Of a DNA stretch of 43,684 nt, positions 1-43,684 are shown piece by piece. Made by a program: the position numbers and the translations under genes. The stretch is from the NCBI GenBank assembly GCA_016871155.1, contig VFZO01000020.1, positions 1 through 43,684 on the forward strand, in the 5' to 3' direction. The notes beneath the pieces are model-generated. The model was not told where the DNA came from. It saw only the letters and a list, made by a program, of their open reading frames with translations, and searched no databases. The stretch is from Acidobacteriota bacterium (lineage in GTDB: Bacteria; Acidobacteriota; Terriglobia; Bryobacterales; Bryobacteraceae). The number at the start of each line of letters is the position of its first letter. Within the stretch, counting starts at the first letter, position 1.

Positions 1-155
1 CGCCGCCAGGCCCGCCCCCCGGAAATCCTCCTCCGCCGGTCGATTTCCCGCCTCCGTTCGAACCACCGAGCGAGGTTCCTGAGCCAGCGGCCTGGGTGAC
101 GCTGGGTCTTGGGCTCCTAGCCCTGGGTAATCACGTGTCACGGAAGAAAAATTAG
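1..155 (+). CDS. C-terminal fragment of a PEP-CTERM sorted surface/exopolysaccharide protein (5' end outside window)
   Basis: Reading frame 3 is open from the window edge to a TAG at 153-155. The visible 50 residues begin with a proline-rich linker (runs of PPP with G, N, V, D and F). They end in a textbook PEP-CTERM tripartite signal: VPEP at about codons 25-28 (from position 75), a hydrophobic stretch (AAWVTLGLGLLALG) and a short basic tail (SRKKN). In this family the tail directs the exported protein to an exosortase, which cleaves at the PEP motif; such proteins usually sit in the outer envelope or exopolysaccharide matrix. The catalytic or adhesive part lies upstream of the window, so its function cannot be called. 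The downstream gene begins only about 55 nt later on the same strand, but nothing shows a functional link. Confidence 0.85.
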   Translation, partial: PPGPPPGNPPPPVDFPPPFEPPSEVPEPAAWVTLGLGLLALGNHVSRKKN

Positions 156-209
156 CGATTTTCATTTGCGATTTTGAACGCTTGCGATACGCTATTGAGG
201 CGTATCTCT

Positions 210-836
210 ATGCCAGCGTCCCTTTCGGAGCGTCTCGGCTTTAATGCCCGGGAACGTGCCATCTTCCAAAAACTGACATCTCCTGAAAAAATTCAGCGCT
301 TCCTCGATGAGCAGATCTCCTACGATCCGGGTGAGAACTGCCGGTCTAATCGCCGCGTGCTTCGTGAGCGCCGGGGCCATTGCGTCGAGGGAGCGTTGCT
401 TGCCTCAACAGCGCTGCGGCTCAACGGCGAGCCTCCGCTATTGCTCGACATGGAGGCATCCAAGGACGATGATCACGTAGTCGCGCTGTTTCAGCGTTAC
501 GGCCTTTGGGGCGCGATCGGCAAGTCGAACTACGCCGGTCTGCGCTATCGCGAACCCGTTTACCGCACCGTACGCGAACTGGTGATGTCTTATTTCGAGC
601 ACTATTTCAACAAGCGCGGCGAGCGCAGCCTCCGCGGCTACTCCCGCCCGGTGAACATTCTTCGGTTCGACGGCACGCAGTGGCATGTTGACGAGGAGGA
701 TGTCTGGCACATCCCGGTGCATCTTGCCGAAGTCGCCCATACTCCATTGCTGCCGCGGAAGGTGGCACAGCGGCTGACGCGGCTCGACCGGCGTCTCCGC
801 GCGGCGAACGAGTTTGGAATGCGCCAGGCCGGTTAG
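210..836 (+). CDS. Transglutaminase-like cysteine peptidase-fold protein, function unknown
   Basis: A 208-residue soluble protein with no signal peptide or membrane segment. A Cys in RGHCVEGALLA followed about 35 residues later by a His in DDDHVVALF gives the Cys...His order of transglutaminase-like domains; a later Asp could complete a triad. The surrounding pattern (acidic residues before the His, then W-G-x-I-G-K) fits the small bacterial transglutaminase-like families without matching a named enzyme I recognise. The ATG at 210 is preferred because TTGAGG lies nine bases upstream (195-200). A TTG at 174 would add 12 residues but has no visible ribosome binding site. The gene converges on shc with a single base between the stop codons. 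Activity may be hydrolytic or absent. Confidence 0.7.
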   Translation: MPASLSERLGFNARERAIFQKLTSPEKIQRFLDEQISYDPGENCRSNRRVLRERRGHCVEGALLASTALRLNGEPPLLLDMEASKDDDHVVALFQRYGLWGAIGKSNYAGLRYREPVYRTVRELVMSYFEHYFNKRGERSLRGYSRPVNILRFDGTQWHVDEEDVWHIPVHLAEVAHTPLLPRKVAQRLTRLDRRLRAANEFGMRQAG

Positions 837-837
837 G

Positions 838-2802
838 TTATCGTCCGTAGAGGCCCAGTGCCCAGAGCGGGAAATAGTGCCGGTACATTGTGTACCGCAT
901 ATAGAATACGTTCGGGAATCCCGTGCCTGTCGCCAGTTCCTCCGGCCAGACTCCGCTGGCCGCCTGGGTGTCGAGCAGATATCGAACTCCTCGCTCCGCC
1001 TGCGGTGAGTCCTTGCGGCCGGTGACGTGAAGAGTCAGCAACGCCCACGCCGTCTGGGAGGGTGTCGATGGTGCACTCACAAACTCGTCCCGTTCGTAAC
1101 CCAGGCAACTTTCGCCCCAGCCGCCATCCGGGTTCTGCACCGATATTACCCAGTCTGCGGCGCGCCGGTAGGGGTTCGGATCGTTGTGGCCGCTCGAGCG
1201 CAGACCGCGCAGCGCCAGAAACGTCCCATATAAATAGTTCACCCCCCAACGGCCGTACCAGCTTCCGTTTTTCTCTTGGCGGTCGATCAGGTAGTGCATC
1301 GCGTCGCCGACGGAGGGGTCGGAGGCGGGCACGCCGCGCCGGGCTAATGCCTCCAGAACGCGGCCGGTTATGTCGGGACAGGTTGGGTCCAGCATCGCGT
1401 TGTGGTCGCTGAACGGAATCGAGTTCAACACGCCCCAATTGTTGTCGGCATCGAAAGCCGCGTATCCGCCGTCGCGCGACTGCATGCCTTTCAGCCATGC
1501 GATCACCCGCGCCTCTACGACGCGCTGACGCTCCGGGTCGGACGCTTCGCAGTGCTCGAGGCCGAGCAGCACCATGGCCGTGTCGTCGATATCGGGATAG
1601 TGTTCGTTGGCGAACTCGAAGGCCCATCCCGAGGGGTGCAGGTGGGGACGCTTCACGGCCCAGTCACCTCGCCGGCGGATCTCACGGTCCAAGAGCCAAT
1701 CGGCGGCCTTGCGCAGGGAGTCCGCGTCCGGCGTTCCACCCTCAGCCAGGCAAAATGCCGAATACGCAGTGTCCCACACCGGCGAAAAGCAGGGCTGAAA
1801 ATACAGCTCGTTTTCCGTCTCGGTGATCAGCCGCTCGAACTGCGCACGGGCTTCGATGAAGTCCGGATGGTCGGCCGGATATCCGAGCGCTTCCATGGCC
1901 ATGATGGAGTACTGCATGGCCGGGTAGATCGCGCCTAGCCCATCGCAGTTCCGGCACCGCTCCAGCATCCAGCGCTCCGCCTGGCGAATGGCCGCGATTC
2001 GTGCGTCCCGGTGTCCACGGCGCTCCCAAAACTTCAATAGCTTATCGACCTGATGGAACAGCGTGGACAGGAAACGGTCCCGCTTCGGCAGCCCGAGAGT
2101 CTTCTCCGGATGAATGAGTTCGTCGAGGCTCAGACCGTCCGGCGCGGGCCGGACTCCGCCGATCGCCTGAACGAGTGAGAGCGGCACGACGATGGCCCGC
2201 GTCCACGACGCCATTTCATAGAGCACTCCGCCCATGTACAGCGTCCCGCCGGGCAACAGGACCAACTCGGGCGGGATCGTCGGCACGTACCGGCGCGGAT
2301 AGAGGCCGAAGAGGCTTAGGTTGATCTTGGTGTAGCTATTACAGGCTTGCAGACCGCCTAGTTCCAGAATCCGCAGCCGTGCCCGCCGCAACGGTTCCGA
2401 GTCCGCCGAGTAACCGCAGAGCCGGAGGGCCGTGTAGGCCTTGACCGTCGAATTGATATCGGCCGGGCCGCCCGGAAAGATCCACCAGCCTCCGTCGGAC
2501 ATCTGCTGCGACAGGATGCGGTTACATACTTTTTCCAGCCGCCGGCGGGACGGCGGGCTCCAAACGCCATGGGCCGGGGGGTGGAGCCAAAGCTCGAGAA
2601 GAACGTAGTCGGCTTCGAGAGAAACGTCGGCCAGCAGTTCACCGCACCAATAGCCGGACGGCTGTTGCAGGCCGAGAAGCGCAACTGAGGAGCGTTCCGC
2701 CGCCCGCCGCGCCGCCGCCCGCAGCGCCTGCCGCTCGTTTATCATCTGTGCCGCCGAGGGCTGCCGTTGGCCAGAACGCGAAAACGGATAGGTTGCGCTC
2801 AT
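838..2802 (-). CDS. shc: Squalene-hopene cyclase
   Basis: A 654-residue monotopic membrane enzyme that cyclises squalene to hopene/hopanol in the cytoplasmic membrane; normal family length is about 620-720. The catalytic acid motif DIDD (DxDD) is at residues 404-407. At least six QW-type repeats are visible (near residues 46, 100, 441, 509, 556 and 613, e.g. QNPDGGWGES), which stabilise the alpha/alpha-barrels. A conserved SAPSTPSQTAWALLTL segment lies near residue 576. The start is ATG 2802; an in-frame ATG at 2745 is an alternative, and neither has a strong Shine-Dalgarno. The gene stands alone: no hpn/squalene-synthesis genes (hpnCDE) are adjacent, so squalene must come from elsewhere in the genome. 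It is convergent with the transglutaminase-like gene and divergent from the transglycosylase gene. Confidence is very high. Confidence 0.97.
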   Translation of the reverse strand: MSATYPFSRSGQRQPSAAQMINERQALRAAARRAAERSSVALLGLQQPSGYWCGELLADVSLEADYVLLELWLHPPAHGVWSPPSRRRLEKVCNRILSQQMSDGGWWIFPGGPADINSTVKAYTALRLCGYSADSEPLRRARLRILELGGLQACNSYTKINLSLFGLYPRRYVPTIPPELVLLPGGTLYMGGVLYEMASWTRAIVVPLSLVQAIGGVRPAPDGLSLDELIHPEKTLGLPKRDRFLSTLFHQVDKLLKFWERRGHRDARIAAIRQAERWMLERCRNCDGLGAIYPAMQYSIMAMEALGYPADHPDFIEARAQFERLITETENELYFQPCFSPVWDTAYSAFCLAEGGTPDADSLRKAADWLLDREIRRRGDWAVKRPHLHPSGWAFEFANEHYPDIDDTAMVLLGLEHCEASDPERQRVVEARVIAWLKGMQSRDGGYAAFDADNNWGVLNSIPFSDHNAMLDPTCPDITGRVLEALARRGVPASDPSVGDAMHYLIDRQEKNGSWYGRWGVNYLYGTFLALRGLRSSGHNDPNPYRRAADWVISVQNPDGGWGESCLGYERDEFVSAPSTPSQTAWALLTLHVTGRKDSPQAERGVRYLLDTQAASGVWPEELATGTGFPNVFYMRYTMYRHYFPLWALGLYGR

Positions 2803-2889
2803 CGGGTCAAACTTCTAGCATACCCGGCTTACACGATTCCGGAAAAATCCTATCTCAAGAATTGCTCAAACTGCCCGATATGTTGAGGG

Positions 2890-3513
2890 ATGGGCAAGAG
2901 AATCGTAGCAGGGATGCTCGCGATGGTGGTGGTTTGGGCACAGGATGTTGTCACGAAGGGAAAAGAACCGCCACCGCCCACTCGCGTCCTGCATAGCCTG
3001 GAGGCGCAACGCCAGAGTATCGACAAACAGTGGGAGGCGGCCCGGAAGCAGCATCCCGGTTTCTTTGACCGGCTTCCGCCGGCCTCCTCCCCTCTCCCGC
3101 CGGATTGCGACTCCGTCAAACCCGGCGAAATCAAGTCGATCATCGACCGGGAGTCGAAGAAGCGCAGCCTGGACTCCAAACTTGTCCAAGCCGTTATTGA
3201 AGCCGAATCCGCCTACGTCCCCTGCGCCGTTTCACCGGCTGGAGCGCTTGGGTTGATGCAGCTGATGCCGGCTACGGCCGAGGAACTAAACGTGGCCGAT
3301 CCGTTCGACGCGGCTCAGAACGTCGCCGCCGGTACGGAGTACTTGAAAATGATGCTCGACAGGTACGGTGGCGACCTCGGCAAAGCCCTAGCCGCCTACA
3401 ACGCCGGCCCGGCCAAGGTGGACGCCGCAAAGGGGATCCCGTCCATTCCCGAAACCCAGGCCTACGTCAAGAAGATCCTCACGAAACTGGAGCCGCCCAG
3501 TAAGATCGAGTAG
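2890..3513 (+). CDS. Secreted lytic transglycosylase (SLT, goose-lysozyme-like fold)
   Basis: A 207-residue protein with a short N-terminal signal (MGKR followed by a hydrophobic stretch to about residue 17, cleavage probably after VWA). Residues 80-200 form an SLT domain: catalytic Glu106 in the IEAES motif, GALGLMQLMPATA at 118-130 and AYNAGP at 169-174, all hallmark motifs of family 1 lytic transglycosylases. It would cleave peptidoglycan between MurNAc and GlcNAc with 1,6-anhydro-MurNAc formation in the periplasm. The start at 2890 keeps the positively charged n-region; the TGAGGG just upstream is too close to be a convincing ribosome binding site, and ATG 2914 would lose the charge. The 87-bp interval to shc must carry two divergent promoters. 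The next gene starts on the base after the stop codon, implying coupled translation. Confidence 0.92.
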   Translation: MGKRIVAGMLAMVVVWAQDVVTKGKEPPPPTRVLHSLEAQRQSIDKQWEAARKQHPGFFDRLPPASSPLPPDCDSVKPGEIKSIIDRESKKRSLDSKLVQAVIEAESAYVPCAVSPAGALGLMQLMPATAEELNVADPFDAAQNVAAGTEYLKMMLDRYGGDLGKALAAYNAGPAKVDAAKGIPSIPETQAYVKKILTKLEPPSKIE

Positions 3514-4266
3514 ATGGTCCTGTTTTTCGGCCTGCTGTTCCAATTGGCCCAAAATCCCTCGCCCATGACCGAAACCACCCGGGCGCATACCCGTGTCGCT
3601 CTCCAGGCTCAGCCCGGGCGAACGCATGGACGCGCCGTGACCTTTGGCCGGCCCAAGCCGAACAGTCCGGTCATCGTACACTTTCACGGCGCCGAATGGC
3701 TTCCCCGCCAAGCGGCCCGAGCCGTGCACAAGAACGTCACGGCTGTCGCGATCCAGCTTGGATCCGGCTCCTCCGTCTACGAGACGGCGTTTGCCTCGAG
3801 ATCGGACTTCGAGGCGCTGCTGGCCGAAGCGGAAGCCGCCAACCGGCCCGTCACGCTCTCTGCGTTCTCGGCCGGCTATGGCGCGATTCGCGCTATCCTT
3901 CGTCACTCCCCCGAACGAATTTCCACGGTGATTCTCGTCGATGCACTCCACGCAGGGCATGAGTCGAAATCGGAGGATCTCCAACCCTTCGTCGCGTTTG
4001 CGCGACGGCCGGATCGCCGTCTGCTCATCACGCACTCAGAGATTTTTCCCGGCACCTACGCCTCGACATCGGAAACCGCCGATTGGCTCGCCGCCCAACT
4101 CGGGGTTCCGCGAAAAGCCGTCCTGAAGTGGGGTCCTCACGGCATGCAACAGATCGCTGAGGCGCGCCGCGGGAAATTCCGCATACTCAGCTTCGCTGGC
4201 AATTCGGCACCCGACCACGTCGACCACTTTCACGCCATCGAAACGTGGTTTCGTCTTGCCCGGTAA
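3514..4266 (+). CDS. Exported alpha/beta-hydrolase-fold protein
   Basis: A 250-residue protein starting directly after the TAG of the transglycosylase (TAG-ATG, no gap). A short hydrophobic N-terminus (MVLFFGLLFQLAQ) suggests export. The fold is alpha/beta hydrolase: an early strand plus oxyanion region (VIVHFHGAEW, 52-62), a nucleophile elbow LSAFSAGYG with Ser119, an acid candidate Asp143 in VILVDALHAG, and a C-terminal His cluster (DHVDHFH, about 234-240) for the catalytic base. The elbow is S-x-S-x-G rather than G-x-S-x-G, as seen in some esterase-like families. The substrate is unknown. Coupling with a peptidoglycan-cleaving enzyme makes cell-wall or surface polymer de-esterification a reasonable but unproven idea. 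The gene converges on the FAH-family gene. Confidence 0.7.
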   Translation: MVLFFGLLFQLAQNPSPMTETTRAHTRVALQAQPGRTHGRAVTFGRPKPNSPVIVHFHGAEWLPRQAARAVHKNVTAVAIQLGSGSSVYETAFASRSDFEALLAEAEAANRPVTLSAFSAGYGAIRAILRHSPERISTVILVDALHAGHESKSEDLQPFVAFARRPDRRLLITHSEIFPGTYASTSETADWLAAQLGVPRKAVLKWGPHGMQQIAEARRGKFRILSFAGNSAPDHVDHFHAIETWFRLAR

Positions 4267-4275
4267 CCCGCGAAG

Positions 4276-5124
4276 CTAAACGATCGCGCAGGGGTTCGAC
4301 AGCTCGCCGATACCGGTCGCGGAAATCGTGCACACGTCGCCGGCTGCCAGGGCCGATTCCTGCGTGACGATGATTCCCGTGCCCGTCAACAACACCGAGC
4401 CACATGGAACTGGGTTCGACTGCAACAGGTACTCGATCAACTGATCGATCTTCCGTCCCAGGCGCCCCGTCGACGTCTTGCCCTCGAAGGTCGTCTTATC
4501 GCCCCGCTTGATCACGCACGTCATGTCGAGCGAATACGGGTCGGTGATCTCGTCGGCCGTCACCATGACCGGGCCGAGCGAGCAGCAGGCCGTGTAGACC
4601 TTCGATTGCGGAAGGTACAGTGGATTCTCCCGTTCGATATCCCAGGCCGATACGTCGTTGGCAATTGTGTATCCGACCACCCGTCCCTTGCTGCCCAACA
4701 CAACGCCGAGTTCCGGTTCCGGGGCCGTGAACGTTGAATCCGAGCGGATGCCGATCGGCGCTCCAGTGCCCACGCACACCCGGGACGTGCCTTTGAAGAA
4801 GATCTCCGGCCGGTGCGCCGGGTTGTACACGTAGAAGTAGAACCCCTCCCGTGTGTTGTGCTCGCCATCGCGAAAACTGGCGCTCATTTCATACGTGCAG
4901 CCGCAGGCCCACACCTCCTTCGGCGCGAGGGGGATTAACGGCGCGGCCCCGTCGGCCAAGCCCGCCGAGGCCATCGACTTTGCCAGCTTCGGCAGGTCGG
5001 TGCTCTCCACCTCCGCTCGACGAATCAGGTCGTACAGCGTATGACCTGGGATTGGGCGCGCGGATCCGTTCTCGAAAATCGCCGCCGTTACTTCGTTGTT
5101 CCACTTAATTTGTCCGAGTCGCAT
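4276..5124 (-). CDS. Fumarylacetoacetate hydrolase-family protein, probable 2-keto-3-deoxy-sugar-acid dehydratase (AraD1-like)
   Basis: A 282-residue cytosolic protein. The C-terminal half is an FAH catalytic domain with metal ligands Glu136 and Glu138 in APEPELGVVLG, Asp157 in ANDVSAWD and a Lys at about 175. The N-terminal 70 residues form the small alpha/beta domain seen in the AraD1/KdaD subgroup rather than in fumarylacetoacetase itself. It starts 3 nt after the stop of an aldehyde dehydrogenase, so the two are certainly cotranscribed. That pairing fits the last two steps of non-phosphorylative pentose or hexaric-acid oxidation: dehydration of a 2-keto-3-deoxy (or 2-keto-3-deoxy-oxo) acid to 2-oxoglutarate semialdehyde, then oxidation to 2-oxoglutarate. 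A general FAH-type hydrolase or decarboxylase of an aromatic route is the main alternative. Confidence 0.82.
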   Translation of the reverse strand: MRLGQIKWNNEVTAAIFENGSARPIPGHTLYDLIRRAEVESTDLPKLAKSMASAGLADGAAPLIPLAPKEVWACGCTYEMSASFRDGEHNTREGFYFYVYNPAHRPEIFFKGTSRVCVGTGAPIGIRSDSTFTAPEPELGVVLGSKGRVVGYTIANDVSAWDIERENPLYLPQSKVYTACCSLGPVMVTADEITDPYSLDMTCVIKRGDKTTFEGKTSTGRLGRKIDQLIEYLLQSNPVPCGSVLLTGTGIIVTQESALAAGDVCTISATGIGELSNPCAIV

Positions 5125-5127
5125 GAG

Positions 5128-6570
5128 TTAGTACTTGAGATAAACCGTCTTGTAGTCGCTGTAGAAATCGAGTGCCGCCGGGCCCTGCTCTTTCGGGCCG
5201 AAGCTGGAGTCCTTGGTGCCGCCGAACGGGAGCTGGTATTCGACGCCGGCGCTCGGCAGATTCACCGTCAACAGGCCCGCCTCCGCGCCGTAGATGAATT
5301 CGAACACGCGAGACAGGTTGGACGTCTGTACGGACGCCGAAAGCCCAAACGGAATGTTGTTGGCGATGCGCATCGCGTCCGCGAAATCTCTCGCCTTCAT
5401 CACCGCCAGCACAGGTCCGAAGACCTCCTCCTGCGCCAGGCGCATGTTCTCGGTCACGCCAGCGAAGATCGCCGGCTCGACGAAGTAGCCTTTGTCGTAG
5501 TCGCCGCCTGTCAGTTGGTTGCCGCCGCAAACCAACCGGGCACCGTCCTCCTTGCCAATTGCGATGTAGCGCAGGTTGGTTTCCAACTGGCCTTGATCCA
5601 CGGCCGGTCCGATATCGATGCCTGGCTGCATGCCGTCGCCGACTTTCAGCTTCTTTGTCCGCTCGACCAGCGCCTCCACAAACTGGTCGTAGATCGACTC
5701 CTCGACGATGGCGCGGCTGGTTGCCGTGCACTTCTGGCCAGTCGAAAAGAAGGCCGCATTCACGACGTTTTCGACGGCCGCCTTGAAGTCGCAATCGCCG
5801 AGCACTATCGTCGGATTCTTGCCGCCCATTTCCAACTGAATCCGCAGCCGCCGCTTAGACGCTTCGTTGTGCAGCCAGTTGCCGATCTCGCAGGAGCCAG
5901 TGAAGGAAATCGCCCTCACCGGTTTGGCGTTGACCATCGCAGCGCCAATCTCGCCGCCCGAGCCGGCGATGTAGTTCACAACGCCCTTCGGGATTCCAGC
6001 TTCGTGGCAGGCTTCGACGATGCGCCACGAACTCATTGGCGATACCGACGCCGGCTTCACCAGCACAGTGTTGCCGCAGACTAGGGCGGGCGCCAGCTTC
6101 CACGCCGGAATTGCGATCGGGAAGTTCCACGGGTTGATTTGCGCAACGACGCCGATGGGCTTTCGCATTGCAAACATGTGGACGCGGTCGCGCTCGCTGG
6201 GCACCAGGTGCCCGGGCAGCCGCGAGCCTTCGCTGCCGAAGTAGCGGAAGATGTTGATGGCGCGGCGAACTTCTCCTTTGGCTTCCGGAAGCGTCTTGCC
6301 CTCCTCCCGGGTCATCTCTGCGCCCAGTTGATCGAACTTTTTCTCCAGAATATCGGCGACCTTGAACAAAAAGTTGCCGCGGGCGGGCCCAGGCGTGGCG
6401 GCCCAACCAGCGAAGGCGGCCTGCGCCGCGCCGGCCGCGCGCTCTACGCCGGCGGCGCTGCCCTTCACGAAAAGTCCAACCACTTCCTCCTTGTTGGCGG
6501 GGTTGCGATTTTCAAACGTTGGGCCGTCGACCCATTCACCGTCAATGTAATTACGAAAAACTTCCGGCAT
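5128..6570 (-). CDS. NAD(P)-dependent aldehyde dehydrogenase, probable 2-oxoglutarate-semialdehyde (2,5-dioxopentanoate) dehydrogenase
   Basis: A 480-residue ALDH superfamily enzyme of full length. Landmarks: Asn149 in NPWNFPIAIP (oxyanion), Glu247 in QLEMGGKNP (general base) and catalytic Cys281 in GQKCTATSR; the GSCEIG loop at 225-230 is the cofactor-binding turn. Start ATG 6570 has AAGGAT a few bases upstream. The subfamily assignment rests on overall resemblance to sugar-acid pathway ALDHs and above all on the FAH-family dehydratase encoded 3 nt downstream; together they would produce 2-oxoglutarate for the TCA cycle. It lies 35 nt after lemA on the same strand, so it may be read from the same transcript although the roles look unrelated. 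Succinate semialdehyde or other aldehydes remain possible substrates. Confidence 0.88.
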   Translation of the reverse strand: MPEVFRNYIDGEWVDGPTFENRNPANKEEVVGLFVKGSAAGVERAAGAAQAAFAGWAATPGPARGNFLFKVADILEKKFDQLGAEMTREEGKTLPEAKGEVRRAINIFRYFGSEGSRLPGHLVPSERDRVHMFAMRKPIGVVAQINPWNFPIAIPAWKLAPALVCGNTVLVKPASVSPMSSWRIVEACHEAGIPKGVVNYIAGSGGEIGAAMVNAKPVRAISFTGSCEIGNWLHNEASKRRLRIQLEMGGKNPTIVLGDCDFKAAVENVVNAAFFSTGQKCTATSRAIVEESIYDQFVEALVERTKKLKVGDGMQPGIDIGPAVDQGQLETNLRYIAIGKEDGARLVCGGNQLTGGDYDKGYFVEPAIFAGVTENMRLAQEEVFGPVLAVMKARDFADAMRIANNIPFGLSASVQTSNLSRVFEFIYGAEAGLLTVNLPSAGVEYQLPFGGTKDSSFGPKEQGPAALDFYSDYKTVYLKY

Positions 6571-6605
6571 GAAGATCCTTGATGGAATGAATTGTTTCGG
6601 GGGAG

Positions 6606-7187
6606 CTACTTCTTGGTGTTGCTGAAATCTACTTTGGGCGCCTGGCGGGAGACCGGGTCGGTCTTGAAGTAGGCATCGTTTCGTTGGAAACCGAAGATGC
6701 TGGCGGCAATGTTCTGCGGGAACAGTTCAATGCTCGTGTTGTACTTCTGAACAGCTTCATTATACTTCCGCCGTTCCACCGCGATGCGGTTTTCCGTGCC
6801 CGCTAGCTCGTCTTGCAGCCGAAGAAAATTTTCATTCGACTTCAACTGCGGATACTGTTCGGCGATGACCAGAAGACGGGAGAGAGCGCCGTCCAACTGT
6901 GTGTTGGCCTCGATTTTTTCCGAAGGCGTGCGGGCGCCCGCGAGCGCGGACCGGGCGTTGGCGATATTTGTGAAGACGTCCTTTTCCTGTGTGGCGAAAC
7001 CTTTCACCGTTTCCACCAGATTGGGAATCAACTCGGCGCGGCGCAGTAAAACGACATCCACCTGCGCGAATGCTCCCTGGATCGCCTCCCGCTGCACGAC
7101 GAGATCGTTTCGCGTTCCCACCATCTGAGAGCCGGCAATGATCCCGATCAGCAGCAGGACGCCAGCGACGATAAGACCTGTTTTCAT
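6606..7187 (-). CDS. lemA: LemA family membrane protein
   Basis: A 193-residue protein with one N-terminal transmembrane helix (about residues 4-21) followed by a long helical domain. It contains the LemA signatures LVVQREAIQGAFAQVDVVLLRRAELIPNLV (seen as two shorter blocks) and, later, NEAVQKYNTSIELFPQ with an FGFQ segment before the C-terminus. LemA proteins are four-helix-bundle envelope proteins of uncertain biochemical role, very often encoded with TPM-domain (YgcG-like) proteins, as here. The ATG overlaps the preceding stop as ATGA, and AGAGGTG sits just upstream. It is the fourth gene of the M16-TPM-NTase-LemA unit. Confidence 0.92.
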   Translation of the reverse strand: MKTGLIVAGVLLLIGIIAGSQMVGTRNDLVVQREAIQGAFAQVDVVLLRRAELIPNLVETVKGFATQEKDVFTNIANARSALAGARTPSEKIEANTQLDGALSRLLVIAEQYPQLKSNENFLRLQDELAGTENRIAVERRKYNEAVQKYNTSIELFPQNIAASIFGFQRNDAYFKTDPVSRQAPKVDFSNTKK

Positions 7188-7918
7188 AGTTCACCTCTTT
7201 TGGATAGCCGGTCCACGGCGGACGTAAGCGCTTCAATTTGCAGCAGATACTCGTCAAGCAAGGTATGCGGGTCCAACTGCCGCGCGCTTACCGAGCCCGA
7301 GCGCAGATCCAACAAAGTATAAAACGGCTCGCCCTGAATTCCGAAATGCACCGCGCAGGCCGCGATAGCTTCCCTCTTGACCATGGGCGCCTCCAGGCCG
7401 TGCAGCCGCAGTACGTGCCGGGATAAGTTCCCGAACGTGGAAACGGAATCGGCCAGCAGGCGAAGCAGTGTCGACTTGTCGCCAAAGACCCCAGCGGACT
7501 TTTGACGGAGGCGCAAGAGCTTGGATCGCAACTCGTGCTCTACCTGCCCGCGATAGTAACGGTCGTCGATGCGCCGGTTGCCCATCAGGTCTTCGCCCGC
7601 CAGGACCCGATGGCAATCGGCGATGTCGTGAAACTCAATTGGAAACGCATCCGTGGCGTTGTGGAACTCCTCTTCGCTCAACAGCAGCGGCGCCGGATTG
7701 TCCAACGAATGCCACCACGCGAACAGGCCTTCGGCCGCGCGCAATTCCTTGGCCGACACGCGGCGCAGAACGCACAGCACGTTCAGGTCGCTGAACTTTG
7801 CGTGGACTTCGCCGGTAGCGCCAGAGCCGTAAAGCACCGCCATCCGCAAGTCGTCGCCAAACGTCTTCCGCAGCCGGGCGGTTAACTCCTCCAGACGTTT
7901 TGTTATCTCACCAGTCAC
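7184..7918 (-). CDS. Nucleotidyltransferase-fold protein with an incomplete catalytic motif
   Basis: A 244-residue protein from a GTG at 7918. That start is chosen because a perfect GGAGGAGG lies 8 nt upstream and the frame upstream of it is only the shadow of the glycine-rich tail of the TPM gene; the ATG at 7990 lies deep in that gene. An N-terminal polymerase-beta-like NTase motif is visible: GSG at 31-33, then SDLN at 43-46, where the canonical motif would be D-x-D. The second carboxylate is therefore Asn (N46). A later FPIEFHD segment could supply an acid residue. The remaining 150 residues are helical and resemble the C-terminal part of NTase-domain proteins of unknown function. The gene overlaps the TPM gene by 11 nt and lemA by 4 nt, so translation is coupled. 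The function is unknown; it could be an inactive nucleotide-binding or regulatory domain. Confidence 0.7.
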   Translation of the reverse strand: MTGEITKRLEELTARLRKTFGDDLRMAVLYGSGATGEVHAKFSDLNVLCVLRRVSAKELRAAEGLFAWWHSLDNPAPLLLSEEEFHNATDAFPIEFHDIADCHRVLAGEDLMGNRRIDDRYYRGQVEHELRSKLLRLRQKSAGVFGDKSTLLRLLADSVSTFGNLSRHVLRLHGLEAPMVKREAIAACAVHFGIQGEPFYTLLDLRSGSVSARQLDPHTLLDEYLLQIEALTSAVDRLSKRGEL

Positions 7919-8633
7919 TCGACGCACCTCCTCCACCGGAATCCCCGCCGCCAAACCCGCCAAATCCACCGCCGGAATCATACCCGCCAAAACCGCCGCC
8001 TGAGTAGCGGCGCCTCCCGCTGCCGTGGCCGCCCATGATCATCCATGGCAACCACCATGGACCGCCACGGCTCAGGAAAAACAGGAGGAACAGGGCCAGA
8101 AATACCAACAGCGGCCACGGCATCTCCTCCTCGCGCTGGATCTTGCGCCGCGGCGCGGGCGCCTCTGCTGCACTCGCTCCCAGCCTGGTTCCTATTTGAT
8201 GCGCCGCGGTGAGAAACGCTTCCCCGTACTGTCCGGCGCGCAGCGCGGGCCGCATCTCGCGGAGCAGTCCGCCCGCATAACCGTCCGGCAGGAGCGGCTC
8301 CAAGCCGTAGCCTACCTCCAGGCGGCTCCGCCGATCCTCTACCGACAGCAGCAGAAGCGCTCCGTTATTCTTGCTTTTCTGGCCGACGCCCCATTTTCGA
8401 AATAGCAGATTTGCCACGTCTTCGACCGCCTCGCCGTCCAGGTTCGGCAATGTGACGAAGGCCAGTTGAGCGCCCGTAGCCTTTTCGATCGACGCGCAGT
8501 AGCGCTCCAACTCCACCTTCGAGGAGGCGTCCACTACGCCGGCAAAATCGCTGACGTAGCCCTGCGGCTGCAGGGCGGACCAATCGGCCGCCGCGGCAGA
8601 GAATCCAACCAGGGCTGCGAGCCACCGGAGCAT
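7908..8633 (-). CDS. TPM-domain (YgcG/Psb32-like) membrane-anchored protein with glycine-rich tail
   Basis: A 241-residue protein with a signal peptide (about 1-17), a periplasmic TPM domain (about 27-150, with GYVSDFAGVVD at the start, LAFVTLPNLDG, then KNNGALLLLSVEDRRSRLEVGYGLEPLLPDG) and one transmembrane helix (about 172-189). It ends in a low-complexity tail of GGGFGG/DSGGGG repeats and the final residues SSDW. This is the classic architecture of YgcG-like proteins found beside LemA. It begins 4 nt after the M16 peptidase stop. TPM domains have been linked to photosystem II repair (Psb32), receptor modulation (MOLO-1) and phosphatase activity, but the role in this envelope context is unknown. 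Confidence 0.9.
   Translation of the reverse strand: MLRWLAALVGFSAAAADWSALQPQGYVSDFAGVVDASSKVELERYCASIEKATGAQLAFVTLPNLDGEAVEDVANLLFRKWGVGQKSKNNGALLLLSVEDRRSRLEVGYGLEPLLPDGYAGGLLREMRPALRAGQYGEAFLTAAHQIGTRLGASAAEAPAPRRKIQREEEMPWPLLVFLALFLLFFLSRGGPWWLPWMIMGGHGSGRRRYSGGGFGGYDSGGGFGGFGGGDSGGGGASSDW
7927..7934 (-). promoter_or_regulatory. Strong Shine-Dalgarno for the NTase-like gene inside the TPM coding tail
   Basis: On the minus strand GGAGGAGG ends 8 nt before the GTG at 7918. These bases also encode glycines of the TPM C-terminal tail (GGGGASSDW), so the sequence does double duty and fixes the GTG start of the downstream gene. Confidence 0.7.
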
Positions 8634-8637
8634 GAAG

Positions 8638-9924
8638 CTAGCAGACCAGATCCCGCTTTGTGAACTTCTCGCCCGTCATGGGGCCCACCACGGTTAGCGC
8701 CATATTGCCGGGCTGCAAGAACTTGTTTCCAATCTCGCGCACCTGCTCCGCCGTCACGGCCTCAATCTTCTCCACCGTCTCGTCGATATCGAAAAATTGG
8801 CCGAAGAAAAGGTCTTGACGGGCGATGTTCGACATCCTGCTGGATGTCGACTCCAGGCTTAGCACCACCGCCGACTTCATATTCTCTTTCGCACGCCGCA
8901 ACTCTTCCGGTGTCACGAGCGTTTCCTTTACCAGCCGCAGTTCCTTCATCACGCTCTCCACCACGCGGCGCAGCGTCGCCGCCGAGGTTCCGGCGTAGAT
9001 CGCCATTGCGCCGGAGTCCCGGTAGAGGGTCAGGTCCGAGGAGATGTGATAGGCCAGCCCCTGCTCCTCCCGCACGCTTTGGAACAGGCGCGAACTCATG
9101 CCGCTGCCGAGAATCGTGTTCAGCACATAACAGGGGAATCGCCGCTCGTGGCCCATTGGGTATGTCGGCGCTCCGATGCACAGCTGCACTTGTTCCAAAG
9201 AGGGTTTGTTCTTTAACGCGATCTGCGGGAACACCTGGACGGCAGGCAAGGCAGGCAGAGCCTTACGCTTCGGCATTCGGCCCATCACACCTTCCACCAT
9301 CTTCACGAACTTCGAATGATTGACCCGGCCAGCGGCCGTCACCAGCAGGTTGTTGGCGGCGTAGTGCCGATCCCAGTAGTCGACGATCATTTCGCGCGAA
9401 AAGCCGCGAACCGTTTTCGGCGAACCGAGAATCGGCCAGCCGAGCGGATCTTCCTTCCAGAACTTCTTACAGAACAGCTCGTGCGTTTGCGATTCGGCGT
9501 TGTCCAGATCCATCTTGATCTCTTCCAGCACCACGCCTTTTTCCTTGGCGATGTCGTCAAGCGCGAAGCGCGGGTTCAACACCATGTCGCTGATAATGTC
9601 GAAGGCCTTGGGCATGTGCGTTTCAAGAACCTTGGCGCTGAAGCTCACCATCTCCTTGCCCGTGAAGGCGTCGGAGTAGCCGCCGATCGTGTCGAGTTCC
9701 CGCGCGATGTCCTGTGCACCGCGCCGCTGGCTGCCCTTAAACAGCATGTGCTCGATGAAGTGCGAGATGCCGTTTTCCGCCGCCGTCTCCCGCCGGGAAC
9801 CCGATCGAACCCACAATCCCATGGAGACGGACCGCGCACCGGGCATGGCCTCGGTGATGATCTTCAGACCGTTTGATAAAACCGTGGTCTCGACGGATGC
9901 GCTGCGTTTACGAAGTTTTGCCAT
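8638..9924 (-). CDS. M16 family zinc peptidase (pitrilysin/processing-peptidase-like)
   Basis: A 428-residue protein with the inverted zinc motif HFIEH (residues 55-59, HxxEH) followed by Glu135 in VVLEEIKMD at the canonical 76-residue spacing. The usual second M16 domain follows. The length matches single-chain bacterial processing-peptidase homologues that work as homodimers or heterodimers. There is no signal peptide, so it is probably cytosolic. It is the first gene of the minus-strand unit and is divergent from rlmN across 33 bp. Family members degrade or trim short peptides; the specific substrate is not evident. Its link with the TPM/LemA proteins is by position only. Confidence 0.93.
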
Positions 9925-9940
9925 GAAGGATGGGCGTTCT

Positions 9941-9955
9941 CTTCTATTCTAGAAG
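9941..9955. repeat. Small palindrome in the divergent M16/rlmN promoter interval
   Basis: CTTCTA-TTC-TAGAAG is a perfect 6-bp inverted repeat; it also contains the 8-bp palindrome TTCTAGAA. It sits within the only 33 bp separating two divergent start codons, so it may be an operator or may arise by chance. Confidence 0.4.
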
Positions 9956-9957
9956 GT

Positions 9958-11016
9958 ATGAGCTCGCGCGCTCCGGAAACGTTGTTGGGCCTCGATGCCG
10001 CCGACCTGCGGGACCGCCTTGGCGTCCCCGCGTACCGGGCCCGTCAACTCTACGACGCGCTCTATCGCCGCAACGTCGCCGACCTGGACGAATCCACGGT
10101 TCTGCCCAAGGAACTGCGCGATCGTCTGCGCGCGGAACTTCCGCTTGGACGTTTGGAAGTGGACCGCCGTTTTCACTCCGCCGACGGCACCACCCGGTAC
10201 CTGTTGCGCCTGCCCGGCGACGGCCGCAGCGTAGAAACGGTGCTGATGCCGCAGGACAATCGCCACACCATTTGCATCTCTTCGCAGGTCGGTTGCCCGG
10301 TGAATTGCCAGTTTTGCCTTACCGCTCTCATGGGTCTGGAGCGGTCGCTGACAGCAGGCGAAATCGTTGGCCAGGTTCTGCACGTTTGCCGGGAGCACGA
10401 GCTCGATCCAAGGTCGCAGCACTGCAATATTGTCATGATGGGCATGGGCGAGCCTCTTCTCAATCTCGACAATGTACTGAAAGCCACCCGCATCCTGTGC
10501 GACGACACCGGCGTCGGATTTTCCCAGAAACGCTTGACGGTCTCCACATCCGGCATTGTGCCGAAGATCGCCGAACTCGGTGCGGCGAGTGTCCGTCCGA
10601 AACTCGCGATCTCGCTCAATGCCTCTTACGAGGAGCAGCGCCGCGAGTTGATGCCTATCACAAAAAAGTATCACCTCGACGATCTGATGGAGGCCTGCCG
10701 TGCCTATCCGCTGCGTCCCTGGGAGTTTCTGATGTTCGAGTACGTGATGCTCAAAGATGTCAACGATACCGATGCCGACGCGCGGCGCGTCGTTCGTCTC
10801 CTGGCCAACCTGCGGGCGAAGCTGAACCTCATCGCCCTGAACCCCGGCCCCGGCATTCCCTACGGCACGCCAACGCCGGAGCGCGTCGATAGCTTTCAGA
10901 AGATCGTGATGAAGTCGCTACCCTGCTATATTCGCCGCCCTCGCGGGCTGGATATCTACGCCGCCTGCGGACAGTTGAAGCGGATGGATTCAACCGGACT
11001 CGTCACGGTTCATTGA
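9958..11016 (+). CDS. rlmN: Dual-specificity RNA methyltransferase RlmN (radical SAM)
   Basis: A 352-residue radical SAM enzyme that methylates C2 of A2503 in 23S rRNA and A37 of certain tRNAs. The [4Fe-4S] motif is CPVNCQFC (Cys113, 117, 120). The two further conserved cysteines are Cys106 in HTICISSQ and Cys337 in IYAACGQL, the latter equivalent to the transiently methylated Cys. GMGEPLLN and the C-terminal SxxRG(L/R)DIxAAC pattern complete the signature. Start ATG 9958 follows AGAAGG very closely (spacing about 1-2), so the translation signal is not ideal. The 3' end overlaps the convergent thuA-like gene by 7 bp. Confidence 0.97.
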
Positions 11017-11768
11017 CGGGCCAGCACCCACTTGGCGGCTTCCAGCCACATCTTTTGTACTTGGGGATGTTCCCAGATCTCGCTGCGATGGCCCAGCGTC
11101 GAGACGAATACCCGCCCCTTACCGTAGTTGCGCACCCAGGAAATGGCGAAGTCCCCGTCTGTGCGGCGAATGTTTTTGTTCGTCATATCCACGCTGGCGG
11201 TGTCGAGTTTCAGCAACACACGAACACGATCGCGCGAGTAGTTTTTCAACTGGTAGATTTCGTCGAACAGGAAGAAGTCTTTCGGGAAGTGCTGTGTCGC
11301 CGGATGAGACGGCTGTTCGTTCACGATTCGCGCTTTCACTTGATTCCACGGGTGGAGGTCGAAGTAGCCGCCCACCATTTCGCCATATTCAGGCCAGGTG
11401 TAAAGCGTGTCGACGCCGCTGTGAGCGGCGAAGAAGCCTTTGCCATCCTTCGACACGAAGTCGAGCAGCGCCTGCTTCTGCTCACTGTCCAGATCAAGCT
11501 CGCCGGAGGTGTAGAAGAACACTGCGTCGAAATGGTCCAGATTCTTGGCGTTACCGCCCAGCACTTTCTTCGTGATCAGTTGCGTGTCCGTGCGGATGAA
11601 AGTGTCCCAGAGACCGGACTCTTTGCCGAGCTTCCAGATTGTGGCCAAGCCATCGGACGTCGAGTCGTGCTGGAACCCCTTCGCCTGGCCGATCGCCAGA
11701 ATTTTCTTTCGCGCCGGAGGTTGCGCCATCAGGCATACCGTCACCAGTAACAAGGCCGCAAGTCTCAT
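11010..11768 (-). CDS. Secreted ThuA-domain (trehalose-utilisation-like) protein
   Basis: A 252-residue protein with a signal peptide (to about residue 15, MAQ cleavage region). The rest is a ThuA domain, a class I glutamine amidotransferase-like fold: [15 protein letters not shown] near the start, [24 protein letters not shown] with the conserved H-S-G, and a C-terminal [18 protein letters not shown] block. The catalytic Cys of true amidotransferases is absent, as is usual for ThuA. ThuA proteins are often partners of Gfo/Idh sugar oxidoreductases and act on carbohydrate derivatives, but no reaction is established. It follows the SDR by 12 nt and is the last gene of the exporter operon. Confidence 0.9.
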
Positions 11769-11780
11769 GTACCCGCAATT

Positions 11781-12620
11781 CTACTCCGCTTGCAGCTTTG
11801 TCACGCGCCGTAGTGTGTAGAGCTCCGGGTTCGTCGCCTTCCCGCTCTCCAGTTTCTTCCAATCGTCGTTCACATGAACGACCTTGCCCGTGATGTGGTT
11901 GGAGCGTTCGCTGGCCAAAAACAAAGCCAATTGAATCTGTTTTTCCGCCGGGACGCCGCCGGTTACCCGCACTTGCCGCGCATCTTCGGTCTCCTTCGAG
12001 CCCGCCCGTTCACCCGACGCCAGAATCTCATCGGTCATCGCGGTATAGGCTCCACCAGGAGCCAGGCAGTTCGCTTGCACGTTGTCGTCGATCACTTCCG
12101 CCGCCAGCGTCTCAATAAAGCGGACCAATGCCGTTTTCGACGCGGCGTAGGCGCTGAATCGCGGACGAGGCGTAAGCGAGCCGCCGCCGCTAAGCGCGAT
12201 GATCTTTCCGCTCCGGCGTTTGGTCATCTCCGGCACGACGGCCCGGCAGGCATGCATAACGCCGAACAGGTTGGTTTCCACCGTATCCGCCCAGGCTTTT
12301 GGAGACACTTCGTGAATGGGGCCGATGGGACCCTGCACGCCGGCGCAGCAGATCAGCACATCCACCGGTCCCCAGGCTACGCGAATACGTTCGACAGCGC
12401 CGGTCACCTGATCGGCATCGCGAACGTCGGCTCGCAATCGCAGCGCCACGCCGCCGGCTTGCTCAATCTCCAATTGCGCCAGATCCAACTCGCTCTTACT
12501 GCGGGCCAACAGGCCGATGCGCGCTCCACAAGCCGCTAACCCTAACGCCAGTCTTTTGCCAATTCCCCGGCCCGCGCCCGTAATGAGGATATTCTTCGCG
12601 GCCAATTCAAGCTTCTTCAA
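11781..12620 (-). CDS. Short-chain dehydrogenase/reductase
   Basis: A 279-residue classical SDR. It has the cofactor loop TGAGRGIG at about 15-22, an LICCAGVQG strand in place of NNAG, a Ser in ALSGGGS, and the catalytic YAASK motif. The C-terminal segment reaches about 30 residues beyond the usual end and is rich in charged residues. The frame begins at a TTG (12620), only 6 nt after the adaptor stop; AAGAGA precedes it without space, so a TTG five codons further in is also possible. Its place between an ABC exporter adaptor and a ThuA protein suggests the operon handles a sugar-like or lipid-like molecule, but the substrate is unknown. Confidence 0.88.
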   Translation of the reverse strand: MKKLELAAKNILITGAGRGIGKRLALGLAACGARIGLLARSKSELDLAQLEIEQAGGVALRLRADVRDADQVTGAVERIRVAWGPVDVLICCAGVQGPIGPIHEVSPKAWADTVETNLFGVMHACRAVVPEMTKRRSGKIIALSGGGSLTPRPRFSAYAASKTALVRFIETLAAEVIDDNVQANCLAPGGAYTAMTDEILASGERAGSKETEDARQVRVTGGVPAEKQIQLALFLASERSNHITGKVVHVNDDWKKLESGKATNPELYTLRRVTKLQAE

Positions 12621-12626
12621 TCTCTT

Positions 12627-13850
12627 TTAGTGTAGCTTGCCGGCCGTAACCGGCTTCCCTGCGGCGATCGTCTCATCGGGGTGGAGAATCACCTCCTCCC
12701 CCTCGCGAAGGCCTTCCAGAATTTCCGCTGCCAGCGCGCTTCGATGCCCCTGTTTCACAGTTCTGAGCTGCGCCATCCCATTCTCGATGACATAGACGCT
12801 CCAGGTGTCGCCCACGCGAAACAGCGCGTTGGCCGGTACTTGCGTGACCCTATCGCCCTCCCACATCACGAAGGCCGCTTCCACACGGTAGCCGTCTCCG
12901 AGCGATTTCCATTCGGGTTCGGGCGACGTCAGGTCGGCCACCACGCGAACGCGCTGCTCTTCCACGCCCAATGCGGAGATCTTCGTAAATCCGCCCGGCT
13001 CGATTACCCGGACTCGTGCTTCCAGCGCTTTCTCGCCGCCCCACCGAGTGAGCAACACGCGCATGCCGGGCCCGGCCTTTACCGCGTCGGCGGAGAGCAA
13101 CTCCACCACAATTTCGAGTGCGTTCGCGTTTCCGACCTCCAACAGCGGCTCGCCTGCGTTCACGAAGCCTTCGCTTTCGCGCAGCACTTTGATGACTCGG
13201 CCAGCCGCCGGCGCGTGGACGGCGATCATCTCTCCACCGCCCCCGGCCGGCCGCAGGGCCGCTTGTGCCACGCCGATTTCGGCGCGGGCGGCGACCGTTT
13301 CGGCCCGCGCCGCGACGACCTGCTTTTCGGCCGACGCCACGGCGGCCTCGGCGCGCCGCAACTCAGCCGTTGTGCGGTCCAACCGGGAGGCCGGCAGGTC
13401 GCCGCCTCGCACCAGTCTCTCGTCGCGCTCCCGCTCGGCCCGCCAATAATCGAAATCGACCCGCGCAGCCCGCACTTGCTCTTCGAGCGTTCGAACCCGC
13501 GACTCGCTTGCGCCCACACCCGCTTCGGCCGCTTTTACTCGCGCACGTGCTGTTTCGTTCGTTCGCACGTCCAGCGCCATGGCCCGCGGCGCTTCCACTT
13601 GCGTGACCAATGCACCCGCCCCCACCGCGTCGCCGGCTTTCCAGCGGAGACGCCGCACCACTCCGCCCACTGGCGCCGAAATAACATACCGGGAGCGCAG
13701 GCGCGTCTTGCCTTCCTCCTCCACTGTTACGCGCAACGGTCCCACGCGTACCTTGGCCGACTCCACGGGCACCGGCTGAGGACGCAGCGACATTGCAATG
13801 CCCGCCGCCACAACCGTGCCAAGAACGAGAACCCAAATCCAGCGTTTCAA
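12627..13850 (-). CDS. Membrane-fusion adaptor (HlyD/MacA/RND type) of an ABC exporter
   Basis: A 407-residue protein with an N-terminal transmembrane anchor (about 5-21), a lipoyl/barrel-sandwich half motif (APVGGVVRRLRWKAGDAVGAG), a long alanine/arginine-rich coiled-coil hairpin (about 95-205), a second lipoyl half (HAPAAGRVIKVLRESEGFVNAGEPLLEV), a beta-barrel, and a C-terminal membrane-proximal domain. It would join the inner-membrane permease to an outer-membrane duct. The start is a TTG with GGAG nine bases upstream; there is no in-frame ATG nearby. It lies 18 nt after the permease stop. No TolC-like gene is in the window. Confidence 0.9.
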   Translation of the reverse strand: MKRWIWVLVLGTVVAAGIAMSLRPQPVPVESAKVRVGPLRVTVEEEGKTRLRSRYVISAPVGGVVRRLRWKAGDAVGAGALVTQVEAPRAMALDVRTNETARARVKAAEAGVGASESRVRTLEEQVRAARVDFDYWRAERERDERLVRGGDLPASRLDRTTAELRRAEAAVASAEKQVVAARAETVAARAEIGVAQAALRPAGGGGEMIAVHAPAAGRVIKVLRESEGFVNAGEPLLEVGNANALEIVVELLSADAVKAGPGMRVLLTRWGGEKALEARVRVIEPGGFTKISALGVEEQRVRVVADLTSPEPEWKSLGDGYRVEAAFVMWEGDRVTQVPANALFRVGDTWSVYVIENGMAQLRTVKQGHRSALAAEILEGLREGEEVILHPDETIAAGKPVTAGKLH

Positions 13851-13868
13851 GCTTTCATTCTCCTCTGT

Positions 13869-16229
13869 TTACTCACGCGCCTTCAGAACTTCTACAAGGT
13901 CCAGCTTTCGAATTTGCCTCGCCACGGTGGCGGCGGAAAGCAGCGTCGCTACGACGATGGTCAATGCAGCGTAGCCATACGTGGACGGCTCCACTACCAC
14001 GGGCACCCGGAACAACTCGGTTTGGGCGGTCCCCGCCATTACGCCAGCCAGGCCACGGCCCATCAGGAGCCCGAGCGGAATCGCCGCGAAGATCAGCACG
14101 GCCAGCTCACCCAAAAGGATGTAGGTCACCTCGCCGCGTGTGTAGCCCAGCACGCGAAGACTGGCCAACTCCCGGCCGCGCTCGCTCAGGGCGATGCGCA
14201 CCGTGTTGTAGACCACGCCAACCGCGATGGTCGCGGCCAGCAGCGTGTTAAACAGAGCAAACGTCAACATTTGCGCCGCAAGCGTCTCGTAGAAACTTTC
14301 CAGCACGCGTAGCCGAGAGGCCGAGCCAGCCACCGCCGGCATTGCTTTCAGTTTGGCGTAGAGCGAATCCACCTCGCGGGCATTGGCCGCCAGATAGGCG
14401 CCGGTGATCGCGCTGCCCTCGCGCATGAAGCGGTTGAGCGCATCGCGGCGCATGTACCCCGTGACTCCGATGAACTCCGACACGACACCCGTCAGCGGCA
14501 CTTGCCGCACCGCGCGCGAGCCGTCCAACAGTTCTACCGTCAGGAGATCCCCCACCCGGATACCCAGCATTTTCGCCAGATGATCGGTGAGCAACACGCC
14601 TTCGCCTGGCACCGGCACCTCGCCGAGTTGCGTGTCCAGGAGACGGCGCAAATAGCCTTTGTCTTCGATACCTTGAATCGCCGCCCGGTAGGTTCGTTGC
14701 TCAAAGCGAAGCCGCGCCGGTACTGTCCGCACCGGCTCCGCGTGGGTAACACCGGGAAGACTCATCATCGAATACAGAGCCCGCTCCGACACAGGGCCGA
14801 TGAAGGTTACCGACACATCTTCAATCTGCGCGCGGCGCAATTGGGCGAAAACCATGTAGTCCACCGCATCGCCCCAGAAGCCGCCGAGGATCAGGATCGA
14901 GGTCGACAACGCCACACCCAACACGCTGAGCGCCGACTTTACCGGCCGGCGTTCGATGTTGCGGAATATCATTCGCGTCGGCTGCGACAGCCAGCGTCCC
15001 AGTCCCAGCGCTTCGACGATACTCACGCGGTAGGAGGCGGGGGGCGCGGGCTGCATGGCCACCGCGGGCGACTCCGCCGCCGACTTGAAAACCGCGAAGA
15101 GCGTGCCCGTCAAACCGGCGGCGATTCCCACCAGCGCGGAGACAAGGTACACTTCGCCGCGAATCGCGTAGTGCAGATACGGGAACTTATAAACGTCCAT
15201 GTACAGGCTCGACAGGCCGCTGCCCAGCCACGCTCCGAGGGCCAGCCCCATCGCATAACCGGTAACGACAATCACTAGTGTGAGCTTCACAAAGTGAACG
15301 GCCATCTGCGCCGTTGTATATCCGAACGCCTTTAGAATCGCGATCTGGCCGCGCTGCGTGGCCATGAGCCGTCCAATGACGACATTCAGCAAAAATGCGG
15401 CGACCGATAGAAAGATCGCCGGGAACATCGTCGACATGACGGTCAGTTGCTTGAATTCTTCACTGAGGTAGCGATGCGAGACCTGGTCCTTCCGGCCGTA
15501 CGCGCCCAGCCCGCCATAGGGCCGCAGGATGTGGTCCAGTGCGTCGATGGCGTCCTCGACGCGTTTTCCTGGCTCGAGCGACGCCGCCACTTCGTTGAAC
15601 GCGCCGGTCATGTTGTAGGCGCCTTCGAGCGCGTCGCGATTCATCCAGAGAACGCAGTAGGTTTTGAAGTCCGGGACAATCGATCCCGGCGCCAGTTGAT
15701 AAATGAACTCGGGTGTCGACACGACGCCGACCACCATCACCCGCTTTCTACGGCCGTTGATTGTGACTTCCATTGGAAAGTCCGGCGTCAGCTTGTGCGC
15801 CACCGCGAATCCATCACTGACCGCGACCTCGCTATCGCGGCCGGGTTCGGGCAGGCGGCCCGTGCGGAGCCGAAGCCTGTTGAACTGTGCCTCGCCGCGG
15901 GGAAGAGAGACGATCTGGCCGGACACCGGCTGGTCAAACGAGGCAAGAAAAATGTTCGCGGGCGCAACGATTCTCGGCTCCACCTCCACGACGCCGGGAA
16001 TCGCAGCCACGCGGCCCGCCACACTCTCCGGCGCGCGTTTCAATCCAGAGAAGAGGTGCGGGAACCGGTATTCGGCGTAGAGCATGATTTGCGTGCGCTG
16101 CAGGGAATCCAGCGTGCTGGCCGCCATGACATAGGTAGCGATGCCGGCCGCGAGCACGCAGGAGATCGCAAACACCTGGCCCTTCAGCTGCCAAAGATCT
16201 CGAAACAGCTTGCGGTCCAGAGCGCGCAT
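13869..16229 (-). CDS. FtsX/LolE-type ABC transporter permease (DevC-like, two FtsX domains)
   Basis: A 786-residue integral membrane protein with an N-terminal helix (about 15-37), a MacB-like periplasmic domain, a three-helix FtsX block (about 265-375), a central region with another helix (near 435-455), a second periplasmic domain, and a final FtsX block (about 655-780, with YNTVRIALSERGRELASLRVLGYTR in two parts). This 4+4-like arrangement belongs to type VII/MacB-superfamily exporters that drive efflux or lipoprotein/glycolipid transfer by mechanotransmission rather than alternating access. The start overlaps the ATPase stop by 1 nt (TAATG) and the adaptor follows, so the transporter is complete apart from an outer-membrane channel. 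Confidence 0.92.
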   Translation of the reverse strand: MRALDRKLFRDLWQLKGQVFAISCVLAAGIATYVMAASTLDSLQRTQIMLYAEYRFPHLFSGLKRAPESVAGRVAAIPGVVEVEPRIVAPANIFLASFDQPVSGQIVSLPRGEAQFNRLRLRTGRLPEPGRDSEVAVSDGFAVAHKLTPDFPMEVTINGRRKRVMVVGVVSTPEFIYQLAPGSIVPDFKTYCVLWMNRDALEGAYNMTGAFNEVAASLEPGKRVEDAIDALDHILRPYGGLGAYGRKDQVSHRYLSEEFKQLTVMSTMFPAIFLSVAAFLLNVVIGRLMATQRGQIAILKAFGYTTAQMAVHFVKLTLVIVVTGYAMGLALGAWLGSGLSSLYMDVYKFPYLHYAIRGEVYLVSALVGIAAGLTGTLFAVFKSAAESPAVAMQPAPPASYRVSIVEALGLGRWLSQPTRMIFRNIERRPVKSALSVLGVALSTSILILGGFWGDAVDYMVFAQLRRAQIEDVSVTFIGPVSERALYSMMSLPGVTHAEPVRTVPARLRFEQRTYRAAIQGIEDKGYLRRLLDTQLGEVPVPGEGVLLTDHLAKMLGIRVGDLLTVELLDGSRAVRQVPLTGVVSEFIGVTGYMRRDALNRFMREGSAITGAYLAANAREVDSLYAKLKAMPAVAGSASRLRVLESFYETLAAQMLTFALFNTLLAATIAVGVVYNTVRIALSERGRELASLRVLGYTRGEVTYILLGELAVLIFAAIPLGLLMGRGLAGVMAGTAQTELFRVPVVVEPSTYGYAALTIVVATLLSAATVARQIRKLDLVEVLKARE

Positions 16230-16936
16230 TACCAGTGCAACTCGCGAGGATTCCGGCGTTCGGCGTTGATATCGATCGACGAGACATGGCCATTCGACAT
16301 ATGGACCACCCGGTCCGCCATGCGAGCGATGTCGGCGTTGTGCGTAATCACCGCGGTTGTTGCGCCGAGCTCCCGGTTGACCCTGTCGATCGCTTCTAGG
16401 ACGATCACTCCGGTCTCGGAGTCTAAGGCGCCCGTTGGCTCGTCGCAGAGCAGCACGGACGGCCGCTTAGCGATGGCGCGCGCGATGGCGACGCGCTGCT
16501 GTTGTCCGCCCGAGAGCTGAGAAGGGAAGTGGTACATGCGATCACCAAGGCCGACAAGGTCCAGTGCCTCGGCCGGTTTCATGGGCTGATCCGCAATCTC
16601 AGTCACCGCCGCGACGTTCTCGATGGCGGTCAAGCTCGGAATCAGGTTGTAGAACTGAAAAACGAACCCGACGTGAGCACGCCGGTAGCGCGTGAGTTCC
16701 TTGTCGTTAGCGGCCGTAATGTCGACGTCCCGATACATAACGCTGCCGGCCGATGCGCGATCGAGTCCTCCCAGAATATTCAGCAGCGTGGATTTTCCGC
16801 TACCCGATGGGCCCAGCAGGACCACCATCTCACCACTAAAAAGCTGGAGGTCCACGCCGCGAAGTGCGTGGACCTGCACCTCGCCCATGTCATAGACCTT
16901 CGTCACGCCGTGCGCGGAAAATACGGAAGCGGACAC
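16229..16936 (-). CDS. ABC transporter ATP-binding protein (LolD/MacB/DevA type)
   Basis: A 235-residue ATPase with Walker [11 protein letters not shown]-loop [13 protein letters not shown], signature LSGGQQQR, Walker [13 protein letters not shown] and H-loop VITHN. The FxFYNLIPxLT Q-loop sequence is typical of FtsX-permease partners. It energises the permease encoded next, with which it overlaps by one base. The start is a GTG (16936); upstream lie AGAG and, further back, TACACT, which could be a -10 hexamer for a nearly leaderless transcript, but this is weak. First gene of the five-gene unit ATPase-permease-adaptor-SDR-ThuA. Confidence 0.95.
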
Positions 16937-17141
16937 CTCTCTAGTGTAGGGGGCTCACGCCGGCCTCCGCCTGGAAGCAATCTTCCAACCGCAGCGCGCG
17001 AGTAGAGGGGCGGCCTTCCGATACGGCGCGGCCTGAAACAACGAACTTTCACGAACCGCCGAGCGCCGTCGCGCCGTGCGGCTTTGAGCAAGCGCAGCTT
17101 TGCCGGAGTGTCCACATTTCGATAGCTGGGACCGCGAATTG
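16937..17141. other. Gene-poor interval upstream of the ABC operon
   Basis: No frame gives a convincing complete gene. Fragments with protein-like composition continue in other frames from the small frame that ends at 17142; this suggests a decayed gene, as discussed for 17142-17318. The operon promoter should lie in the 16937-17000 part, but I see no clear hexamer pair. Confidence 0.4.
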
Positions 17142-17318
17142 TCAGGTCCGCGCTGACCGTCCGGCCTGCGCACGAAAATACCGAGTCCACGCGGTCCCAA
17201 CGTTGTTGTCCGTCAGAGCGTTGGCGGTTATGGGCCCGCTGCGCCCCAGCCGCTTCGGTTTGAACAAGACGCACCACCCGAGTGCGGCAAAGGCACCGGC
17301 AAAGAGTACCCTCCTCAT
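17142..17318 (-). pseudogene. Possible small exported protein or 5' remnant of a frameshifted gene
   Basis: An ATG at 17318 opens a 58-codon frame. Its N-terminus looks like a signal peptide or membrane anchor (MRRVLFAGAFAALGWCVLF), followed by KPKR and a TANALTDNNVGTAW segment faintly reminiscent of discoidin-type repeats. The frame then ends abruptly at TGA. Immediately after, another minus-strand frame carries a protein-like stretch (TVSADLTIRGPSYRNVDTPA, then a basic region). This would be expected if an original gene had suffered a frameshift. There is no Shine-Dalgarno. It lies 46 nt downstream of the DsbA-SDR fusion gene on the same strand. A real short gene, a pseudogene and chance are all possible. 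Confidence 0.3.
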
Positions 17319-17364
17319 ACAGGTAATTGCGCAAAGGCCAGCGCGGGCGCGCATCAACCTGGCG

Positions 17365-18582
17365 TCAAAGTCCTCGCATATGGAATCCGCCGTCCACATT
17401 GAGGACCTGCCCGGTCGAATAGTCGAGTAGTCCATCGGCCACCGCACGGACGGCCTTGGCGACATCCGAGCCTTCGCCCATGCGCGGCTGCGGCAGGAGC
17501 CCGCCAGCGATTCGCTCTTCGTACAGTTGCTCCACAGCCGCGATCATGTCCGTGCGGATGACGCCCGGCCGGATTTCAAAAACCTGTACGTTACTCTTGG
17601 CCAACCGTTGCGCGTACAGCGAAACCGACATGCTCAGCGCGGCCTTGGCCATGCAATACTCCGCCCGCGACGTACTTGCCGCGTACGCCGAAATCGAAGT
17701 GATGAACACGATGCGCCCGCTGCCTTGCTCGGCCATCCACTGTCCCGCCGCCTGCGTCAGAAAATGCGGACCCTTCAGGTTCGTTCCGATTAGTTCGTCG
17801 AAACTCTCTTCGCTCGCGTCCAACACGTCGCGCCGCTCGCGCTGCGGCATACCGGCGTTGTTCACCAGCAGGTCCAACCGCCCGTACTCTCTGCGCACGA
17901 AGTCCAGCAAATCCCGGCGGTCGTCCCGGCTGGCAATCTCGCATTGGAATACGGCGGCTCTGGTCTCGGCGGCCAGCGTCTCCGCCAAGTCTTTCCGGCC
18001 GCGGTAGGTCCCCACAACCTGGTGCGTCTTGGCCAACTCCACGGCGATCGCCCTGCCGATTCCCCGGCTGGCACCCGTCACCAGCGCCACGGGCCGCGAC
18101 GCCGCCAACTCCGCATCGATCCCGGCCGTGATCTCCTCAAGCGTAAACACCTCGATGAAGGCGCGCCCGTTCACGAACACGGTCGGCGTTTTCACTACGC
18201 CCCGCGCGACGCCCTCCCGGACATCCGCGTCGACCCGCGCGGCGAGATCCTCCCGCTCCAGCCCGGCCAATACTTGAGCCGCGTCGACTCCGGCTTCCGC
18301 CGCGTACTCGCGAACCCGGTCCGGCAGCGTTTCGAGCGTCGTCGTCTTGATCCGGTTCAGAATGTACGTTCGCCAGCCGGCCGCCAGGCCACAGGCCACC
18401 TCGTCGAAACGCCTCGCCACGATGGCCGCCGGCTTTGCCCAAACATGCTTTCCCAGAGGAAAATCGCGATGAACGAATCGCACGCGGCCCCGGTATTTCG
18501 GGACTAGCGAGCCGTTCAACATCGCGTCGAATCGTGTGCAATCGCCGCACTGCAGGTTCGTATAAACGGTGAGGGTGACCAT
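17365..18582 (-). CDS. Fusion protein: DsbA-like thioredoxin domain plus short-chain dehydrogenase
   Basis: One uninterrupted 405-residue frame. Residues 1-160 form a DsbA/thioredoxin_4-type domain: strand VTLTVYTNLQ, redox motif C12-G-D-C15, an RDFPLGKH segment, a helical insertion, and the cis-proline loop KTPTVFVNG (Pro133). Residues 163-405 form a complete classical SDR: TGASRGIG (169-176), NNAG (241-244), Ser296/298 and Y309-CMA-K313, ending in a normal VDGGF tail. There is no signal peptide, so the Cys pair would sit in the reducing cytosol. The SDR half resembles 3-oxoacyl-ACP/glucose-dehydrogenase-like reductases. I do not know this domain pairing as an established family. A pathway is not evident; one possibility is thiol-disulfide control of the reductase. 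It starts 30 nt after a GNAT gene, probably one operon. Confidence 0.88.
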   Translation of the reverse strand: MVTLTVYTNLQCGDCTRFDAMLNGSLVPKYRGRVRFVHRDFPLGKHVWAKPAAIVARRFDEVACGLAAGWRTYILNRIKTTTLETLPDRVREYAAEAGVDAAQVLAGLEREDLAARVDADVREGVARGVVKTPTVFVNGRAFIEVFTLEEITAGIDAELAASRPVALVTGASRGIGRAIAVELAKTHQVVGTYRGRKDLAETLAAETRAAVFQCEIASRDDRRDLLDFVRREYGRLDLLVNNAGMPQRERRDVLDASEESFDELIGTNLKGPHFLTQAAGQWMAEQGSGRIVFITSISAYAASTSRAEYCMAKAALSMSVSLYAQRLAKSNVQVFEIRPGVIRTDMIAAVEQLYEERIAGGLLPQPRMGEGSDVAKAVRAVADGLLDYSTGQVLNVDGGFHMRGL

Positions 18583-18612
18583 GCCAAATCACCATTCTTC
18601 CACACGCGCGGC

Positions 18613-19386
18613 TTATTCCTTCCGCCATTTCGTACGCGTATACGCCACCAGAAATCCGTTTCGTTCCGCGTTGCGTTGGGAGGCGCTGCCCGGCGCGGTG
18701 CCCATAACGGCCATTTCGCATCCCTGGGCCCACGCATGGCGGAGCCGGGCCGCCAGCAGCGCGTTTTGCGCTCCGCGTCCACGCGCGGCTGGCACCGTGG
18801 ATGCTCCCGCCATGTGCGCCGCCGGACCGTGAATCGACAGCGACGCCGCGGCCACGGCATGGCCATCCAGGTAGGCCAGCCACGCCGTCGAGCCCGCCCG
18901 CCGCGCCGACACCCTGCCTAGATCCAGAAAGAAGTCCTTGTACTCCGGTGCCTCGGACATCCAGCCGTCCGCCGATACGCGCGCCCACGTGTCGTAGTCC
19001 TTCGGCCCGGCGATGCCAACGGTAATAGCCCCGGTCCACTCCGGCGTTTCGGAGCGCGGCCGGTACAGGACCGTCGATAGCTCCACCGGCGTGTAGCCGC
19101 GCCGGGCTAGTAGCGCGTAGGTGCCGACGCCGGCCAACGGAGAGACCTCCAGGTCCACCGCTGCGGCGCGAACCTCGAAGAAGCGCTCGATTCGCTCAAC
19201 GATTGCCGCGGAGGCCGGTTCGAACAGTCCAAGCCCAAACGCCTGTGTGAGCGGCGAACCGGGGCCATCGAACAGCGCCCATGCGCCACCGATGCGTTCC
19301 CAACACGCTTCTCCGCCGCGGGCGTCGATGAAGGCCGCCGCGTTTTCCGCCTCCGCTCGCTCCAACTTCTGTGCCATTTCGTTCAT
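18613..19386 (-). CDS. GNAT-family N-acetyltransferase
   Basis: A 257-residue protein. The C-terminal half has the GNAT core, with an acetyl-CoA-binding motif A of the form V-P-x-x-R-G-R-G-A-Q (STVPAARGRGAQNALLAARL) and a closing MGTAPGSASQRNAERNGF segment typical of the family end. The N-terminal half is a divergent domain that may be a degenerate second GNAT fold (FGLGLFEPAS, then LEVSPLAGVGTYALLARRGYTPVE, which looks like a motif-B region). The substrate is unknown. ATG 19386 is preceded not by a Shine-Dalgarno but by a strong hairpin 10 bases upstream. Probably transcribed with the DsbA-SDR fusion. Confidence 0.85.
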   Translation of the reverse strand: MNEMAQKLERAEAENAAAFIDARGGEACWERIGGAWALFDGPGSPLTQAFGLGLFEPASAAIVERIERFFEVRAAAVDLEVSPLAGVGTYALLARRGYTPVELSTVLYRPRSETPEWTGAITVGIAGPKDYDTWARVSADGWMSEAPEYKDFFLDLGRVSARRAGSTAWLAYLDGHAVAAASLSIHGPAAHMAGASTVPAARGRGAQNALLAARLRHAWAQGCEMAVMGTAPGSASQRNAERNGFLVAYTRTKWRKE

Positions 19387-19396
19387 ATGTCCACGT

Positions 19397-19420
19397 GGGT
19401 GGCCCGCGCAGGGGCCACCC
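19397..19420. repeat. Perfect 9-bp inverted repeat (hairpin) upstream of the GNAT start codon
   Basis: GGGTGGCCC and GGGCCACCC are separated by a 6-base loop (19406-19411). In the GNAT transcript it would form a very stable stem ending 10 bases before the ATG. There is no U-run on either side, so it is not a standard terminator. It could be a translational control element or a member of a dispersed palindromic repeat family. Confidence 0.6.
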
Positions 19421-19564
19421 GTCTAGCAGTCTATAACGGCTCATTCTCAATTCTGTCGAGGGCGTTCGCAGCGCCGGCGCGAAAGGCAAGGCCACGGTGT
19501 CGATCCGCTGGACCTCAACCGGGCGGGGAGCCCTCCATACCAACGCTGCGCCGCCAGGCCGGAG

Positions 19565-19723
19565 TTAGGTCAACGACGGCAGCGCCCCGGCATACTTAGT
19601 AAGCCACAACAGAGCTTGACCAACAGGATAGCGGTCCTGTGCCTTCGTCTTAAACCCTTGCAAGCCCCTCAAATATGGGCCAATTACGATTCGATCGCCG
19701 CGATCAGCCGCGCGGCAGGTATC
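19565..19723 (-). pseudogene. Possible 3' remnant of a protein-coding gene
   Basis: A minus-strand frame is open between stops at 19724-19726 and 19565-19567 (52 codons). It reads like ordinary protein: RIVIGPYLRGLQGFKTKAQD, then a helical-looking QALLWLTKYAGALPSLT end. There is no ATG; only TTG codons occur. An adjacent frame just upstream (FARTIPACVAKIPAARLIAA) is also protein-like and stops within it, as expected after a frameshift. No family recognised. Confidence 0.25.
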
Positions 19724-19843
19724 TTAGCCACGCAAGCCGGAATTGTCCGTGCAAACTTGTGTGAGAATATATCATCATTTCAACCAACGTAGAATAACAC
19801 GGCTTCAGCACCACCTGCAAGTGGAAAATAGCGAAAGACTCTG

Positions 19844-20440
19844 CTACGCGCTGGCGTACTCGTCGTCCAAGCACGAGATAATCAGGAGTTCGCAGCCGGT
19901 CTCGGAGGTGATGTCGCCGTGCAGTGTCCCGGGCTCTGCTTTCTCATAGTCGCCGGCGAATAGATGCATGACCGGGTTCTCGCCCTGACGCACGTCGCCG
20001 CTCAGAACCAGACACTGTTCCGTGCCCAGGTGGCGATGCGACGGATACCTCGAGCCCGGCTCCAGCCGCAGAATCGACGTCAACATCCGTGTTTCCCGGT
20101 CGACGTGGAGCGTCTTGACCGTGACGCCGTCGTGTCCGGTGGGCTTCCATCGGCCGCCACCAAGTTTGAGGACCGATACGCCCGGTTCCGGTTGCAAGAA
20201 CCCGCCGGGTCCGACGGCTTTCACGGCCGCCATCAGCCGCTCCTTGACCGCCGGCCTAGGCCGCGCGTCGAATAGCTCCGTTATCTTCTCGGCGGCCGAT
20301 AGCGCTGACTCGGTCTCGCTGAGCGCCGTAGGGTTGCCCGCCGCCAGCAGACGTTCGAACTCGTCGCGCTCGGCGCCGTCCAGCGCGCCCATCGCGTAGA
20401 GTACTGCTTGCTCGCGAATCCGTTCAGGCGTGCTGGCCAT
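19844..20440 (-). CDS. Cupin-type anti-sigma factor (ChrR-like) lacking the zinc HxxxCxxC motif
   Basis: A 198-residue soluble protein. The N-terminal 60 residues (AVLYAMGALDGAERDEFERLL) match the helical anti-sigma domain of RskA/ChrR-type proteins but lack the Zn-binding His/Cys set. Residues 95-195 form a ChrR-type cupin with metal-ligand candidates His135 and His137 (SHRHLGTEQ), Glu141 and His174 (GTLHGD). The ATG lies within the end of the ECF sigma gene (17-bp overlap), the usual sign of a sigma/anti-sigma pair. In ChrR the cupin senses singlet oxygen or hydroperoxides and releases sigma; whether that holds here is inference. The protein would remain cytosolic. Confidence 0.85.
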   Translation of the reverse strand: MASTPERIREQAVLYAMGALDGAERDEFERLLAAGNPTALSETESALSAAEKITELFDARPRPAVKERLMAAVKAVGPGGFLQPEPGVSVLKLGGGRWKPTGHDGVTVKTLHVDRETRMLTSILRLEPGSRYPSHRHLGTEQCLVLSGDVRQGENPVMHLFAGDYEKAEPGTLHGDITSETGCELLIISCLDDEYASA

Positions 20441-21041
20441 GGTCCAATGCCTCCCTCAATTTAAGCATGCCCAGGCGAATTCTGGTCTTAACCGTGCCAA
20501 GCGGGACTCCAGTCTGTTCGGCGACCTCCGAATGGCTAAGCCCACCCCAGAACGAAAGCTGGATCATCCGGCGCTGCTCGGCCGGCAGCGCTTCCAGCGC
20601 CGTCCGCACCCGCACCTGGTCCTGCCGGGCGGCCACCGTGGACTCCGGCCCCGCGTCCGAGGAAACAGGTTCAAACCCTTCGGGCATCTCGCCGGTCATT
20701 CGGCGGCGCCGGGTTTGCAACGACCGCCAGCGGTCCAGCGCCCGGCTGCGCGCCATCATCGCGACCCACGCCGGTACCGCACAGCGGGCCGGATCGTAGC
20801 TCGACGCCAGTTTCCAGACCTGCTGGAAAACGTCCAACGTGATTTCTTCCGCCTCGTCAGGGTCCCTTAGAATTCGCAGGGCTATGGTGTGCACGTAACG
20901 GCTCGCTTCGTCGTAAAATTCGGACAACGCCCGGGAGTCGCCCCCAGCGATAGACAGCACGAGTTGCGACCACCGATCCGGCCCGGACACGGATTCCCTA
21001 TTGCCGTGTACGCCCGCCGCTCCCTGGCTGGATTCACCCAT
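20424..21041 (-). CDS. ECF-family RNA polymerase sigma factor
   Basis: A 205-residue protein with sigma region 2 (about residues 38-105: FYDEASRYVHTIALRILRDPDEAEEITLDVFQQVWK, with the conserved D-A-E-E-x-T-x-D-V-F core) and region 4 (about 145-200: ALEALPAEQRRMIQLSFWGGLSHSEVAEQTG then VPLGTVKTRIRLGMLKLRE), the latter being the -35-binding helix-turn-helix. The linker is arginine-rich and acidic. It is paired with the overlapping cupin anti-sigma gene. It starts 24 nt after the cytochrome b gene, so its basal expression may depend on the Rieske/cytochrome b transcript. Its closest resemblance is to SigK/RpoE-like groups that have cupin or RskA anti-sigmas. Confidence 0.95.
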   Translation of the reverse strand: MGESSQGAAGVHGNRESVSGPDRWSQLVLSIAGGDSRALSEFYDEASRYVHTIALRILRDPDEAEEITLDVFQQVWKLASSYDPARCAVPAWVAMMARSRALDRWRSLQTRRRRMTGEMPEGFEPVSSDAGPESTVAARQDQVRVRTALEALPAEQRRMIQLSFWGGLSHSEVAEQTGVPLGTVKTRIRLGMLKLREALDHGQHA

Positions 21042-21065
21042 CTGAAAATCTTTTTCAATGGGGCG

Positions 21066-22637
21066 CTAATCCTTCAGCGTCCCCATGTATGCAAGCATAC
21101 CGCTCATTTCGGCGGGAGTGAACTTGTACGCGGGCATGGCCGTTCCCGGTGCGAACTTCTGCGGGTCGAGGAAGTGGCCTTCCATCCAGGCGCGGTCGCG
21201 CCGCGCCGCCACTCCGTTCAGCGGGGGACCGTTCCGCGCAACGGTTCCGTTCACCGAATGGCAAACGCCGCAATTGTACTTCATGAACACCTGGGCCCCT
21301 GCCACCGCATCGTGAGGCGCCGTCCCCAGGGAGCCGACGCTTTCGTCATCCAGCTTGCGCATCAAATTCGCAAGCTGGCGCCATTGGAGGTCGCGCAGGC
21401 CGGACTTGCCGCCCTGCTGCCGGAAGTGACCCACCAGCCAATCGCGATCCTCTCGCACGGCGATATCCGCCAGGTTCGGACCGGCTTTATTGTCTCCAGG
21501 CGTTGACCCATGGCACTGCCAGCATTGGGCCTGCCGGAAGCTGCCCACGGCCGCCATCTCTTCCGGGATAAAATTCTGCCAAGCTTCGCGGTTCGGCGTC
21601 GAACGTACGGCCGCCGCCGTTAGCCCCGCCCAGCCCACCGCGGCGAGCAGTACAATTCCGATTGCCAGCGTCCGCTGGCGCAGCTTTTCGGCCGCGCCCC
21701 GGTCGATAAATGGAGTCAGGAACAGCAGGCCGACGGCGATTCCGGGCAGTACCATTGATCCCACGATCTCAAGCGGTCCTTCGAAGAATTTCAGGATTTG
21801 GAAAAGGAACAGGAAGTACCACTCGGGGCGAGGAATGTAGGTTGTGTCGGTGGGATCCGCGATCTTTCCGAGGGGCACCCGGACCAGCAGTGCCATCAGG
21901 AAAAGAATCGTGAACATAATGAACACGGCCACGGTGTCTTTGAAGACCTGGCCGGGGTAGAACTTTACGGCCGGGGCGGTCTCGACCGGCGCTGGCGCCA
22001 CGCCGTGCTTGCGGACCAGGAAGACATGGATGGCAATGAGAATGAGCGTCACCGGCGGCAGCAACAAGACGTGCGCGGCGTAGAATCGCGCGAAGGTCTG
22101 CACACCGATCTGCCCGTTGTCGCTGCCCATCAGGTGCAGCAGGTACGGCCCCGCCACCGGAGCCTTGGCCGTGATCTGGGTCGTCACAACCGTGCCCCAA
22201 TAGGCCCGGTTATCCCAGGGCAGCAGGTAGCCCGTCAGTCCAAAGCCCAGGGTGATCAGTAACAGCACCACGCCCATCATCCATGTGGCCTCGCGTGGCT
22301 TTTTATAGGCTCCCCACAGAAACACCTGGATCATATGCAAAACCACCACCACAATCATCATGCTGGCGCCCCAGTGGTGCAGACCTCGGATCAGCCGCCC
22401 GCCGGTCAGCTCCGTCAGGATGAAGCGAAGGCTGGCGTGCGCGTCTCCAGGCGTTGGGGCGTAGTTCAGCGATAGCAGTATTCCCGTCACCGCCTGAATC
22501 AGAAAACAGAACATCGCGACGCTGCCGAACACTTGGTGCCAGCCGCTCGACGCCGGAATATCCTCATACAAAAAATGCTTAATGGCCGACTCAATGCCGG
22601 TTCGTTGCTCGAGCCAATCGATAACGGATCGCAGCAT
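21066..22637 (-). CDS. Cytochrome b fused to two cytochrome c domains (quinol:cytochrome c reductase)
   Basis: A 523-residue protein. Residues 1-310 are cytochrome b with paired heme ligands H87/H101 and H189/H204 (the second pair spaced by 14, the b6 style), GYLLPWDNRAYWGT and the Qo-site P271-EWY motif. At least nine hydrophobic helices are present, including one at about 323-342 after the b domain. The C-terminal 165 residues carry two heme-c sites, C372-WQCH and C456-GVCH. The c domains would face the periplasm after the last helix. One polypeptide thus holds the b hemes plus a diheme electron carrier, making a separate cytochrome c1 unnecessary. It starts 2 nt after the Rieske gene. Confidence 0.93.
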   Translation of the reverse strand: MLRSVIDWLEQRTGIESAIKHFLYEDIPASSGWHQVFGSVAMFCFLIQAVTGILLSLNYAPTPGDAHASLRFILTELTGGRLIRGLHHWGASMMIVVVVLHMIQVFLWGAYKKPREATWMMGVVLLLITLGFGLTGYLLPWDNRAYWGTVVTTQITAKAPVAGPYLLHLMGSDNGQIGVQTFARFYAAHVLLLPPVTLILIAIHVFLVRKHGVAPAPVETAPAVKFYPGQVFKDTVAVFIMFTILFLMALLVRVPLGKIADPTDTTYIPRPEWYFLFLFQILKFFEGPLEIVGSMVLPGIAVGLLFLTPFIDRGAAEKLRQRTLAIGIVLLAAVGWAGLTAAAVRSTPNREAWQNFIPEEMAAVGSFRQAQCWQCHGSTPGDNKAGPNLADIAVREDRDWLVGHFRQQGGKSGLRDLQWRQLANLMRKLDDESVGSLGTAPHDAVAGAQVFMKYNCGVCHSVNGTVARNGPPLNGVAARRDRAWMEGHFLDPQKFAPGTAMPAYKFTPAEMSGMLAYMGTLKD

Positions 22638-22639
22638 GA

Positions 22640-23140
22640 CTAGCTCTCCTTCGACTCGCGTACTTCGCCCAACAGCACTTTGCCTTCGGCGATTTTGACG
22701 TCAAAGCGGTCCAAAGGCCGCGGCGCCGGTCCGCCTAGTACCTTGCCATCGGTGCTGAATGCCGACGTGTGGCACGGGCAGACGAAGTGCTTTTCGTTCG
22801 TGCTCCAGCTCACGGCGCAGCCTAAATGCGTGCAGACTGGGGAAAACGCAACCACCTGCTGGTCGCCCGTTCGAATCACCAGCGCGGCCGCTTTCTCCGT
22901 CACGAATTTCCAGCCGTCTCTGCGCTCCCGGTTGAAAATGATCTGCTCGGGTTGATTCATCGGCAGGTTTGTCAGGTCGGCGGCTTCGATCCATACCTCT
23001 TTCCGGCGGGCTTTTCCGGGCAGCAGCAGATAGCCGGCGGCGGGCAATCCCAGTGCGGCGGTTATCGCCCCCATTAACCCAAAGATCGCCCCAACCAGGA
23101 AGCCTCTTCTCAACTCTTGTTCGTTTTGCAATTCAGGCAT
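22640..23140 (-). CDS. Rieske iron-sulfur subunit of the cytochrome bc complex
   Basis: A 166-residue protein with a Tat-like N-terminal anchor (LRRGFLVGAIFGLMGAI) and a Rieske domain with ligands C103-T-H105-L-G-C108 and C121-P-C123-H124; the second and third of the cysteines form the usual disulfide. The ATG at 23140 is chosen over one eight codons upstream because GTGGAG precedes it and the Tat motif then sits near the N-terminus. It passes electrons from quinol to the c hemes of the adjacent fusion protein. Cytochrome b follows after 2 nt. The GPAPRPLDRF segment after the second motif is typical. Confidence 0.95.
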   Translation of the reverse strand: MPELQNEQELRRGFLVGAIFGLMGAITAALGLPAAGYLLLPGKARRKEVWIEAADLTNLPMNQPEQIIFNRERRDGWKFVTEKAAALVIRTGDQQVVAFSPVCTHLGCAVSWSTNEKHFVCPCHTSAFSTDGKVLGGPAPRPLDRFDVKIAEGKVLLGEVRESKES

Positions 23141-23178
23141 GTGACTCCACTCTAATCGACGCATCCGGGATGCGGGTG

Positions 23179-24510
23179 TTAAATCAAGGCTCTCCGCAGA
23201 CGATCGGTAAGCGTTTTCTCACTTGTTAATCGATTCTCGTTTTCGGCCGGGTCGGACCGCAAATTGTACAGGGCGTTTTCGTTGTGGAACCCCTCCACGT
23301 ACTTGTACTGTCCGTCCCAAACCAGACGCCACTCTTCCAACGCGGAGTACAGCAGCTCCCGGTGCCTGCGAGCCCTGCCGTTTAAGACGTTGCGGAGCGA
23401 CTTTGCCTCCATGGAGGGCGTCACACCGGCGCCCGCGTAGTCGAGAAAGGTAGCCCCCACGTCGATCAGACTTGCCAAGGCATCCGTCCTGGCGCCTTTC
23501 CCCGCGTCCAAGCCGGCGACGATGAGCGGTATGCCCGCCGACGCCTGATAGGGCACGTGCTTCGCCCAGCGGTTGTGGTCGCCAAGCATCTCCCCGTGAT
23601 CGGACGAGAATACCACCATGGTGTTCTCCAACTCTCCCCTTCGGTCCACTTCCGCGAGTAGTTCACCAACCAGCCGGTCGATATTTTCACACATCGCCGC
23701 GTAGTTTTGCCGGATCGCGATGTGGGTCTTGGCGTCATATTCGGTGTTGCGGTTCGGCTGCGGATACTCGCGCCCGCGTGCCTTACTCTCCATGGCGCCC
23801 GTGATGTCCATCGGGTTATGCGGCCCGGTAAAGTTAACAACTAAATGCCAGGGCTTGCCGTGCGGCGCCCGGCCCAACAGTGCCTTGGCGTTCTCGGCGA
23901 TCCAGTTGTCGCAATAGGCGTCGTCGGGAAGGGGAGTCGGATAGGTAGCCGCATACCTTTTCCGGCCGCGCATGTCCTTGATGTGTACCGCAGCCAGGCT
24001 TCGCCTATGCAGCATCGCCATATAAGGATCGGTGGGGCGCGCCTCGCCCGCTCGAACGGCGTCCATCTTTCCGGCGTTATCGATGGCGTCGCTGAACCCC
24101 CAGTCCCCGGTCAGCCGCTTCCCGTCCAGACCCCAGTCCAGCGTCTGTTTGTGCAGATCGATTTTGCCGCAACCCATCACGTAATACCCGGCGGCACGCA
24201 GCTTCTGATAGTACGTGGGCAGGGTCAAGGGGTAGTTGTCTTTGTTCGACGCCACGCCGCAATTCTTGTACTCTCGTCCCGAAGCCAGGCACGCCCTCGA
24301 CGGCGCGCACAACGGCGAGGCGCACAGAACGCGGGAGAATTCCGTGCCCCGGCGGGCCAGTCCCGCGATATTCGGCAGCCGCAGCGGGACCGACGGATTC
24401 GAAGGCAGCCAATCCGGGCGCCACTGGTCGGGCAGGAGGAACAGGAAATTTGGCTGCCGTCGCGACGCCTGAACAAAAGGCGCCGAGAGCATCGCCCGGC
24501 GCGAGGTCAT
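23179..24510 (-). CDS. Exported sulfatase (arylsulfatase/N-sulfatase family)
   Basis: A 443-residue hydrolase with a Tat-like N-terminus (TSRRAMLSAPF), then NFLFLLPDQ (metal-binding aspartate) and the formylglycine motif C68-APSR-ACLASG. Further conserved blocks: YVMGCGKIDLHKQ, NFTGPHNPMDITG and VVFSSDHGEMLGDH with the second metal site. It would hydrolyse sulfate esters of polysaccharides after conversion of the Cys by a maturase that is not in this window. ATG 24510 is chosen because the longer frame would run into the BON gene and lacks a signal. It lies 28 nt after the BON gene and 38 nt before the Rieske gene. Confidence 0.9.
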   Translation of the reverse strand: MTSRRAMLSAPFVQASRRQPNFLFLLPDQWRPDWLPSNPSVPLRLPNIAGLARRGTEFSRVLCASPLCAPSRACLASGREYKNCGVASNKDNYPLTLPTYYQKLRAAGYYVMGCGKIDLHKQTLDWGLDGKRLTGDWGFSDAIDNAGKMDAVRAGEARPTDPYMAMLHRRSLAAVHIKDMRGRKRYAATYPTPLPDDAYCDNWIAENAKALLGRAPHGKPWHLVVNFTGPHNPMDITGAMESKARGREYPQPNRNTEYDAKTHIAIRQNYAAMCENIDRLVGELLAEVDRRGELENTMVVFSSDHGEMLGDHNRWAKHVPYQASAGIPLIVAGLDAGKGARTDALASLIDVGATFLDYAGAGVTPSMEAKSLRNVLNGRARRHRELLYSALEEWRLVWDGQYKYVEGFHNENALYNLRSDPAENENRLTSEKTLTDRLRRALI

Positions 24511-24538
24511 CCGCCCAGTATAGAGCGTTCCTTCCGGC

Positions 24539-25060
24539 CTACACACGTCCGCGTTCGACCCGCAGATTGTTGGTGACGGAAAACACGCCGGACACACCGT
24601 TCGCCATCAAGTTCGCGACGTTCCGGTCAATCTCGTTGGCCACAACGCCTTCCAGAGTCACGCCGCCGTTTTTCACCAGAATCCGTATGGATGGATTGGC
24701 GCCCAGCGCGTACCGGTTTAACCCGTTAGCCCCATATACGGCCCTGGCGACGGCCAGCCGCAGGCGATCATCGTAGGGCGACAACGGCAGGACTTCAATC
24801 TTGTTCACAATGTTTCGGACACCCTCCAGCCGCGCCACCCGGTTCGCCGCGTCGCTTTTGAGCGTTGGCCGGATAACATGACCCGAAAGGTACAGCGTCT
24901 CACCGTCCAGGCGGTAGCCGAGATTGTCGAAAACCGACAGGAATGGCAGCGCAAGCAGCTCGGTGCGAACCTTCTTCTGGATTCGGTCCTCCGGGTTCGC
25001 GGCGAATGCCATGCCGGCGATCGCCAGCGTCAAGATTGTGGATTTCAGTGTGCGTTTCAT
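24539..25060 (-). CDS. Exported BON-domain protein
   Basis: A 173-residue protein from ATG 25060, which has GGAG six bases upstream and gives a clean signal peptide (MKRTLKSTILTLAIAGMAFA). Two BON repeats follow: about residues 22-85 (RIQKKVRTELLALPFL...GETLYLSGHVI...) and about 95-165 (LRLAVARAVYG...ILVKNGGVTLEGVV...), each with the G-x-V-x-L-x-G-x-V core. BON domains (as in OsmY) bind phospholipid or the outer membrane and are linked to envelope stress. An upstream ATG in the same frame would add 29 unlikely residues. It may be cotranscribed with the sulfatase. Confidence 0.92.
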   Translation of the reverse strand: MKRTLKSTILTLAIAGMAFAANPEDRIQKKVRTELLALPFLSVFDNLGYRLDGETLYLSGHVIRPTLKSDAANRVARLEGVRNIVNKIEVLPLSPYDDRLRLAVARAVYGANGLNRYALGANPSIRILVKNGGVTLEGVVANEIDRNVANLMANGVSGVFSVTNNLRVERGRV

Positions 25061-25175
25061 TTTCGTCTCCTGCCCATAAGACGCGGAAACGGCCGGCGCG
25101 GATTTCACGGGAAACAGGCATTTACAAAACTTTGACAACGCCCGCAAATACGCGTGCGATCAAGACCTGAGCGAC

Positions 25176-26402
25176 TCACCGCATCCGGCCATATTTCTTC
25201 ATCGCTTCCACAACCCGCGGCCCTGGCAGCCCAAATACGCGCAGCCCATCCACTCCCGTCGTGACCCGTGGCGCCGCCAGCATGGCATTCACAACCGCTT
25301 CTTCCGTCGCGTCGATTGTCGCCCGGAAGACCGGGTCGATCCAGTCGTTCGGCACCATCTCCAACTTCGCCATCTGCTCCGCGCCGCCCGCCCCGGCATT
25401 CGCGGTCGAGAACGCCAGGAATAAGTCACCCGACCCGTTCCCCGCCCAACTGCCGAGCTTTCCCAAGCCCATGCCAACTCGCCGGGCAATCCGTTTCAAT
25501 TGATGTGCCAGCAGCGGCGCGTCCGTCGCCACCACCACGATAATGGACCCTCGCCCGGCGTCCGCGGCCTCCCGCGCCGTATCCCGGCTCCCCGCCTGCG
25601 CGGATGTGCACGCCGGCACCCAACGAAGCCACGGCCGTGTTTGCGGCAGCGTCGTGCACGAGCGGAGATCGGTAATCTCCCGTCCCACAGGCACACCCAG
25701 GATATGTAGATCGCCCCCATAGTTGCACTGCACGAGCACGCCCACGGTGTACGACTTGCCCCCCACGTGAATCACCCGCGACGAAGTCCCGATGCCCCCT
25801 TTGAATCCGTTGCATTTCATCCCTGTTCCGCCGCCCACCGCCCCTTCTTCCACTGCACCAGTTTTGGCTGCGTCCAGCGCCGCCCAGGCATGTTCCCTTG
25901 TCACATGCTGACCATTGGCGTCGTTCATAGAGTCGAACGTCTCGGCAACAATCGGATAGGTAAAGACGAACTCCCGGCCCCGCGCGATCTGCCAGTGAAT
26001 GGCTGCATCCCGCACAACCCCCACGCTGTGCGTCCCCGTCAACAGAATTGGACCTTCCAGGAATCCGGATTCCTCGATCCAATTCACCCCCGTCATGTCT
26101 CCGTTGCCGTTTTGATTGAAGGTCGCCGCCATCACGAAATCCCAGTTCCCGCGCGGCCGCGGCAGTATCGCCGTCACCCCCGTTCGCACCGGTCCCTGCC
26201 CCGGAATTAACCGGCCCTCGCCACTGACCACCGTCGTATGGCCGACGGCAACCCCGGCAACGTCAGTGATCGCGTTTTGCGGCCCCGGCGTGCCGTCAAA
26301 CGGGATTCCCAGTGCGCGCCCGCGAGGGTTCTGCGCCCACAAGCAACCACTGACGCCGGCAAGCAAGAGCGTCGTTCCGGCAAGCAACTGAAAGGTCGGC
26401 AT
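25176..26402 (-). CDS. P1-family self-processing aminopeptidase (DmpA/BapA type), exported
   Basis: A 408-residue N-terminal-nucleophile-type hydrolase. An N-terminal signal (to about residue 23, with GC at 19-20 giving a possible lipobox VSGC) is followed by the DmpA domain: NAITDVAGVAVGHTT, VEEGAVGGGTGMKCNGFKGG, then VQCNYGGDLHILGVPVG, and the self-cleavage site AG-NG323|S324-GDLFLAFSTAN, where Ser324 becomes the nucleophile of the beta chain. Members are D- or L-aminopeptidases or beta-peptidyl aminopeptidases. The start is ATG 26402; a TATATT eight bases upstream could be a -10 element for a leaderless message. A lipoprotein or periplasmic location is inferred. It is divergent from the DinB gene. 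Confidence 0.92.
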   Translation of the reverse strand: MPTFQLLAGTTLLLAGVSGCLWAQNPRGRALGIPFDGTPGPQNAITDVAGVAVGHTTVVSGEGRLIPGQGPVRTGVTAILPRPRGNWDFVMAATFNQNGNGDMTGVNWIEESGFLEGPILLTGTHSVGVVRDAAIHWQIARGREFVFTYPIVAETFDSMNDANGQHVTREHAWAALDAAKTGAVEEGAVGGGTGMKCNGFKGGIGTSSRVIHVGGKSYTVGVLVQCNYGGDLHILGVPVGREITDLRSCTTLPQTRPWLRWVPACTSAQAGSRDTAREAADAGRGSIIVVVATDAPLLAHQLKRIARRVGMGLGKLGSWAGNGSGDLFLAFSTANAGAGGAEQMAKLEMVPNDWIDPVFRATIDATEEAVVNAMLAAPRVTTGVDGLRVFGLPGPRVVEAMKKYGRMR

Positions 26403-26471
26403 GAGTGCAGAATATACTACGCCCGCCGGCCCTACACTGCATCGCTTCGGCTACAATCTCGATTGGAATAT
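26403..26471. promoter_or_regulatory. Short divergent promoter interval between P1 peptidase and DinB-like gene
   Basis: On the plus strand TACAAT (26452-26457) lies 14 bases before the DinB ATG. On the minus strand TATATT (complement of 26411-26416) lies 8 bases before the peptidase ATG. Both resemble -10 hexamers, but I find no matching -35 boxes, so this is tentative. Confidence 0.3.
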
Positions 26472-26969
26472 ATGGTACTCACCACGCAGGAACTCATTCA
26501 ATCGCTTCGGAACGAGATCCGGATTCTCGTCCACCTTTGCGGCAAGGCCGCGCCCGAGATGCTCGATTACCGTCCGACACCGGCGCAGCGCAGCTTGATC
26601 GAACTCGTCCGCTACTTGACCATCATGGGACCGGTATTGGTGCCCTCGGTCAAGGCCGGCTCGTTCCTCGTCGACCAGTGGAACGCAGCCGAGACCGCTT
26701 CCAAGTCTTTGGATTTCGACGCTGCTGTCAAGAGTCTTGCCTCCCAGGCAGAATTCTATGCCTCGGCCCTGTCCGCCTTCACCGTCGAGGAAATGCGCGG
26801 TGAGATCGAGTTGTTCGGAACAAAAGCCAGCCGCGGTCAGCATTTGGTCAGCATGGTACTGTGCGGCCACGCCGCCTACCGCACACAGTTGTTCTGTTAC
26901 CTGAAGGCCGCGGGCCGCCCGGAGTTGAACACGATGAATCTTTGGGCGGGCGTCGACGGGGCGATGTAG
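26472..26969 (+). CDS. DinB-like four-helix-bundle protein
   Basis: A 165-residue soluble helical protein. The pattern (RNEIRILVHL near the N-terminus, EMLDYRPTPAQRSLIELVRYL, then GHAAYRTQLFCYLKAAG near the end) matches the DinB/DUF664-type fold. The usual triad of metal-binding histidines seems incomplete: a His at about 17 and one in GHAAYR are visible, a third is not obvious. The ATG at 26472 is used; the frame is open further 5' but that part is antisense to the peptidase gene and lacks a ribosome binding site. Members include thiol-S-transferases that use bacillithiol or mycothiol. A link to the bshC gene far downstream is speculative. Confidence 0.7.
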   Translation: MVLTTQELIQSLRNEIRILVHLCGKAAPEMLDYRPTPAQRSLIELVRYLTIMGPVLVPSVKAGSFLVDQWNAAETASKSLDFDAAVKSLASQAEFYASALSAFTVEEMRGEIELFGTKASRGQHLVSMVLCGHAAYRTQLFCYLKAAGRPELNTMNLWAGVDGAM

Positions 26970-26973
26970 CGGC

Positions 26974-28254
26974 CTAGAACCGGTCGCCGGTCTTCGAGAG
27001 CCACTGTTTCATCAGGCGGCGATGTTCCTCGAGCACCGGTCCGCCCTCCGGCCTGCGCGCCAGATTATAGGTCTCGCCCGGATCGGTCTCCAGGTCGAAG
27101 AGCTGCTCCGGCCGTGCGCCCGAATTGAACCGGACGTACTTATAGCGTTTCGTCCGCAGCATCCGGCCCTCGCGTTCGGCGATTTCGTAGCGCAGTTGGC
27201 TGGTCACGAAGAGCCGTTCCGCCGGCGCCAGAAGATCGATGCCGCGCATATCCTCCGGCGCAGGCAAGGCGGCAAGGGCGCACAGGGTCGGAACGACATC
27301 GGTGAGCGTGGCCAATCGCCGGTCCACCCGACGCGCCATTCCCGGTCCCGAAACGATCAGCGGTACCCGCAGCGATTCTTCGTAGAACGAGGCCTTTTGC
27401 GCCCAGCGATGCGCGCCCATGCCTTCGCCATGATCGCTGGCGAATAGGACGTGGGTGTTTGCCGGATCTATCGCAGCCAGCACCTTCCCGATCTCCGCGT
27501 CCACCTGTTCCACCATCCGGTAGTAATCGTGATGGTACTGGCGCATGTCATCTGGCTTCCAGTTCGAAGCGATGCCAACGGCTTTCGACATCAGGTCGTA
27601 ACCCGCGGTGCGGTGATACTGAATGGCCTCGGGCTCATCGGGATCCACCGCCATGTTGCCCGGCGTGTGCGGATACCGCTCGACCGCGGCGTGACTGCCT
27701 GCGCCCGGATGCTGCCGGATCCAGTCGCAGATATCGTGCGGATTCATGAAGCTCGCCACCAGCAGAAACGGACCCTTCGGGTTGCCGCGCAGCCACTCCG
27801 CACAGGCGTTCGAAAGCGGAGCGTCCATATCCTTGCCCAGCGCGGAGCCGCCAGCGATCTTGGTGAATCCCGTCATGCCGTCGAATGCCTTCGGCAAATG
27901 CCACTTGCCGCCATAGGCCGTGTTGTATCCGGCGGCCCGGAAAATTTCCCCCATCGACGCCATACCCGGCGCGATCGGTCCGCCATTGCCCATCACCCCC
28001 GTTTCGTGCGGCATGCGGCCAGTGAAGATCGACGAGCGCGACGGTGAGCAAACCGGATATGGACAGATGGCATTGGAAAACGTCACACCGCGCGCGGCGA
28101 TGGAATCCATGGCCGGCGTGCGCAGCCACGGATTCCCCGCACCGCTCCAAGCGTTGTGCGTCTGCTGGTCCGTAAGGATCACGACGATGTTCGGCCGCGC
28201 CGCCTGCATGGAGGTTAGCGCCCCGGCCACAAGTTCTCTGCGAGTTAGACTCAC
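26974..28254 (-). CDS. Sulfatase (formylglycine-dependent), Tat-like signal
   Basis: A 426-residue sulfatase. The GTG at 28254 overlaps the stop of the Gfo/Idh gene as GTGA, and the resulting N-terminus (SLTRRELVAGAL) is Tat-like; the open frame extends much further upstream, but only antisense to, or inside, the neighbouring gene. Motifs: NIVVILTDQQ (metal Asp), C69-SPSR-SSIFTGRM (Cys to formylglycine), YGGKWHLPK and LFASDHGEGMGAH. The C-terminus has the RYKYVRFNSG and LFDLETDPGETYNLA blocks of choline-sulfatase/heparan-sulfatase-like groups. With the Gfo/Idh protein it forms a two-gene unit for sulfated or modified sugars. It converges on the DinB-like gene. Confidence 0.93.
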   Translation of the reverse strand: MSLTRRELVAGALTSMQAARPNIVVILTDQQTHNAWSGAGNPWLRTPAMDSIAARGVTFSNAICPYPVCSPSRSSIFTGRMPHETGVMGNGGPIAPGMASMGEIFRAAGYNTAYGGKWHLPKAFDGMTGFTKIAGGSALGKDMDAPLSNACAEWLRGNPKGPFLLVASFMNPHDICDWIRQHPGAGSHAAVERYPHTPGNMAVDPDEPEAIQYHRTAGYDLMSKAVGIASNWKPDDMRQYHHDYYRMVEQVDAEIGKVLAAIDPANTHVLFASDHGEGMGAHRWAQKASFYEESLRVPLIVSGPGMARRVDRRLATLTDVVPTLCALAALPAPEDMRGIDLLAPAERLFVTSQLRYEIAEREGRMLRTKRYKYVRFNSGARPEQLFDLETDPGETYNLARRPEGGPVLEEHRRLMKQWLSKTGDRF

Positions 28255-29399
28255 AGTTCCACGTTTCGCGCGCTGTGATTCCACACCGCGCGCCGGCCAT
28301 GTTTCAGCGACAAGTTGGCGAGTTGCACCACAAGCGCCGCCTGGAAGCCCAGCTCCATCGGCGCCGTTGGCCGTTTCCGCGTTCGCACGCACTCCAAGAA
28401 ATTGCGGACATGTAGCTGGGTGGCGAATCCGAAGCCGCGAGCGGATTGCCGCTCCAGCAGGACCTCGTCCTCTTTTCCGGCCGCATGGACTTTGCAGTTT
28501 TCCCGGCCTATATCCATGCGCGCCTTGTCGCCATCCAACTGGTTCAATTGATCGTTGCGCGATTGATAGCGCATCGCGGCGTAATTGATTGAAAAGACGC
28601 CGATGAAGTCTTCCGGATACTCGGCCGTCACTACCACCGACTCCGGCGTATTCACGTCCGCGCGATGCGGCCGGTTCGCCGACGCAGTCACTGCTCTCGG
28701 ATACGACGCGTTCATCAGCATGTGGATGCCGTCGTAGACGTGTGCGCCCTGGTCGGCGACGATCCCGCCGGCGTACTCCGAATAGAACCGCCAGTTCCGG
28801 AACCGGCCGGCGTCGAATGCATGTTTGGCCGCCGGACCCTGCCACTGCTCCCAGTCGAGCTTGCCCTCCAGCTTCGGCGCACCGGCGTTCAGGTAGTTGT
28901 TCAGCCACCAACTCCGGATCATCCGCACGCTGCCTAGCGTGCCGGCTGCCACGATTTCGCGCGCCTGAATATAGAGGTCGTAGGAACGGCGCTGCATGCC
29001 CACCTGGACAATGCGGTTCGATCTCCGCTCCGCTTCGACAAGCTCCACGCCCTGCTCAGGAGTCTGACACAGCGGCTTTTCGACGTACACGTCCTTGCCG
29101 GCGGCCATCGCGTCCAGCACCATCCGATGGTGCCAATGCTCCGGCGTCGCGATCAGCACGGCGTCGATCGCCGGGTCGTCCAGCAGTTTGCGATAGTCGC
29201 GAACGGCCTGCGCGCCCTTCGCCTTGGATAGCGCGTTTTCCAGATTGGGTTCGTAGACGTCGCAAATGGCGGTCACCTGCACGTTGGGATCTTTCTGGAA
29301 TTCGGTCATCACATAGGTGCCGCGTCCACCTGCGCCGATGACGCCGAGGCGCACGCGATTCATCGCTTGAAGAGAGAGTAAGAACGAACGGCGGAGCAT
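28251..29399 (-). CDS. Gfo/Idh/MocA-family oxidoreductase with Tat-like N-terminus
   Basis: About 382 residues. The Rossmann motif GVIGAGGRG is at about 19-27, ICDVYEPN ends the second strand, the Gfo/Idh signature is E107-K-P109, and a C-terminal beta-sheet domain carries a GIVADQGAHVYDGIHML segment with the conserved His. The N-terminus LRRSFLLSL resembles a Tat signal, as in many exported Gfo/Idh proteins that carry NAD(P) tightly bound. The start is uncertain: ATG 29399, ATG 29411 or TTG 29420 are all in frame and none has a Shine-Dalgarno. The sulfatase follows with a 4-nt overlap. The substrate is probably a pyranose or inositol derivative. Confidence 0.92.
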   Translation of the reverse strand: MLRRSFLLSLQAMNRVRLGVIGAGGRGTYVMTEFQKDPNVQVTAICDVYEPNLENALSKAKGAQAVRDYRKLLDDPAIDAVLIATPEHWHHRMVLDAMAAGKDVYVEKPLCQTPEQGVELVEAERRSNRIVQVGMQRRSYDLYIQAREIVAAGTLGSVRMIRSWWLNNYLNAGAPKLEGKLDWEQWQGPAAKHAFDAGRFRNWRFYSEYAGGIVADQGAHVYDGIHMLMNASYPRAVTASANRPHRADVNTPESVVVTAEYPEDFIGVFSINYAAMRYQSRNDQLNQLDGDKARMDIGRENCKVHAAGKEDEVLLERQSARGFGFATQLHVRNFLECVRTRKRPTAPMELGFQAALVVQLANLSLKHGRRAVWNHSARNVEL

Positions 29400-29419
29400 A
29401 CGGAATATCATAGTAGGCA

Positions 29420-30451
29420 ATGAAAGCTCTACTTCTGAAGGAATACATGAACCTCGAAGTGACCGACTTTCCGGAACCGGAAATCGGCCCTGAGGACATT
29501 CTGGTACGCGTCCGCGCGTGCGGCATCTGCGGCAGTGATATTCACGGCATCGACGGCTCTACGGGCCGCCGCATTCCGCCGTTGGTGATGGGTCACGAAG
29601 CGGCCGGCGTTGTCGCCAAACTCGGCAGCCAGGTGGAAGGCTGGGCGGAAGGCGACCGCATCACGTTCGATTCGATGATCTCGTGCGGCAAATGCGACTT
29701 CTGCACCTCCGGCCATCGCAACCTCTGCAACAACCGTATGGTGCTCGGCGTCTCCTGCGGCGACTATCGCCGCCACGGCGCCTTCGCCGAGTACGTCGCC
29801 GTTCCGGCGCGCATCTGTTACAAGTTGCCGGACGCACTGCCGTATGAGCACGCCGCATTAATTGAAGCCGTCTCGGTCGCCGTGCACGCTGTCGATATCA
29901 CGCCGGTGAGGCTGGGCGATACAGCCGTTGTAGTAGGCGCCGGCATGATTGGGCTCTTGACGATTCAGGCCGCGATCAACGCCGGCTGCACCACGGTCTT
30001 CGCAATCGACCTGGACGACGCGAAGCTCGCGCTGGCCAAGAAACTTGGCGCCGCCGACGGATTCAATCCGAAACATTGCGACGCGGCCGCCGAAGTGGTC
30101 AAGCGTACAGGCGGCAAGGGCGCCGACATTGTGTTGGAGGCCGTTGGAGCAACCGAGCCGGTGAAGACCGCACTGGCCGCTGTTCGCAAGGGCGGCACCG
30201 TGACGCTGATCGGGAACATCACGCCGAAAATCGAGCTGAACCTCCAGTCCGTTGTGACCCGCGAGGTCCGCCTGCAGGGCACCTGCGGATCGAATGGCGA
30301 GTATCCGGCCTGCATCGATCTGCTGGTGACGGGACGAATCAAGGTGAACGAAATCATCAGCGCGAAGGTTTCGCTCGACGACGCGCCCAGCGCCTTCAAC
30401 CGGCTCTACAACCATGAGCCGAATCTGATGAAAGTGATTGTGCAGCCGTAA
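29420..30451 (+). CDS. Zinc-dependent medium-chain alcohol/polyol dehydrogenase
   Basis: A 343-residue MDR enzyme. Catalytic zinc ligands are Cys37 (GICGSD), His59 and Glu60 (MGHEAAG). The structural zinc lobe has Cys89, 92, 95 and 103 (SCGKCDFCTSGHRNLC). The nucleotide fold contains VVVGAGMIGLL with Asp in AIDLDD, which favours NAD. It resembles galactitol-1-phosphate/sorbitol-type dehydrogenases. The TAA overlaps the ATG of the following SDR by one base, so the two are coupled and likely oxidise a sugar alcohol or sugar acid in sequence. The ATG is only about 20 bp from the start of the divergent Gfo/Idh gene, leaving almost no room for promoters. Confidence 0.93.
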   Translation: MKALLLKEYMNLEVTDFPEPEIGPEDILVRVRACGICGSDIHGIDGSTGRRIPPLVMGHEAAGVVAKLGSQVEGWAEGDRITFDSMISCGKCDFCTSGHRNLCNNRMVLGVSCGDYRRHGAFAEYVAVPARICYKLPDALPYEHAALIEAVSVAVHAVDITPVRLGDTAVVVGAGMIGLLTIQAAINAGCTTVFAIDLDDAKLALAKKLGAADGFNPKHCDAAAEVVKRTGGKGADIVLEAVGATEPVKTALAAVRKGGTVTLIGNITPKIELNLQSVVTREVRLQGTCGSNGEYPACIDLLVTGRIKVNEIISAKVSLDDAPSAFNRLYNHEPNLMKVIVQP

Positions 30452-31245
30452 TGAATCCGACTCCCTATTTCAATTTGACCGGCCGCGTTGCCGTAGTTAC
30501 TGGTGCAAGCCGCGGGCTGGGCCAGTATTTTGGCCGCGCCCTGGCGAAGTCCGGCGCGGACCTCGTCGTCACCGCGCGTAAGGAGGAAGACTGCGATGCG
30601 TTTGTGAAGGAGATTGAGGGCTTGGGCCGGAAGGCCGTGCCCGTCGCTCTCAACGTCCGGGATTTCGACAGCATCGTGAAGTTCGCCGATGAAGCCGAAG
30701 CGGCTTTCGGCAAGATCGATATTCTGGTTAACAACGCCGGTTGCAACGTTCGCAAGCCGGCCGTAGAGATCTCCTGGGACGAGTACAATACCGTCCTGGA
30801 GACCAACTTGCGCGGCACCTTCTTTGTCGCGCAGCAGATCGCCAAGAAGATGATTCCGCGCGAGTACGGACGGATCGTCAATATCGGTTCCGTCACTAGC
30901 GTCTTCGGCTACGCCGGCATCGCTCCCTACTGCGCCTCCCGGGGCGGCGTCAAGCAGTTGACCATGGCTTTGGCCGACGAATGGGGTAAGAACGGAATAA
31001 CCGTGAACTGTCTGGCGCCCGGCTGGTTCCGTACCGAGCAAAACAAGGTGCTGTATGAGAACGCCGAGTGGCTCGACTACTTGAAGGACCGCATTCCGGT
31101 GAAGCGCCCAGGTCAGCCGAACGACCTGGACGGCGCCGTCGTGTTCCTCGCATCCGAGGAGAGCCGCTACGTCAGCGGCCAGACTCTGCTGGTGGACGGC
31201 GGCATCTCAACGGGCGCCACCCGCGCATCGGTGCAGCCGAAGTAG
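30451..31245 (+). CDS. SDR oxidoreductase (gluconate 5-dehydrogenase-like) with Arg at the catalytic Lys position
   Basis: A 264-residue classical SDR: TGASRGLG (17-24), NNAG (94-97), Ser147 in NIGSVTS, and Y160-CAS-R164, where the family YxxxK motif has Arg instead of Lys; a Lys follows at 168. The C-terminus LLVDGGIS is normal. It resembles gluconate/2-deoxygluconate dehydrogenases (PYCASxGGVKQLT). The Lys-to-Arg change could reduce or alter catalysis, or be tolerated because Arg keeps the charge. It is coupled to the zinc dehydrogenase (TAATG overlap) and converges on the M36 peptidase gene with one base between stops. Confidence 0.92.
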   Translation: MNPTPYFNLTGRVAVVTGASRGLGQYFGRALAKSGADLVVTARKEEDCDAFVKEIEGLGRKAVPVALNVRDFDSIVKFADEAEAAFGKIDILVNNAGCNVRKPAVEISWDEYNTVLETNLRGTFFVAQQIAKKMIPREYGRIVNIGSVTSVFGYAGIAPYCASRGGVKQLTMALADEWGKNGITVNCLAPGWFRTEQNKVLYENAEWLDYLKDRIPVKRPGQPNDLDGAVVFLASEESRYVSGQTLLVDGGISTGATRASVQPK

Positions 31246-31246
31246 G

Positions 31247-34200
31247 TTAGTTCTCCACGTAGATGTTGTGACCGGAGTTCGTCGTGCGCGGGACCGTGAT
31301 GGCGTTGCCCTGCGCGTCCCGCACGATGACTCCGATCCGATGCAGACCATTGGTAAACAGGCGGGTATCAATAGCCGCCTCGAAGCCGATGTTCGGGCAC
31401 GCCGTGACGTTGGACAGGTTTTGGCAGACGTCCGGCCGCGGCAGGCCATATGTCGCCGTACCGCGAGCGATGCCATCGACAATCACCGTCACGTCGAGAA
31501 TGCGGCCATCCGGATCATAGGCATGGCCGGCCACACGAATGACGCCGCGTACCCGTTCCAGGTTCAAGGGCGAGGTCATTACTCCAACCGGCGGGGTCTG
31601 CGCCGGGTTGTCGACATTGATCGGAATCGGATCGAACAGGGTGAAGCGGCCGCCCTCGTCGAGGACCCGCAGTTGCAGCTTGTGCGGGCCGTTGGTCAAA
31701 GTAGGATTACCGGAAGTGGAAAGTACCGTCGCAAGGAATCCGGCGTTCGGGCAATTTGGGGAAGTCGCGCTCGCGCAGACGTCCGGACGGGACAGCCCGT
31801 AACGCGCTCTTGCGTGGACGACGCCGTCCACCAGAATGTCCACAGCCGTCACGCGGGCCAGCGGTGTGTAGGCGAATCCACGGACGGTAAACCCGCCCGA
31901 TACCGTCGCGCCGCCGGCCGGCTCGTCAATACCGGCAACGGCTGGCGAAGCCAATCCCGGTTTCAGGGTAAACTCCGCTGGTGTCTCCGGAAAGTTTGTG
32001 AACCCGCCCCGGGCGTTTACGGCACGATACTGCAGCGTGTGTCTCCCTGGGCGCAGACCGAGGGCGCTGGCGTTGCCCGCATACAGAAAACCGGCCCCGG
32101 GACAATTCGGAAGACGGCGCTCCGCGCACACATCCGGCCGCGGAATGCCCGTAGCGGCGCGTCCAACAAATCGCCCGTCGATTAGGACGTTAACCGACGA
32201 GACAAATGTAGCTGGGTCGTAAACCACGCCGCGCAGTTGAAACAGGTCATCGATTTCGGAGGCGGGTTCTAGTTCCACCACCGGGTCCGAGGAGTGGCCG
32301 CGCGAGGGCAGAAACGTCGCCGTCGGGGCGTTGTTAAAGTTGACGCGCTGGTCGAGCAGGAACGGGACTGCGAGATTGTCCCGTGTGCCCCGCGAGATCC
32401 CAGCCGTCGGCGCAGTTGCCGAAGCGTCGCACCCATTGAATACCTGGGGGTTGATCAGGTTCTGATTACCGGCGCCATATTGAAAACGGATGCGGCCGTC
32501 GTCGAACAAGGTAGCCGCGAAATTGATGGCCTCTACCGGCGCCGTGAGATCTAGCCCGGCGGTGTTTGGTGCCGTTTCGCCCGCCCATCGGAATGTGACG
32601 GAGTCTCCGGCGCGGCTCACGAAAACGCCTTGATTCTCCTGGGCCGAGCCAAGCGTGCGCATTCGCATCCAAAGCGGGGCGATCGCCGCTATCTCGCGAA
32701 GCCCGGAGACGTCGGTGCACGACGGGACGAGACCCGTGTCCAGTTGAATCAGGCCGTTGTTCGTGACAATCACCTCCCGGAAAAGCCGGTCGTGAAACGG
32801 AAAATCGAACGGAAGTTGAAAACGGACCGACGCACCGGCAACTGGCGAGGTCAGCGGCAAGGCTTGTTCATTGAGAAACCGGAACGGTATGCCGGAGGCG
32901 TAGGTGATCAGATATGGCTGCCGGGCGTCGATGAATTTCGAAACCTGCCGGAACCCGCCGGCCGCGTCGCTCGTATCGTTGTAAAAGACTGTCAGGCTAT
33001 CGGCGTGAATAATGGATAGGACACTATTCCGGTGAATCGCTTGCCCCACCGGGGTTGTGAAGAGGGTGCCCGTATAGAGTTCCCCCTGCCTGCGCAACGT
33101 CACGACTTCGAAATCGCCGCTTGAGGAGAGGACCTCCACATCCAGGGTCGGGCCGGTTGCGTTGCCATCTTGCACCGAGATGCGTACGGTGTCGCCGGTG
33201 GAAAGCGTCGTTGCGCCAGCGGAAATGCTGCCGGTATTCGATGGACGATCGAACGATGGGGTAACGACGATCGAATCGGCGCTGGCGCTATAGGCGTGCA
33301 CGCCCAAGCCGCGCTTGGCAAACGCCTCCCAGATCTGCGACTGGCTTTCCCCCCGGAAGTTCACGCGGTCCGCCAGCAGAATTCCATCGCGAAGATCGAC
33401 CATCGATGGGCTGGGTATCGCTAACTTCATGCCATCCAGCACGATCAGGCGTAACCGCCGCCGCCCCTCGCGTTCCCCAAATTGGCGAATGAGATTGGCG
33501 CGCGTCTCCCACAGAGCCATCATCCAGATTCCGCCGTCGTTGTGAATCTGCGGAGCGCTGATTGCGCGGCCCAGGTCGGCGTAGGTAAGCGGATTCACCT
33601 CCATGTTGGTCGAGTACGGGCGCGAGCGAATGCCGACGCCAAACGTGTTGTAAAGGTACTCGCCGTAAGGATAGATGCCGTCCGGCGGCGCACCCTCCGG
33701 CGTCAGAAATTCTAATGCCCAGAAGTCGGAAAACGCCTCATTCATTGAACCGCCCTGATGTCCGCGCAAACCGCGCACGAGCCGGAACGTCACGCCGTGC
33801 GTGTACTCATGGAAAAGTGTCTCCGTTGAATACGCGCCGTCAGCCCAGCGGCCCGGTGAGGAGCCGAGATACATGCCGATCATCGCTTCCGAGCCGTCCG
33901 TCGTGCTGCGCGTCGTGTAGAACGCATTGTTCGTATTGGCGAGCCCGGATCCGGAGGCGGCCCCGAAATGCGCGTGCGCGTAGAGAGGGTCGCCGCCCAC
34001 ACCGCCCTTGCCGAAATTGTCCATTTGGTAGTTGCCGGCGGCTTCGTCAAAACCGATCACGTAGAACAGATCGTGGATGCGATTCACCCAGTAGAAGAGG
34101 TTCGCCGCGGCGGCATCCGGGAAGGTGGTTGGAGAAGGCGCGCCTGGGCCGAGTTGCAGCGGATACTGAAAGTCGCGCGCGGGCGAGCGCGGCGAATAGA

Positions 34201-35017
34201 GGTCGCGCGAGAGCAGGATTCCCAGCACGTTCACGCCGGTTACGGTGTTGTTCCCGGCCGTGGTGTCGCCGGAGATCCAGCCCCGCGGCGATGCGATGGG
34301 GTCGCCGCTGAACGCTACCAGTTCCCGTTCGACGTACGCCGGCTCACCGCCGAGCTTCTCACCCGGATTCGGCGTTGGCTGCGGGCTGCGGCGTGTATAG
34401 ACGAGACCGCGTGGCGTGGGCACGGCGCTCTGGAAAAATGTGAGCGGCTGTTTCTCGAGTGGCGTGAAGGTCTCCGCGTCCACCACTGTTTCAAAGTTCG
34501 AGACGCCGTCTTCCGCCGTGGCGACGAACACGAAGGCCGGTTGCAGCGCTCCGCGAATCGGGTACCAAACGGGTGTGCCCGTCACTTCCCCCAGCGCGCT
34601 TCCTGTGGTGAATCGAAGATGGCCTTCCTTTGTGTGGCCGAGCGAGGCCAACTGCGACTCCCGTGCCAGAACGGGATTGATGTGCCGGATCGCCGCGCTA
34701 GCGGCGGCGCGAACATTGCTGAGGTTCGGCCGCGTCACGTTCGCTCCGGGTGCCTCCCGCAACGCGCCGCCCTGGTTCAGAACTTTCCCGTCGCGATCGA
34801 TGTTCACTACATACTCTGTGTTGTAGACATCGAGTCCCTGAAACTGCTGGCGATACACCAAGTGAGTCACGCCGTTGTGTTCCGTCCGGTACTCCTTGTG
34901 CAAGTACACGCCGGCCAACGCCTGTCCGGAGAGATTGAATTGCCCGGCAAATTGCTGGGCCGGCGGCGCGGCCGATAGAGTGATAACCGTTACGAATAAA
35001 GACCTCAGCATCAGCAT
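31247..35017 (-). CDS. Large secreted M36 (fungalysin-type) metallopeptidase with triplicated C-terminal RPDVC repeats
   Basis: 1256 residues from ATG 35017 (ATG 35011 equally possible); the signal peptide is LRSLFVTVITLSAAPPA. A propeptide/FTP-like region follows (about 25-200). The catalytic M36 domain is about 225-630, with zinc ligands in H403-EYT-H407 and E427 (SMNEAFSDFWALE). Next come a linker domain, a beta-sandwich of nidogen-like type (FDFPFHDRLFREVIVTNNGL, about 750-900), and three related repeats of about 105-115 residues (starting near 909, 1029 and 1142), each with a [G]-x-RPDVC ... NCP-x-x-GF core and an NGxHxLxxRVxDxxG end. The two cysteines of each repeat may form a disulfide. 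No transmembrane segment or PEP-CTERM tail is seen, so the protein is probably released or held by another system. A two-component pair lies directly upstream. Confidence 0.93.
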   Translation of the reverse strand: MLMLRSLFVTVITLSAAPPAQQFAGQFNLSGQALAGVYLHKEYRTEHNGVTHLVYRQQFQGLDVYNTEYVVNIDRDGKVLNQGGALREAPGANVTRPNLSNVRAAASAAIRHINPVLARESQLASLGHTKEGHLRFTTGSALGEVTGTPVWYPIRGALQPAFVFVATAEDGVSNFETVVDAETFTPLEKQPLTFFQSAVPTPRGLVYTRRSPQPTPNPGEKLGGEPAYVERELVAFSGDPIASPRGWISGDTTAGNNTVTGVNVLGILLSRDLYSPRSPARDFQYPLQLGPGAPSPTTFPDAAAANLFYWVNRIHDLFYVIGFDEAAGNYQMDNFGKGGVGGDPLYAHAHFGAASGSGLANTNNAFYTTRSTTDGSEAMIGMYLGSSPGRWADGAYSTETLFHEYTHGVTFRLVRGLRGHQGGSMNEAFSDFWALEFLTPEGAPPDGIYPYGEYLYNTFGVGIRSRPYSTNMEVNPLTYADLGRAISAPQIHNDGGIWMMALWETRANLIRQFGEREGRRRLRLIVLDGMKLAIPSPSMVDLRDGILLADRVNFRGESQSQIWEAFAKRGLGVHAYSASADSIVVTPSFDRPSNTGSISAGATTLSTGDTVRISVQDGNATGPTLDVEVLSSSGDFEVVTLRRQGELYTGTLFTTPVGQAIHRNSVLSIIHADSLTVFYNDTSDAAGGFRQVSKFIDARQPYLITYASGIPFRFLNEQALPLTSPVAGASVRFQLPFDFPFHDRLFREVIVTNNGLIQLDTGLVPSCTDVSGLREIAAIAPLWMRMRTLGSAQENQGVFVSRAGDSVTFRWAGETAPNTAGLDLTAPVEAINFAATLFDDGRIRFQYGAGNQNLINPQVFNGCDASATAPTAGISRGTRDNLAVPFLLDQRVNFNNAPTATFLPSRGHSSDPVVELEPASEIDDLFQLRGVVYDPATFVSSVNVLIDGRFVGRAATGIPRPDVCAERRLPNCPGAGFLYAGNASALGLRPGRHTLQYRAVNARGGFTNFPETPAEFTLKPGLASPAVAGIDEPAGGATVSGGFTVRGFAYTPLARVTAVDILVDGVVHARARYGLSRPDVCASATSPNCPNAGFLATVLSTSGNPTLTNGPHKLQLRVLDEGGRFTLFDPIPINVDNPAQTPPVGVMTSPLNLERVRGVIRVAGHAYDPDGRILDVTVIVDGIARGTATYGLPRPDVCQNLSNVTACPNIGFEAAIDTRLFTNGLHRIGVIVRDAQGNAITVPRTTNSGHNIYVEN

Positions 35018-35090
35018 TGTGCAATTAGGATATGGCACTTTGTCCGTTGAAGCAATCAATCCAGAGCCCGGTATCAGCGGCGGAGGACCG

Positions 35091-35864
35091 CTATGTACCC
35101 AGTAGCGATAAAATTTTCTCGCGGTAGGTCCGGCTCAGCGTCAATTCCGTTCCGTCTTTCAGCAGCACCACGTACTCTCCATGGAACCACGGACGTAACT
35201 CCTTAATTCGGTCGGCGTTGACGATAGTCGAGCGGTGAATCCGCAAAAACTTTCGGCTGTCCAGCCGGCTCTCCAGCGAGTTCATCGTCTCTCGGATCAA
35301 ATGCGTATCTGTGGCGACGTGCAGGTTGACGTAGTTGTCCGCGGCTTCGATCCAGTCGATGTCCTCCTGCCGTACAAAGAAGACCCGGCCGGGCGTCTTG
35401 ATGGCGAATCGTGCCGGTTCCTGGTTCCGCTGGCGGATCTCGTTGAGCAGGTTCATCAACTTCTCGTTGTTGTTCTCTCGCGAGGTCAATTGTTTGCGCG
35501 CACGTTCCAACGCCTTGTCGAAGCGGGCCTGATCGAACGGCTTCAACAGGTAATCGAACGCATGATACTCGAACGCGCGCAGAGCATACTCGTCGTAGGC
35601 GGTGACGAAGATCACCATCGGTATCTTCTCGGGAGCCAGCGACTCCAGCAGCGCGAACCCGTCCAGGCCGGGCATCTGCACGTCGAGAAAGAGCAATTCC
35701 GTATCGTTGTCCTCAAGAAACTCCAGGCCTTGGCGTGAGTTCTCGAATTCGGCCATCACTTCGAAATCGGGTGCATGGGTCAGCATCCGTCGAATGCGCT
35801 GGCGCGCCAGTCGCTCGTCGTCGATGATCACGGTTCGGATTGTCTGTAATTGCATTGTGGTCAT
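35091..35864 (-). CDS. LytTR-family response regulator (AlgR/LytR type)
   Basis: A 257-residue regulator. The receiver domain is about 10-125, with acidic pocket DDE (15-17), phosphoacceptor Asp61 (LFLDVQMPG), Thr88 and Lys108 (YLLKPF). The LytTR DNA-binding domain is about 155-255 (VRQEDIDWIEAADNYVNLHV, RIHRSTIVNADRI, DGTELTLSRTY). It starts 3 nt after the histidine kinase stop with an AGGTGAT ribosome binding site; ATG 35855 is an alternative. LytTR regulators bind pairs of 9-bp direct repeats. The M36 gene 73 bp downstream is the nearest candidate target. Confidence 0.95.
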   Translation of the reverse strand: MTTMQLQTIRTVIIDDERLARQRIRRMLTHAPDFEVMAEFENSRQGLEFLEDNDTELLFLDVQMPGLDGFALLESLAPEKIPMVIFVTAYDEYALRAFEYHAFDYLLKPFDQARFDKALERARKQLTSRENNNEKLMNLLNEIRQRNQEPARFAIKTPGRVFFVRQEDIDWIEAADNYVNLHVATDTHLIRETMNSLESRLDSRKFLRIHRSTIVNADRIKELRPWFHGEYVVLLKDGTELTLSRTYREKILSLLGT

Positions 35865-35867
35865 GGG

Positions 35868-37022
35868 TTAATCACCTATCACCGGCGCGGCTTCCGGGTT
35901 CGATTCGCAAAGCTCGCCGGGACGCGGTTTTAGACGAAGGGGCACGCGCAAGGTCACTTCAAAACCGCCCTGCGGAATGCGGTGCAGGTCGATGCGGTGG
36001 TCACCGCCATAGATACGGGTCAGGCGGCTGCGCGTGTTGTTCAATCCAACGCCCTCCCGTAAGGGTTGGTCCAGGTCGAGCGCGGTTCGCTGGGGGCCCG
36101 GTCCGTTGTCGGTCACGCGCATGGCCAGCCGGTCTTCCTCCCGCCGGCAGACGATCTTAAGAACGCCCGCTCCGGCGTTCTTCGAAATGCCATGCTTGAG
36201 CGCGTTTTCGACGATGGGCTGCAGGATTAGATTGGGCACGCGAACGTCCATAACCTCCGGATCGACGGTCCACTCTACGGATAAACGATCTTCGAAGCGC
36301 ATTTGTTCAATTTCCAGGTAGCGTTTCAGGAAATCGATCTCTTCCGAAAGCGGCACTTCCGGAACACCCACGTGTTCGAGTGTCATACGCAGGAAATCGC
36401 TCAACCGGACAATCATCGATTCGGCGCGGCGCGGATCGTCGTGAATCAATTCCGAAATCGAGTGCAACGTGTTGAAGAGAAAGTGGGGATGCAACTGCAT
36501 CTTCAGCGCGGCGAGCTGCGCGGTGGCTAGCTTGGCCTCCAGTTGCGACGCCCGCAATCGGCCGTCCTCATACCGGCGGTAGTACTCGAACGTGTGGTGG
36601 CAGATGGCCACGATTAAGTAATGGAGGGTCCCAAAATCGACCGCCCGGAAAACGGATTTGACGAAGTCCGCACCACTCTTCGGAACCATACTGGGGGCTA
36701 CCAGCGGCAACGCCGTGAAGTCCCAAATCGCCTTCGTCGCGATGGCGAGCGTCACGGCGGCCAAGAAGTGGACTACTACGTTGCGCCTTGACTCTCCCCG
36801 CCCAACTGGAAATTTGCGGCTGAGGATCAATACCAGCGGTGTCGCCGCCGCCCAGATCCAGGTGAACGACATCTCGTAGAGGGCGGCGTCGCGCCAGCTC
36901 ATCTCCTTGCCGTAGAGCATGGAGCGGTAGTGAACAACGGCCGTATTAAATAGACCGTACGCCGACCAAAGTCCGAAAATGAACCAAAATCGATTTTGCA
37001 AGTGAGTACCCCAAGCCGACAA
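35868..37022 (-). CDS. LytS/YehU-type membrane sensor histidine kinase
   Basis: A 384-residue kinase. About four hydrophobic segments in residues 10-145 form the sensory membrane part (no periplasmic loop of note). The His_kinase domain follows with the motif QLHPHFLFNTLHSI (phosphoacceptor His in H178-P-H180). A HATPase_c domain closes the protein, with PIVENALKHG (N box), DNGPG (G1) and GVGLNNTRSRL (G2). The frame begins with a TTG (37022); no ATG occurs near the N-terminus, and the ribosome binding site is poor. It pairs with the LytTR regulator 3 nt downstream. The upstream 224 bp contain structured repeats. The signal sensed is unknown. Confidence 0.93.
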   Translation of the reverse strand: MSAWGTHLQNRFWFIFGLWSAYGLFNTAVVHYRSMLYGKEMSWRDAALYEMSFTWIWAAATPLVLILSRKFPVGRGESRRNVVVHFLAAVTLAIATKAIWDFTALPLVAPSMVPKSGADFVKSVFRAVDFGTLHYLIVAICHHTFEYYRRYEDGRLRASQLEAKLATAQLAALKMQLHPHFLFNTLHSISELIHDDPRRAESMIVRLSDFLRMTLEHVGVPEVPLSEEIDFLKRYLEIEQMRFEDRLSVEWTVDPEVMDVRVPNLILQPIVENALKHGISKNAGAGVLKIVCRREEDRLAMRVTDNGPGPQRTALDLDQPLREGVGLNNTRSRLTRIYGGDHRIDLHRIPQGGFEVTLRVPLRLKPRPGELCESNPEAAPVIGD

Positions 37023-37050
37023 CTACTTTGCCAGATTGCGCTGGCGGTTC

Positions 37051-37070
37051 GCTCGTAGCCCACGAGCTAC
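37051..37070. repeat. Two mutually exclusive hairpins in the kinase leader
   Basis: GCTCGT (37051-37056) pairs with ACGAGC (37062-37067). The overlapping GTAGC (37055-37059) pairs with GCTAC (37066-37070). The two stems share bases, so only one can form at a time. They lie about 30 bases upstream of the kinase start. Confidence 0.55.
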
Positions 37071-37082
37071 TTGCATGTTACA

Positions 37083-37135
37083 AACGCTCCCTACAGAGGT
37101 TGTCTGTTGGGGAAAGGGTCTCCGCAGGGAGCGTT
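37083..37135. repeat. 10-bp perfect inverted repeat enclosing a smaller hairpin
   Basis: AACGCTCCCT (37083-37092) and AGGGAGCGTT (37126-37135) are exact reverse complements with a 33-base loop. Directly inside the left arm, ACAGA (37093-37097) pairs with TCTGT (37103-37107). There is no U-run on either strand. It could be a structured leader of the kinase message or a small palindromic mobile element. Confidence 0.6.
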
Positions 37136-37246
37136 GGGGTACATTTAAAACCAGTGTGCCCGTCCGCTTCGAATTTGCTGACGGGAATGGGGTGAGTTGC
37201 GGTCCGGAGGGGCGAGCTACACCAGGCAGCCGGTTACCATGGGGAC

Positions 37247-38290
37247 ATGAGTAGCGTCATGAAGGCCCTGGTGAAGCGTGAAGCGGCCCCTGGGTTGTGG
37301 CTCGAAGAGATTCCAGTCCCCGAAATGGGGATCAACGACGTCAAGATCCGGGTGGATCGCGCGTCGATCTGCGGCACGGATGTACACATCTACAAATGGG
37401 ACGAGTGGGCCCAGAAGACCATTCGCGTTCCCATGGCGATTGGCCATGAGTTTGTCGGCGAAGTGGTGGCCGCCGGGGCGAACGCCGGCGACTTCACGCC
37501 GGGAATGCTGGTGAGCGGCGAAGGCCACGTGGTCTGCGGGCGGTGCCGGAACTGTCTGGCCGGCCGCCGGCATCTGTGCGCGCACACCAGCGGCGTTGGC
37601 GTAAACCGTCCCGGCTGCTTTGCCGAGTACATTGTTCTGCCGGTATCGAACGTCTGGCACCACGATGAGCGAGTGGACCGGGATGTCGCGTGCATCTTTG
37701 ACCCCTTTGGCAACGCGGTGCACACCGCCCTTTCTTTCCCGGTCTTAGGCGAGGATGTTCTGGTCACCGGCGCTGGACCCATCGGCATCATGGCCGCGGC
37801 CGTGGCCGTGCATGCCGGTGCGCGCTACACGGTCATCACGGATGTAAATCCGTACCGCTTGGAACTGGCGCGAAAGCTCGGTGTGACACTAGCCGTCAAC
37901 CCCTTGGAGACCCCATTGGAAGAGGTCCAGAAGTCGCTTGGTATGACCGAGGGCTTCGATGTTGGCCTCGAGATGTCAGGAAATCCGGCGGCGTTCCGGA
38001 GCATGTTGGCCAACCTGGCGCACGGCGCGAAGGTGGCCATGCTGGGTATTCCGGCCGGCGGCGAGATGTCTATCGACTGGAACACCGTGATCTTCAACAT
38101 GATCACCATCAAGGGCATCTACGGGCGCGAAATGTATGAAACTTGGTACAAGATGACCGTCATGCTCCAATCGGGCCTGAACATCCAACCCGTGATCACC
38201 CACCGCTTCCCGTACACCAACTACCTGGAGGGCTTTGAACTGATGGCCAGCGGCAAGAGCGGAAAGATCGTACTGGATTGGCGTGTCTAG
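37247..38290 (+). CDS. tdh: L-threonine 3-dehydrogenase
   Basis: A 347-residue zinc MDR enzyme close to the classical E. coli-type Tdh along its whole length: [76 protein letters not shown] and [16 protein letters not shown]. Catalytic zinc ligands are Cys42, His67 and Glu68; structural Cys97, 100, 103 and 111. It oxidises L-threonine to 2-amino-3-ketobutyrate. The usual partner, 2-amino-3-ketobutyrate CoA ligase (kbl), is not adjacent, but a threonine aldolase lies 2.6 kb downstream. Start ATG 37247 follows GGGG; ATG 37259 would give the exact E. coli-like MKAL start. Confidence 0.96.
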
Positions 38291-38399
38291 ACGCGCAGCC
38301 CATGCCTTCAAGCGACGCCTCAACCACAACGCCATCCTCGGCCACGAACCGGTACAGCGCCACCGCCCCGGCGCCCGCGAGGAAATCTCGTCGGTTATC
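38291..38399 (-). pseudogene. Possible Tat-signal remnant on the minus strand
   Basis: Right after a stop at 38400-38402, a minus-strand frame reads DNRRDFLAGAGAVALYRF and then an acidic VAEDGVVVEASLEGMG stretch, running into the 3' end of tdh. N-R-R-D-F-L-A-G-A-G is a near-perfect Tat signal core, but no start codon precedes it and no catalytic domain follows. It may be the leftover 5' end of an exported oxidoreductase or sulfatase gene. Chance cannot be excluded. Otherwise the 154-bp interval between tdh and the permease shows nothing. Confidence 0.3.
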
Positions 38400-38444
38400 T
38401 TATCGCGGCTGTAACCGGCGGCGAGATCGCGCGTATGTACCGTA

Positions 38445-40928
38445 ATGCTCGCCGATCTGCGTTTCGCCATTCGCACGCTCCTGCGCAGCCCGCTGTTCAC
38501 CACGGTCTCGGTGCTGTCGCTGGCGTTGGGGATCGGCGCCAACACGGCCATCTTTACCCTGATCGATCAAATACTGCTGCGGAAACTCCCGGTCTGGAAT
38601 CCAGACTCTCTCGTAATGCTCTATCAACGCGGTGTTCACAATGGCAGCAACATGGGCGTCAGGATGCATTCTTACCCTATTTATCGCGACTACCAGCAGA
38701 AGGCGGAGCCGCTGGCCGAAGTGCTGTGCCGGCTACTGCTTTCCACCTCCGTCAGCGTCGACAATCAGACGGAACGCGTGGATGCCGAAGCCGTGTCGGG
38801 CAACTACTTCACCATGCTGGGCGTGCGGCCCGAACTGGGGCGCGTGTTCACATCCGAGCAGGACGACCGCGTCTACAACGGCCACCCAGTGGTTGTCCTT
38901 AGCTACGACTACTGGATCAGCCGGTTCAACGGCGATCCAGCCGTGATCGGCAAGAAGATGCTGGTCAATAACTATCCAATGAGCGTCGTCGGTGTGTCGG
39001 CCCGCGGCTTCGCTGGGATCGATCCGGTCCGCGCCCCGCAAATCCGCGTCCCCATCCTGATGAAGCCGGCGTTGACTCCCGAGTGGAAATGGATCCAGAT
39101 GGAGAACCGCCGCCAGCGCTGGGTACAGGTCTTCGGCAGGTTGAAGCCGGGTTATACGGTGGAGTCCGCCGGCGCTCCCATGCAGGTTCTGTTCCAGCAA
39201 ATTCGCGAGTATGAGGCGGCACAGCCCGAAGCCAAAGAGTGGCCGGCCTACGCCAAGCAGCAGTTTTTGCGCGGCACGCTCCACGTGGGCGCCGCGGCCA
39301 CCGGCTACTCCAGCCTCCGAAACGACTTTTCGACGGCGCTGATCGTGCTGATGTGCATGGTGGGCTTCGTGCTTCTGATCGCCTGCGCGAATGTCGCAAA
39401 CCTTCTCATCGCGCGCGCCTTCGCTCGCCAAAAAGAGATTGCCATCCGCCTTTCGATGGGCGCCACCCGCTGGCAACTGGTCCGTCAGCTATTGACCGAG
39501 AGTCTGCTATTGGCCGTTATCGGCGCCGCCGCCGGAATCGCGTTCGCGATGGCGATGACCAGAAGCTTGTTGGCCATGGTCCCAGCAGAAGGCAATCCGC
39601 TTCAAATCCGTCCGGAGCCGGACATGCGCATTCTGAGCTTCACGATGGCCTTGACCATCCTTACCGCGTTCGTCTTCGGGCTCGTCCCGGCTCTCCGCGC
39701 CAGCAGTTCTGACCTGTGGGCCACGCTGAAGCAGACCATCTCTGGAGGCGGTTCGCTGTTTCTCCGCAAAGGGCTGGTAGCTGCCCAGGTCGCACTCAGT
39801 TTTCTGTTGCTGTTCGGCGCCGGACTCTTCGTTCGAAGCTTACAGAACCTGCAATCGGCCGACACAGGCTTTCGCGACATCGACAACCTGGTGACGTTTC
39901 AACTGGCCCCGGCGCTGAACGGATATGACGAGGCTCGCGTCGGGACGCTCTATCGCGACCTGCTCGACAGGCTTCGAGGCATTCCCGGTATCAAATCGGC
40001 CGCGACGGCAGCAGTGCCCCTTCTACACGGCGCGGAATGGGACAACTCGATCCGCGTGGAAGGGCACCAGGCCAAGGACGGCGAGGACATGCAGGCCTTC
40101 ATGAATGCGCTTTCGCCCGGCTACTTCTCCACAATGGGAACACCGCTGATCGACGGCCGCGACTTCGACCAGCGCGATTTCCAGCCGAACGTGAAAGTAG
40201 TGATCGCCAACCGGAGTTTCGCTGAGCACTATTTTCCGGGCCGCAGCGCCGTGGGCCGGCGCATCGGTTTCGGCGGCGCGCCCGGAACGAAGCTGGACCA
40301 TGAAATAGTCGGCGTTGCCGGCGACGCCCTGTACGAAGGTCCCCGGGAAGGCGTGCGCCGCCAACTCTATGTGCCCCGGGCCGGAAATGGGTCCGCGACC
40401 TTTTACGTCCGTGCGGCAATGCCTTCCGCCTCCGCCTTCGCCGCCGTCCGCGCCGCCGTGCGGGAGAAAGACGCCGCTCTGCCCATTTTTGAGATCAAAA
40501 CGCTTTCCGATCAGTTGGATCAGACGCTGCTGACCGAGCGCCTGGTGGCCCTGCTGTCTGCCGGCTTTGGACTACTCGCCACTTTGCTGGCCGCCGTCGG
40601 TCTGTATGGTGTCATGGCGTTCGCCGTGGCGCGAAGGACCAAGGAGTTAGGCATCCGGATGGCCCTGGGCGCCCGCACCGGTTCCGTGATTTGGATGGTA
40701 ATGCGCGAGGTGTTGGTGCTCCTTGGACTCGGTCTTGCCGTTGGCGTGCCTGCGGCAATCGGCCTTGGGCGTTACATCGCCTCCCAACTCTACGGCGTAA
40801 AGCCGGACGATCCCGCCGTCGCAATTCTCACCTCTATTGGGCTGGCAATGGTCGCGGTCGCGGCCGGCCTGGTGCCAGCGCGCCGTGCCAGCCGCATCGA
40901 TCCCATGCTGGCGTTGCGATTCGAGTAG
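38445..40928 (+). CDS. ADOP-family orphan permease (MacB/FtsX type, duplicated)
   Basis: 827 residues: an N-terminal helix after the typical DLRFAIRTLLRSPLFTTVSVLSLALGIGANTA start (given here only as family-typical; residues 4-34), a MacB-like periplasmic domain (about 50-260), an FtsX block with three helices (about 285-420, including ACANVANLLIARAFARQKEI and ALRASSSDLWATLKQT), a second helix near 445-462, a second periplasmic domain, and a C-terminal FtsX block (about 690-825) ending PARRASRIDPMLALRFE. These are the diagnostic features of the acidobacterial duplicated orphan permeases. No ATPase gene is nearby, which is what orphan means here. The function is unproven, probably coupling to a shared ATPase or a non-transport role. 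It converges on the threonine aldolase gene. Confidence 0.93.
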   Translation: MLADLRFAIRTLLRSPLFTTVSVLSLALGIGANTAIFTLIDQILLRKLPVWNPDSLVMLYQRGVHNGSNMGVRMHSYPIYRDYQQKAEPLAEVLCRLLLSTSVSVDNQTERVDAEAVSGNYFTMLGVRPELGRVFTSEQDDRVYNGHPVVVLSYDYWISRFNGDPAVIGKKMLVNNYPMSVVGVSARGFAGIDPVRAPQIRVPILMKPALTPEWKWIQMENRRQRWVQVFGRLKPGYTVESAGAPMQVLFQQIREYEAAQPEAKEWPAYAKQQFLRGTLHVGAAATGYSSLRNDFSTALIVLMCMVGFVLLIACANVANLLIARAFARQKEIAIRLSMGATRWQLVRQLLTESLLLAVIGAAAGIAFAMAMTRSLLAMVPAEGNPLQIRPEPDMRILSFTMALTILTAFVFGLVPALRASSSDLWATLKQTISGGGSLFLRKGLVAAQVALSFLLLFGAGLFVRSLQNLQSADTGFRDIDNLVTFQLAPALNGYDEARVGTLYRDLLDRLRGIPGIKSAATAAVPLLHGAEWDNSIRVEGHQAKDGEDMQAFMNALSPGYFSTMGTPLIDGRDFDQRDFQPNVKVVIANRSFAEHYFPGRSAVGRRIGFGGAPGTKLDHEIVGVAGDALYEGPREGVRRQLYVPRAGNGSATFYVRAAMPSASAFAAVRAAVREKDAALPIFEIKTLSDQLDQTLLTERLVALLSAGFGLLATLLAAVGLYGVMAFAVARRTKELGIRMALGARTGSVIWMVMREVLVLLGLGLAVGVPAAIGLGRYIASQLYGVKPDDPAVAILTSIGLAMVAVAAGLVPARRASRIDPMLALRFE

Positions 40929-40931
40929 ATT

Positions 40932-41963
40932 CTACCGCTGGGCGGTATCTCGCACTGCGGCCAGCGCCGTAACGCAGGCCGCCCGGTCGACGTCGTAGTG
41001 CGTCAGAAACCGCACCCTCCGTGCGTTGTTCGCGTTCATCAGTACGCCCCGCTCCTGCAACCGTTCGCTGAACTCCGGCGCCGTCAGGCCGGTCGCCGTC
41101 ACGTCGAAAAATACGATGTTGGTCTGCGGTTCCGATTCCACGGCAATCCCCTTGATCGTTGCCATCTCCGAGGCCAGCCATTTCGCGTTCTCGTGATCCT
41201 CGCCAAGCCGGGCAGGCATCTGCTCCAGTGCGATCAATCCCGCTGCCGCCAGGACTCCGGCCTGCCGCATGCCGCCGCCCAGGCGTTTCCGGTACAGCCG
41301 TCCCTTGTCGATCAACCGGCGCGAGCCAACCAGCATGCTGCCGGCCGGCGCGCCCAGAGCCTTGGACAGGCAGAACATCACGGTGTCCACGTCGCGCGTG
41401 ATGCGCGCGACCGTCGAACCGGTGGCGTGCGCCGCATTGAAGATGCGCGCGCCATCCATGTGCACCGGCAGCCCCATCGCATGCGCCCCGGCGCAGATCT
41501 CGTCGATCGTGTTCTGCGGATAACAAGTGCCGCCCGCCATGTTGTGCGTGTTCTCGATCTCGATCAGTCCGGTCGGCGCGGCATGCGGTCCCACCGGGCG
41601 GATCTGCTCCCGGATCTGGCTCCACTCCAGAATGCCCATCGGCGATTCGATGGGGCGCACGAGGCATCCCGCGAACCACGCGGCCATCGAAAGCTCATAG
41701 TTCAGAATGTGCGCGCGCGCCTCGCAGACGATCTCCTGCCCGTGCTCGGTGTGAATCTTCAACCCGATCGTATTGCCCATCGTTCCGGTGGGGACGAACA
41801 ACGCCGCCTCCTTGCCGAAAACTACGGCGGCACGCTCTTCCAGCCGGTTGACCGTGGGATCTTCGCCGTAGACATCGTCGCCCACTTCAGCCTCGGCCAT
41901 CGCCCGGCGCATGGCCGCTGTCGGTCTGGTGACTGTGTCGCTGCGAAAGTCGACAAATTTCAT
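40932..41963 (-). CDS. ltaE: Low-specificity L-threonine aldolase
   Basis: A 343-residue PLP enzyme of fold type I. The N-terminus [34 protein letters not shown], the PLP Asp in HMDGARIFN (Asp170) and the Schiff-base Lys201 in [14 protein letters not shown] are all family signatures. It cleaves L-threonine/allo-threonine to glycine and acetaldehyde. The ATG overlaps the hemW-like stop by 4 nt (ATGA), so translation is coupled. With tdh, the window holds two independent threonine-degrading activities. Confidence 0.94.
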
Positions 41964-43027
41964 GGGGCGAGAAACTCCTGGAAAATTTCGTTAGAAAGCA
42001 GGATACCGCGTGGCGTTAGGCGAAGTCGATTGCCTGCGCGCTCCAGCAAGCCGTTGACTCGATGCCTTTCGATGACCGCCGCATGCATCTCCCACTCCTC
42101 CGCAGCGGGCTCGACGCCTTCGGTCAACCGCAGCCCCACGAAAAAGCGCTCCTCACTAGCGTTCGCCGCGGTTCGTTCGCCATGCGGATCGTCCGCCTCC
42201 ACGTAGGCGGCCGCCGTCTCGACGTTTTGCCAGCGCCAGCCGTCCACGAAGGAATGCGCATCGGCGCCAAATCCGGCATACGGCTCTTGCCGCCAGTATT
42301 TCAAATTGTGCTTCGACTCGAACCCCGGCCGCGCGAAGTTCGAAATCTCGTAGCGGGAAATTCCAAGCTGCCCCAAACGCTCGGCCGCGTACTCATACAT
42401 GTCCGCGATCGACGCCTCGTCCGGAATGTCACGCGCACCGAATCTCGAACCTTCCTGAAGTATCTCCAACCCCAGCCGCGAGTCCTCGTCCACCTCCAGC
42501 ATGTAGACCGAGACGTGCGGCGGTTCCAACCGCGCGACCCAGTCCAGTGAAACCCGCCAGGACTCCATCGTCTGCCCCGGCAACCCGGCGATCAGGTCGA
42601 GATTAAAGTTCTCGATGCCTTGCGCCCGAAGTGCAGCCACGTTCGCCGCCACGATCTCCGCAGTATGTTTGCGCCCCGTCTTCCTCAGTTCCGGTTCCAC
42701 GAAGGACTGAACGCCCAGTGAGACGCGATTGAATCGCGGAGAAACGTGCAGGCCGCCGGCCGGGGCGGCCTCCAGCGTCGCCTCCGTCCAGGGTGTCGCG
42801 GGCATCGCGTCCAGAATGGTATCGAGAACCACGTGCTCCACCAAGCTCGGCGTTCCGCCGCCGATGTATAGCGTCTCCGGTGCCCAGGGCCATTCGAATC
42901 CCCGGATTTCGCGCAGCAGCGCGTCCACATACCGGCCTTCCCACGCTTTCGGGAAAACGCCGGAGGCGAAGTTGCAGTACGTGCATTTTTGCGCGCAGAA
43001 CGGCCAGGAGATATAGACTCCGGCCAT
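41960..43027 (-). CDS. hemW: HemW-like radical SAM protein (coproporphyrinogen III oxidase family)
   Basis: A 355-residue protein. The radical SAM motif C11-AQKC15-TYC18-NF sits at the very N-terminus. [29 protein letters not shown] and [11 protein letters not shown] are HemW/HemN blocks, and a HemN_C winged-helix end ([14 protein letters not shown]) closes the protein. The F after the third-Cys dipeptide (CxxxCxxCxF) and the lack of the HemN N-terminal extension favour HemW, a heme chaperone for respiratory enzymes, over true oxygen-independent coproporphyrinogen oxidase. The usual EANP motif reads EAAP here. It starts 3 nt after the cyaY-like gene stop. Confidence 0.87.
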
Positions 43028-43030
43028 GCC

Positions 43031-43393
43031 CTACAGCGCCACGGCCTCGCCCAGGTGTTGTTCTATATGCGCTGCCATCAACTCCACAAGTGACTGCCCG
43101 CTCGCCGCCAGCACGAACGCCTCGCGCAGGGCATCCCAGTCGAGCTTGAAGCTCCTGGAATGCGCCGACACCCAGATCTGCCGGACCGGCGCGTTAGGCG
43201 AAACCACGAACTTCGCCGGCGGGTCCTCAAACTCCACGGTCAACGCGCCATTATTCAGGTCTACCTCGAATTCGTGCGAATCCGACGCGCGGGACAGCGC
43301 TTTGAACAGCGCCTGCAGCGCCAAGTCGGACGCGTTTCGGAAACCGGCCTCGTCAAGCATACACTTCGACGGTACCAGAATCCCCATCTTCAT
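43031..43393 (-). CDS. cyaY: Frataxin/CyaY-like iron-binding protein
   Basis: 120 residues from ATG 43393, chosen because ACAGG lies 7 bases upstream and because the alternative ATG 43423 reaches into the divergent bshC start. The pattern (FRNASDLALQALFKALSRA helix; DLNNGALTVEF strand; KFVVSPNAPVRQIWVSAHSRSFKLD; then a C-terminal helix LVELMAAHIEQHL) matches the frataxin fold alpha-beta-sheet-alpha, including the QIWVSA motif. The acidic first helix of classical CyaY is only partly conserved. It would donate iron or regulate Fe-S cluster assembly in the cytosol. The hemW-like gene follows 3 nt downstream, linking iron/heme functions. Confidence 0.75.
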   Translation of the reverse strand: MKMGILVPSKCMLDEAGFRNASDLALQALFKALSRASDSHEFEVDLNNGALTVEFEDPPAKFVVSPNAPVRQIWVSAHSRSFKLDWDALREAFVLAASGQSLVELMAAHIEQHLGEAVAL

Positions 43394-43421
43394 CTGATAG
43401 CCTGTACCTTTACGGGCTCGC

Positions 43422-43684
43422 ATGGAACAGCAGTGTATTCGCCATACTGAACTTCCCGGCGCTTCGCGTCTGTTCGCGGACCTGCTGTATCGCTATGACC
43501 GTGTGGAGCGCTTCTACTCGCACCCGCCGTATGATCCGGCTTCCTACGAGAAAGCCGCCTCGGAGGTGCTGTATCCTGCGGCCCGCCGCGCAGAGGTGGC
43601 CCAGGCGCTCCTTGAACAGAACCCCGGCAATCCATCGGTCGAGTCGTTCGCCAAACCGGGAACGGTGGCTGTCATAACCGGCCA
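43422..43684 (+). CDS. bshC: Bacillithiol biosynthesis cysteine-adding enzyme BshC, N-terminal part (runs off the window)
   Basis: An open frame of 87 codons from ATG 43422 to the window end. It contains LPGASRLFADLLYRYDRVERFY, RRAEVAQALLEQN, NPSVESFAKPGTVAVITG in order (given here as short blocks), which is the characteristic beginning of BshC. The enzyme joins cysteine to GlcN-malate to give bacillithiol, the low-molecular-weight thiol of Bacillota and several other phyla including Acidobacteriota. It is divergent from the cyaY-like gene across 28 bp. The catalytic region lies beyond the window. Confidence 0.85.
   Translation, partial: MEQQCIRHTELPGASRLFADLLYRYDRVERFYSHPPYDPASYEKAASEVLYPAARRAEVAQALLEQNPGNPSVESFAKPGTVAVITG

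Follow-up and report, generated by a model that had tools for sequence, protein, structure and literature searches.

A DsbA-like thioredoxin domain fused to a short-chain dehydrogenase/reductase in one genus of the Bryobacteraceae

The fused gene and its surroundings

The window, i.e., the whole stretch of 43,684 nucleotides that was analyzed (contig VFZO01000020.1 of an Acidobacteriota bacterium of the family Bryobacteraceae), carries on its minus strand a gene that joins a DsbA-like thioredoxin (Trx) domain to a short-chain dehydrogenase/reductase (SDR). The frame runs from an ATG at 18582 to a stop codon at 17365-17367 and has no internal stops. A preliminary description of this DNA had given exactly these coordinates for a single open frame and had left the strand unstated. 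The features of the locus are the following:

17365..18582, minus strand: fused gene, DsbA-like thioredoxin domain plus short-chain dehydrogenase/reductase, 405 aa (open frame, Pfam, NCBIfam)
18112..18582, minus strand: N-terminal DsbA-like domain (Pfam Thioredoxin_4, residues 2-157), with C12-G-D-C15, cis-Pro P133 and an extra cysteine, C64
18091..18111, minus strand: junction (residues 158-164), at the last Trx helix (148-161) and the first SDR strand (165-168)
17368..18090, minus strand: SDR domain (residues 165-405; NCBIfam PRK12745), with TGASRGIG, NNAG, N268, S296, Y309, C310 and K313
18613..19386, minus strand: GNAT acetyltransferase gene, 30 bases upstream of the fused gene
16229..16936, minus strand: ABC transporter ATPase gene, downstream of the fused gene
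13869..16229, minus strand: FtsX/MacB-type permease gene, downstream of the ATPase gene

The N-terminal half matches Thioredoxin_4 (PF13462) with 75.4 bits (cutoff 23.2), while adh_short_C2 (160.3 bits, cutoff 27) and adh_short (146.2 bits, cutoff 26.6) cover residues of about 165-401. The motifs named in the preliminary description are all present, namely CGDC and the cis-Pro loop (P133, within TPT) in the first half, and TGASRGIG (169-176), NNAG (241-244) and YxxxK (Y309, K313) in the second. Its statement that both active sites are kept agrees with the retained catalytic residues and with Pfam scores far above their cutoffs. The first half, with its CxxC and cis-Pro, is a thioredoxin-type domain, whose fold is a prediction from the Pfam match and from the modelled secondary structure. 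It shares CxxC, cis-Pro and a helical insert with the Thioredoxin_4/DsbA-like thiol oxidoreductases, from which it differs by lacking a signal segment, by being joined to an SDR and by the clade-specific residues T8, R58 and C64. A phmmer search of this half against solved structures returned two chance-level matches only, one of them titled DsbA.

The SDR half has the TGxxxGIG, NNAG and Asn-Ser-Tyr-Lys set of the classical SDRs, and TGxSRGIG (169-176), N241-G244, N268, S296, Y309 and K313 are invariant in a 42-row alignment (A4), with A171 nearly so. With 267.9 bits it passes the curated equivalog cutoff (250) of PRK12745 (NF009386), and by the name of that model it would be a 3-ketoacyl-ACP reductase; the MFS_1 and Oxidored_FMN neighbors of its relatives do not seem to point to fatty acid synthesis. 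The SRGIG and YRGR motifs, by a rule that we assume to apply here, make this SDR probably NADPH-using. Among the classical SDRs of the PRK12745 type, the nearest solved chain by sequence is 4da9 (160.6 bits over residues 161-402, phmmer), and by fold 5vn2/4one.

None of the six Pfam matches, nor the best 25 of 225 NCBIfam matches, covers both halves, and no paper listed by a search of the mainly open-access literature dealt with a Trx-SDR pairing. The view that the pairing is not an established family is consistent with this, with the correction that in the wider family the two halves usually occur as adjacent genes. A promoter and terminator scan gave no signal above shuffles.

A first model (mean pLDDT 78.5) was poor in the SDR half. 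In a second, AlphaFold2 model, built from 29 rows, both halves are folded (mean pLDDT 87.2), with a pTM of 0.69 that leaves their relative placement uncertain, and helix 148-161 leads into strand 165-168 in a predicted join that is almost free of linker. Beyond the first residues, the alignment of the six complete fused proteins is free of indels, the join included. The 50 PDB matches listed by Foldseek have SDR-type titles (TMt 0.84-0.92, 238-257 columns) and none of those listed spans both halves; since SDRs filled the matches listed for both models, Foldseek is uninformative on the Trx half.

A common gene order in relatives, to which there are many exceptions, comprises a gene for about 500 aa with no Pfam match, an EcsC-like gene, in some cases a gene here called 0a, the Trx gene, the SDR gene, an MFS transporter gene, an Oxidored_FMN flavoprotein gene and, again in some cases, a gene for 555 aa with no Pfam match. 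The gene upstream of Trx that is called EcsC-like has no Pfam match, and we take it to be such. The 0a product (about 270-300 aa; L083:5089-5889 and equivalents) has a hydrophobic N-terminus and a sub-cutoff Gly-zipper match, and its gene often lies just ahead of a signal-bearing Trx gene; no 0a gene was found at that place in the genus of the window. Of five SDR-only genomes (L196-L200), four (L197-L200) retain the MFS and flavoprotein genes after the SDR. In the window and in genome G014, the fused gene lies away from these two genes and instead ahead of the same ABC/FtsX exporter pair, and the GNAT gene beside the fusion was not seen in the other fused loci that were clustered. All six fused genomes tested have the flavoprotein gene, which in G000, G014 and G004 lies on a different contig; in G004 the separation may be a mere contig break, because the contig of the fused gene ends within the MFS gene (L076).

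Other genes were noted around these loci. Upstream of the fusion and on the same strand, positions 19844-23164 of the window hold an ECF sigma factor and a ChrR-like cupin gene beside cytochrome b/c and Rieske genes, and in G014 (L073) the genes upstream of the fusion lie on the opposite strand. Two sulfatases, a family S58 peptidase and a large M36 fungalysin-type metallopeptidase are encoded at 23179-28911 and 31247-35059 of the window.

Fused and split forms in the genus and beyond

The genus was searched with the full-length protein (E ≤ 1e-50) in 19 genomes, including that of the window. The preliminary description had proposed that two-domain homologues be counted and had considered that they might always be two genes with a stop at the junction. 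This is not the case, as 7 of the 19 genomes have the fusion with no junction stop, 9 have two adjacent genes and 3 were unmatched (G007, 95% complete; G008, 62%; G011, 75%). Six genomes have the complete fusion (that of the window, G014, G015, G003, G005 and G004), so that, among 101 genomes searched, five further members of the genus give an uninterrupted full-length match at 74-78% identity. In the seventh, G002 (L071), the contig ends inside the SDR, yet past the junction, which reads through. Chance is excluded by these five genomes together with the read-through in G002.

That an assembly or sequencing error removed a genuine stop codon might be suspected, since the genus genomes are each in at least 40 contigs and the named records with the fusion are metagenome assemblies. 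Six genomes besides that of the window, however, cross the same junction at 73-78% identity, and six fused loci also occur among named metagenome records (L071-L076), bearing isolate names that belong to several sampling series. Within the reach of these tools, the independent assemblies refute the artefact, which we regard as extremely improbable.

In the nine genus genomes with two genes, the full-length query matches the SDR alone, and a separate Trx gene lies just upstream (in G013 it is cut by the contig end). This short form (L013-L016, L019, L022-L024, L144-L148) is a signal-less Trx of 136 aa whose gene overlaps the SDR start by 4 bases. It has in common with the fusion the genus, the absence of a signal segment and an SDR that is 71-73% identical, and it differs in being encoded by two genes, in having lost about 24 residues of the helical insert and in carrying its third cysteine at position 74, not 64.

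In a sample of 150 genomes of the family, the Trx half matched in 95 (E ≤ 1e-14) and the SDR half in 119 (E ≤ 1e-50). Sixty-six Trx rows were kept (E ≤ 6.3e-22, plus G177), a limit that the short-form Trx genes of the genus do not reach, hence their absence from these rows; the weaker rows left out, with frames of mostly about 310-380 aa, seem to be other DsbA-like paralogues. Fifty of the 66 are split, with the Trx gene immediately 5' of an SDR gene in the same orientation, 13 are non-adjacent and 3 are fused; these three all belong to the genus, and no fusion was found outside it among the 66 rows. Genome G177 was considered as a further independent fusion and rejected because a stop cuts its Trx ahead of the SDR; the SDR behind this broken Trx (L191) has an insert of roughly 15 codons and looks degraded, and the locus is counted among the 50 split ones. 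A sample of 297 genomes of the phylum, which seemingly holds few genomes of the same family and so informs on other families only, gave a match at E ≤ 1e-18 in the genome of the window alone.

A scan of public genomes was run from alignment A1 with two patterns that include the CxxC region and are therefore biased toward CxxC. Its best 80 loci comprised 56 split and adjacent pairs, 5 fusions and 19 loci without a neighboring SDR in the stretch, one of the latter being the cut fused locus L071. All but one of the 80 are titled Acidobacteriota; the exception, L080, is titled Acidimicrobiia (Actinomycetota), its Trx and SDR sit among Acidobacteriota in the trees, and it is possibly a mislabelled or mixed bin. 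The signal-bearing DsbA-like proteins of Bryobacterales encoded beside an SDR gene (e.g., L083) have a Trx core 31-51% identical to that of the fusion, and in the 56 split loci their gene lies directly ahead of the SDR gene, as in the order of the fusion. They differ from it in being proteins of their own, with a hydrophobic N-terminus and a second gene for the SDR; their NCBIfam match to Rcas_1661 (e.g., in L083) is far under the cutoff. The two genes of the split pairs overlap by 4 bases (ATGA type, with starts picked by script) in 28 of the 56, which means that a small mutation suffices for fusion.

A homologue from another family of the order, L008 (G077), has CKDA in place of CxxC at the start of its Trx gene, the second cysteine being lost, and appears unexported. 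L130, L133, L134 and L142 form a branch of Trx proteins whose N-terminal region is longer and contains a DCC or DCCT-like motif, and they have no adjacent SDR in the stretch; the genomes of the first three also have an SDR-linked copy (L077, L123 and L124).

Export signal, trees and constraint

Signals were scored by hydrophobicity and not by a dedicated predictor, as an 11-residue stretch of mean hydropathy ≥1.5 within 55 residues before the Trx core. Identical sequences were counted once, and L010 and L018 (incomplete) and L112 (unread bases) were excluded from this count and from the Trx tree. A signal-like N-terminus occurs in 62 of 70 distinct Trx proteins outside the genus, in none of the seven fused proteins and in none of the seven short split ones of the same genus, of which L016 reaches 1.47 through the open frame upstream. 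In the split genes inspected, the N-termini are mostly hydrophobic and followed by a VEGNPxSPVRV-like linker. The eight proteins below the limit outside the genus are L130, L133 and L134, which by eye have a hydrophobic stretch further upstream, and L008, L106, L115, L121 and L138; L136 is above the limit, yet looks unexported by eye. Signal labels on the Trx tree were set by eye from the N-termini, with the hydropathy count as their numerical version. Outside the genus, the absence of a signal showed no significant link to an adjacent SDR (Fisher p = 0.19).

The DNA ahead of the Trx core is shortened correspondingly. The end of the upstream gene lies 3-27 bases from the core in five fused loci and 7-17 in five short ones, versus 120-185 in 13 of 14 loci without gene 0a (1250 in the remaining one, L136) and 516-1233 in the 23 loci with it. 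In four fused proteins a stop lies 2-10 codons ahead of the core. In the window, an in-frame stop lies 2 codons 5' of the ATG, with 30 bases between the ATG and the preceding gene; a signal peptide has thus not been missed there, and the cytosolic location proposed in the preliminary description is supported. All seven fused proteins lack, as judged by hydrophobicity, the segment ahead of the core that marks DsbA-like proteins for periplasmic export. Because the Trx partner in the wider family is mostly signal-bearing, the cytosolic location is the derived one. The lack of a signal in the fused and short forms, together with their short upstream DNA, suggests that a DsbA-like protein of the exported type moved to the cytosol and underwent a single fusion; a single deletion in the ancestor of the genus would explain both forms.

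In the Trx tree, the fused rows group together as a single clade (7 rows, support 97/98 with bootstraps not settled, stem 0.61). Unexported rows and stems tend to be long (L008 1.94, L121 0.92, L138 0.91, short-clade stem 2.02), and long branches occur among others as well (exported L142 0.94; stem of the L149/L150 pair 2.51). In the SDR tree (114 rows), the fusion is likewise one change, while Trx presence changes at least 20 times among the gathered loci, indicating that the SDR does not depend on a Trx partner.

CxxC and cis-Pro are invariant in 7/7 fused and 7/7 short forms. The third Trx cysteine, C64, and A63 are found in 7/7 fused rows and 0/77 others, R58 in 7/7 and 1/77, and T8 in 6/7, the others having Glu in 76/77. 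A cysteine at position 74 occurs in 7/7 rows of the short clade and 2/63 signal-bearing rows, 20 of which have some third cysteine, most often at position 94. In the SDR half, four sites are common to five of the six fused rows. C310, next to the catalytic Tyr309, is present in 115/115 distinct SDRs and is the sole invariant SDR cysteine, with or without Trx; C214 occurs in 6/6 fused, 47/63 split and 40/46 SDRs without Trx, the last being hand-picked from the SDR matches of the family, so that their share is not a frequency. Across the 115 SDRs, no cysteine covaries with Trx presence.

In fused pairs, dN/dS is below 1 in both halves (Trx 0.08-0.54, SDR 0.04-0.22), with several dS values above 1 and two infinite, and it is higher for Trx than for SDR in 11 of 13 comparable pairs (2 saturated). 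Mean Trx/SDR distances are 0.273/0.173 in 15 fused pairs versus 0.377/0.197 in 97 signal-bearing pairs of the same SDR-distance range, and the mean ratio is 1.68 in fused pairs, 1.56 in all 990 signal-bearing pairs and 3.71 in 21 short-form pairs. At the sequence level, these values show continued constraint on the Trx half after fusion, and the ratios do not establish a tighter one.

Origin and possible role of the thioredoxin half

The explanation that we find best as a whole, and to which we give about an even chance, is that of a genuine two-domain cytosolic protein of single origin, whose Trx half is the thiol-disulfide partner in cis of the SDR. Its ancestor would have been two adjacent, often overlapping genes, one for a DsbA-like thiol oxidoreductase of the exported type, the other for a cytosolic SDR resembling FabG. 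Deletion of the signal-peptide segment in the genus would have brought the upstream gene right up to the Trx core, with loss of the stop between the Trx and SDR genes following later, once and in one clade; we infer this order of events from the forms described above. In the working model, the thioredoxin system of the cell would keep the CGDC domain reduced, and this domain may serve as a built-in thiol-disulfide partner that protects the SDR or senses oxidation nearby, C310 being beside Tyr309, and the almost linker-free join would fix the arrangement of the domains. The SDR half would perform a carbonyl or alcohol redox step; the SDR of relatives is often beside an MFS transporter and an Oxidored_FMN flavoprotein. 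Gating of the SDR by the redox state of the Trx half is possible. The more specific proposal that signal deletion, a third cysteine and fusion turned an exported disulfide-exchange enzyme into a cytosolic thiol switch on an NADPH-type dehydrogenase is tentative, and we hold it to be rather doubtful.

A strong rival holds that overlapping genes passively lost a stop, which put two unrelated cytosolic activities on one polypeptide, and that the Trx half serves substrates of its own and not the SDR. The overlap in half of the split pairs, the frequent changes of Trx presence on the SDR tree, the lack of an SDR cysteine that follows Trx and the excess of SDR (119 of 150 family genomes) over fused or adjacent Trx (53 rows, the short form being missed at the threshold) all favor it, and it has a realistic, if less than even, chance of being right. 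Against it, CxxC has stayed invariant after relocation and fusion, a third cysteine is fixed in the fused clade, and the join lacks any indel in the six complete fused proteins; the partner in cis is the reading we favor. The Trx half might instead be a structural or chaperone add-on, i.e., an oligomer interface or a folding aid, with incidental redox chemistry. The nearly linker-free passage from helix 148-161 to strand 165-168 would suit such a role, as would G077, outside the genus, which retains just the first cysteine of CxxC, but the invariance of both cysteines and the cis-Pro in all fused and short forms makes it unlikely.

The preliminary description had also raised the reduction of the disulfide by nearby NADPH, and this suggestion finds no support. 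If SDR-bound NADPH directly reduced the Trx disulfide, the protein would be a one-chain thioredoxin reductase system, for which proximity alone speaks. The six Pfam matches include no flavin or FAD-binding pyridine nucleotide-disulfide reductase domain such as defines thioredoxin reductases, and no SDR cysteine follows Trx presence. To our knowledge, flavin-free hydride transfer from nicotinamide to a disulfide is no established SDR reaction, and we consider this role highly improbable.

What is new here is the loss of the signal in the Trx of this genus relative to signal-bearing relatives, with matching shortened upstream DNA. In our judgement, the stages through which an exported protein turns into a cytosolic fusion domain can rarely be compared directly; related genomes here contain signal-bearing split, signal-less split and signal-less fused forms, which makes the order of events both readable and testable. 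Were the thiol-switch proposal true, this would be a natural example of a secreted enzyme taken over as a regulatory domain inside the cell. Furthermore, if the Trx half regulates the SDR, a thiol module would be tied to a dehydrogenase in a little-studied group of bacteria, which may give a lead on the function of the gene neighborhood.
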